The notes under the pieces are model-generated. The model was not told the origin of the DNA, did no database searches, and worked only from the letters and a program-made list of their open reading frames with translations. From positions 1 to 38,845 of the IMG/VR virus record IMGVR_UViG_3300038309_000147: DNA of 38,845 bases, one strand, 5' to 3'. This DNA is from a virus. Below, one piece after another: positions 1 through 38,845 of this stretch (its first letter is position 1; the number at the start of each line of letters is the position of its first letter). Both the position numbers and the translations under genes were made by a program.

Positions 1-1421
1 GTCAGAACAGGCTTGTTTCTGTAATCCGGTACCGCCTCATTCTGATCAGGATTATATTGATTAAGCCTATTGGCAAATCCCGGAAGCTGCTTGTCAACTT
101 CCCTGGACGCTTTTGAATTGCGAGTTTCTTTTTTTGCCTGTGCAGCCTTGATGTTTTCTGTCACATCCAGCACAAAATCATCATCGACTGTTGGTACCTG
201 TTGTGCGCCATTGCCTTGAGGAGCGCCCTTTACAGGTTGGCCTTTACCCTGTTTAGGGTCTTGTTCAGGAAGATTTTTTAACCCCGGATAAAGCTTACCA
301 GCCATCTGCATCCATGACATAGCAAGCGCCTTTTCTTCGGGTTTCCCGCCTTCAAGTTTCCCAAGAATGCCCCTTAATATTGAGTCTGGTGGCATACCAC
401 CACCAACATCAACAGCCGTCCTATCAGATTTTTCGCCCTGATCCTCACCAAGCGCCAATGCCAGAAGATCATTCTCGGAGGAACCTTTCTTCTTGTCAGG
501 GACAACACCAAGCTGTTTTGCAATAAAATCCATTGACTTACGTATCTGGTCTGTTTGTTTTCCGGCAATGTCCATTTTGGATTTTTGGATATCAAAGGCT
601 TTGTCAGCGGTTACTCTTGGGACGAACTTATACCCCTTGGTCACAAAATCTTCGATAGATATTTCCTCAAAATCTTTCGGATCTCCAGGCGTAACCTCCT
701 TCATCGGGTTTTTACGGGCGATGTAAGGCTCTAAGCCGTCATTATTTCTTTTGAATAACCTGTGAACTGTAATTTTTTCGCCGCTCTCGTTGGTCAAATC
801 ACCAATAGGTTTTAGTATTCCATCAGTGTTCGCATTAATACGTTGAGCTCTAACATTAGGCCTCGTTTTATCAAACCATCTGGTGACATAATCATCAGCC
901 GCCCATAACATTTCGTCAGCCGTCCTGTCTGGTTGCTCGATGCGCTTATCTTTTATTGGGTCATAAAAAACATGAATTTGAGATCCATCCTTTTGTATTT
1001 CGCTGTCAAGATATTTCATTCCATCATAAACATGCTTATTATAGAATTCGAACAGTGCATCTTTACGTTGATTTTCCGGGACGTTCGAATCTCTCTGTTC
1101 TTTTAATACGGCAAGTGCTTTTTGTGCCTCTGTTTTGTCCTTTTGAAATTCCTGATACCATCTGCTATAATCAGCTTCAGCAAGTTTGTGTTTCTGGACC
1201 AGTGCTTCCGCCCATTGTTGTTCGGATATGGCACTTGGTTTTTCTATGTCAGAAAGGGGGGTATCTTCTGCTTGTTGGTCAGAAATAAAACTCATTGCGG
1301 TTTCAACACCCTGCTTATCATGTCTTGCCCTATTTTGATCTTGGATGGCACCATAAGAGCTAATAGCTTGTGTCATCCCCATCCAATCACTCATTTGTGG
1401 CCTGCCCCATTGATCAGGCAT
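1..1421 (-). CDS. Large virion-cluster protein, 3' part outside window
   Basis: The minus-strand frame is open without a stop from an ATG at 1421 to the left edge, giving at least 473 codons. The start follows an AGAGGGGGTG Shine-Dalgarno and begins MPDQWGRPQMSDWMGM. The visible part is hydrophilic, rich in Gln, Lys and Asp, with no signal peptide or membrane segment and no motif I recognise. It includes a Pro/Gln/Gly-rich stretch (KQGKGQPVKGAPQGNGAQQ) about 60 residues before the edge. It is the last visible gene of the late operon, 14 bp after a small hydrophobic protein and a repeat-bearing protein. In podovirus-type maps this place often holds internal or ejection proteins; that role is an inference from position only. 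The C-terminus is not visible. Confidence 0.8.
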   Translation of the reverse strand, partial: MPDQWGRPQMSDWMGMTQAISSYGAIQDQNRARHDKQGVETAMSFISDQQAEDTPLSDIEKPSAISEQQWAEALVQKHKLAEADYSRWYQEFQKDKTEAQKALAVLKEQRDSNVPENQRKDALFEFYNKHVYDGMKYLDSEIQKDGSQIHVFYDPIKDKRIEQPDRTADEMLWAADDYVTRWFDKTRPNVRAQRINANTDGILKPIGDLTNESGEKITVHRLFKRNNDGLEPYIARKNPMKEVTPGDPKDFEEISIEDFVTKGYKFVPRVTADKAFDIQKSKMDIAGKQTDQIRKSMDFIAKQLGVVPDKKKGSSENDLLALALGEDQGEKSDRTAVDVGGGMPPDSILRGILGKLEGGKPEEKALAMSWMQMAGKLYPGLKNLPEQDPKQGKGQPVKGAPQGNGAQQVPTVDDDFVLDVTENIKAAQAKKETRNSKASREVDKQLPGFANRLNQYNPDQNEAVPDYRNKPVL

Positions 1422-1435
1422 AATTCACCCCCTCT

Positions 1436-1696
1436 TTATGAAAGAAAATAAGCAGCTGCGCCCAAAATAGCGCCTCCTGCCGCACCAATAGGACCAGCCG
1501 TTGCTGCACCAGAAATTGTAGTCCCGAGAACACCACCAGCCATGGCCCCACCCATAGCATTTTGAATGCCTCCACCAACTGTCTTCCCAGGTGGCTTAAT
1601 GTTCGGTGTCTGCATACCATATGTATTAATTGCGCTCTGCCTGTATTCAGCCGCTCTGTCTCGCGGATCTGGAATGTCGTATAGTGCTGCTGGCAT
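1436..1696 (-). CDS. Small Gly/Ala-rich hydrophobic protein, possibly ejection or membrane-active
   Basis: 86 residues. The first 40 are polar (MPAALYDIPDPRDRAAEYR). The last 45 are a Gly/Ala-rich hydrophobic stretch with repeated small-xxx-small spacing (NAMGGAMAGGVLGTTISGAA, then GPIGAAGGAILGAAAYFLS). Such glycine-zipper-like segments insert into or oligomerise in membranes. The gene has a strong AAGGAGG site 9 nt before its ATG and sits 12 bp after the repeat-bearing protein and 14 bp before the large left-edge protein. A role in DNA ejection through the host envelope, or as a holin-like protein, would fit. The sequence does not decide between them, and there is no signal peptide. Confidence 0.75.
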   Translation of the reverse strand: MPAALYDIPDPRDRAAEYRQSAINTYGMQTPNIKPPGKTVGGGIQNAMGGAMAGGVLGTTISGAATAGPIGAAGGAILGAAAYFLS

Positions 1697-1708
1697 AATA
1701 AAACCTCC

Positions 1709-3115
1709 TTACATGCTTAAAGCTGTCTGCATTCTGCTCATATCTTCATCTTCTGCTTGCCTTCTGGCCGTCTGTCGCGCCGTTGTCTGTTGTCGCCCAT
1801 ATTCCATATTTGATTTACTAAAAGCATCCCTGCCCCTTGCGCTACTTGGATCAACACCCATGCCTTCAAGCGCCATATTTGTACGTTGATTAGCCCCTTT
1901 CCATGATGAGGCTACGTCTGCTGACGCCTCGTTAACCCTGCCACCTACATCCACACCCTGGTTTACTTTTTCGAAATATTTATTCATAATAGGGGTTTGA
2001 CCTGCTATTTTATTTTGTCCGTATTTTGATGTATCATAAGAAAGATCATACTCAGCCTGCGCAGCCTTCTGATATGCCGGAAGAAGAGCTATATCAGCCT
2101 CTGATTTTCCTTTAGAATAATTTGACCCGGCTTCTGACGCCTCATATCCAGCCTGTGCAGCGCTTTGATAGTAAGGCATTAATTCAGTATCTGCTGTATT
2201 TTGAGCGTAAGAAAGATCATAGCCGGACTGTGTGGCTTTCTGATATGCCGGTAACAATGCCTGTTCAGTTTGATTTTTAGCAGTTTCATATTGATATCCT
2301 GATTGTTGGGCATAGCCATAATCCTCCAACAATGCCTGTTCAGTTTTATTTTTCCATTTATTATACTCATAATCGGATAGAACTGATTCCGTCCATGGTG
2401 AAATCATCCCCTGTTGTGCTTGGTTCAGTGCTGTCTGATATTCATTACTCGAAATTGCAGCTCGTTCGGAACTTGGAATAATCGCCCTATTTGATTGTGA
2501 TTGCGCTGTTTGTGTTAAATAATCTTCGCGAGCAGCCGCCTCTGAATACGGGACATTTCGAGTTGCTGCTTGATTAGATGCAATTGATAGATTCTGTTCT
2601 GAGCTTCCGACTTGTAGAGCTCCTGGTCCAACTTGTTGTCCGGTGATTGGATTTATACCGGTTGACAATCCGAGATCAATCAATGACTGCCACGTCTGAG
2701 TTTCTGCCGCAGTTTTATCATATATATTTTGTGCCACCCCTGCTTGTGTTGCACTATCTATTAACCCGATATTAGATGAAGTCTGAAGTCCTTCCATTTT
2801 CATATAAGAATCCGGTGGGTTTTCAAAATCATACCCTTCAGATGCACCACGCGTTGTAACATTAGCCCCAGCGGGGATATTAGGTACTGTCTGCTTATTT
2901 GATCCCAAACCTACTGTTATTGTTCCAGCTTCTTCGAGCGATGTCCACTCTCCAGTGGTTGGGTCTACAAATCCTTGTTCATTCGGATCATATAGAACAC
3001 CGTATTTGTAAAAATTGTCATATTCTTTTGAGATATCAAATCCTGCCTCTGAAAGTGCTAAAATACCAGCATTGAGTACTGGATCATAATTGTTTTGAGT
3101 TCCACTGCCGCCCAT
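1709..3115 (-). CDS. Virion-associated protein with internal ~26-31 aa repeats
   Basis: 468 residues, no recognised enzyme domain. From roughly residue 255 to 375 four imperfect repeats follow one another, each with an (A/E)LLPAYQKA-type motif, then (Q/T)QSGY and a short polar linker (EQALLEDYGYAQQSGYQ, EQALLPAYQKATQSGYD, TELMPYYQSAAQAGYEA, DIALLPAYQKAAQAEYD). The repeats are predicted helical and amphipathic. The C-terminus is rich in Arg, Gln and Met (REQ-type helices, EDEDMSRMQTALSM). It starts 3 bp after the GNAT-like gene and precedes the hydrophobic protein. By position and composition it resembles podovirus internal/ejection proteins; this is inference. The repeats are visible in the DNA at about 2040-2350. 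Confidence 0.78.
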   Translation of the reverse strand: MGGSGTQNNYDPVLNAGILALSEAGFDISKEYDNFYKYGVLYDPNEQGFVDPTTGEWTSLEEAGTITVGLGSNKQTVPNIPAGANVTTRGASEGYDFENPPDSYMKMEGLQTSSNIGLIDSATQAGVAQNIYDKTAAETQTWQSLIDLGLSTGINPITGQQVGPGALQVGSSEQNLSIASNQAATRNVPYSEAAAREDYLTQTAQSQSNRAIIPSSERAAISSNEYQTALNQAQQGMISPWTESVLSDYEYNKWKNKTEQALLEDYGYAQQSGYQYETAKNQTEQALLPAYQKATQSGYDLSYAQNTADTELMPYYQSAAQAGYEASEAGSNYSKGKSEADIALLPAYQKAAQAEYDLSYDTSKYGQNKIAGQTPIMNKYFEKVNQGVDVGGRVNEASADVASSWKGANQRTNMALEGMGVDPSSARGRDAFSKSNMEYGRQQTTARQTARRQAEDEDMSRMQTALSM

Positions 3116-3118
3116 AAC

Positions 3119-3673
3119 CTAATCTCCTCTCTCTATACAAAGCATTTTACCTGCAACAGCCTCATTATTTTTTTCATCATAAAAATATCCCGGTATATCG
3201 CATAATTCTTTCATGCCGGATTTTTTAACGAACTTGCATGCCCGGACATTTACAACAGGGATCACACCAATCAATACAGTATAGGTTTTCAACAATCGTC
3301 GATATACTTCACCGGTCATTTCAAGCAACATAGGATTTCCCCACCATTCTGAAAATGCACAAATGTGGCAATGCGCATGTCTTTGAGAGCGTTTATCCAG
3401 AATCCCAATTCCAACTTCTTTATTTTTATAATAGGTGACCCCAAATGCTATTTGACCTGTTTTGATCTGTGCTAAAAACTCCATACCAGTTGGTTTTCTG
3501 CCAAAAAAGAATATATCCAAACTGCCCTCTTTTTCAGCTTGTACGAGCAAACCTATAATGTAAGAATCTGTCATGTTCGGCATGCCATCATGCGTCCCAT
3601 AAAAAACCAAATCCATGTCGTCTTTATTTAATAATTTCTTTTCCGTCATCATTCCCATTTGGCATTTTCTCAT
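3119..3673 (-). CDS. GNAT-fold acetyltransferase-like phage protein
   Basis: 184 residues if the first ATG is used. Several Met codons follow (residues 6, 8, 9 and 20), so the true N-terminus is uncertain; MTEKKLL or MDLVFYG are reasonable alternatives. The centre shows GNAT-like elements: a strand with GVTYYKNKEVGIGI, and a C-terminal segment NVRACKFVKKSGMKELCDIP, which matches the usual N-x-x-A-x-x-F-x-x-K-x-G-F/M strand-helix-strand end of the fold. GNAT-like proteins encoded among podovirus tail genes are known, but their substrates are mostly unknown. The start overlaps the end of the upstream 70-residue gene by 50 bp, suggesting translational coupling. Confidence 0.7.
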   Translation of the reverse strand: MRKCQMGMMTEKKLLNKDDMDLVFYGTHDGMPNMTDSYIIGLLVQAEKEGSLDIFFFGRKPTGMEFLAQIKTGQIAFGVTYYKNKEVGIGILDKRSQRHAHCHICAFSEWWGNPMLLEMTGEVYRRLLKTYTVLIGVIPVVNVRACKFVKKSGMKELCDIPGYFYDEKNNEAVAGKMLCIERGD

Positions 3674-3836
3674 TTATCTGATTATTAAGATTAATAATGT
3701 CACCAGTCAGTTTCGCAACAAGATATTCTTTCTGCCCGACAAGTTGAAGCAACTCATTAATTAATACTTTTTGGGCATTGATTTGTTCATCTTTCAAGGC
3801 TATCGGGTCCATTTGAGGTTGTTTTTCTTCGGTCAT
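3624..3836 (-). CDS. Small coiled-coil protein
   Basis: 70 residues, almost entirely helix-forming with heptad-like hydrophobics (INAQKVLINELLQLVGQKEY), then a hydrophilic Asn/Asp/Lys tail. GGAG precedes the ATG by about 6 nt. It begins immediately after the tail-fibre stop and overlaps the GNAT-like gene. A fibre chaperone or trimerisation helper is possible from position next to the fibre. No homologue is recognised. Confidence 0.7.
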   Translation of the reverse strand: MTEEKQPQMDPIALKDEQINAQKVLINELLQLVGQKEYLVAKLTGDIINLNNQINEKMPNGNDDGKEIIK

Positions 3837-3837
3837 T

Positions 3838-5685
3838 TTATGCTCCTAAAATTTCTAATTTTTTATTTATATCTATTAATTGTAAATAAATATCATCTAT
3901 AATTTCACTATACTCATTATCGAGTTGATAAATAGCTCCTTCCACAAACCCAAGTTGTTTCCCGATACTAACCCCCATCCTCTGTTTTATAAAAGCCTTA
4001 TCAATGATAACTTCCGTATGGGTTTTGCCGGTATACGGGTTGAGTTTCCCACCCTTGATTTTTTTCGTAATCGAGGGTATCCTATCTTCGATAATATTTA
4101 ATATCTCTACTTCTGTTATATCAATTTTGTATTCTTCCTTAAGCTCATCCGGCAACTCTTTAAGATTTGTAATAGCCCTCGGTTGTGTCAAAACATCAAC
4201 AACCCTATTCCCGTACTTGTCAGTCCCAAATGTGGTTAATTTTTTATGTTTGTGAATTTCTTCAAGATCGTCTACGATATCAATATCATACCCATATACA
4301 TAATATAGACTATAGAATTTACCATAATTAAAATACCAAGACCCTGTCCCAACTGCCCCTGAATTATTGACAAGTGGTAAAAAATAATTTCCGCTAACGT
4401 CCCCATCGTTATTTACACCAAACACCCCACTATCCCCTGAATCATAACAAGCTATAGAATACGCTGTATTATCAGATGTACCCCCTTTAATCTTTACCCT
4501 TATAGTTGAATCATAAGCCGCGCCACCGTATAACCCGTATGCTGAATTATGGTAAACAAAAGCTGAAGTCTGTGCATATATTACCGAAAATCTATTCCCA
4601 GTGCCACCCCCCAATGAATATGTGTCGGTGGTGCCGACTTGAATATTCCCTGATATTACTCCTCCTGCGAAATAAGCAGCCCCCCACGGATACGAAGCGT
4701 GCCCTAACGCCGGTGCCGTTGCCGTCCCGTTTGGGTTCGCTCTAAAATAATCTTGTGTATATGTATAGTGTATCCCATTATTCGACCCCGTATACGCTAA
4801 CACATATGCAGCACCACCACTATTATCTGCTTCAAACCCGTAATGAGTACCCGATAAACTACCAGAAATTAAATCCCCAGAATAAGTCGGTCTTATATTA
4901 ATATAACGTGTGTAACTGCCATCCCCTATCTGAATCCCTGAACCTGCTGTCCTCCCAGCTATATAAAGATACGTGCCAGACGAAAGGCTTCTAATGTCGT
5001 ATGTGTATCCGCTCCTTGTAAATTGTATCATAGATGTGGTATCAGAAGTTGATTGAAGAATCAAATCTGCGCCATCAACAAATGTCATCGAGGAAGAACC
5101 ACTGAAAGTAACTGTTCCAGCATTTAAACCAACCAGCCTATTTAAATATATTGAATTCGTTGCAATATAATCAGCATCTATTAATGTTCCCCCAGATTTT
5201 CTCCAAGCGTTAACAACTGATAAATCATAAGCCGCCAACGCATCTAAAGCTGACAAATTAGCCGGGTTGACTTGTGCGTTTTCTTCAATTGTATCCAATT
5301 TCGAACTTGCACTTGAATCAAGTGCAGCCAATCCATCACCACTATTTATGGTGTTTATTTCTGCATATGGAACCCAATCATTAGAATTATATACTCCTGT
5401 TAAACGCCCAACTTGGCATCGATATAATGCTTCCGTCTTGACCCAAAGATCTCCAACCTTATATGGAGTTGTCGGTGTAAGTACAAAAATAGTTCTATCT
5501 GAAGTATCATCTGCTTTCAGTCCAGCTGTGGTAATGAGCCCAATATCAATTAAATCCTGACGTGTCATTAACTGTGAGTTGGTAACACCACCCAGAACAT
5601 CAATACGCTTTTTTACCTCAAGTAAAAAAGTTGCCAATCCAGCTTGAATACCTTGAGGCACAGGTCCTAATTTAAAATCACTCAT
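3838..5685 (-). CDS. Tail fibre / receptor-binding protein
   Basis: 615 residues. The N-terminal 170 residues look like an attachment region with an intervening-strand segment (YKVGDLWVKTEALYRC) often seen in fibre N-termini. Residues 170-480 are Gly/Ser/Thr/Tyr-rich beta repeats typical of fibres (LGHASYPWGAAYF; GTGSWYFNYGKFYSLYY). The C-terminal 130 residues change to charged, helical sequence (DDLEEIHKHKKLTTFG, then DNEYSEIIDDIYLQLIDINK), resembling the terminal coiled coil of intramolecular chaperone-bearing fibres. The usual S74 catalytic Ser-Asp motif is not clearly visible, so I do not assign that peptidase. It overlaps the nozzle-like gene by 8 bp (ATGAGTGA), so the two are translated together. 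It likely determines host range. Confidence 0.82.
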   Translation of the reverse strand: MSDFKLGPVPQGIQAGLATFLLEVKKRIDVLGGVTNSQLMTRQDLIDIGLITTAGLKADDTSDRTIFVLTPTTPYKVGDLWVKTEALYRCQVGRLTGVYNSNDWVPYAEINTINSGDGLAALDSSASSKLDTIEENAQVNPANLSALDALAAYDLSVVNAWRKSGGTLIDADYIATNSIYLNRLVGLNAGTVTFSGSSSMTFVDGADLILQSTSDTTSMIQFTRSGYTYDIRSLSSGTYLYIAGRTAGSGIQIGDGSYTRYINIRPTYSGDLISGSLSGTHYGFEADNSGGAAYVLAYTGSNNGIHYTYTQDYFRANPNGTATAPALGHASYPWGAAYFAGGVISGNIQVGTTDTYSLGGGTGNRFSVIYAQTSAFVYHNSAYGLYGGAAYDSTIRVKIKGGTSDNTAYSIACYDSGDSGVFGVNNDGDVSGNYFLPLVNNSGAVGTGSWYFNYGKFYSLYYVYGYDIDIVDDLEEIHKHKKLTTFGTDKYGNRVVDVLTQPRAITNLKELPDELKEEYKIDITEVEILNIIEDRIPSITKKIKGGKLNPYTGKTHTEVIIDKAFIKQRMGVSIGKQLGFVEGAIYQLDNEYSEIIDDIYLQLIDINKKLEILGA

Positions 5686-7684
5686 TCAACGCCCTTATAC
5701 TAGTAGCAAGTTCAATAGAATCAACAGGCACATATCCTTCAAGAAGAAACTGTACGCGCCTACTTTTATATTTTCCTTTTAATTTAAATGGATTATTATG
5801 GTTTATTGTTCTTGTTGCGATCGCATTATCTTCATCGCCATTTATAAAAATGGAAAGTGTCACATCTTTTGATAATGTAATACCGGTGGTTGCTGTGAGT
5901 CCATCTCCATTCAATTCATATAAATTTATTTCATTATCATTTAATAGTCCTAATATTTCCTCACTACCTCCCCATTCTCCTGTATAATCGTCTCCCCACT
6001 CGGCTGTATATCTATCACCCCATGCACCAACATAATTAAGGAGATCCTCATTGTCTTCAATCACGGAAGCATCTTCAGCCATTATATCAAGGATACGATT
6101 GTAATACGTTTCGTCGATAGTTAATCGAGCAGCAACAATTGTTTCCTTACGTCCCATATCAAACCACTTTGAACGCCATGTATATTTTCGATGACTATAT
6201 GGTTTTCCTTCCCATTCTTTTATTAAATAACCTGTATCGCCATCGACAACCATATATAACTTGTTACCTTCAGGTGGCACATATGCTGCATACACAATAT
6301 CACTGAGTGTCGTATAGTCTCCCCTTTTAAAATTAATAAGAAATGATTTGCCTGACATTACATTAAACCCAAAATACTGACCATGAAGCATATACCCATG
6401 TATATTTTCTGGAAATAAATCATCCCAATCACGTTTTGTAAGGATTTCTTCTGTTGCAATTATTGTACCATCCAGGCTTGTACGCGCAAGTCCATGAGTT
6501 GTAGCGTATAAGCACCCACTTTTACCGGATACAATTGACCGTTTTGAAATGCATGGATGTTTATCACCTGATCCTATCTCTGACATATTGTCAGGATGTG
6601 TTCCCGCATAAAAAATAGGGCTACCCTTTGTGAATGCAATCGTTACTCCTCCATAATGCCCAAGACCAACAATTTCATATTCTGTCGTTAATTCTTTAGC
6701 AGGCCATGCGTGCGGATGATTAGGAATACTAAATATAATATTTTTTCCATAAAACCCGGCTAACATACCTCCGTTAACACCAATTATTCCATTAAGTTCA
6801 TTTGGTGCCGGGAGATATTCTTCAGATGGGCAAATTATCCCTGCACTCAACATCTCATATGTAGTAACGTCATCGACTATTTTATAATATTCCCATCTTG
6901 GCGAAGAACCATTTATTCCATATGTTGTATCGTCCGGATCATCCCCACAACTGTCATACAAACATTTATACAAAATATTGCCATTATCATTATCATACGA
7001 TACGACATCCCCATTATCTGCTGTAGACGATCCGCTTTCCCATACAGCTATTTCCGGGAGATCATAATCTTTAACATAATAATATTCAGATGGATTATAA
7101 GAACCAGTTGCAGTCCGATACAACCTCAACTGTGTAATTGCATGCCCAAGCTCAGGGGCTTCTATTTTAGATATAAATACTTCACTATCATTTTTGAAAG
7201 GATTTTCTGGATATGCTGTAATAGGCGAAGGTGCCCCTTCTTCACCATATCGTGACACAAATGTAAATGAATAACTCCGCTCTTCTTCTGTACCTGATCC
7301 AGACATTTTTTCTATAACATCCGGTTGAATGGAAGGTTGCTGCGGTCCTGGTTCGTAATATTCCGGATATTCCAAATCGTTTGCAAGAGCACGGAAAGAC
7401 CCCTCTCCGGTATAATATTTGCGATCATACAAGTCATTTGCCAGTGGAGAATCAACAAAATCCACAAACGCCTCTTTTGTAATGAACTCATTATTATATT
7501 TATTCAGAGTCAATGCTGAATTGACATCAAGAACCTTAGTTAATGATGCTTCAAAAAATGAACGCAAATCACCTTCTTCAAAATTGCAATTTTCTGCAAC
7601 AACAGCACTTTCTGCTGTTAGCAGATTATCGGTAGTGCCTGGAGTTGCCCCCCTGAATGTGCGAATGTTTATCTTCAATCCCAA
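5678..7684 (-). CDS. Tail nozzle-like / tail hub protein
   Basis: 668 residues, mostly beta. The N-terminus (FRGATPGTTDNLLTAESAVV, then AENCNFEEGDLRSF) matches the start typical of podovirus tail-nozzle and stabilisation proteins (T7 gp12/P22 gp10 type), where a short segment precedes a beta-propeller. A central region with repeated aromatic blades follows (PNHPHAWPAKE, ATTHGLARTSLDGT, GYMLHGQYFGFNV), then a C-terminal beta domain. Three WGDRYTAEWGDDYTGEWG-like W-G-[DE]-Y repeats lie near residue 560. It lies between the signal-peptide fibre and the tail fibre and overlaps both. Function is assigned by length, N-terminal pattern and gene order. Confidence 0.72.
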   Translation of the reverse strand: MGLKINIRTFRGATPGTTDNLLTAESAVVAENCNFEEGDLRSFFEASLTKVLDVNSALTLNKYNNEFITKEAFVDFVDSPLANDLYDRKYYTGEGSFRALANDLEYPEYYEPGPQQPSIQPDVIEKMSGSGTEEERSYSFTFVSRYGEEGAPSPITAYPENPFKNDSEVFISKIEAPELGHAITQLRLYRTATGSYNPSEYYYVKDYDLPEIAVWESGSSTADNGDVVSYDNDNGNILYKCLYDSCGDDPDDTTYGINGSSPRWEYYKIVDDVTTYEMLSAGIICPSEEYLPAPNELNGIIGVNGGMLAGFYGKNIIFSIPNHPHAWPAKELTTEYEIVGLGHYGGVTIAFTKGSPIFYAGTHPDNMSEIGSGDKHPCISKRSIVSGKSGCLYATTHGLARTSLDGTIIATEEILTKRDWDDLFPENIHGYMLHGQYFGFNVMSGKSFLINFKRGDYTTLSDIVYAAYVPPEGNKLYMVVDGDTGYLIKEWEGKPYSHRKYTWRSKWFDMGRKETIVAARLTIDETYYNRILDIMAEDASVIEDNEDLLNYVGAWGDRYTAEWGDDYTGEWGGSEEILGLLNDNEINLYELNGDGLTATTGITLSKDVTLSIFINGDEDNAIATRTINHNNPFKLKGKYKSRRVQFLLEGYVPVDSIELATSIRALNE

Positions 7685-8646
7685 ATCCTATGTATGCTGA
7701 GTACAGTATATTTTGAACCACTCAAAACAGTATATGCTCCGGTGCTGCAAACTGTGTTGACTTTTAACGCCTCTCCTGCAGTAAGTTCTACCATTACCGG
7801 CATTGTGACAGTCTGTGTCGTAGTTCCAGAAGCCCTAAAAAAAACGTCATTCGTAATGGTTCCATCAGTCAATAATGCAACAGAATATAATGATTGATCA
7901 GTAACACTGGTCAACTGGACGTATAAATATACGGCATACCGCCCGGTATATGTGGGTGTAAACGTATATGTTGTCGTATTAAATTCACCCAAAGCATCAT
8001 GCGCCTCTGTATCAAACTCTATAGTCGTTGATACACCAGATGATATATTTTGGTCCCCAGACATATAAGCAATAACTGATGAACCCGCAGTTGTGTCTAT
8101 TTGCCCAGGACTTAATGTACCCGTGGTTAATGTCCCTGAAACCGTCATATCTTTGGTATAGATTTCTTTTACTTCTTTTGTGCTTGATCCTATATCATAG
8201 GCCTCATCGGTATCCGGGATAATATCGCCTTTAAGCTCAAGATCAGTGCCATCACCTGTAAGAAATTCATTGACACCTTCGTACCTGTTCAACGGAGCCG
8301 CTGTTAATCTTAAACTCACTATCGAACCGGCAGCAAACGTTCTTGCTGTGGTACTCTCCTCACCCCTGACAATGGTGCATGTTGTTCCAGTCCTTGCGGT
8401 GATCTTAACAATTTCTTTGTTCCCGCTTGAATCAACCAGTGTCGCCAATGCCCAATCGCCACCTGATAGTGTCGGAAAACCGGTACTGCTTGTGATCACC
8501 ATCGATGTTTGACTTGTAGATGTAATGGCAGATGCAAGCGTAGTTGCAACGTTGTTGACGAAAATCTGCGTGGCAGCCTGGGAATTACATGTAATAAGCC
8601 AAGCCGACAATATTGCAAAAACTAATAATCTTGATTTTTTATACAT
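7675..8646 (-). CDS. Fibre-like protein with signal peptide and C1q-like C-terminus
   Basis: 323 residues. The start is fixed by AAGGAG 6 nt before the ATG. The first 26 residues form a standard Sec signal peptide (MYKKSRLLVFAILSAWLITC, likely cleavage after SQA or SQAA). A cysteine at residue 20 is close to, but does not fit well, a lipobox. Residues 27-115 match a domain common at fibre N-termini (ITSTSQTSMVITSSTGFPTL; GNKEIVKITARTGTTCTIVR; FAAGSIVSLRLTAAP). A short DTDEAYDIGSSTKEVKEIYT phage-fibre motif is next, and the last 130 residues form a C1q/TNF-like jelly roll (TYTFTPTYTGRYAVYLYVQL). A signal peptide on a virion fibre is unexpected because virions assemble in the cytoplasm. Confidence 0.8.
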   Translation of the reverse strand: MYKKSRLLVFAILSAWLITCNSQAATQIFVNNVATTLASAITSTSQTSMVITSSTGFPTLSGGDWALATLVDSSGNKEIVKITARTGTTCTIVRGEESTTARTFAAGSIVSLRLTAAPLNRYEGVNEFLTGDGTDLELKGDIIPDTDEAYDIGSSTKEVKEIYTKDMTVSGTLTTGTLSPGQIDTTAGSSVIAYMSGDQNISSGVSTTIEFDTEAHDALGEFNTTTYTFTPTYTGRYAVYLYVQLTSVTDQSLYSVALLTDGTITNDVFFRASGTTTQTVTMPVMVELTAGEALKVNTVCSTGAYTVLSGSKYTVLSIHRIWD

Positions 8647-8655
8647 AATTTCTCC

Positions 8656-9321
8656 TTAAAACATTGTGCTTCCACTGTATCCGGCAACCATAGAAACGTT
8701 TCCATTACCCTGGCGAGAAAGACCTTTTGCATCAGCCTTAAACTTCTCATATTTAATTTCCTGATTTGCAGCTTCTTTGAGATTCGTCCAAATTTTTCCG
8801 GTCTGCCCAAGTATTTCGGAAAGAACTCCCGCCCGTATCGCCTGACGGTGATCATTATAAATAAGATCATCAACCTCTGTAGCATCACTTTTTGGCATAA
8901 CGGCCACTTTTAGCAAAAGTGTGTCTGTAAGATCATCATCCGGAATCGGATAGACCCTGATATCGCCATCCATTGTAAGAAACACATGAGTAAAATCTTC
9001 GGAAGTGGTCTGCCTTTTCCAGTATGGTCCTGTCTGATCCAGGTACCATTGAGAAGTAATTTCAATTGGCGTATCGTCGTCTGTACCATCCCCCAGAAGT
9101 GCATGAATGATTTTCAGTACCTTATACGATCCACTGGAAAACACTGGCGTGTATTCTGCTGTGTCTTCCAGAATCGATATAGCAGAGGCATCCAATTCCA
9201 AAATCAGCGTATCCCTGCAAAAATCAATCAGCGTTTCAACAATCTGATCATCAATGACCGCATTCGGGCACTGGTGACAATATGGCTTTATAAATGTTCG
9301 AAATGTTGAAATAGCAGTCAT
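8656..9321 (-). CDS. Head-tail adaptor-like protein (second of two)
   Basis: 221 residues. An N-terminal helix (FRTFIKPYCHQCPNAVIDDQ, VETLIDFCRDTLI) is followed by beta strands and a helical end (DHRQAIRAGVLSEILGQTGK...NQEIKYEKFKADAKGL). This helix-beta-helix pattern and the A-x-x-A-G-x-L-x-x-I-L segment are those of podovirus tail-tubular/adaptor proteins, which dock under the portal. It overlaps the preceding adaptor-like gene by 4 bp and precedes the fibre gene by 9 bp. Assignment rests on fold pattern and gene order. Confidence 0.65.
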   Translation of the reverse strand: MTAISTFRTFIKPYCHQCPNAVIDDQIVETLIDFCRDTLILELDASAISILEDTAEYTPVFSSGSYKVLKIIHALLGDGTDDDTPIEITSQWYLDQTGPYWKRQTTSEDFTHVFLTMDGDIRVYPIPDDDLTDTLLLKVAVMPKSDATEVDDLIYNDHRQAIRAGVLSEILGQTGKIWTNLKEAANQEIKYEKFKADAKGLSRQGNGNVSMVAGYSGSTMF

Positions 9322-10004
9322 CGCCTTGCCCCCTGCGTCATTGTATATTTCGCTTTGAATTCAATACCAAGATCCTTATAAAATTCTTCCTCGTAAAATG
9401 CAGCCTCCCCCATGGAAGACTCATCCCCCTCAACCAGCTTCGCACATCGTTTCATCCATAACCCGAGAGCGTCAATAAACTGATTGCCAGCATCGATATC
9501 CTCAGTTGTATAATTAAGAGTAGTAATATCTTCGGTAAAAGCATATGAATACACACCTTCAACATAAACGGCTGTTGATGCATGTACTCTCGGATATGTC
9601 CAAATCGTCCTGGGCATTTTTGAATCCAGGCTGAAAAACTCAATTGCTGTCACACCTGTATCTGAGTGCCAGGTGCTTATCATCGCTTCGATATCGTCCC
9701 TTGGGACCTCAATAATTGGTGTCCCAGGCGTCAAACCGTCCGAACCCATGTTGCGGGTTATTTCGATCATGGCAATTGCTTCTGTTGGAGCATCATGACG
9801 CACCATGTTAGCAGTCAATTGCCATGATGTGTGTTTATAATTAGAATCCGGCCTTACCTTTACGAGTTGCCGCTGTGCCTGGTGATAAAAATCTATCCAG
9901 TCCTGTAATTCGGTATGGATGAACTGATCCGCATAAGTCGCTCCGTCAACATCGTAATCTTGGGTGTCCTTTGCACAGCGTATAATCAATTCAGATACTT
10001 TCAT
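9318..10004 (-). CDS. Head-tail adaptor-like protein (first of two)
   Basis: 228 residues. It starts MKVSELIIRCAKDTQDYD, followed by an L-x-D-W-I-D-x-x-x-x-A-Q-R-x-L-V segment (LQDWIDFYHQAQRQLVKVRP). This is the N-terminal pattern of phage adaptor proteins of the DUF6682 type, in which a helical bundle binds the portal ring. The C-terminal half has a long helix pair with conserved-looking DALGLWMKRCAKLVEG. It starts 26 bp after the 198-residue gene. The family name is from memory of the pattern, so treat it as likely rather than certain. Confidence 0.65.
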   Translation of the reverse strand: MKVSELIIRCAKDTQDYDVDGATYADQFIHTELQDWIDFYHQAQRQLVKVRPDSNYKHTSWQLTANMVRHDAPTEAIAMIEITRNMGSDGLTPGTPIIEVPRDDIEAMISTWHSDTGVTAIEFFSLDSKMPRTIWTYPRVHASTAVYVEGVYSYAFTEDITTLNYTTEDIDAGNQFIDALGLWMKRCAKLVEGDESSMGEAAFYEEEFYKDLGIEFKAKYTMTQGARR

Positions 10005-10030
10005 TGTTTAACCTATTTTAATCCGTTTTA

Positions 10031-10627
10031 TTAGCGTTCCTGTTCGTCCCACCATTCATTGATTTTTTCCCGCATGAAATCATTGGTGTTGTTCGGGTCC
10101 TCAACATCAAATTCCGGCTTTTCCGGAAAATATGTTGCCGAATGTTCCTGTAATTGTGCTTTGGTCATCCTGTTGAGAGCATTTATACTCGGTCTACCGT
10201 TCGAGTTAACAGAAGGCTCGTTTGCGGCCTTAGTGTCTTCAACATGCTCTTTATTTTCGAATGATTCCTTCGTATGTCCAACAGTCTCATCAGTGACTTT
10301 TGCCTGAGCCCCACTCATATCAAGAGCCGTTGCAGGCGTTACTGGTTCCGGAACCTGACCATGCTGAACCTGCCCCATGAGTACCATTAATTGCTGCTGC
10401 TGCTCTTTTGTAAGGCCTTCGAGCATAGTGAATAAATTTGGGTCAAGATTTTGTAGGTTGGTAATATTCGTGGGAGCCGGGTTATTAACCGGGTCCTGTA
10501 GATGTAATGCCTCCCGTTCCGAAATCTCAAAACAGTCCGACCGTTTTGCCAGTTCTTCCGTCCAGGTCCATACCGTAATTCCTTTTGGACCAACCCGTTT
10601 TATATATCTTTTATTTGATGTGCTCAT
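10031..10627 (-). CDS. Hypothetical head-module protein with C-terminal HeH/SAP-like helix pair
   Basis: 198 residues. Residues 1-45 include YIKRVGPKGITVWTWTEELA and a possible structural strand. The middle is Pro/Gln-rich and looks disordered (QQQQ, VPEPVTPATALDMSG). The end has LNRMTKAQLQEHSATYFPEK, resembling HeH/SAP-like helix-extension-helix segments found in small phage head proteins. It lies between the 152-residue head protein (beyond a hairpin terminator) and the adaptors. No specific role can be stated. Confidence 0.65.
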   Translation of the reverse strand: MSTSNKRYIKRVGPKGITVWTWTEELAKRSDCFEISEREALHLQDPVNNPAPTNITNLQNLDPNLFTMLEGLTKEQQQQLMVLMGQVQHGQVPEPVTPATALDMSGAQAKVTDETVGHTKESFENKEHVEDTKAANEPSVNSNGRPSINALNRMTKAQLQEHSATYFPEKPEFDVEDPNNTNDFMREKINEWWDEQER

Positions 10628-10641
10628 TTGTGTCCTCGCTG

Positions 10642-10670
10642 AAAACCGGCAGGAGAAAACCCCCTGCCGG
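10642..10670 (-). terminator. Hairpin terminator between head genes
   Basis: An 8-bp perfect stem (CCGGCAGG/CCTGCCGG) with a 9-nt loop; on the minus strand it is followed by TTTTC. It lies just after the 152-residue head gene. The T run is short, so this is probably a leaky terminator or a processing/attenuation hairpin that lowers expression of downstream tail genes relative to the capsid genes. Confidence 0.55.
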
Positions 10671-10695
10671 GAATTTATATTAATTTACAGTTTGA

Positions 10696-11154
10696 TTAAC
10701 TTGGCCAGATTGAATCTTTAAGACCAAGGTATTCCCAGGTTACGCATACCCATATTTTTCCTTTGGTAAGCGTTCCTGTGAGGGTTTCGAGATCCACGTC
10801 AACCGTGTTAGCTGTGGCAAAATACTCATTGGCACATAATGATGTTCCATACCCAACAGCGGTCGCGTCAAGGCCGTCTACCCACTGATCATCATCTGAA
10901 TCTGTACCCAGGTTCAAAGTACAAGTAGTGGAGTCAAAAGCCTCGATTACTTTTATCTGGCCGTTGAGTACGTTCATCTCAGCGGGGATATCGAATACCT
11001 GAATCAGATCTCCTTGAGCAAGCGCTGATTCTTTTGTTGCGAGGACATCTGCAATATCGATGAACGCCTCCCAACAACCATGCCGCACACCATGCGAACC
11101 TACTCCCGAACCTGCGGTATTGCTGCCGCTCGGTGTCATATTAATGTTAGCCAT
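10696..11154 (-). CDS. Small head protein, possibly capsid decoration
   Basis: 152 residues. It starts MANINMTPSGSNTAGSGVGS and continues as an all-beta acidic protein with no Cys-pair or catalytic motif (DLIQVFDIPAEMNVLNGQIK; LNLGTDSDDDQWVDGLDATA). The gene directly follows the major capsid gene, after a 55-bp gap, and is preceded by a GGAGG-type site. Small beta proteins directly after the capsid gene are often decoration or stabilising proteins; this is inferred from position and composition. Confidence 0.65.
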   Translation of the reverse strand: MANINMTPSGSNTAGSGVGSHGVRHGCWEAFIDIADVLATKESALAQGDLIQVFDIPAEMNVLNGQIKVIEAFDSTTCTLNLGTDSDDDQWVDGLDATAVGYGTSLCANEYFATANTVDVDLETLTGTLTKGKIWVCVTWEYLGLKDSIWPS

Positions 11155-11209
11155 TTTTTCCTCCTGTAGATAAGGAGGGCAAACCGCCCCCCTGTATCAG
11201 GTTAAGCGG

Positions 11210-12124
11210 TTATTTTTTGATGTATGCTGTTACAAGGGCTTCTTCTTTGAGAACCTTGTAATCATATACCATCAGACCTCTTACAATACGTGCAAAGGTC
11301 TTCTCAGATTCGACGGAACTCATTTCCCGCATCTGAGCTGCGAAGGTGATCGCATCGATGTGACCGGCCATTGGGTAATAACAATAGTCGCTCCCATCGA
11401 GAACCCTCTTGATCTGATTGGATTTGTGAAGATCTGTATTGTCGATCCGTCCTATACGCCCATGGCGAACCACGGAAGATGAATCACCGGTCATGCTGAC
11501 ATCTTTCAAATCGCTTTTTTTCATGCGGTTTATCAGCCATGTAGGATGGGCTTGCCATCTCTGTGATTCCGGGACGTCCTGTTCATCGAGACAGGTGTTC
11601 ATGTCTACGACAAAATCCAGAACGTTTTCCTTAGTAACCTGGACCGGAGCGCCACTCGCACCAAGGTCGAAATCGCCGGAAATCTTACCGGCTGATGCGC
11701 CTGCATTGTATGTGTCCGCATTTGCGTAAACATCTCCCAGACCCTGAGCATCGATCTTGATTTTCAGTTTTTCGCCTGCATCCTGTGACCACTCCTCCAT
11801 CAGATTGATATCCGTCTGATGTGCGTCAATGTCGTCACACGTAAAAGCGTAGTATTTCGCCTTACGGATCGGGAAGGTAATCATTGGTTTGTCCGGTTTT
11901 TGAACCGTCAAATCCATACCCTTCTCATAATCGCGGATATCGATATCGGCACGCTGTCTAATGTTGACGATATCGCCCACATTTTTGATCGCGCCTTCAT
12001 ATTTAGTATTGGCAATCCCAGGAAAAATAGAAGCCGTGTAGTACTTAACATTAAGTAGGGGCGACCAAATTTCCGGTATGAAATTGCCGCTATACTGCGG
12101 GTGTCCTGCTGCTGCTGGTACCAT
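11210..12124 (-). CDS. Major capsid protein
   Basis: 304 residues, with an optimal AAAGGAGG 6 nt before the ATG, as expected for the most abundant product. The N-terminus (AAAGHPQYSGNFIPEIWSPL) and segments such as NTKYEGAIKNVGDIVNIRQR, DVYANADTYNAG and KYYAFTCDDIDAHQTDINLM match a recurrent family of tailed-phage coat proteins that I associate with HK97-fold capsids. The C-terminal half carries the conserved W-x-x-x-P-x-W-L-I-N-R-M-K segment, and the end is a strand with VRGLMVYDYKVLKEEALVTA. It follows the scaffold gene and lacks an internal scaffold or protease region. I am confident it is the coat protein and less sure of the exact subfamily. Confidence 0.85.
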   Translation of the reverse strand: MVPAAAGHPQYSGNFIPEIWSPLLNVKYYTASIFPGIANTKYEGAIKNVGDIVNIRQRADIDIRDYEKGMDLTVQKPDKPMITFPIRKAKYYAFTCDDIDAHQTDINLMEEWSQDAGEKLKIKIDAQGLGDVYANADTYNAGASAGKISGDFDLGASGAPVQVTKENVLDFVVDMNTCLDEQDVPESQRWQAHPTWLINRMKKSDLKDVSMTGDSSSVVRHGRIGRIDNTDLHKSNQIKRVLDGSDYCYYPMAGHIDAITFAAQMREMSSVESEKTFARIVRGLMVYDYKVLKEEALVTAYIKK

Positions 12125-12140
12125 TTATTCCTCCTTTGAC

Positions 12141-12164
12141 GACAACCCGCTGAAGACGGTTGTC
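12141..12164 (-). promoter_or_regulatory. Hairpin in the capsid gene leader
   Basis: GACAACC and GGTTGTC form a perfect 7-bp stem around a 10-nt loop, 17 bp upstream of the capsid start codon. No T run follows on either strand, so it is not a terminator. A stabilising or processing hairpin at the 5' end of the capsid message is plausible. Confidence 0.4.
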
Positions 12165-12166
12165 TG

Positions 12167-13297
12167 TCATTGAATATTTTTGAACACGCGGCCATCGTTG
12201 TACGCCGCGAGAATTCGTGATTTCATGTTGTGTGCCCATTCCGCATGTTGCGGACCTGCAAACTCACCCACACCTGGCGTAATACTCTTGTAGAAATCAT
12301 CCACCTGTTTTTGGGTGAATGTTTCCTGACTGGTATCCATTGCGTTTGGTGTGAATCTATCGTTACTGGCCGCTAAATTTGGAGTAGGAGATACATTGTT
12401 TATATTTCCCGGTGGTCTTGCAGGGTTCTGCATGCCATTATTCGGGATTTGATTCTGTTGGGAATACGGTTTATAAAAACCTCCCAACGAATCGATAAAC
12501 GCCCTGAAAATTTTGATAACAGTGGCTGCATCAAGGTCTTCGTGCGACTCCAGCAAATCAGACCGGTAATACCTCGACGTTTCAGGGTTGACCTGGTTTA
12601 AAAAGTCATTGACGAATCTTGGATCTCTGTTGATGTCGTGGAATGTATTTTCCCCGATTGCAGAAAATAAGATGTTGTCATACGCTTTTTGCTCAGGTGT
12701 CCTTCCTTGAGGAGGCTGAGGCTGTTTCTGTGCTGGGGCTTGTGCCTGAATTTGCGCGAAGGAATCCTTCATAATCTTTGCAAATTTGACAAAATCATCC
12801 CCGTAGACTTCAAAATCATCCGGATTGAGTGCATCCATCAATGATTTCGGATCACTTGGCACAGAACCGCTATCCGGTTTTGCCGGTGTCGCAAGACGCT
12901 GTTGCAGACTTTGCATCTCTTTTTCTAAATTGGCGTTCTTGCTTTGGAGGATCTCGATTGTTGATTCATGCATCTTGATTTTTCGATTCAGTTCGGGAAC
13001 TTCCTTTCGGTATTTCCCGGCGAGGACAATATCTGACTGAGTTGGCGTATGCGTATCCGCAATCGAGTTTTCATCCTGTTTTTGCTGGAATCCTCCATTA
13101 GGCGTCGCATTGGGAGCCGGAGTCGTTTGTGGGTGTTCTCCTTCCTGACGAGCCGATTGCCCTGCAGTACTATCGGTGTTCGTCGGGGTTAAGGGAGAGC
13201 CCTGATTCACGGTATTCCCGTTCGCGTTGCTTCCTTTTATTAAATTTCGTGCGGATTCTGCATCCACATCTACATTGTTTGGTATTCCGCTTTGCAT
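12167..13297 (-). CDS. Scaffolding protein
   Basis: 376 residues. The first 80 are low-complexity Asn/Gln/Thr/Pro. Residues about 92-140 are a strong coiled coil (KYRKEVPELNRKIKMHESTI, EILQSKNANLEKEMQSLQQR). A DPKSLMDALNPDDFEVYGDD patch and a globular helical part (IGENTFHDINRDPRFVNDFL) follow, then an N/P-rich linker and a helical tail (WAHNMKSRILAAYNDGRVFK). This disordered-coil-disordered-helical build directly upstream of the capsid gene is typical of scaffolds, whose C-terminal helices bind coat protein. AAAAGGAG precedes the ATG. Confidence 0.75.
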   Translation of the reverse strand: MQSGIPNNVDVDAESARNLIKGSNANGNTVNQGSPLTPTNTDSTAGQSARQEGEHPQTTPAPNATPNGGFQQKQDENSIADTHTPTQSDIVLAGKYRKEVPELNRKIKMHESTIEILQSKNANLEKEMQSLQQRLATPAKPDSGSVPSDPKSLMDALNPDDFEVYGDDFVKFAKIMKDSFAQIQAQAPAQKQPQPPQGRTPEQKAYDNILFSAIGENTFHDINRDPRFVNDFLNQVNPETSRYYRSDLLESHEDLDAATVIKIFRAFIDSLGGFYKPYSQQNQIPNNGMQNPARPPGNINNVSPTPNLAASNDRFTPNAMDTSQETFTQKQVDDFYKSITPGVGEFAGPQHAEWAHNMKSRILAAYNDGRVFKNIQ

Positions 13298-13402
13298 TAG
13301 TGTCTCCTTTTGAGCCGATGCTTGGGTATTCCTGGGAGCCTTTTCAGGTATTCCCCTTGGAGCCCTTGCCCGGTATTCAACGGACGTTAATGGTTATGCT
13401 GC

Positions 13403-14203
13403 TTATTGCAGGCCACACTCGAATTCATCGAGAACGATTCCTGCTGAACTCGCAGCTGCATGTAAAAAGTAAAAGAACGGTACAACTACCTCTCCGTCAT
13501 CAAACGTGAACGCTGAGGTAGTTGTTGGTGGATCACCATCGATCTTGTAAGTAACCACACCAGCCTCGGAAACATACACTTCAAGTGTATGCTGTCCGGT
13601 ATCCGCCCAATCGTCTGTAGTGTCTGTGGTTGTTGTTGCTCCAGCGTTCAGGATGGTTTCAATATTGATATCACCAGAAATGACATTAAGCACCGCCATC
13701 TCATCGTAATCATCAATGTTGGCCTGATATGCCTCTGCCTTACGGAAACCAAAGGCGCAATCGTCCGTGTCACTGACATCCGCGATTGTGAATTTCAATT
13801 TTGCGTAAAATGCCGGGTCCGTACCGATCGTGAAGGCAGCTTTTGACCTTGATGTAATACCCATTGTAAGCTCGATTCCATCATTGTCAGCACCATCCAG
13901 ACTGACATCCAAACCAGCCGCTGCAATGCTTGGTGCTAATATAGTTTGTCCTGCGCCAAGGTAGACAAGCTCGAATAGATTCCGAGAGCAGTGCATCGCC
14001 TGGACATCAGCTGCGGTTCCGTCTGCCACCTCACCTGTGGTCTGAATAACCACGGGATTTGCATCAAATTTTTCATAAAAGAACTTGTCGGGCAGCAAGT
14101 CCGCCAACTTCACCAGATCACCCTCGTAGCCGTTGCGCTTTGCGAGCCCTGCGCGAAGCTGGTCAATTCTGGCGATTCCAAATGATTTGTCTCCGAATCT
14201 CAT
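13403..14203 (-). CDS. Probable virion surface/head protein with beta-sandwich domain
   Basis: The frame is open upstream to 14245, but that would start inside a terminator stem. GGAGG 9 nt before the ATG at 14203 sets the start (MRFGDKSFGIARIDQLRAGL), giving 266 residues. The N-terminal 35 residues are helical. The rest is an all-beta, acidic, Thr-rich region with a pattern like concanavalin/laminin-G-type sandwiches (AFTIGTDPAFYAKLKFTIAD; VSEAGVVTYKIDGDPP; VVVPFFYFLHA). It is the first gene after the terminator and precedes scaffold and coat, so it is probably a structural component. No enzymatic motif is visible. Confidence 0.65.
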   Translation of the reverse strand: MRFGDKSFGIARIDQLRAGLAKRNGYEGDLVKLADLLPDKFFYEKFDANPVVIQTTGEVADGTAADVQAMHCSRNLFELVYLGAGQTILAPSIAAAGLDVSLDGADNDGIELTMGITSRSKAAFTIGTDPAFYAKLKFTIADVSDTDDCAFGFRKAEAYQANIDDYDEMAVLNVISGDINIETILNAGATTTTDTTDDWADTGQHTLEVYVSEAGVVTYKIDGDPPTTTSAFTFDDGEVVVPFFYFLHAAASSAGIVLDEFECGLQ

Positions 14204-14231
14204 TTTTTTTTCCTCCTGGTTGTTACGCCAC

Positions 14232-14282
14232 AAAAAAAGCCTCACTGAGTTCGAAATACGTCTCGAACCCGGTGAGGCTTTC
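14232..14282 (-). terminator. Rho-independent terminator between portal and capsid modules
   Basis: On the minus strand AAGCCTCAC and GTGAGGCTT pair around an inner GTTCGA/TCGAAC stem, followed by TTTTTTT (the A run at 14232-14238). It separates the small head genes ending at 14348 from the capsid-region gene starting at 14203. Only 28 bp remain for a new promoter before that gene, so partial read-through or a promoter just inside is required. Confidence 0.8.
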
Positions 14283-14347
14283 GCGTGACCGGCTTAGGGT
14301 GATGCGAGTCGTTAGAGTAGCATCATCCAGCTATTGTGACTATTTGT
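14283..14347. other. Non-coding spacer upstream of the terminator
   Basis: Between the 33-residue gene and the terminator stem. It contains short inverted pairs (GGTGATGC... and GCATCATCC) that could fold as an 8-bp imperfect stem. I see no coding potential and no clear promoter here. Confidence 0.4.
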
Positions 14348-14449
14348 TTATATCTCCTCGCCTTTCTCTATCTTTTCGAGGAGTTTTACTGCGAGTTTCA
14401 ACCCGCGAATTAACGCTCTTAATATTTGTCTATTGTCGATTTTATTCAT
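14348..14449 (-). CDS. 33-residue basic helical peptide
   Basis: A short frame of 33 codons that starts 4 bp after the stop of the 72-residue gene. Its sequence, MNKIDNRQILRALIRGLKLA then VKLLEKIEKGEEI, is a clean amphipathic helix ending in an acidic tail. A GGAG lies about 20 nt upstream and a weak TAGG sits closer. The gene is also the last before the terminator, so it tiles the gap. Small helical peptides of this kind occur in head modules of related phages to my recollection; the function is unknown. Confidence 0.55.
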   Translation of the reverse strand: MNKIDNRQILRALIRGLKLAVKLLEKIEKGEEI

Positions 14450-14453
14450 ATGC

Positions 14454-14672
14454 CTATTCGCTATAATCTCCGTTCAAAAGTCGATGTTTAAACAAATCAA
14501 CAGCATATATTATATCCATTTGTATGAAATTGAGGCTTGCCCTTACGTCAAAATGACCGTTTTTATCATACCCGATGATTATAGCCCTATCGTATTGACC
14601 TATAGCCTGTTCTAAAACATTATCTATTTTTTCTGCGGCATTATTCGGATAAAATTTTACAATATCCCCCAT
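14454..14672 (-). CDS. Small conserved-looking head-module protein
   Basis: 72 residues: MGDIVKFYPNNAAEKIDNVL, then EQAIGQYDRAIIIGYDKNGH. A beta-beta-helix order is visible: strands around AIIIGYDKNGHFDVRASL, then a helix (DIIYAVDLFKHRLLNG). I recall similar small proteins with a GHFDVRASL-like strand in many phage head clusters, but I cannot name a function. It lies 5 bp after the 84-residue gene. Confidence 0.65.
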   Translation of the reverse strand: MGDIVKFYPNNAAEKIDNVLEQAIGQYDRAIIIGYDKNGHFDVRASLNFIQMDIIYAVDLFKHRLLNGDYSE

Positions 14673-14677
14673 TTTGT

Positions 14678-14932
14678 CTACCTCTGCCCCCGCATCCTAT
14701 TATACCGTCCCCGGTTATCTTCGATCTCTTTTATCAGGTGATCCAAAATCTGAATGGCCCCCTGGTTTCGGTACATGTCAACATCTTCTGCCGTATCGCC
14801 GTATAACCGGTGTATTTGCAACCAACCCCTGAGCATATTGACAAATTTGGTAAAGTACGCTCCCTCCTGTACTTCCAAAACATTAATGGCTAATTGAACT
14901 TGCTCGTCTGCTATTTGAGGAGGCTGTATCAT
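14678..14932 (-). CDS. Small helical head-module protein
   Basis: 84 residues, almost all helix: an N-terminal QIADEQVQLAINVLEVQEGA, a middle (FVNMLRGWLQIHRLYGDTAE) and a basic end (IEDNRGRYNRMRGQR). The size and helical content are typical of small head accessory or completion proteins. It sits 1 bp after the 112-residue gene. No specific family is recognised. Confidence 0.65.
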   Translation of the reverse strand: MIQPPQIADEQVQLAINVLEVQEGAYFTKFVNMLRGWLQIHRLYGDTAEDVDMYRNQGAIQILDHLIKEIEDNRGRYNRMRGQR

Positions 14933-14933
14933 G

Positions 14934-15272
14934 TTATACCTTTGACCATTTTTTATTACTTTTTTCCCAAGACTCCCTTAATTTGGCGGCCATGTAGTCC
15001 ATAGCCTTTTTCATGACTCCATTTTTAGTCAAATATTCTTCTCCATCAAATGAAACGGCCACATATTTACCAGTGCCGTCTTCCCCCATACTAACGCCTA
15101 CTAAAATATCATGTTCAAGCGGCTGTGTTTCACCTGTATCAGGGTCTTTTTGAATGGTCCCTTTAGGAATATACTGCAATTGTTTTATCGATCTCAGCAC
15201 ATGCTTTTTTGACAGCTTGCTGCAAACGCTCTTAAAATCCCGTTTAATCATACTTCCTGTCAATCTGTTCAT
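14934..15272 (-). CDS. Hypothetical basic protein of the portal-proximal module
   Basis: 112 residues and strongly basic at the start (MIKRDFKSVCSKLSKKHVLR). The central strands (LEHDILVGVSMGEDGTGKYV, AVSFDGEEYL) and a C-terminal helix (KKAMDYMAAKLRESWEKSNK) suggest a small alpha/beta fold. The start overlaps the 181-residue gene by 4 bp. I see no motif tied to a function. Confidence 0.65.
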   Translation of the reverse strand: MNRLTGSMIKRDFKSVCSKLSKKHVLRSIKQLQYIPKGTIQKDPDTGETQPLEHDILVGVSMGEDGTGKYVAVSFDGEEYLTKNGVMKKAMDYMAAKLRESWEKSNKKWSKV

Positions 15273-15814
15273 CTCCTAACTCCTTTCCCCCCTGGTAATT
15301 GAATATTTGTCCTTACAATCCAAAAAGTGGTTGCCACTTTGATAAATTCCCCCTGAAACCGCTTAGGAGCACTGATAAAGAAAACCAGCTCTTTATCTTT
15401 ATAGATATATGTACCTGACTGCCATATCTCATCATGCTGTGATTGCCGATGTTTTGCCACCCGGATTTTCCACATAGCCCACAACCGTTTTTCAAACTCT
15501 TCACGGGTTAACTTTTGGTCCCACTCATTGATAATATTGAGATTTGCCCCAAGCGTTTTCAGCGAATAAAGGATACAATCCCCAACAAACTTCCTTGCTT
15601 CTTTCGGAACCCGGTCATTCTGCCCGGTGGTATCGTGAAACTCATAATCATTCAGGTTGTTATAAATCGTATTCCACTGTGTCCGCTCATCTTCTTCAAT
15701 TTCACCAAATGTTCTCCTGTCCGGTCTGCTTTCCAGTTCCTGAAGCGGCACCTCCTGACCATGAATAATTATGGAGTTGTGAAATTCTTTCTCGTTAGGC
15801 TGCGCTTCTAACAT
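15269..15814 (-). CDS. Hypothetical head-module protein
   Basis: 181 residues, charged, no Cys pairs and no signal peptide. Helical segments (FGEIEEDERTQWNTIYNNLN; REEFEKRLWAMWKIRVAKHR) are followed by a beta-rich end (TYIYKDKELVFFISAPKRFQ; TFWIVRTNIQLPGG). It overlaps the portal gene's 3' end by 20 bp and is followed by the 112-residue gene with 4-bp overlap, so translation is probably coupled. Neck or head completion is possible but unproven. Confidence 0.65.
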   Translation of the reverse strand: MLEAQPNEKEFHNSIIIHGQEVPLQELESRPDRRTFGEIEEDERTQWNTIYNNLNDYEFHDTTGQNDRVPKEARKFVGDCILYSLKTLGANLNIINEWDQKLTREEFEKRLWAMWKIRVAKHRQSQHDEIWQSGTYIYKDKELVFFISAPKRFQGEFIKVATTFWIVRTNIQLPGGKGVRR

Positions 15815-17822
15815 CTGCCCCTCCCATTCTGTCGCCTGCCGGATTGGTATTTGTCCCTTTTTTGTAATTCGCTGATCCCTGCTGCTGTCTCATCGGCTGT
15901 TGCTGCTGCATTAACATCCTATTTCGGAGCTGTTCGTCTTTTGACGGAACAATATCGTCAGCGTCAAGGTCAGCACCTTGAAAAACCTTCCTAAGCAGTT
16001 CTGCAAATCCATCCTGCCCGATTGTCTGCAATACGATTGGATGAAGGGCAATCTGCAACATTTCGTTCATTCTTATTTGCCGTTGCTCCTTTGCAACCAA
16101 TGAAGCGGCGCCCTTGGCAACAACTTTGATATCACCCTTACGCATAATCGGATCAGGATCATAAAACACGAGAGTATCTCGTACCCCACGGATAGAACCC
16201 TCAATCACAGTATCGATATTGCCGATAACCTGCTTGATTGCCCTTGATGCGTTACTCATCATCATCGAGAATCCTGTAGCGGTACCCAAAGCTCCACCAC
16301 TTGCCTGCTGACCATAGCTGTATTTTGGAATACCTGTGGTATTATCTGCCCTATCAGAAAAAAACTCATAGACCTTGATCAACTGTTCAATGATCAGTTG
16401 TGGTTGAAAGAACCACATTGGTGGCCTGGTTCCATTAGCTATTTTCGACATATCAAATTGCCATATCTTCATCGGTGTAATAGTCGTAAGTTTTTCGCCT
16501 GCAGGGATAACCGACTTATCAACACCAATCTGAGGCCCGGAAGCAATACCCATATTGTTCACAAGGTTTCGTGCAGCCGCGTTACACATATCACAATCAT
16601 CTGCTATCAGTTCCGGCACACCCTTGCCCCAAAACTGACCTGGTGTCTCCCGGAAACTGGCCACATAATAATCACGTCTTCCCAAAGGATTTTCATTAAT
16701 TGCAGCTTTTATAATATATCGGCCTATCTGCCACACTTCGACTTCATACTCTGCCCAAACATCATCAACATGAATACCGTGTTCAGTGAGCCAGATCCCC
16801 TGGACTGATCCCCAAAACTGCAACGCGTCAATTGTTCCGTCCGGGTCCTGGTCAACGTTATACCTGTGTGCCAGCCGGTGGACTTCCTGCTGATTTGTTT
16901 CCCACAACCAACGACGCAATCCACCTCGCCCATACTCTTCGAGAACAAGATTAATTGCCGCCTCATCGTATTGTGGTGCTCCCCTCAGTTCGTTTAACGC
17001 CTTCCTTGTAAGCGTATGCTTTTCAAACAGGAATCCATCATCCGGTCCCGTAGCCGATGGTGACGGATAAATGTTAAACGGACTTGGCGCCCTGAATCTC
17101 ATTTTAATTTTAGATTCTATTTTAGGATTTCCGGCCTGATCCCGTGTAATTACTTTTTTCCGAAAAAATTCAGGCCCCTTAAAAATACCTGCCGGGTAAT
17201 CCACCATATTGGAGATAAAATCCTTAAATGCCTCCTTCCAGTTGGACTCAACGATTACATCTTTAATTTTGTTGTCGACTGCTGCATCATGTTTTTTGGC
17301 CGCATTTCGCATTCTCCTTACGATTTCGCCTTCGATAGCTTCAATTTTAGCCGTAACATCTTCGGGAATGGTAACAACACCCATCTGAATGTCCATTTGG
17401 GTTTCAGACATAACACTCTTCCGAATTGCCTGTTCTTCCATCGGTGTAAGTTCCGGTACTGGAGTAGGATCAACACCAAACGGCATTTGATCTGCGGGCA
17501 GCATTGTATCAATGATCCAGGCCTTTGCAGCATTGCTCTTTTCATCGGCAAGTCGCATATAAATCGAAGAACCGCCCATAGCCATTATTTTTGCCAGCTT
17601 GTCAGCTTCGTATTCGCCATTTAGCGCCCGCTTACTCTTGAGCATGATCTGTTGAACTATTTCTTTTGCTTGTTTGGCAGCCTCCCAACATGTTGTAACG
17701 TGTTGTGATAGGTAAGTGACAGCTGGTTGCAATTGCCGTTGCTGTGCTTCGGCTCTTTCTGCCTGTTGCATTTCTTCTGCGTTTAACTGATCATTATTTT
17801 TAAATGTGAGAGCCGGATTCAT
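15795..17822 (-). CDS. Portal protein
   Basis: 675 residues, in the size range of large P22-like portals. The N-terminal stretch is helical and Gln-rich (NAEEMQQAERAEAQQRQLQP). A conserved core shows MRFRAPSPFNIYPSPSATGP, RRDYYVASFRETPGQFWGKG and CNAAARNLVNNMGIASGPQI. This R-D-x-x-x-x-S-F-x-x-x-P-x-x-F-W-G-x-G-x-P-E-L pattern is typical of portals of this type. A long Gln-rich tail (MLMQQQQPMRQQQ) would form the barrel or disordered end. It lies downstream of terminase and upstream of capsid, as usual. Confidence 0.85.
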   Translation of the reverse strand: MNPALTFKNNDQLNAEEMQQAERAEAQQRQLQPAVTYLSQHVTTCWEAAKQAKEIVQQIMLKSKRALNGEYEADKLAKIMAMGGSSIYMRLADEKSNAAKAWIIDTMLPADQMPFGVDPTPVPELTPMEEQAIRKSVMSETQMDIQMGVVTIPEDVTAKIEAIEGEIVRRMRNAAKKHDAAVDNKIKDVIVESNWKEAFKDFISNMVDYPAGIFKGPEFFRKKVITRDQAGNPKIESKIKMRFRAPSPFNIYPSPSATGPDDGFLFEKHTLTRKALNELRGAPQYDEAAINLVLEEYGRGGLRRWLWETNQQEVHRLAHRYNVDQDPDGTIDALQFWGSVQGIWLTEHGIHVDDVWAEYEVEVWQIGRYIIKAAINENPLGRRDYYVASFRETPGQFWGKGVPELIADDCDMCNAAARNLVNNMGIASGPQIGVDKSVIPAGEKLTTITPMKIWQFDMSKIANGTRPPMWFFQPQLIIEQLIKVYEFFSDRADNTTGIPKYSYGQQASGGALGTATGFSMMMSNASRAIKQVIGNIDTVIEGSIRGVRDTLVFYDPDPIMRKGDIKVVAKGAASLVAKEQRQIRMNEMLQIALHPIVLQTIGQDGFAELLRKVFQGADLDADDIVPSKDEQLRNRMLMQQQQPMRQQQGSANYKKGTNTNPAGDRMGGADVRSAA

Positions 17823-17830
17823 GATCTTCC

Positions 17831-18157
17831 TTATTCAACTCCATCACTACCCGTAAGAATAACAGGAAAATTAGTAGCAAGATTTTGTCTAAAAGTATTT
17901 ACAATTTGATAATAAGAAATTAAACCGGCTTTAAAATCCGGATCAACGCTCGTTCCTATTTTTGCATTGTATTTTACCATATCGGCGCACCATGTATCCA
18001 AATAGATTTTTAACCCTCTCATGTCTTGGATACACTGAACAGCATAATGATATTCGGTATTTTTATTGTACTCCGTGGTGTATGTCGCCTCCGGTATATC
18101 ATCAGCGATACAAATACCAGCCATTAAAACAAGTGCTACTACAATCAGTTTTTTCAT
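17831..18157 (-). CDS. Small exported-looking protein of unknown function
   Basis: 108 residues. The ATG has AGGAG 8 nt upstream. The first 18 residues are a Sec signal peptide (MKKLIVVALVLMAGICIADD; likely cleavage near IA-DD; the C at 16 is not in a good lipobox). The mature part is about 90 residues, with two cysteines (residues about 42 and 57) and helical sequence (QDMRGLKIYLDTWCADMVKY; YYQIVNTFRQNLATNFP). It lies 8 bp before the portal start and 11 bp after the 592-residue gene, in the same operon. If secreted it would act at the envelope; a superinfection-exclusion role is one possibility. Confidence 0.7.
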   Translation of the reverse strand: MKKLIVVALVLMAGICIADDIPEATYTTEYNKNTEYHYAVQCIQDMRGLKIYLDTWCADMVKYNAKIGTSVDPDFKAGLISYYQIVNTFRQNLATNFPVILTGSDGVE

Positions 18158-18168
18158 TTCTTATTCTC

Positions 18169-19947
18169 CTATTGATATTCGTATATTGTTAGCTCATTAA
18201 CGACACACTCTGTGCCTGTTGCAGCCTTTAAACCAGCATCATCACCGGTTCCTAATCCCTTTATATTTTGACTGCTGTCTATTGGGGCGGCTATAATTTC
18301 AGTACCTTCTTTTAATCCCACTACCGGTGTTAACCCCCCGGCATCAATACTTGTTATATCATATGCTACATTATAACCCCTGTTTTGAGTAATGGTAAAT
18401 TCATTACTCATTAAATACGAAGCTTGAGTGTTGCTCCCATCGCATTTGGCGTATGTATCTGTAATATGAAAAACAGTATTATTTGCATCGCAAGTTTCAG
18501 TTCCTACACTTGTAAAAAATTCATACGCTTCACAATCAGTATAAAAATTATCTGTTTCAGTCGTTATTATAAAATAAACTTCTCCTTCGGTTAACGTACC
18601 AGAATCTATAACAGTATAATCAACATCAACCCCCGGCATCCAGCCCCCGTTTGAAACGGAATAATTTTTGAAATCAGCACTGCAAGCGTATCCGGTTGTT
18701 GACGCTGCGAGGTCTGAGAAGTCGGCATCTGCGAGCGTTACAACTCCTTCGCTGTCTATCGACGCGATGCGGTAAGGTTTTGCTTGGATTTCAATCTTTT
18801 TGGCAACAACAAAATCATCCCAATATATTATATCACCACTTGTATTTTCATCACCTGGAGAATGCAGATACATAACTCTTTCGGAGTCATTGTCTGTAAA
18901 AACACCTTCTAATTTTACCCAAGTATCCTGTAAAGATGTCGTATCAAGTAGAACTGAGTCCCCATCTTTAGGCCGATAATATAAATTTGCTGTTGTGACA
19001 GTGGTATTCCCGCTTGGAATATAGACCCATACAGCACAGTAATATAATTCACCGCTTGTGAGTCCACAATTTGAGCCATCTGCATAATAATAAACCATAC
19101 TATTAACATCCGACGTACTAACCATCTTCAAAGAATTTGATCCACTGTGTTTGATGCCGTCTGCTGAATCTTTGGCTACATTACATGCGCTATGCGTGTT
19201 AGATACCCCATTCATTGTTGGTATATCGCTCTCAACATCCCCATTCGTAACAAGTTCAGCCCCAACTGCCTCCCCATCAGGCACACCGCCGATTACAATG
19301 ACATCGTTGGCTGAGAAGTCGTGAAGTTTTTTCAGTGATAAGTTGTCAATATATACTACATTACCTGTACCCATTCCACTACAACCTAAAAATGCAGATG
19401 TATCTGAATAGGCTTTAAAATAGAGTGAATATACTACTTTACTTCCTGTAATTTGATCGGTTGTTTGAGTACTATTTCCGTCATATAATCTTATCCTCGG
19501 CCCTGCTGCCCCACCTGTATAATACGCACTTATTAATAACTTATATGTAGCACCTATTTCAAGATCAGAAGATAGATCCGCAGAATTTAACAAAGAAATG
19601 GAAGCACCATAAGCATTATCCACATAAGTTATCTCAAGCTCATTACCAACGTTAGCGATTGTATTATTTCCAGTAGACCCCCAAAAATATGTACCACTTG
19701 TAAATACTGCTGCGTCAGAGTCCCAGATATCATCTCCACCCGCAAAAGTCAGCTCGGCAGATGAGTTAATCTCACAAGCGTGGCTATCTCCGGTGTCAAT
19801 GCCGAAAAATGTGGTGTCGGTGTTTTGGGCGGTTAGGGTTTTTGCTGCAGAAAAGGTATCGCCATAATACAAATTACTCCTGTAATATGTGTTAAATCCT
19901 AACAGAGGTATAATAAAAATCAGTAATAGAAAAAATCTTCTAATCAT
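18169..19947 (-). CDS. Signal-peptide protein with carbohydrate-binding-like modules
   Basis: 592 residues. GAGG precedes the ATG by 9 nt, so the hydrophobic N-terminus (MIRRFFLLLIFIIPLLGFN) is real; it is either a signal peptide or an uncleaved anchor. Two regions look like jelly-roll CBM4/9-type modules. One is at about 105-210 (LSSDLEIGATYKLLISAYYT; VVYIDNLSLKK). The other is at about 225-390 and starts with the typical ELVTNGDVESD, includes IKHSGSNSLKMVS and ends IYWDDFVVAKK. Further beta sequence follows to the C-terminus. It sits between terminase and portal. A fibre-like, glycan-binding function is likely, and the location is unusual. The start overlaps the preceding stop by 4 bp. Confidence 0.72.
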   Translation of the reverse strand: MIRRFFLLLIFIIPLLGFNTYYRSNLYYGDTFSAAKTLTAQNTDTTFFGIDTGDSHACEINSSAELTFAGGDDIWDSDAAVFTSGTYFWGSTGNNTIANVGNELEITYVDNAYGASISLLNSADLSSDLEIGATYKLLISAYYTGGAAGPRIRLYDGNSTQTTDQITGSKVVYSLYFKAYSDTSAFLGCSGMGTGNVVYIDNLSLKKLHDFSANDVIVIGGVPDGEAVGAELVTNGDVESDIPTMNGVSNTHSACNVAKDSADGIKHSGSNSLKMVSTSDVNSMVYYYADGSNCGLTSGELYYCAVWVYIPSGNTTVTTANLYYRPKDGDSVLLDTTSLQDTWVKLEGVFTDNDSERVMYLHSPGDENTSGDIIYWDDFVVAKKIEIQAKPYRIASIDSEGVVTLADADFSDLAASTTGYACSADFKNYSVSNGGWMPGVDVDYTVIDSGTLTEGEVYFIITTETDNFYTDCEAYEFFTSVGTETCDANNTVFHITDTYAKCDGSNTQASYLMSNEFTITQNRGYNVAYDITSIDAGGLTPVVGLKEGTEIIAAPIDSSQNIKGLGTGDDAGLKAATGTECVVNELTIYEYQ

Positions 19948-20435
19948 TTAGCGAACCTCAAAAAAGTTGCAGTTATGACATAGGTGGCACTTGCAGTCGC
20001 CTGATTAGATACACTGAGAGTTACTGCTCCAGTAACCGGCTGTAATTTGTTTTGACTATCGGTTGCCGGAACTGTGGCAAGACTACTTGTGGCATGAATC
20101 AGGCTATCGCCATTACCGTCCAGTAGATCAATTCCATCCGCATCATTTATATCGACATCGGCCGCGTCCGGTGCCGTGGTTCCAGGATTGCATTGTACTT
20201 TGTCCAGAAACCATCCTTCAATAAAAGATGTAAGTGTCACATTATCGTTGCCGTATGTTTTATCGTCTGTACTAGTATCAGGGATAGACCCATCAGCAGA
20301 ATCACCTGTGCAAGTAAAAATAACCGTTATTACATCCGGACCATGGTGTTCTTTGGTAACAACAACCGTTCCCGCAGCTAATACCTGCTGAGATACCAAC
20401 AGTATAATAAATCCTACAAATAACATCTTTTTCAT
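19944..20435 (-). CDS. Signal-peptide beta protein
   Basis: The frame is open to 20489, but AGGAGGAGG 4-5 nt before the ATG at 20435 fixes the start, giving 163 residues. Residues 1-20 are a Sec signal peptide (MKKMLFVGFIILLVSQQVLA, cleavage near LAAG). The mature protein is beta-rich and acidic (SFIEGWFLDKVQCNPGTTAP, DINDADGIDLLDGNGDS, VTLSVSNQATASATYVITAT). The G-W-x-L-x-K-V-x-x-N-P-G and D-A-D-G-x-D-L-L-x-G pattern recalls a small beta structural protein common in phage head/tail clusters, here with a signal peptide added. It starts 16 bp after terL. Confidence 0.68.
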   Translation of the reverse strand: MKKMLFVGFIILLVSQQVLAAGTVVVTKEHHGPDVITVIFTCTGDSADGSIPDTSTDDKTYGNDNVTLTSFIEGWFLDKVQCNPGTTAPDAADVDINDADGIDLLDGNGDSLIHATSSLATVPATDSQNKLQPVTGAVTLSVSNQATASATYVITATFLRFAK

Positions 20436-20451
20436 ATTCCTCCTCCTCCCT

Positions 20452-22119
20452 CTATGTCCATGCTGAAGAATCAGCCACCTGAACCTCAAGTGCAGGTCCG
20501 GCTGCCATGCTTTCCTCTGGTGATGCTTTCCCGAATGTTTGTGCCAATGACATCAAATCATCCGGTGATCGTTCAATGTTTTCTTTGATTTCTTCTGTTG
20601 ACATTACACAAATCTTACCGTTAATTATTTCATAAGTTGGTATCATCAGCTCTTCGAGTAACAATTCTTCCGGTGGAAGCATCGCTCCCGGATCAGTCCG
20701 TAGCCATTCCCTAACCAACCATAAAAGCTGATCCCGCAAAATCCGGAAAAAGCCTATTTCTGATTGTACTGTAGGACTTGATTGAACCATTAAACCGTGA
20801 GCATTACACCCAAGGCGTCTCATATGAGGAGCTACACCATAACCAACGCCATTGGCATCAATGAAAGCCTCTTTTGCACTAAAATTATGAAAGTATCGTG
20901 ATGCTTTATCACCTGTTACCATCATATCAACGCCCTGCCAGCGTTTCGCACGTGCCAGAAATCCACCATATCTAAAATATGCAACATTTGAATCCATACC
21001 CTGACCAGCGCAATCTAAACCCATCACAGGCTGAACTCCATCAGGGCCTTTTTCGCCGAACATTGAAACGTAGGCATCCCATCTCGCTCTTGCCGCATCA
21101 ATCCACTCTGTTGAAATGAGCTGGTTGACACCTTGAGCCGGATAACGTGCGAGAGTCATGTAGGATAGAGATGGATGTGTTATTTTTCTCTCGCCTGCTG
21201 GTAAGGGCGGGTAATACTTTCCAGGGGTAGGAGTTTCGGCTATGGCGCCAACCAGGAAATCAGGTACAGTAAATAGCGCATCTTCACCGACTTTTTCTTC
21301 AGTGTTCCGTGGTTCCGACCATTTGTTGATTCGTTGGACTGTTGTTTCCCTGTCAACAGCTCCAGGAATACGATTTTCCCCTGTGACAACATTAATATGG
21401 TTAAAAGCGGTTAAAGATATGAAATGTGCTTCCCTATCTCGTTCCATCCTGTAAGGTTTTCCGGCTCTATTTCTCGGGTTGAACAGTACGAGCAGTCTTA
21501 CAATAATACCGCCTGACATGCAGCCTTCTATGCCTTTGTAGGCGAAATCAGGGACCGTATCTCCCTCATCTATGATGAAAAGCATATGGTCATAATGTTT
21601 TCCGGAAAATTTCCCTTCTTTAACTTCATCAGTACCGGTTGTAGGGACTGATAACGCTCTTATAAAATCCTTATCACTTTCAATACATTGAATGTGCATA
21701 TCAAGGATCTTATCTTTTTTGAAAAGACCACACTTTTCAGCTTTTGTTGATAGTTCGCCCCATAAAATTTTTTGGTTTTCAAACGGATGAGCAACCGTAA
21801 AAACCTGAGACCGTGGATGACATTTCTTAAACCAGATAGCTAAACTTGCGGCTGAATGAGATTTTCCGGTACCGGTAGCAGACTTGGCAACCGTAATCCT
21901 GTGATCCCGTACCGATAACATCAATTTTTTGATATCATCAGTGTACCATTCCTTCAGGATATCTTCCCCAAACCCGACCGGATCGTTTTTGTATTCCGGA
22001 TAGAGTCGTTTATCTTTTTCCTGCGCTTTGAAAAATGATACCAGATTAGCCATACCGAATTTTGATGCAAACTCGTTAGCTAAAAAACCAGCTGTCTGGA
22101 TGTCATTATTCAGTTGCAT
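20452..22119 (-). CDS. terL: Terminase large subunit (ATPase-nuclease)
   Basis: 555 residues. Walker A is SATGTGKS (about 80-87) and Walker B is LFIIDEGD (about 180-187), the latter with the catalytic acid of packaging ATPases. The nuclease half has an RNase H-like first acid at about D369 (GLDCAGQGMDSN) and a second region around D421 (FIDANGVGYG). The protein cuts concatemeric DNA and drives it into the prohead through the portal. Its start overlaps the terS stop region by 14 bp. The length and the two-domain order are normal for the family. Confidence 0.92.
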   Translation of the reverse strand: MQLNNDIQTAGFLANEFASKFGMANLVSFFKAQEKDKRLYPEYKNDPVGFGEDILKEWYTDDIKKLMLSVRDHRITVAKSATGTGKSHSAASLAIWFKKCHPRSQVFTVAHPFENQKILWGELSTKAEKCGLFKKDKILDMHIQCIESDKDFIRALSVPTTGTDEVKEGKFSGKHYDHMLFIIDEGDTVPDFAYKGIEGCMSGGIIVRLLVLFNPRNRAGKPYRMERDREAHFISLTAFNHINVVTGENRIPGAVDRETTVQRINKWSEPRNTEEKVGEDALFTVPDFLVGAIAETPTPGKYYPPLPAGERKITHPSLSYMTLARYPAQGVNQLISTEWIDAARARWDAYVSMFGEKGPDGVQPVMGLDCAGQGMDSNVAYFRYGGFLARAKRWQGVDMMVTGDKASRYFHNFSAKEAFIDANGVGYGVAPHMRRLGCNAHGLMVQSSPTVQSEIGFFRILRDQLLWLVREWLRTDPGAMLPPEELLLEELMIPTYEIINGKICVMSTEEIKENIERSPDDLMSLAQTFGKASPEESMAAGPALEVQVADSSAWT

Positions 22120-22690
22120 TTTTAAGAATTTGCTCCTTTACTGCATTTGCCAGTTCTGGTGACGCTTTTGTCAGAGCGGTAAATATTTCTTCAAATGACG
22201 GATTTTTTTGAGCATTATCTTTGGCAAACATTCCTTTGATTTTAGCCAGGGAATCAAGCGCGTATTTTTTATCGATGATCTTAATTTTCTTGGTTTCAAA
22301 ACCAAGCATATCGTATGTAATATCTACTCCGGATATGGCCGCTGCTGTATCATCATCGAGGGTATGAATGGGTAAAGGTTCCCCAGTTAGAGAATTATAC
22401 AGCTTCCGAATATCAAAAAGCGCCAACCTCTTGTATTGTTTAAGTATTTGCTCCTCAGTTATTTCATAATCGTTCTCCATTTTGATGCGTTCAGCCTGAA
22501 CCATATCCCAAATAGTCTTGTTAGAGGCCTGTTCGCGACTATTCTCGACCCAAGCGGGGGCTTTCGCTCTCGCGGTTGACTCAGCAAAGCCTGCAGCAAT
22601 GGCGCTTTGCGCTGCATTTCCCACAATACCCGTTTTGCCGTAAAAGTAGTGATGAATGAATTTTCGGTATTTTGGATCGACTTTAGCCAC
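22106..22690 (-). CDS. terS: Terminase small subunit
   Basis: 194 residues. The N-terminus has the typical small-terminase pattern: a YFYGKTGIVGNAAQSAIAAG motif, then FAESTARAKAPAWVEN, an HTH-like DNA-recognition segment. A central helical oligomerisation part and a charged C-terminal tail (FTALTKASPELANAVKEQIL) follow. This matches the Terminase_2-type arrangement. It recognises the packaging site and loads TerL. It is the first gene of the late operon, and its upstream region holds tandem repeats that could include that site. It overlaps terL by 14 bp. Confidence 0.85.
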   Translation of the reverse strand: MAKVDPKYRKFIHHYFYGKTGIVGNAAQSAIAAGFAESTARAKAPAWVENSREQASNKTIWDMVQAERIKMENDYEITEEQILKQYKRLALFDIRKLYNSLTGEPLPIHTLDDDTAAAISGVDITYDMLGFETKKIKIIDKKYALDSLAKIKGMFAKDNAQKNPSFEEIFTALTKASPELANAVKEQILKNATE

Positions 22691-22773
22691 AATTAATCCT
22701 CCAATCTGCGTATAAAAATCTGTGTTGACGCCATGTTAAATGATTTTGATGAATTTGAAAAATGAATGGATCG

Positions 22774-22857
22774 GGCAGTTATCGACCATTACCAGGCAGT
22801 TATCGACCATTACCAGGCAGTTATCGACCATTACCAGGCAGTTATCGACCAATATCG
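22774..22857. repeat. 21-bp tandem repeat, four units, next to terS
   Basis: Three exact units and one diverged unit follow one another without spacers; each begins GGCAGTTATCGACC. Units start at 22774, 22795, 22816 and 22837, and the last ends differently (AATATCG). The period equals two helical turns, so proteins bound to each unit would lie on one face. The position, 84 bp upstream of terS in non-coding DNA, fits a packaging site or a regulatory or replication iteron. The sequence does not decide between them. Confidence 0.85.
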
Positions 22858-22869
22858 GACAATTAAAAC

Positions 22870-22884
22870 TGACATAATTTGTCA
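22870..22884. promoter_or_regulatory. TGACA/TGTCA palindrome
   Basis: TGACA-TAATT-TGTCA is a perfect 5-bp inverted repeat with a 5-nt centre, 12 bp beyond the tandem repeats. The surroundings are AT-rich, with TATA-like sequences (22900-22925). It could be an operator of a late promoter for terS, but no clear -35/-10 pair could be fixed. Confidence 0.4.
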
Positions 22885-23017
22885 TAATAATTTCAAATAC
22901 TTATCTATAAATATTTAATATAATTAAACTTTTTCCGGCGGGAACTACCTGTTGAGATAGTATCAGGGATTTAATTTTGACTGCGGTTGAAAAATATTTG
23001 GAGAAATAAAAAATAAC

Positions 23018-23053
23018 AAAAAAATCCAGCCACCCGGTTCAAAGGTGGCTGGA
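23018..23053 (-). terminator. Rho-independent terminator of the early operon
   Basis: TCCAGCCACC and GGTGGCTGGA form a perfect 10-bp GC-rich stem with a 9-nt loop. On the minus strand the stem is followed directly by TTTTTTT. It lies 110 bp after the last early gene, so it closes the early operon before the late region. Confidence 0.9.
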
Positions 23054-23088
23054 CTGATCGTCTCACACTGTTTATCAATTCACCTGTT

Positions 23089-23110
23089 TTTCAGTTCACT
23101 CTAACTGAAA
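23089..23110. promoter_or_regulatory. 8-bp hairpin upstream of the terminator
   Basis: TTTCAGTT and AACTGAAA pair exactly with a 6-nt loop. No T run follows on either strand. It may protect the 3' end of the early transcript or bind a regulator. Confidence 0.4.
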
Positions 23111-23163
23111 TATTGAAACAGATGTTAGTATTTACATAGTATCACCCCCTTTCGTTTCTGTTT

Positions 23164-23433
23164 TTATTTAAAAAAATCTGATAGCGGATATGTGTTTTCG
23201 AAAACAAAATCTTTTTTGATTTCTGTCGTGAATTTCCTCTCAACTACTGACGTTATACTCTCTAATTCAGACTGCCCCATTTTTTCACGCCACCCGGTCC
23301 CATCTGAACCGTACCATTCCCCTTCAATTTTCTCAGACATATAGGTGCCTGATAAACCATCATATGTGACAGCATAAACTCCGTCTTTTAATTCTTTTAA
23401 CTTTTCTAAAATTGTGTTCACTTTTTCCCCCAT
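23164..23433 (-). CDS. Hypothetical early protein, 89 aa
   Basis: 89 residues. A helix (VNTILEKLKELKDGVYAVTY) is followed by beta strands (GTYMSEKIEGEWYGSDGTGW) and a helical/basic part. It is the last gene of the early operon and its ATG lies inside the end of the previous gene (16-bp overlap), so it is translationally coupled. No family is recognised. Confidence 0.65.
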   Translation of the reverse strand: MGEKVNTILEKLKELKDGVYAVTYDGLSGTYMSEKIEGEWYGSDGTGWREKMGQSELESITSVVERKFTTEIKKDFVFENTYPLSDFFK

Positions 23434-23975
23434 TCAGGTACAATATAGTGTAAATCTATATAGTTTTCATTGTTATAGAAATAAACACGACCCTCTTTAT
23501 TAACAAAAAAACATCTATTTTTGTATACAAGATAAAAATCGTTTATGGTAAAACCAAGTTGTTCTATATCTGTATCTGACCATTTTAAAGCCTCTACCAT
23601 TTCTCTCGTAATTCGTCGAAATCCTGAATGTTTATTTAGCGCTGGTTTCACTGTCTGGGTATGCTCCTCACACGTCTCGCTACGAGGTAGCACAATGTCT
23701 GTTTTTATTAATCTATCCCCTGCTGGATTTGATCTGAGGTTTTCTTTTGAAAAAATAAAAGACTCCGGATTAATTGGACAGGTTTTTCGTTCTGGATTTT
23801 TAAGTATTCGTATTCGGCCTGATATTAATCCGTAACATTCTTTACACAGATTTTCTCCTAAATAAGAATTTATTTTCTCATCTGGATAAAGCCACCTCTC
23901 GCAGTGTGAGCATTGCACGCGTTCTGCATATAGTTCGAGGAGCCTATCATCTCTGAAAAATCGAAAACCATCCAT
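23418..23975 (-). CDS. Cys-rich probable zinc-binding early protein
   Basis: 185 residues from the ATG at 23975 (GTG at 23978 would add one residue). Near the N-terminus two Cys pairs form a treble-clef or ribbon-like zinc site: CSHCERWLYPDEK and then CKECYG. The rest is not recognised. It ends in strands with FYLVYKNRCFFVNKEGRVYF. The start overlaps the HTH gene's stop in TGATG. A DNA- or RNA-binding role is a guess from the zinc site alone. Confidence 0.7.
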   Translation of the reverse strand: MDGFRFFRDDRLLELYAERVQCSHCERWLYPDEKINSYLGENLCKECYGLISGRIRILKNPERKTCPINPESFIFSKENLRSNPAGDRLIKTDIVLPRSETCEEHTQTVKPALNKHSGFRRITREMVEALKWSDTDIEQLGFTINDFYLVYKNRCFFVNKEGRVYFYNNENYIDLHYIVPEWGKK

Positions 23976-24142
23976 CACGGCTGTTTCCTTTGCCAGGATT
24001 CCAATTCATCAGGAAACGCCCTCACTATTTTTCCACCAGGTCGTTTAACGGGCATTCCCATTTTTTCATAACTTTTAGCCGTATTGACGCTAACGCGGAG
24101 AAAGATTGCAATCTCCTCCCAGGTAATCAAGGCTTTCGTCAT
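23975..24142 (-). CDS. HTH excisionase-like DNA-binding protein
   Basis: The open frame begins farther upstream, but GGAGG lies before the ATG at 24142, so the protein is 55 residues: MTKALITWEEIAIFLRVSVN then TAKSYEKMGMPVKRPGGKIV. The first part is a winged-HTH (MerR/excisionase type): TWEEIAIFLRVSVNTAKSYEK is the helix-turn-helix and GMPVKRPGGKIVRAF the wing. Proteins of this size bend DNA or act as small regulators, for example as Xis or of packaging. No integrase is seen in the window. Confidence 0.75.
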   Translation of the reverse strand: MTKALITWEEIAIFLRVSVNTAKSYEKMGMPVKRPGGKIVRAFPDELESWQRKQP

Positions 24143-24175
24143 GTTTTTTTTGTCCTCCTGGGGCAAGTTAGACTC

Positions 24176-24640
24176 CTATCTTGTTAGATGAAAATACCGC
24201 TCACACTGATACGCGATAAGAGCGGCCTCAGCTCGATTGTGGTCTTTTTCTCTTTTAAAATATATCTCGGCATAGTCCGGGAATATTCTCCTGGCAGCAT
24301 CAAGTGACCGTTTTTTAAGTGGCTGCCTGTCTGATGGCAAATAAATACCTTTTCGCCATTGCTGTGGAGTTATTTGTTTAACAGTGATCTCGAATGCTGA
24401 TAAAATCCCCTCCCAGTGACCGGCATTACGGATCAATTTACCAAGTGAGGTAAGGTGCTTTTTGTCCTTTGGGATCGGCTTAACGTACTCAATATACGCC
24501 CCTATAATTTCTGACTGATATTCCCATATCTTTTGAGATGTATTAACAACACCGTCCCAATCTATAATTTCAATTTCCGGGTACCGGATCAGACAAGCCG
24601 CACCGGTTAACCCCGGATCTATGCCGATATAATATTTCAT
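24176..24640 (-). CDS. RuvC-like Holliday junction resolvase
   Basis: 154 residues. It begins MKYYIGIDPGLTGAACLIRY, the RuvC first strand with the catalytic Asp in GIDPG. The end has KREKDHNRAEAALIAYQCER, where D-H-N-R-A-E-A replaces the more usual D-x-A-D-A of RuvC. The family cleaves four-way junctions symmetrically, needed to resolve concatemers or recombination intermediates before packaging. It is shorter than bacterial RuvC (about 170) and overlaps the preceding gene by 4 bp. Confidence 0.85.
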   Translation of the reverse strand: MKYYIGIDPGLTGAACLIRYPEIEIIDWDGVVNTSQKIWEYQSEIIGAYIEYVKPIPKDKKHLTSLGKLIRNAGHWEGILSAFEITVKQITPQQWRKGIYLPSDRQPLKKRSLDAARRIFPDYAEIYFKREKDHNRAEAALIAYQCERYFHLTR

Positions 24641-25101
24641 TTTTGATCACCCCCCCCTACTTTATCTACAGTCTGGCCGAGCGGATTGATAGAAATTGGA
24701 TGATGAAGCAGAGTATTATTATCAAGCTCCCAAAGGATCTGGTTTTGAACATCCCGCCTGTGAACCTTTGCCCATTTTTGGATTTTTTCTAAAAGTTCCG
24801 GCTCGTCCCTGAGATCGAGTACAATTAGACCGTCTATTTTTTTTGCCGGTTCAAAAGTTCTTTCTGTTGTTTCAGTCATTTTTTTAGTCCCTTTCTTTTT
24901 CTTTGATTGTTTATATAATTCAATACCTTTCTCGCATCCTTCGCACAATTCCTGAGCATCGTTGTATTGCTGTTTCCACACACCTTTTTGTGGCGGTTCG
25001 TGGAGGAGTTTCTGTCTTGCAATGCATGTTCGGCTCGTTACTCTGGTCAATGGTTTCCTCTCACAATCGAACATTAACCTTTTAACCTGATCTTCTGTCA
25101 T
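24637..25101 (-). CDS. Cys-rich N-terminus plus ribbon-helix-helix-like C-terminus
   Basis: GGAGG lies inside the longer frame (open to 25125), 7-8 nt before the ATG at 25101, so the real protein is 154 residues starting MTEDQVKRLMFDCERKP. A cluster of cysteines (SRTCIARQKLL and CEGCEKG) may bind a metal. A basic stretch (KQSKKKKGTKK) follows. The region DGLIVLDLRDEPELLEKIQK, then WAKVHRRDVQNQILWELDNN, matches the Arc-type ribbon-helix-helix: strand, then helix 1, then RDVQN-QI helix 2. It is probably a DNA-binding regulator. Confidence 0.65.
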   Translation of the reverse strand: MTEDQVKRLMFDCERKPLTRVTSRTCIARQKLLHEPPQKGVWKQQYNDAQELCEGCEKGIELYKQSKKKKGTKKMTETTERTFEPAKKIDGLIVLDLRDEPELLEKIQKWAKVHRRDVQNQILWELDNNTLLHHPISINPLGQTVDKVGGGDQK

Positions 25102-25226
25102 TTTGAAAACCTCCAAACTTTCCATTGGTTAAACGATCTCGGCTCGACGCATATGCAAGTACTCGCATTTTTTTTTAGAGCAACCTGCAAAGGATTTGCC
25201 CTATTCATTGCAGGATTTTATGCGCA
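25102..25226. other. Spacer between ssb and the RHH gene with a hairpin
   Basis: About 125 bp with CCTGCAA/TTGCAGG, a 7-bp stem with a 17-nt loop at 25189-25219, and a GCATATGC palindrome near 25150. On the minus strand the stem is followed by TTGCTCTA rather than T's, so it is not a clear terminator. A 28-codon frame begins with ATG at 25171 but has no proper SD. Confidence 0.4.
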
Positions 25227-25643
25227 TCAAAACGGTATATCGTCATCTGGTGGTATTTGATTTTGTCTCTGGTTGTATCCCTGGTTTTGGTTGTTAACGT
25301 GTCCGGAATTGGACTGGTTGCTATGCTGGTTTCCACCGATGAAATTGAAACTACGGACAACAACATCAGTCGTGTAATGTGTAACGCCGTCTTTTTCGTA
25401 CTGTCCGTACATCAGTTCGCCCTCAATGTAGAGCTCATTCCCTTTGTGGACATACTGAGCAATCAGTTCGGCTGCTTTTTCCCATGCAACACATCGATGC
25501 CAGGATGTTATTTCCTCACCGTTCTTTTTTTTCCTGGATGTCGCCATGGAAAATTTGCATACTGCTATCCCGGATTGAGTGTATGTAAGTTCCGGGTCTT
25601 TTCCGAGTCTGCCTAAAAGGATCACTTTGTTTACACCTGCCAT
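25227..25643 (-). CDS. ssb: Single-stranded DNA-binding protein
   Basis: 138 residues, AGGAGG before the ATG. The OB-fold core is complete and standard: VNKVILLGRLGKDPELTYTQ, FSMATSRKKKNGEEITSWHR, VHKGNELYIEGELMYGQYEK. A short Asn/Gln/Gly-rich linker follows, and the acidic tip DDDIPF binds partner proteins such as helicase loaders or the host's repair proteins. Length and features are normal. It stands between the likely helicase loader and the RHH protein, as in many phage replication modules. Confidence 0.95.
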   Translation of the reverse strand: MAGVNKVILLGRLGKDPELTYTQSGIAVCKFSMATSRKKKNGEEITSWHRCVAWEKAAELIAQYVHKGNELYIEGELMYGQYEKDGVTHYTTDVVVRSFNFIGGNQHSNQSNSGHVNNQNQGYNQRQNQIPPDDDIPF

Positions 25644-25644
25644 G

Positions 25645-26154
25645 TTAATTACCTCCTATGTTTTCAATGAGTCCGTTAATTTTTGTATTGCATTCTATCT
25701 GGTTTGAAACGTCACCGTACCTTGAAAAATTAAGATATAATTCCTTGAAGTCCTTGATAAAAAACGGTATATCTTTTTCTTTGATTGAGCATATATATCC
25801 CCACCCTAACCGATCAACGATATCCTGTGTCGTAGAACTTTTGAATTTTGGTGGATTATATGAGCCATAACGTTTTACAGCATCTATAACATCGATGGCC
25901 TGAAGCTCTGCCATAACATGATTTAGTTCTGTAGGGTCGCCCTCGATGGCATGGATAAATTCCGCTATCGTTGGAAACTTCGTGTATTTTCTGGTCTTAA
26001 CTATCTGCATTGCTGCTTCTTGGATTTTTTCGATAGGATATTCTTTTAGGGCATTAAACCTAAAGGCCAGCCCTTCTTTGGTCACTGTATCCCGAAAATT
26101 ATCAGCAAGCCCATATATGATCGTCATAAATTGTTTTTTGTCGTTGTTATTCAT
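25645..26154 (-). CDS. Putative replicative helicase loader (G39P-like)
   Basis: 169 residues. The pattern FRFNALKEYPIEKIQEAAMQ, then KYTKFPTIAEFIHAIEG, is that of the N-terminal part of phage helicase loaders/inhibitors of the SPP1 gp39 type: helix, Y-P, then P-T/S-I-A-E. No Walker motif is present, so it is not a DnaC-type ATPase. The start overlaps the initiator-like gene by 8 bp, as expected for a pair that must work together. It would bring the host DnaB to the origin. Confidence 0.65.
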   Translation of the reverse strand: MNNNDKKQFMTIIYGLADNFRDTVTKEGLAFRFNALKEYPIEKIQEAAMQIVKTRKYTKFPTIAEFIHAIEGDPTELNHVMAELQAIDVIDAVKRYGSYNPPKFKSSTTQDIVDRLGWGYICSIKEKDIPFFIKDFKELYLNFSRYGDVSNQIECNTKINGLIENIGGN

Positions 26155-26980
26155 TCAGAAAATCCTCACATGCCTGTCTGTTTCGATCTTCGAGTGTCAT
26201 ATAGCCTGATGTTTTGTTTTTCGGATAAGGTGTGTATTCATCTTCCCATCCTTTAGCATTAAGCCATGTTGCAGGGTGTGGAATGTACTGCCCGCCGTCC
26301 TTTTGCCAGTCTGCCGAAGTCTTGGCCTGCCCTATCTTGGCAATTATTGTTGCTAAGAGCTGCTCGTCCGGTTTGATTCGCTTAAAAACTTTCTCAGCAT
26401 AACCCTTGGATTTCTTTTTTGGGTACATGCTCCAAAATTTTTCAAACTTTTGCTCAAGAGTATTTTTTGGATTAGGTATAGGTTTAGGATTAGGTATAGG
26501 AGTAGGAGTAGGAGTAGGAGAAGGGGCATTGCTACTTTTTACATCTTGTATGCAGTTAGCATGCTGGTCGCATGCGCCTTGCATGCTATCTGCATTTGTA
26601 TCATAATTATTTTTATCGTTATTTTTTATTCCCCATCTTGACTCTGCCGCTTTTTTTGCTCTTTTTGAACGTTCATCTGCGTAAGCTGCAAATGCATTGT
26701 GACACTCCCAATCGTGAATTGAATAAGTTTTATCCATATACTCCAAAAAACCTACATCGACCAATGCTTTGACGAAAACATTAGCGTCACCATTCCACTG
26801 AGCATCAAGAGCAATATCCTCTTCATCCATACCATAAAAAACACCTTTTGGCCTATTTATTGCAGTGTTCAAAAGTAGGTCTATAAAAGCCAGAACACCT
26901 TCTGCTCCAAGTTTGTTTTGGAGTTTTTTTCGCTTCCTGTGTGTCAAAAATGATATCGAAAGTCTGACATCTTTATTCAT
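26147..26980 (-). CDS. Phage replication initiation protein
   Basis: The ATG at 26980 is preferred over a TTG two codons upstream, giving 277 residues. The N-terminal domain (MNKDVRLSISFLTHRKRKKL, LGAEGVLAFIDLLLNTAINR, VDVGFLEYMDKTYSIHDWEC) matches the winged-helix domain of phage replisome organisers. A low-complexity Pro/Thr/Asn linker (SPTPTPTPIPNPKPIPNPK) follows. The C-terminal domain (FEKFWSMYPKKKSKGYAEKV, ADWQKDGGQYIPHPATWLNA) is the typical end of these proteins. It would bind an origin, perhaps in its own gene or upstream, and recruit the loader. Confidence 0.85.
   Translation of the reverse strand: MNKDVRLSISFLTHRKRKKLQNKLGAEGVLAFIDLLLNTAINRPKGVFYGMDEEDIALDAQWNGDANVFVKALVDVGFLEYMDKTYSIHDWECHNAFAAYADERSKRAKKAAESRWGIKNNDKNNYDTNADSMQGACDQHANCIQDVKSSNAPSPTPTPTPIPNPKPIPNPKNTLEQKFEKFWSMYPKKKSKGYAEKVFKRIKPDEQLLATIIAKIGQAKTSADWQKDGGQYIPHPATWLNAKGWEDEYTPYPKNKTSGYMTLEDRNRQACEDFLNE
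26466..26526. repeat. Hexanucleotide microsatellite (TAGGNN)
   Basis: A run of imperfect 6-bp units (ATAGGT, TTAGGA, GTAGGA, ending in three GTAGGA copies) encodes the Pro-Thr/Pro-Asn linker of the initiation protein on the minus strand. Gain or loss of units keeps the frame and changes linker length by two residues. Confidence 0.85.
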
Positions 26981-26982
26981 AA

Positions 26983-27075
26983 TCAACTCGCCTTGATTTT
27001 ATTCCAGCAAATGCCACAAAAATATTTCACAGCATCGTCTGGATCGTCTGTTTTATATGAAACTGACTTAAACAT
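26983..27075 (-). CDS. 30-residue peptide with C-x-x-C
   Basis: A 30-codon frame fills the gap between the zinc-finger gene (stop at 27068) and the initiator. Its ATG overlaps that stop (ATGTTTAA), and its own stop TGA lies 2 bp before the next ATG, so it is translationally coupled on both sides. Sequence: MFKSVSYKTDDPDDAVKYFC, then GICWNKIKAS. The C-G-I-C pair and the AGAGG 8 nt upstream support a real gene. Length is below usual annotation limits. Confidence 0.55.
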   Translation of the reverse strand: MFKSVSYKTDDPDDAVKYFCGICWNKIKAS

Positions 27076-27301
27076 TGCCTCTTCTACCTCTTTTACCACT
27101 CCCAATACCTGCGCAAGCAGGCCTGTTATACATGTTAATGTTTCCGTCTTTAGGGTCTTTTTTGTATGGGTTTGCCAGTGTAGATTTACAAACCCAAGGG
27201 CCTGTCCATTCTCCTTCGTCCAAACCCTTGAGCTTATACCATCTACAATTTCCGCACTGTTGTTCTCGTTCTGGAGGCGGTACTTTTGGAATATCTGGCA
27301 T
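27068..27301 (-). CDS. Small Cys-rich early protein
   Basis: Start at the ATG 27301 (GAGG 7 nt upstream; an in-frame TTG lies two codons earlier), 77 residues. A CGNCRWYKLKGLDEGEW segment is followed by two more cysteines (WVCKSTL and RPACAG), giving C-x2-C...C...C, a plausible zinc site. The N-terminus is Pro/Glu-rich (MPDIPKVPPPEREQQ) and the end basic (GSGKRGRRGNV). Such small zinc proteins are common in phage early operons; the function is unknown. Confidence 0.65.
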   Translation of the reverse strand: MPDIPKVPPPEREQQCGNCRWYKLKGLDEGEWTGPWVCKSTLANPYKKDPKDGNINMYNRPACAGIGSGKRGRRGNV

Positions 27302-27303
27302 GG

Positions 27304-27513
27304 TCAATCCTCTGTTTCATATTTAAAATCGACTTTACATTTTTCACATACTCGCATCGCTCGCTTGTGTCCGCATGCGCTGTAAACGAGGAAAAATTTT
27401 GCCTCTCCATATTCGAATCTCAACCCGCAGCCTGGACAATATTTATGTTCATACGTTTCTGGCGCATCAGGTAAGTTTTTATTAATGTCGAATAAATCGC
27501 AAAGATCTCTCAT
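27304..27513 (-). CDS. Small zinc-ribbon-like protein
   Basis: 69 residues, AGAGG 8 nt before the ATG. It has CPGCGLRFEYGEAKFFLVYS followed by ACGHKRAMRVCEKC, a classic pair of C-x2-C knuckles spaced by 25-30 residues with an intervening C-x-H. It probably binds zinc and nucleic acid or protein. The stop overlaps the next start by 4 bp. Confidence 0.68.
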   Translation of the reverse strand: MRDLCDLFDINKNLPDAPETYEHKYCPGCGLRFEYGEAKFFLVYSACGHKRAMRVCEKCKVDFKYETED

Positions 27514-27525
27514 TTTTCTATTCCT

Positions 27526-29241
27526 CTAAAAATATAACGTTTCGTGTTTATTATGTTTTACGTAGTTACCAACAGGTTTTAGTTCTTTGGCTTTAGGATC
27601 AACCCGTTTCCGCTTCGCCCGTGGTCTGCTGATCCCGGATGCGGTATTGATAGACACCCGTATGTCACACGGACAATTGTTTTCGAGGTATCCCTTGAGG
27701 AACTCAAGATCTTTAACGTCCATGTCTTCACGTGGCTTGCCAAAACGCTTCTTAATCTGAGAATTAATCCGTTGCGGTTTGTATGCGTTCTCATATGCAT
27801 AGGCATTCACATGTTTGGCAATTTCGCTTCTTAGCCTGTTTTCTTTCTCGGATATAGTTTCAACGTATGATAGCAATGTGCCTGCATCCAGATCCCCAAC
27901 CAAATGTTCCGTATGTCCAGTTAGCTCAGAGCCAAGTGGGGTAATGTTAGGACCAATGCTCCCGGTACCGTCACCCGGAATGGTAGCCATTTCGAACTCT
28001 GAGTTATCTGCTCCACCGTTTTTTTTAAGTACTGCAATTTGTTCTTTTTTTATTCGATTCATTACCTCCACAAATCTTTTGTCTGATGGGGCGAACACAT
28101 GACATCGTTGTGTTGAATATGGACCGGCTGCCCTGTCTATTCTTACCCCCCTGGCAACCATCTGCTCTATCCATGGCGTACTCCGGATATGGGTCAGACA
28201 ACATATGTGCGTGATGGGAGGTACATCGAGGCCTTCATATGCCATGGCGATCGTAACCAACACATCAAGTTTGTTTGATTTAAATTTTTTTATCTGTTTT
28301 GTTGCGTTTTTTGGGTTGTGAGATGTGGCTATCTCTGCATTTAGATTAACAGCACGTTTCAGCATCGATGTGATATCTTTTGCCTGATCATATTCGGCTG
28401 CAACCACAAGCATTTTCGCGCCCGGATTCGTCCTCCGTGTCTCTCTCCAATGATGGGTACATTCTTCTAACAATTGCGCTGAAAAATCGGTTTTAAGGGC
28501 TGTATAAAGAGCGGCTGAGTCCTCTCCGTCTTCCGTCTGGTCGAAGCTGTTAATTTCTCTTAACACACCGTATTGGTTTTCCCATGAGAAGCGACCGTCT
28601 GAAAGATGAAATGATATGGGAAGAATAGCCTGTTCCATGAGTGCATCGGTCCTGTTGTATCTAATTACAGCCGTACTATCATCACTATTTAATACCGGTC
28701 GCTTATTCCGGTGCCGGGTGAATGCAATCGGCTTACCATCCCCTCTTTCCAGGGTACCTGTCATCAGCACAACATACTTTGCGAGCTCGTATATTGGCTT
28801 GAGTGCTTTATGCCAGATACCGCCCTCTTCGACGTGGTGATATTCATCCAGGATGAGGATATAACGTTTCCGAGAAAACTCCTGCACGACTGTTTTTTTG
28901 TCATCCACACCCAATGCTTGATACGTGGTAACAAACCCATTGGTGCCCTTTGACGGATTAACCTCATTTGTTGAAGATCTGATTATAAGGTTATGATTGA
29001 AAAGCTGTCTCGAAAACGGGTTGATAAATTCCCGCTCCCCCTGGTCTTGAAGTGCCTGACGTGGCACGATCCACGCCAAGCCATCGGCATGTCCGGATTC
29101 AATTAACTTTCCGGCAACAATCGGAATAAAACTCTTGCCGCCGCCAGGCGTAACGGCAAGAATAATATCACGGATCGGAGCGCCGGATTGAATATCTCGA
29201 ATTACTTGTAAAAATTCGGCCTGGTGTTTGCGGAGTATCAT
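27526..29241 (-). CDS. SF2 DNA/RNA helicase
   Basis: 571 residues. Motif I is TPGGGKS (about 31-37), motif II is LDEYHH (about 131-136, a DExH variant), motif III is LMTGT, motif V is AYEGLDVPP and motif VI is QMVARGVRID. A Q-like MILRKHQAEFLQ starts the protein. The order and spacing are complete, and the C-terminal 120 residues are a charged extension with a basic tail (RPRAKRKRVDPKAKELK). It resembles phage UvsW/ComF-type helicases acting on branched DNA, which fits the nearby SbcC/D-like and resolvase genes. Confidence 0.88.
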   Translation of the reverse strand: MILRKHQAEFLQVIRDIQSGAPIRDIILAVTPGGGKSFIPIVAGKLIESGHADGLAWIVPRQALQDQGEREFINPFSRQLFNHNLIIRSSTNEVNPSKGTNGFVTTYQALGVDDKKTVVQEFSRKRYILILDEYHHVEEGGIWHKALKPIYELAKYVVLMTGTLERGDGKPIAFTRHRNKRPVLNSDDSTAVIRYNRTDALMEQAILPISFHLSDGRFSWENQYGVLREINSFDQTEDGEDSAALYTALKTDFSAQLLEECTHHWRETRRTNPGAKMLVVAAEYDQAKDITSMLKRAVNLNAEIATSHNPKNATKQIKKFKSNKLDVLVTIAMAYEGLDVPPITHICCLTHIRSTPWIEQMVARGVRIDRAAGPYSTQRCHVFAPSDKRFVEVMNRIKKEQIAVLKKNGGADNSEFEMATIPGDGTGSIGPNITPLGSELTGHTEHLVGDLDAGTLLSYVETISEKENRLRSEIAKHVNAYAYENAYKPQRINSQIKKRFGKPREDMDVKDLEFLKGYLENNCPCDIRVSINTASGISRPRAKRKRVDPKAKELKPVGNYVKHNKHETLYF

Positions 29242-29264
29242 TTGAAAATTACCTCAGTTAAAAT

Positions 29265-29663
29265 TTATTTATTCAATCCTGGTATATCTGTCTCTTCAGC
29301 CATACGTTCAATAACAGGAATTATAACGTCATCATTTTCCTGTAATGCTCGTTTTATGCATTCAGACTTTGTTGTTGGGATAATCTTTAGTTCTGTATTC
29401 CAAGGTCCACTGTACCATCTTTTTCTACGTTCGGCCGTCATGTGTGTTGCGTCAACAATCACAGTATCATGACCGGCAAGGAATAGTGCTTTAACTATAA
29501 TATCTTCAATAGCGGTAACAAAGCTTTCCGCTTCAGCTACATACCGCTGACCATGTAGTGCTAAACGTATGGAGTCACGGTTAACTATTGGATATTTCTG
29601 TTTTTTAGCCCAGGTTGATTTACCACTTCTTGGAAGACCAGCCATTAAAATTAAAGTATTCAT
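29265..29663 (-). CDS. P-loop polynucleotide kinase-like protein
   Basis: 132 residues from the ATG 29663 (GGAGGG 6 nt upstream; an in-frame GTG two codons earlier has no better SD). It shows LILMAGLPRSGKSTWAKKQK (Walker A), NRDSIRLALHGQRY (substrate-binding segment with N-R-D) and VIVDATHMTAERRKRW, the pattern of the T4 Pnk kinase domain and related nucleoside/nucleotide kinases. No phosphatase domain is present. It could phosphorylate 5' ends during repair or RNA processing. Confidence 0.82.
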   Translation of the reverse strand: MNTLILMAGLPRSGKSTWAKKQKYPIVNRDSIRLALHGQRYVAEAESFVTAIEDIIVKALFLAGHDTVIVDATHMTAERRKRWYSGPWNTELKIIPTTKSECIKRALQENDDVIIPVIERMAEETDIPGLNK

Positions 29664-29691
29664 TATCACCCTCCATCTTATGCTATCGCGT

Positions 29692-32220
29692 TCAATTAAC
29701 CTCTATCCCATTCCCCGTAAATTCAATTCGATGGTCAGCCATGGAAACCACTTCCGGGTTGTGACTGATATAAAAACAAGAATTAAAACCGCCAACCTCA
29801 AGGATAGATTTATACAGGCCGATGAAGGATTGCGCTTTTTCTGAATCAAGTGGTCCATCCTCTTCGTCGGCTAAAAGTGTTTCAAAATTCCGTCCGGATT
29901 TTTCTTTTGAAACGAGAGTCATTCCTAACCGGATTGCTTTCAGTATCCAGACCTTCTCTCCACCGGACAATTTCTTGAATGAAACTTCAGATCCATCGCT
30001 CCGGATCACTATGATATCAAATGTTTCTTTCCCTGTTTCGGGGTCCTGTGTAATAATTCTTACAGTAAAGCCTGGGCCAAAACTCGATGTCAGAAGGTCA
30101 TTTCCATACCCGGTAACAAGTGGTGCCACCCCATCAATTTCGAGCGCCTGCAGGCCGTTTTTTCCACACGCATTTTGAAGATAAACCCATTGTGAGGATT
30201 CTTTTGTGATCCTGTCTAAATCTGCATGGGCGGCTGAAATTTTCTTTTCGATATCAGCCTTCTCGCTCAACTTGCTTTCCAGCATTGCAATGCTTTGACC
30301 GAGAGACACAATTTTTACGTCCACAATCTCTTTTGCCTTTTGTTTTCCAGACAAGAACTTTTTTGTATCTTCGATCTGCTTGGGGGCATTTTCGTTGATA
30401 AGGGCAGATACCTCCTCAAGTCTTTTTTCAAGTTTCCGGATAGCTGCACGATGTTCGATATCTGCATTGCTGTATTCAGCTTTTTTTCGCTCAGTCTGCT
30501 GCATAAGACTGTTAATTTCGTTGTTGAGGAGAGATTCTGACCATTCTGCTCTTTCGATGTCCTTAACCTTTTCGGATAGTTTTTTGGTCAGTACAAGTTC
30601 GGTTTCGAGGGTATTGAGTTTGGCACTGGCCTTATCCCGCTGGACGTTCAGGTCTTTTGCAATATGTTCCCTGATATTTTTCTGTTCAATTTCGTTAACT
30701 TCGATTTTGCTTTTGATGAGAAAAATCTTTTTTTCGTTCTCATCGCGCAAAGCCTGATATTCTTTTGTTGCGACACCCAATTTAATAAAATTTGTTTCGT
30801 ATGATTCCTTGTGCCTCGAAATTTGGCATTGAATTTCATTAACATCTTTCGTAATTTTTTCCACAAGCAGGCGCTTTTTTTCCTTCAGATCCGGTATCTT
30901 TTTTTCTGCCTGCAATGCTGATACAATGAACGAACAGGTTTCGCTCTTGCAGGATGGGTCCCTTTGATCCAGAAGTTTCATTGCATCTTTACAGGCTTTA
31001 ATTTCAGAATTGATACCCATAACCTCAAAAGAGACTTCAGTTTCTTCCTGCTTCCTGGTCAATTCATCAATCTTATCCTGTGCTGCTGCCATTTCATTGC
31101 GGATATTATCAACTTTTTCATCGAGTTCTTTCAGTTTGATATCATTAACCAGTTCCATGAGTTCAGATCGGAGTTCCTGGACAGTCTCACCTTTTTGACG
31201 GTCGTCTGTGTATAGAGCTTCGATGGTCCTGCACAACTCTTCATAATTCTTACGGGTATCAGCAATATCTTTTTCAAGGTCCTTGACTTTTTTAGATGCA
31301 TTAAGGACAGCATCCTTTTCTTTTAAAACGTTTTCCAGTTCATGTAGAGACTTCATTTTCTCTGTGATCGCTCTTTGTATCTCACCGAGGTCATCAAAAT
31401 GACCGTCGAACCGGTCAAGATGTTCCCTTGTTTTTGCGTCGATTTCCTGCTGAATTTCGTCCCTTCTTTCTATGTTTATTTTGTTTGTCGCCTGAGCTTC
31501 CTCAAGTTCCTTAATCCTGGTTTGGTAGAGTTCTATCTCAGCTGTTATTTTATTAAGTTCAGTTGTAAATACTTCGCGCTGGTTTTCCTGGTCAGCGATT
31601 TTGTTTTCGATATCACTAAATTTCTCCAGTTGCTCCTTGAGTGATTTTATATTTTGCTCAGACTGACGAGTCATACCACCCAGGGACACAACACACTGTT
31701 TAGCTGATGATTCATATGCTGCCAGACGGTCAAGCCTCAAAAATTCAACGAACAGCTCTTTAAGCTGGCCAGTCCTCATATCTGAAAGTTTGGTTGCATT
31801 CTGAGCACAAAAAACAGAATTATAAAATAGGTTGGATGATCCCAAAAGTTTCGTTATATAGTCGTCGTATGCAGTTATTTTTCCGTTAACCTGGGACTCT
31901 CCATTTTTCCAGATAAACCCCTCTGTTCGGTCAGATTCAGCGTCTACCTTGACAAGAGTTTTATATGAATTCCCTTCATATTCAAATTCGAGATCTTTAA
32001 AACTATCTCGCAAAAAAACATGATTCCGAAGCGCACCTGGACGACTTGGAAGGATTCTGTATGGAGATAGCAATTCCATGCAAGAGCTTTTCCCCGCGCC
32101 ATTCCTACCAGTGAGGGCGATAAGCCCTGATAGTCCAGCAAAGTCTATGTTTATTTCATCAACGCCCATCCCCTTTTTAAACCCAATAAAACCTTTTGCG
32201 TTTAGCCTATTTATTTTCAT
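29692..32220 (-). CDS. sbcC: SbcC/Rad50-like SMC ATPase
   Basis: 842 residues from the ATG 32220, which has GGAGG 8 nt upstream (this SD overlaps the end of the HNH gene); E. coli SbcC is 1048. Walker A is TGRNGAGKSS (about 37-46). The signature is LSGGEKVWIL, the Walker B and D-loop are LLADEEDGPLD, and the H-loop is FYISHNPE. Between them lies a long coiled coil (residues about 190-690) with a central hook region DPSCKSETCSFIVSALQ, a C-x4-C instead of the usual C-x2-C. It pairs with the SbcD-like nuclease to process DNA ends in recombination. The central coil is rich in Lys/Glu. Confidence 0.9.
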   Translation of the reverse strand: MKINRLNAKGFIGFKKGMGVDEINIDFAGLSGLIALTGRNGAGKSSCMELLSPYRILPSRPGALRNHVFLRDSFKDLEFEYEGNSYKTLVKVDAESDRTEGFIWKNGESQVNGKITAYDDYITKLLGSSNLFYNSVFCAQNATKLSDMRTGQLKELFVEFLRLDRLAAYESSAKQCVVSLGGMTRQSEQNIKSLKEQLEKFSDIENKIADQENQREVFTTELNKITAEIELYQTRIKELEEAQATNKINIERRDEIQQEIDAKTREHLDRFDGHFDDLGEIQRAITEKMKSLHELENVLKEKDAVLNASKKVKDLEKDIADTRKNYEELCRTIEALYTDDRQKGETVQELRSELMELVNDIKLKELDEKVDNIRNEMAAAQDKIDELTRKQEETEVSFEVMGINSEIKACKDAMKLLDQRDPSCKSETCSFIVSALQAEKKIPDLKEKKRLLVEKITKDVNEIQCQISRHKESYETNFIKLGVATKEYQALRDENEKKIFLIKSKIEVNEIEQKNIREHIAKDLNVQRDKASAKLNTLETELVLTKKLSEKVKDIERAEWSESLLNNEINSLMQQTERKKAEYSNADIEHRAAIRKLEKRLEEVSALINENAPKQIEDTKKFLSGKQKAKEIVDVKIVSLGQSIAMLESKLSEKADIEKKISAAHADLDRITKESSQWVYLQNACGKNGLQALEIDGVAPLVTGYGNDLLTSSFGPGFTVRIITQDPETGKETFDIIVIRSDGSEVSFKKLSGGEKVWILKAIRLGMTLVSKEKSGRNFETLLADEEDGPLDSEKAQSFIGLYKSILEVGGFNSCFYISHNPEVVSMADHRIEFTGNGIEVN

Positions 32221-32224
32221 ACAT

Positions 32225-32872
32225 TTACCTCCACATACCAAAGTATTGTTTTTCAGCTGCCTGCCTGGCTTTTGATGCTTCTTTTAATGAATCAAAAACA
32301 CCAAGATAGATCTCGTTGTAATCAACGGTGATCCTTGCCATATATTTATTGGTATGCTTATGCCATGAAACACCAGTTATTTTAGTTGTTTTTCTTTTTC
32401 GCTTATTCCTGGCCTGCACTGTTGGTGTTGCCCATCTACAATTCGATGGTTCGTAATTCCCATTAGGGTTTATTCTGTCGATAGAATGTTTTTTGCTTGG
32501 CCTCGGCCCCATATCTTCGAGAAAATTTTCAAAATTATCCCAACGGCTACAGACCCTTATACCTCTACCTCCATAAAGATGATAATGAATGTCGTTCTTA
32601 TTAGAACACCTCTTCCGCATTGCTTTCCATGGAGAATATTCTGGTTTATATGTTCCCCCATGTGTTTTAAAATTTTCTACTTCTCGCTCTTTTTTGTAGC
32701 AACCACATGACTTCGTTATTTTAGAACGAAGATTTCCACCTGTGACCACTGTTGTATTCCCGCAGTCGCATCTACATAACCATAAAACGGCACCGCTTTT
32801 TGGAGCCCTGCCGTTTTCAGAAATAACCTTAAGTCTTCCAAACCTCTGTCCTGCCAAATCAATTTTTTTCAT
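32225..32872 (-). CDS. HNH homing endonuclease with AP2 domain
   Basis: 215 residues, start supported by GGAGGG. N-terminus: a zinc-ribbon-like module (FGRLKVISENG, then LCRCDCGN and KSCGCYKK, C-x-C...C-x-C). HNH motif: SIDRINPNGNYEPSNCRWAT (about 129-148). AP2 domain: ITGVSWHKHTNKYMARITVD, IYLGVFDSLKEASKARQAAE (about 163-208), which binds DNA. It sits between the sbcD-like stop (1 bp) and the sbcC-like start (4 bp), breaking a pair normally adjacent. This is the usual mark of a free-standing homing endonuclease insertion; it would cut intron-less alleles. Confidence 0.9.
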   Translation of the reverse strand: MKKIDLAGQRFGRLKVISENGRAPKSGAVLWLCRCDCGNTTVVTGGNLRSKITKSCGCYKKEREVENFKTHGGTYKPEYSPWKAMRKRCSNKNDIHYHLYGGRGIRVCSRWDNFENFLEDMGPRPSKKHSIDRINPNGNYEPSNCRWATPTVQARNKRKRKTTKITGVSWHKHTNKYMARITVDYNEIYLGVFDSLKEASKARQAAEKQYFGMWR

Positions 32873-32873
32873 A

Positions 32874-34085
32874 TCAGTTAACCCTCCCTATTATCTGTAC
32901 CAGCTCATCGGCTGTTGTTGTTTCAAGTAGATCGGCTTTATCCAAAATAGCCGGATCGATTTCCTCAAGGCGTAATGTTGCCATTTCCTGAACTTTGTCC
33001 CGTAATGACGAAAGTTTTAGGACGTTTGCCGCCCTGACGGTTTCACGGGGAACACGGATCAGGTTTACAATGACATGCTCAACACCTGCAGACTTGAAAA
33101 AATCATCGATATCAGACTTGTTGATACGCTGTTCGTCTTGCCAGATCTTGAACTCGACTTTGATGTGTGCGTCTTTTAGTTCATCAGGACCGTATGAATA
33201 AAGAATTGCGTCCAGGTCATCTATGTTTTCATCTTTGGTAAAATCTTCGCGAATGGTCAGTTTTTGTTTTGTAGGCGTTTCGATAAATAAGGACTTTGTT
33301 ACCATACCCTCAATTTCATGTAGATAAAAGCCCTTTGCCTCAGTTTCACCGAATGTTTTGCGGTAAATAGAGCCAGCGTAGTGGATGTATCCTTTGATGG
33401 TTTGGGAAAAATGCAAATGACCGAGACAAATTAAATGGGCGTTCGCCATTTCCAGCTGATCGGTACTGATTTCAATATCCCTGCCGATGAGTTGCTGTTT
33501 TTCTGAAATGAAAGCGCCGCCTACCTGGAAATGACCGTTGAGGATATGGGGGCAGTCAAGACCTTTAGCCATTTCGCCAAATGAACCTAATATTGCTGTC
33601 ATGGCATTGGAGATTGCTTTATCCCCCTCCTCGATGGCTGTATCAGCCTGGAAGAATTGTTTGGTTGGGGTGGGTATTTGTGTGATGACTGCATCAATTG
33701 GGCCACAACACTTACTTTTTATAGAATCTGGTACCCAAAAACCACTCCCGCCAGTTAAATATATTTGTTCTGGCTTCTCACTTACATGAATCGGATATTC
33801 ACCTTTCACATACCGAAGGATTTCAGCCGATTTCCCATCATGTGAAGGTGTTCCTATAATATTTACAACCGGTGCTATGTCGGCAAGCTCGCTGAACTGC
33901 CTGCAAATGGTTTTCGCTGACCGGGAATCGAGTTTCAAATTCTGTGAGTCTGTAATGTCACCGGAAATAACAATAAGGTCTATCTCTTCATTCCTGGCAT
34001 AATCAATCATGAAATCAACGCACTTCTCGATTTCATCGTGGTCCGAATCTCTGTAGTGCCAGTCCGCACTGTGGATAATTTTCAT
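32874..34085 (-). CDS. sbcD: SbcD/Mre11-like nuclease
   Basis: 403 residues, AAAGGA before the ATG. Metal-binding motifs appear in order: DWHYRD (I), VISGDITD (II), NIIGTPSHDG (III, replacing the usual GNHD), ILNGHFQVG (IV) and CLGHLHFSQ (V, the G-H-x-H). This is the calcineurin-like phosphoesterase core. The C-terminal part would bind the Rad50-like partner. E. coli SbcD is 400 residues, so the length is normal. It is in the same operon as, and upstream of, sbcC, with an HNH gene between. Confidence 0.9.
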   Translation of the reverse strand: MKIIHSADWHYRDSDHDEIEKCVDFMIDYARNEEIDLIVISGDITDSQNLKLDSRSAKTICRQFSELADIAPVVNIIGTPSHDGKSAEILRYVKGEYPIHVSEKPEQIYLTGGSGFWVPDSIKSKCCGPIDAVITQIPTPTKQFFQADTAIEEGDKAISNAMTAILGSFGEMAKGLDCPHILNGHFQVGGAFISEKQQLIGRDIEISTDQLEMANAHLICLGHLHFSQTIKGYIHYAGSIYRKTFGETEAKGFYLHEIEGMVTKSLFIETPTKQKLTIREDFTKDENIDDLDAILYSYGPDELKDAHIKVEFKIWQDEQRINKSDIDDFFKSAGVEHVIVNLIRVPRETVRAANVLKLSSLRDKVQEMATLRLEEIDPAILDKADLLETTTADELVQIIGRVN

Positions 34086-34100
34086 TATGCAGTATCCTTT

Positions 34101-35042
34101 CTATAATGTGTTTAGGTGGTTAAAAAATTCGGTTCTTTTTTCTGGTGAGAGTTTTTCCAGAGGTCGTTTTACCCTGGAAAGAAAATCATTTAGGTTGTAA
34201 TTCTTGTCTTTACACAACGATTCCAGGATTAGGCATTGTTCCTGAACGTCGGCGTTTTCGAAATCAATAACACCTGGGTCCATGTCGTCATAATGCGGTG
34301 TGATGTCGATAGATTCATCGACAACTGATTCGAAGCGTGGTTGTGGGGCTGGAAGAGAATTAGCATGCCCACCATAGATAGCTGACATGTTGTCTCTTGC
34401 TGCTGATAGCATCGCCTGTTTGATATCCGGGTTTTGGTGATCCAGGACAAAGCGGACCATGAGGAATGGTCTGCTGACGAGATCGTTTTTGTTTGAATAT
34501 TGAGACTGAAGGCCGAGGATTGAACGAATAACACGGGCTTTCGCCCCGGATTCTGCGAGTGTGGCCTTGTGCTTTCTCTTATGCAGCCAATCCCTGGTGA
34601 CACAGTACCTTATATAATCCTCTTTTTCTTTAGTGGATTTTTTCATGGAATCTGCTTTTTGACGGTACTGTTCCTCCAATTCTTCCTTTACCAATTCCAA
34701 ATCCAGGTCATAGTTGGCCGCAGTCGGATACAGTTTCCCGTCTGCTTTTCGAATCAGTCCTACCGCTCTGAAGCTAACATACAGTTTATCACTTCCGTTG
34801 TCGGTCCTGCCTGAGTCAACCGGTGACCACTCAATCCCGGCTGCATTCCCAAGTTTTAAAAGACCTTCATAACGAATACGCCATTGTTTTTGAGCGCAGT
34901 ACAGATCTTCATCCGTCAACCAGATTTTCTCCATGACCGGTCTGTAAAACGACTCTGGTACTATTGCAGAAGGGAGAAATATAATCGCCCCCTTCTCTCG
35001 TTCCTGCTCTATTTCCTGTTGAATTCTTTCAGCTGTGTTCAT
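34101..35042 (-). CDS. Unassigned early protein, possible recombination role
   Basis: AAAGGATG precedes the ATG at 35042 (longer frame open to 35084), giving 313 residues. Segments with recurrent phage-protein character: WLTDEDLYCAQKQWRIRYEG, LLKLGNAAGIEWSPVDSGRT, LYVSFRAVGLIRKADGKLYP, SGAKARVIRSILGLQSQYSN and RPFLMVRFVLDHQNPDIKQA. A central coiled coil of charged residues (KEELEEQYRQKADSMKKSTK) lies about residues 115-145. The C-terminus is helical. I recall this kind of protein beside SbcCD-like genes, and it may be a single-strand annealing or helper protein, but I do not recognise an annealase fold. Position directly upstream of sbcD supports recombination. Confidence 0.6.
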   Translation of the reverse strand: MNTAERIQQEIEQEREKGAIIFLPSAIVPESFYRPVMEKIWLTDEDLYCAQKQWRIRYEGLLKLGNAAGIEWSPVDSGRTDNGSDKLYVSFRAVGLIRKADGKLYPTAANYDLDLELVKEELEEQYRQKADSMKKSTKEKEDYIRYCVTRDWLHKRKHKATLAESGAKARVIRSILGLQSQYSNKNDLVSRPFLMVRFVLDHQNPDIKQAMLSAARDNMSAIYGGHANSLPAPQPRFESVVDESIDITPHYDDMDPGVIDFENADVQEQCLILESLCKDKNYNLNDFLSRVKRPLEKLSPEKRTEFFNHLNTL

Positions 35043-35230
35043 ATTAACATCCTTTCGTTTATTGTTTAGTTTGCCCCTCAGCAATGAGGGGCCTTAGATA
35101 GGAGAAAACATGTTGGCAACTCGCCGCGCTTTCCTGTCTTATTATATTGCCTGTGCACAATTCCGAGCGCAGCTTGGTATGCTTGGCCGGTTGCCTCGGC
35201 CACTGAAAGGAGGTGCGAGTGTATGGTATA
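35043..35230. ncRNA. GC-rich structured island, candidate regulatory RNA or overlapping ORFs
   Basis: No minus-strand gene tiles this 188-bp gap, which is clearly more GC-rich than its surroundings. It holds two perfect hairpins (35073-35092 and 35184-35202, TGGCCG/CGGCCA) and complementary GGCAAC/GTTGCC segments (35115-35120 with 35190-35195) that could form a long-range pair. The plus strand holds two SD-preceded ORFs. I cannot assign a class; a C4-like antisense or leader RNA is one candidate. Confidence 0.35.
35073..35092. promoter_or_regulatory. 8-bp GC-rich hairpin with GNRA-type loop
   Basis: GCCCCTCA/TGAGGGGC pair exactly. On the plus strand the loop is GCAA, a GNRA tetraloop; on the minus strand TTGC. 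It is about 30 bp upstream of the 313-residue gene's start and could act in its mRNA leader or as part of a structured RNA (see findings). Confidence 0.6.
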
Positions 35231-35247
35231 TTACCCAAAACATTTGA
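35110..35247 (+). CDS. Putative 45-residue plus-strand peptide
   Basis: ATG preceded by TAGGAG at 5 nt; 45 codons: MLATRRAFLSYYIACAQFRA, QLGMLGRLPRPLKGGASVWY, ITQNI. It has amphipathic and basic parts. A second ORF (29 codons, ATG at 35223) has a near-perfect AAAGGAGGTG SD inside this one. Both run antisense to the early operon. They may be coincidental with RNA structure, so this is listed as putative only. Confidence 0.3.
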   Translation: MLATRRAFLSYYIACAQFRAQLGMLGRLPRPLKGGASVWYITQNI

Positions 35248-35383
35248 TACAGGCTCCAAGAATAACTAAAAACACCATACCTAGAGCCAAAAATTGGGCT
35301 ATTTCTTCGTAGATATTTGGTTCTTTTTCTGATAATCTTTTGATGTTACGAACCTGATTTTTAGTGTAGGTTTTAAATTCCAT
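35231..35383 (-). CDS. 50-residue single-pass membrane peptide
   Basis: AAAGGAG lies 6 nt before the ATG. The frame gives MEFKTYTKNQVRNIKRLSEK, EPNIYEEIAQ, FLALGMVFLVILGACIKCFG. The second half is one hydrophobic transmembrane helix ending in Cys; the first half is charged and would face the cytoplasm. It is the second gene of the early operon, after the Cro-like regulator. Small early membrane peptides of this kind are known in phages as exclusion or inhibitory proteins; the actual role is unknown. Confidence 0.65.
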   Translation of the reverse strand: MEFKTYTKNQVRNIKRLSEKEPNIYEEIAQFLALGMVFLVILGACIKCFG

Positions 35384-35414
35384 TGTCTCTCCTTTGGTTG
35401 GTCAGTTGAAAGTT

Positions 35415-35438
35415 GTCTACGCTTCAAGCCTGCCTTCC
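35415..35438. repeat. 24-nt direct repeat, copy 1
   Basis: Starts GTCTACGCTTCAAGCC and ends TGCCTTCC. A near-identical copy (25 nt, with TTTA in place of TCA in the centre) lies at 36821-36845. Both copies are in the same orientation and lie in non-coding DNA flanking the immunity region. Confidence 0.85.
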
Positions 35439-35473
35439 CTTTTAATTGTTATTGGTTATTTTTCTTGACTTTA

Positions 35474-35490
35474 TTTTCATAATATGAAAA
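35474..35490. promoter_or_regulatory. Palindromic operator-like site
   Basis: TTTTCAT-AAT-ATGAAAA is a perfect 7-bp inverted repeat with a 3-nt centre. It continues into CTATG so that TGAAAACT, shared with the sites in the switch region, is present. It lies 8 bp after the Cro-like gene's stop. Confidence 0.6.
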
Positions 35491-35498
35491 CTATGAAG

Positions 35499-35693
35499 CT
35501 AAGCCTCTATCGCGCTCTCTATTTCTTTTCTGATTTCGTCTGGTTTTAGGGAAAAATATTCCCACCAATTTCGACCTGTTATTTTTGATATTTTCATCAT
35601 GGCCTCTTTTCCAGCTGGTGTTGCGCCGTTAAAGATTTTTGAAAGGTGAGGAATTGATATTTCGGTTTTTTCCGATATAGTTTTCAATTTCAT
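35499..35693 (-). CDS. Cro-like HTH regulator
   Basis: 64 residues: MKLKTISEKTEISIPHLSKI, FNGATPAGKEAMMKISKITG. The HTH is TISEKTEISIPHLSKIFNGA, typical of XRE/Cro-type folds. It is the first gene of the early operon and diverges from the repressor-like gene across a 166-bp region. One TGAAAACT motif lies inside its 5' end, so the product may bind there. The ATG has AGTGAG 9 nt upstream. Confidence 0.8.
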   Translation of the reverse strand: MKLKTISEKTEISIPHLSKIFNGATPAGKEAMMKISKITGRNWWEYFSLKPDEIRKEIESAIEA

Positions 35694-35859
35694 TTTTATT
35701 TTCTCACTTGAGTTTTTTTTATTATTTTAAAACAGACTTATTTGGGTACTCACTAAATGATAAACAAAGTAGTACCACTACATGAAAACTATGTCAAGAT
35801 ATTTTTCTGCACATGAAAACTTTTTTTTCAAACTATGATATTTAATTAGTTTTCAGGAT
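35694..35859. promoter_or_regulatory. Divergent genetic switch region with repeated TGAAAACT sites
   Basis: Motif copies on the plus strand: 35783-35790 and 35814-35821; on the minus strand: 35848-35855, plus 35679-35686 inside the Cro-like gene and the copy near 35485 beyond it. A GTAGT-ACC-ACTAC palindrome is at 35769-35781. TATGAT (35834-35839) is a possible -10 for the repressor gene, and AT-rich DNA near 35720-35730 may serve the Cro-like gene. -35 boxes are weak, which fits regulator-dependent promoters. Confidence 0.7.
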
Positions 35860-36393
35860 ATGATAATTCAAGGCATGGACATTGAACTAAAACATATTTT
35901 TATTGCAGGCATTGAGAAACTGTTCAATGATTACAATAGCAGCAAAGGTAAACTATTGTGGTCAGATATAGCTCAACATGCTGGTTTGTCCGATGCTAAC
36001 TTAAGTTCAATTCGAAAAGGGAAAAGAAATCTTTCTGAGGAAAAAATGAAATCAATATCTGATTTCTTTAAAATGAAACATATAGATGTAATAAAAATAG
36101 GTTTCAAAGAAATACATGGGGACCAACTCCCAATAGACAACAAAACAAACCTGCCAACGATAGAGATACATAAGAATACCATAATGGAGTTTCAGAATCC
36201 TCCCCTCGCATTAAAAATTAATCAAAAGCTAATCGAACTCGAAAAAATAAATCCAAACGCATTAAACGATATCCTTAAACACATAAACTGGAAAATTTAC
36301 GAGGAGAGTGAGAATCCAGACAACAACCGGGTGTCGAATGGTTCAGAAACGAATACGACCACTACGACCACACGGAAGAACAAGAGGGCATAG
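35860..36393 (+). CDS. Repressor-like HTH protein, C-terminus probably frame-altered
   Basis: 177 residues from ATG 35860 (MIIQGMDIELK; ATG 35875 is equally possible, as neither has a well-spaced SD). HTH: KLLWSDIAQHAGLSDANLSS, then IRKGKRNLSEEKMKSISDFF. The middle (NPPLALKINQKLIELEKINP, NALNDILKHINWKIYEESE) is helical and plausible for dimerisation. The last 25 residues turn into low-complexity NTTTTTTRKNKRA, unlike real protein. The -1 frame over the same bases reads EWFRNEYDHYDHTEEQEG and continues into the next gene. A frame change within 36312-36390 is therefore suspected. Confidence 0.75.
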   Translation: MIIQGMDIELKHIFIAGIEKLFNDYNSSKGKLLWSDIAQHAGLSDANLSSIRKGKRNLSEEKMKSISDFFKMKHIDVIKIGFKEIHGDQLPIDNKTNLPTIEIHKNTIMEFQNPPLALKINQKLIELEKINPNALNDILKHINWKIYEESENPDNNRVSNGSETNTTTTTTRKNKRA

Positions 36394-36428
36394 ATGACGC
36401 ATCATATAAAAACACTCAAACGCTATCT

Positions 36429-36788
36429 ATGTTAGAAATGTATACCCATTCAGACCTCGTATATATAATTGATGTCAATGGCAAAGTTTTGGAAACGTTG
36501 AGATCAAAACATTTCAGCGGTTTGCGCCTAATCGGTGCGTTTCCTGACCAATTTTTAAGAAATAGAGATTTAAAAATAGCATTGCAATATATTGTGGAAG
36601 CGATCAAATACGGCGTGCAAAACACAATTACCATAAAAACATGGTCGTTATCGGGAATTAGGATTAAGGAAAAACGAAATTTTACTTTTAAGCGGTGGGG
36701 TAATGGTAGGGCTGTTGTTTTTAGCTCGTTGCTTGCCAAAGAAACCGCAGAATCGAAAAAAAAATGGCAGTTGGTAAAAACAATTTGA
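36429..36788 (+). CDS. PAS-like domain protein, possibly the separated C-terminus of the repressor
   Basis: 119 residues from the first ATG at 36429, but no SD precedes it. The frame is open back to 36312, inside the repressor-like gene, and codes for sensible sequence there. The domain (SDLVYIIDVNGKVLETLRSK, LIGAFPDQFLRNRDLKIALQ, NFTFKRWGNGRAVVFSSLLA) resembles a PAS fold, a small-molecule or signal sensor. With the upstream HTH it would form a sensor-regulator of about 310 residues. Alternatively it is a separate coupled gene. The PAS call is from pattern, not search. Confidence 0.5.
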   Translation: MLEMYTHSDLVYIIDVNGKVLETLRSKHFSGLRLIGAFPDQFLRNRDLKIALQYIVEAIKYGVQNTITIKTWSLSGIRIKEKRNFTFKRWGNGRAVVFSSLLAKETAESKKKWQLVKTI

Positions 36789-36820
36789 CACGATCATCCT
36801 GATATGAGATATTAGACACC

Positions 36821-36845
36821 GTCTACGCTTTTAAGCCTGCCTTCC
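36821..36845. repeat. 24/25-nt direct repeat, copy 2
   Basis: Same orientation as copy 1 at 35415-35438, differing by a 2-3 base change in the middle. It is followed by TGAATAGGGAAGGCG, so the repeat's own CCTTCC can pair with the SD of the 85-residue gene. Confidence 0.85.
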
Positions 36846-36859
36846 TGAATAGGGAAGGC
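36839..36859 (+). promoter_or_regulatory. SD-sequestering hairpin
   Basis: GCCTTCC (36839-36845) and GGAAGGC (36853-36859) form a perfect 7-bp stem with a 7-nt loop. The right arm contains the SD of the gene starting at 36861, so translation would be blocked while the hairpin is closed. The left arm is the end of the direct repeat. Confidence 0.6.
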
Positions 36860-36860
36860 G

Positions 36861-37118
36861 ATGGGAAATTTAAGTTCTAAAAATAATAATCCAGCAAACA
36901 CTTTTTGTTTGTCTGGATTTTTTGCGTTTTGGCCTACCTTTATAAATATCAAACACATTAAATCATGTCTCGCGTGTTGGTATGCCTTCTTCGACTTCTT
37001 TGATTCAGATCTGGATAAATACGATGTGCGTTTAAAGGACTGGAATACTAAACCTGAAGATCACTGGAAACATTGGTGGGGAGGGGAGGACGAAAATGGT
37101 ACACAAAATACTAAATAG
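36861..37118 (+). CDS. Hypothetical accessory protein, 85 aa
   Basis: 85 residues. The N-terminal 14 are polar, then a hydrophobic, aromatic region (CLSGFFAFWPTFINI; CLACWYAFFDFFDSDLDKYD) and a Trp-rich end (HWKHWWGGEDENG). It could be membrane-associated. The SD is inside a hairpin. The end overlaps the pentapeptide-repeat gene by 23 bp. No family is recognised and the coding call is moderate. Confidence 0.5.
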   Translation: MGNLSSKNNNPANTFCLSGFFAFWPTFINIKHIKSCLACWYAFFDFFDSDLDKYDVRLKDWNTKPEDHWKHWWGGEDENGTQNTK

Positions 37119-37665
37119 ATTCACCGGAAAAATTTTGTTTGAATGTGAATGTGAAAATTTGAAAACTTGTGTTGAGATTGCTGTTAAGAAAAAAATAAAC
37201 TTGGATTACGCTTTCTTTGATAGGGCTTCTTTGGATGGCGCTTCCTTTTATGGCGCTTCCTTGAATTACGCTTCCTTTGATAGCGCTTCTTTGGATGGCG
37301 CTTCCTTTTATGGCGCTTCCTTGGATTGCGCTATCTTTGATAGGGCTTCTTTGGATGGCGCTTCCTTTGATGGCGCTTCCTTGGGTTACGCTTTCTTTGA
37401 TAGGGCTTCTTTGGATGGCGCTTCCTTTGATGGCGCTTTCTTGGATGGCTCTTCCTTTGATAGAGCTAAAAACATAATAGTAATAGAATGGCGAGGATTT
37501 TCATTCCACACCCAAAAAGAAAAAACAAAGATTGGTTGCGAATACAGAAGCAACAAAGAATGGCTTGAAATGTCAAAAGAAAAAGCTGTTGAGCTTGGAA
37601 TAAAAGAAGAAGATTTTGAAGATTATCGTAAAATTTTAAAAATGGCAATCGAACTTTTAAAATAA
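37096..37665 (+). CDS. Pentapeptide-repeat protein
   Basis: 189 residues, GAGG 7 nt before the ATG. From residue about 36 to 125 it is a run of pentapeptides A-(S/F)-(L/F)-(D/N/Y)-x, for example DGASFYGASLNYASFDSASL. This builds a right-handed quadrilateral beta helix of about four coils. In the DNA it shows as near-identical 30-bp units (37200-37466). The N-terminal 35 residues are a small alpha/beta cap (ILFECECENLKTCVEIAVKK) and the C-terminal 60 a charged helical domain. Some such proteins mimic DNA and protect gyrase; many have unknown roles. Here it is in an accessory plus-strand block. Confidence 0.85.
   Translation: MVHKILNRFTGKILFECECENLKTCVEIAVKKKINLDYAFFDRASLDGASFYGASLNYASFDSASLDGASFYGASLDCAIFDRASLDGASFDGASLGYAFFDRASLDGASFDGAFLDGSSFDRAKNIIVIEWRGFSFHTQKEKTKIGCEYRSNKEWLEMSKEKAVELGIKEEDFEDYRKILKMAIELLK
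37195..37466. repeat. Tandem 30-bp (15-bp period) repeats in the pentapeptide gene
   Basis: Repeated GATAGGGCTTCTTTGGATGG and GCGCTTCCTTT units make the pentapeptide coils. Near-identity at the DNA level points to recent expansion by slippage or recombination. Confidence 0.85.
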
Positions 37666-37676
37666 GTGGAGAAGTG

Positions 37677-37907
37677 ATGATGCTAATAAAAGTACATGCT
37701 TTAGATTTAAAAAAAGATATGATTTTTGATTCGTATGTTAATCCTAATTTAATCATTACAGCAGCAAAGATTAGCGATTTTATGTGTAAAGAGGATATTG
37801 ACTATGACGATTTTTTTGTATATATGTTGCCAAACGATAAACATATGATCGCTAAAGAATCCCCTGATGAAATAAATAAATTGTATAAAATAGCAGTAGA
37901 GGAGTAG
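37677..37907 (+). CDS. Hypothetical accessory protein, ~76 aa
   Basis: Two ATGs (37677, 37680) and a GTG at 37674 lie in a row; GTGGAG upstream suits either ATG. The product (MLIKVHALDLKKDMIFDSYV; DIDYDDFFVYMLPNDKHMIA) is a small acidic alpha/beta protein with no recognised domain. It follows the pentapeptide gene by about 11 bp in the same operon. Confidence 0.6.
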   Translation: MMLIKVHALDLKKDMIFDSYVNPNLIITAAKISDFMCKEDIDYDDFFVYMLPNDKHMIAKESPDEINKLYKIAVEE

Positions 37908-37973
37908 AAATAGACGATGAAATTTACGTGGTACCGTGTGGCAATTTGAGAAAATTTGTGGAGGGGAGGATAA

Positions 37974-38375
37974 ATGAGCCTATCATGTAGTTGTGATTGG
38001 GAAAGAGATTATGAGACAGGGGAATGGTGCTATTATCCGGATGCTGATGAATATTTAATTCCATTCAAAAAAAGCAGACGAAAAAGATGTTCGAGCTGTG
38101 GAAAGTTAATAAATATAAAAGAATTATGTAATGTTTATGGTCGTAGAAGATACCCATATGATGAAATAGAAGCAAGGAAAAAATGTGGTTTAGATTTAGA
38201 CGATTGCTTTGGGGATGAACCACGCATACCAATTGCACCATATTACCATTGTGAAAGATGTTCTGAAATTTTTTTAAATCTCGTTGATATCGGGTATAAA
38301 TGCGTCATGCCGCATGAAAACATGGAAGAACTTTTGAAAGAATACCATGATTTGTCTGGCTTTAAAAGAGGTTGA
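37974..38375 (+). CDS. Cys-rich probable zinc-binding protein
   Basis: 133 residues with GGAGG 6-10 nt upstream. It has C-S-C near the start (SLSCSCDWE), a second pair C-x2-C (KRCSSCGKLINIKELCNVYG) and a third pair (YHCERCSEIFLNLVDIGYKC). The spacing suggests two or three zinc knuckles. Proteins with this rubredoxin/zinc-ribbon pattern occur in phage accessory regions, but I cannot give a function. Confidence 0.7.
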   Translation: MSLSCSCDWERDYETGEWCYYPDADEYLIPFKKSRRKRCSSCGKLINIKELCNVYGRRRYPYDEIEARKKCGLDLDDCFGDEPRIPIAPYYHCERCSEIFLNLVDIGYKCVMPHENMEELLKEYHDLSGFKRG

Positions 38376-38429
38376 GGAATTGGATATATAAAACATGATG
38401 TTTAATGAACTTTTGGGGAGAAAAAGAAT

Positions 38430-38845
38430 ATGAGCAAAAGAATTAAAGCGTATAAAATGTTTAATAATGATTGGACGTGTCGCGGATTTAAATATGAAAT
38501 AGGAAAGACATATACACATGAAGGGGATATCGAAATTTGTGACGCTGGATTCCATACTTGCAAACGACTTCAGGATTGTTTTGAATATTACCCATGTGTT
38601 CCGTGGCAAAGGATAGCCGAGGTCGAATTAATTGGTAACGTGAAAGGTTTGGATGGAGATAAACAGGTAACTGATGAAATTAAAATAGTTAAAGAAATAC
38701 CATTCGAAAAAATTGGCGAAATCATTAAAGATGATTTAGTCAACGAGAGCTACGGAGTCAACGAGAGCAACGGAGTCAACGGTAGCCAGGGAGTTAACAG
38801 GAGCAACGGAGTCAACGAGAGCAACGGAGTCAACAGGAGCTACGG
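38430..38845 (+). CDS. DUF7666-like protein with C-terminal hexapeptide repeats, 3' part outside window
   Basis: GGGGAG lies 11 nt before the ATG at 38430. The frame runs open to the right edge (at least 138 codons). Residues 1-95 (KAYKMFNNDWTCRGFKYEIG, KTYTHEGDIEICDAGFHTCK, LQDCFEYYPCVPWQRIAEVE) match DUF7666, which is found in phage proteins. From residue about 109, the six-residue unit (N-x-S-x-G-V) recurs at least six times (NESYGVNESNGVNGSQGVN), encoded by 18-bp units. Such repeats should form a beta helix or extended surface. The function of DUF7666 is unknown. Confidence 0.72.
   Translation, partial: MSKRIKAYKMFNNDWTCRGFKYEIGKTYTHEGDIEICDAGFHTCKRLQDCFEYYPCVPWQRIAEVELIGNVKGLDGDKQVTDEIKIVKEIPFEKIGEIIKDDLVNESYGVNESNGVNGSQGVNRSNGVNESNGVNRSY
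38745..38845. repeat. 18-bp tandem repeat at the right edge
   Basis: Units of the type GGAGTCAACGAGAGCAAC repeat with small changes from about 38740 to the end of the window. They encode the hexapeptide repeats and continue beyond the window. Confidence 0.85.

Follow-up and report, generated by a model that had tools for sequence, protein, structure and literature searches.

Four late genes in the genome of an uncultured podovirus were found to encode proteins with N-terminal leaders of the Sec type, placed in at least two of them directly before a domain with which leaderless relatives begin. Three of these genes (P0001, P0002 and P0003) follow each other between the genes encoding the large subunit of the terminase and the portal protein, the fourth encodes the tail fibre P0006. 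We tentatively propose that the four genes encode adhesion or decoration proteins of phages in a Sec-exported form, and that these proteins fold in the periplasm and join the particle at lysis.

The window, i.e. the whole stretch of DNA analysed here, is an IMG/VR virus record of 38,845 bases. Its late genes are encoded on the minus strand in the order terS (22106-22690), terL (20452-22119; phrog_2), P0001 (19944-20435), P0002 (18169-19947), P0003 (17831-18157), portal (15795-17822; phrog_332 and SU10_portal, PF23899), major head protein (11210-12124; phrog_267), tail proteins and fibre P0006 (7675-8646); the tail proteins include an adaptor-like protein (9318-10004; phrog_399) and the product of 5678-7684 (phrog_511). 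The coordinates of the trio and the lengths of its products (163, 592 and 108 residues) are exactly those given in an earlier note on this DNA. The trio is tightly packed: terL and P0001 are 16 bp apart, P0001 and P0002 overlap by 4 bp, and the distances from P0002 to P0003 and from P0003 to the portal gene are 11 and 8 bp. A strong terminator was looked for in the interval from terS to portal but was not present; the strongest terminator-like hairpin of the region (23055-23023, minus strand; 13 pairs followed by a T run) is located upstream of terS. A perfect 21-bp tandem repeat of 3.7 copies (22774-22851), which could be a packaging or replication site, lies in the intergenic region between early and late genes. 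Elsewhere, the window encodes SbcC-like and SbcD-like proteins with a gene for an HNH endonuclease with an AP2-like end between them (29692-34085) and, on the plus strand, a pentapeptide-repeat protein (37096-37665) with a coding array of 15/30/60-bp repeats (37200-37467). A 36-bp repeat, present three times (38738-38845), reaches the end of the record and may represent an assembly end.

A set of 45 genes of the window was scored by a uniform rule, the mean Kyte-Doolittle value over 11 residues of the N-terminal core. The scores were bimodal: P0002 (3.32), P0001 (3.26), P0003 (3.12) and P0006 (2.66) had the only Sec-type N-termini, and the next-best gene reached 1.95, in agreement with the grouping of the fibre at 7675 with the trio in the earlier note. 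All four carry a net charge of +2 or +3 before the core and a plausible small-residue cleavage site, the weakest being that of P0002, and thus combine the positive n-region, the hydrophobic core and the small residues at -3 and -1 of Sec/SPI substrates. The leaders comprise residues 1-20 of P0001 (MKKMLFVGFIILLVSQQVLA; 20376-20435), approximately residues 1-17 of P0002 (19897-19947), approximately residues 1-18 of P0003 (18104-18157) and residues 1-24 of P0006 (8575-8646). A lipobox with cysteine at +1 was not seen by eye in P0001, P0002 and P0006; P0003 has C16 after A-G-I but no canonical lipobox. Wrongly assigned start codons were ruled out, since an SD-like stretch precedes the start of every leader; in the trio these are GGAGGAGGAAT-ATG, GAGGTTCGCTAA-ATG and GGAGAATAAGAA-ATG, which bears out the earlier description of hydrophobic N-termini supported by SD sequences. 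For P0006, a wrong start was also ruled out by the lack of an ATG between leader and domain. When similar rules were applied to the portal neighbourhoods of relatives, 10 of 508 genes (≥ 120 aa) were flagged, four of them encoding more than 400 aa, and only one was flagged after shuffling of the N-termini; leader genes are thus rare in the vicinity of portals. Four leader genes among 45 are, therefore, well above chance. Export of P0001, P0002, P0003 and P0006 via Sec is thus a well-supported prediction from sequence, and the earlier reading of the trio as exported proteins is likely right.

In the fibre P0006 (323 aa), the leader is followed directly by a docking domain (residues 26-122), which matched phrog_8469 (E 6.6e-24) and could be aligned with residues 4-100 of the 8jov_1 fibre (E 3.3e-14); the C-terminal region is C1q-like according to a sub-threshold Pfam match. 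PDB entry 8jov, which we take to be the tail of the Ralstonia podophage GP4, contains 18 copies of this fibre chain. The cognate tail partners are also encoded in the window: 5678-7684 matched 8jov_A (6 copies; E 9e-45) and 9318-10004 matched 8jov_2 (12 copies; E 5e-12). Since the docking domain is complete and the matching tail proteins are retained, mature P0006 should fit its own tail. The leader was absent in all homologues, seven from isolate phages and 17 from IMG/VR, and the docking domain starts at residue 1-2 in each of these 24 proteins. In an alignment with seven fibres from phage records, the homologues start within one residue of the end of the P0006 leader (..NSQA-ATQIFVNN in P0006, MAVVLTNN at the homologue start), and the predicted cleavage site SQA-A is right at the domain boundary. 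Because all homologues start about where the leader ends, the leader is an exact extension added at the N-terminus of a virion protein; P0006 departs from the usual, if not strictly defining, arrangement of a docking domain at the protein N-terminus without an export signal. According to the earlier note, homologues in purified capsids lacking the signal peptide would turn the exported proteins into virion proteins with N-terminal hydrophobic segments. Indeed, a leaderless homologue of the P0006 fibre domain is part of the solved virion structure 8jov, but the hydrophobic segment of P0006 itself is an added leader of the cleavable type and not an ancestral part of the virion protein.

P0001 appears to repeat this pattern. 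Its mature part, a beta-sandwich-like domain of 143 aa, was 37% identical over its whole length (134 aa) to the late protein AZF89954.1 of the Methanosarcina virus MetMV (tblastn E 1e-7 in the virus collection). A scan with P0001 alone gave no relative; with an alignment of the family as query, five viral loci were found, including the siphovirus-like locus L098. Like P0001, the MetMV protein and the relatives in L095-L099 are encoded beside fibre-like or tail genes; unlike P0001, the MetMV protein and most of the IMG/VR phage homologues have no leader, the exception being the L098 homologue, which has its own. When six sequences were aligned, the predicted mature start of P0001 (AGTVV, after the cleavage site VLA-A at the domain boundary) fell on the starts M-AGTII and M-PGTIT of leaderless relatives. 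The leader would, as in P0006, have been added where leaderless relatives start. In sequenced genomes the family was found in two contigs only, from MAGs labelled Candidatus Methanoperedens and Peptococcaceae. A structure model of P0001 was moderate (pLDDT 66) and gave middling matches to solved structures (best Z 5.8). Sequence searches with P0001, P0002 and P0003 against PHROGs, Pfam, NCBIfam and PDB revealed nothing above noise.

P0002 consists of its leader and beta-rich modules. Residues 71-208 share 38% identity (over 141 aa) with one module of a 1,052-aa protein which is fibre-like, has no leader and is encoded close behind a portal-like gene in locus L006, and residues 221-429 showed a weak similarity to a late-gene protein of locus L007; a tblastn search of cultured phages gave no match. 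The best cleavage position was G17, with no strong site, and the structure model (pLDDT 38) was too poor for a fold search. P0003, whose mature part has 90 aa, gave only chance-level matches by tblastn, and no relatives were found. With only partial relatives for P0002 and none for P0003, the designation as virion protein is weak for both, and P0003 is counted in by position and leader only.

The earlier note had called the place between terL and portal unusual for exported proteins, and this is borne out by relatives. A scan with a portal alignment retrieved 80 relatives, 28 of which have, upstream of the portal gene and on the same strand, an ORF of terL size that contains a Walker A motif. 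In 20 of these, no gene lies between the two, as in HMO-2011 and MQM1, where terL directly precedes portal; the other eight have one or two genes there, and a signal-peptide gene was found in none of the 28. The trio is thus an addition at the terL-portal site. The record of L005, a portal neighbour with 80% identity, starts within the portal gene and does not cover the interval. No other phage was found to carry this set of three genes, and the co-occurrence of the set in relatives, proposed earlier as a check, was not seen. A recent foreign insertion was rejected on composition, as the G+C content (37-44%) is like that of the surroundings.

Comparable runs of leader genes are present in other phages. 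In L098 (5998-12457), at least four consecutive leader genes (154, ~ 1025, ~ 265 and 593 aa; a partial fifth may be present) lie behind the tail genes in the position of tail fibres, the P0001 relative being among them. In L050 (6032-11048), three consecutive leader genes (112, 930 and about 630 aa) follow directly behind portal, and the product of the 112-aa gene matched the tail fibre PHROG 12296 (E 6e-7). Single genes were found as well: L070 encodes a leader-bearing tailspike-like protein that weakly matched a family of pre-neck appendages (E 4e-4), and in a fibre-like family (L056/L057/L125-L132), searched for with the mature part without leader, all eight members carry leaders, which have diverged. 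In this family, too, a signal peptide precedes a fibre-like late protein, and L056 and L057 have a portal related to that of the window; unlike in the window, the domain is another one and there is one gene instead of a run, which in L056 and L057 follows the capsid gene. The family has no PHROG or Pfam match and is called fibre-like by the look of its sequence and by position.

How could a fibre with a leader reach a particle? We infer export, cleavage, disulphide formation and docking after lysis from the placement of a short leader directly before modules which in other proteins extend from the initiator methionine onwards. Signal peptidase I would cut the leader, the proteins would take on their fold, and perhaps form disulphides, in the periplasm, and as soon as the inner membrane breaks at lysis they would dock onto finished particles; P0001 and P0002 may likewise end up on the outside of the particle, or attach to glycans of the host. 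Two-membrane bacteria commonly have leaders of 17-24 aa, and their Sec route ends in the periplasm; since the docking domain is also retained, we favour periplasmic folding and docking at lysis. The P22 tailspikes and the long fibres of T4 are established cases of tail appendages that join already complete particles, but we know of no tailed-phage precedent for export before assembly. A literature search, largely confined to journals without subscription, did not bring up any description of Sec leaders on fibres of tailed phages. The mature parts of P0001, P0002, P0003 and P0006 contain 2, 10, 2 and 2 cysteines, respectively. Of 21 leader proteins, 16 have an even number of cysteines, three an odd number and two none, compared to 160 even and 168 odd among the controls (415 genes). 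The even numbers are compatible with disulphides, in a small and partly related sample: with the eight-member family counted once, the ratio drops to about 10:3, and leaderless fibres also have cysteines (1-4). It may even be, although we hold this with more doubt than belief, that some tailed phages in general pass fibres or decoration proteins through Sec, with folding and disulphide formation in the periplasm and attachment only when lysis mixes the compartments.

The main rival, which we regard as rather unlikely, is that the proteins are exported adhesins that never join the virion; these would bind receptors or surface glycans, be it on the infected cell itself, on debris or on neighbouring cells, and block superinfection or useless re-adsorption, or degrade surface polymers. 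Such a role would equally fit the export implied by the leaders, the tandem beta modules of P0002 are glycan-binding in look (by eye), and both exported phage proteins that block superinfection (T5 Llp, phi80 Cor, P1 Sim) and leader-bearing hydrolases of cultured phages (Sinorhizobium PBC5 orf16, Xanthomonas PBR31 gp40) exist. However, P0006 keeps a complete virion-docking domain, which would be needless in a free decoy, and Sec reaches only the periplasm and not the outer face of a two-membrane host. Surface remodelling or exclusion as such, suggested in the earlier note, is not supported, as nothing points to either. That the leaders stay uncut as membrane anchors, with the proteins in the inner membrane or bringing membrane into the particle, is improbable: in both P0001 and P0006 the domain boundary coincides with a good cleavage site and, with the homologous fibre domain starting at residue 1-2, an anchor would sit at the docking surface, even if the hydrophobic cores may have sufficient length to cross a membrane and P0002 has no strong cleavage site. 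Genes for a holin, endolysin, spanin or integrase were not recognised in the whole window, and lysis genes may lie outside the record or be of a kind not recognised. A moron-like trio, whose exported products aid envelope disruption or have no role in the phage's own growth, would fit this lack of lysis genes and their position near terL in relatives (a phage lysozyme upstream of terL in HMO-2011, a spanin-like gene in MQM1) but is very unlikely, because enzyme or spanin features are absent, P0001 and P0002 resemble fibre-like late-gene modules of other phages and the leaders are kept across a diverged eight-member family elsewhere.

In the textbook view, the assembly of tailed phages takes place entirely in the cytoplasm. 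Leaders that sit exactly on fibre domains and recur in several unrelated lineages would, if true, mean a periplasmic step in virion assembly or, alternatively, a second, secreted life for receptor-binding proteins. Such fibres would be missed in any search for receptor-binding proteins in which proteins with signal peptides are discarded as cellular or lysis genes. The fibres of Bcep22/GP4-like podophages (phrog_8469; 8jov chain 1; BcepIL02 gp58, PBC5 orf14) have an N-terminal domain of ~ 95 aa in common with P0006 and the same neighbourhood of tail genes, with adaptor and nozzle-type counterparts in the window; only the window copy has a signal peptide, whereas 24 of 24 homologues start at the domain. 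T5 Llp, phi80/N15 Cor, P1 Sim and lambda Lom are, like the window proteins, phage-coded with signal peptides, but none of them has a virion-docking domain; they belong to the small lipoproteins, the beta-barrels or the periplasmic proteins. Lambda Lom is also covered in PMC12309495. Gp40 of the Xanthomonas phage PBR31 is a signal-peptide SGNH hydrolase encoded in the lysis region and proposed to help lysis (PMC10975493), and orf16 of the Sinorhizobium phage PBC5 (L109, 5664-6713) encodes an SGNH/GDSL hydrolase with a signal peptide close to a tail fibre gene. Both are enzymes, whereas the window proteins show no hydrolase domain; what they have in common with the latter is a leader, carried by a protein which is similar to tail-associated hydrolases or is encoded near a fibre.
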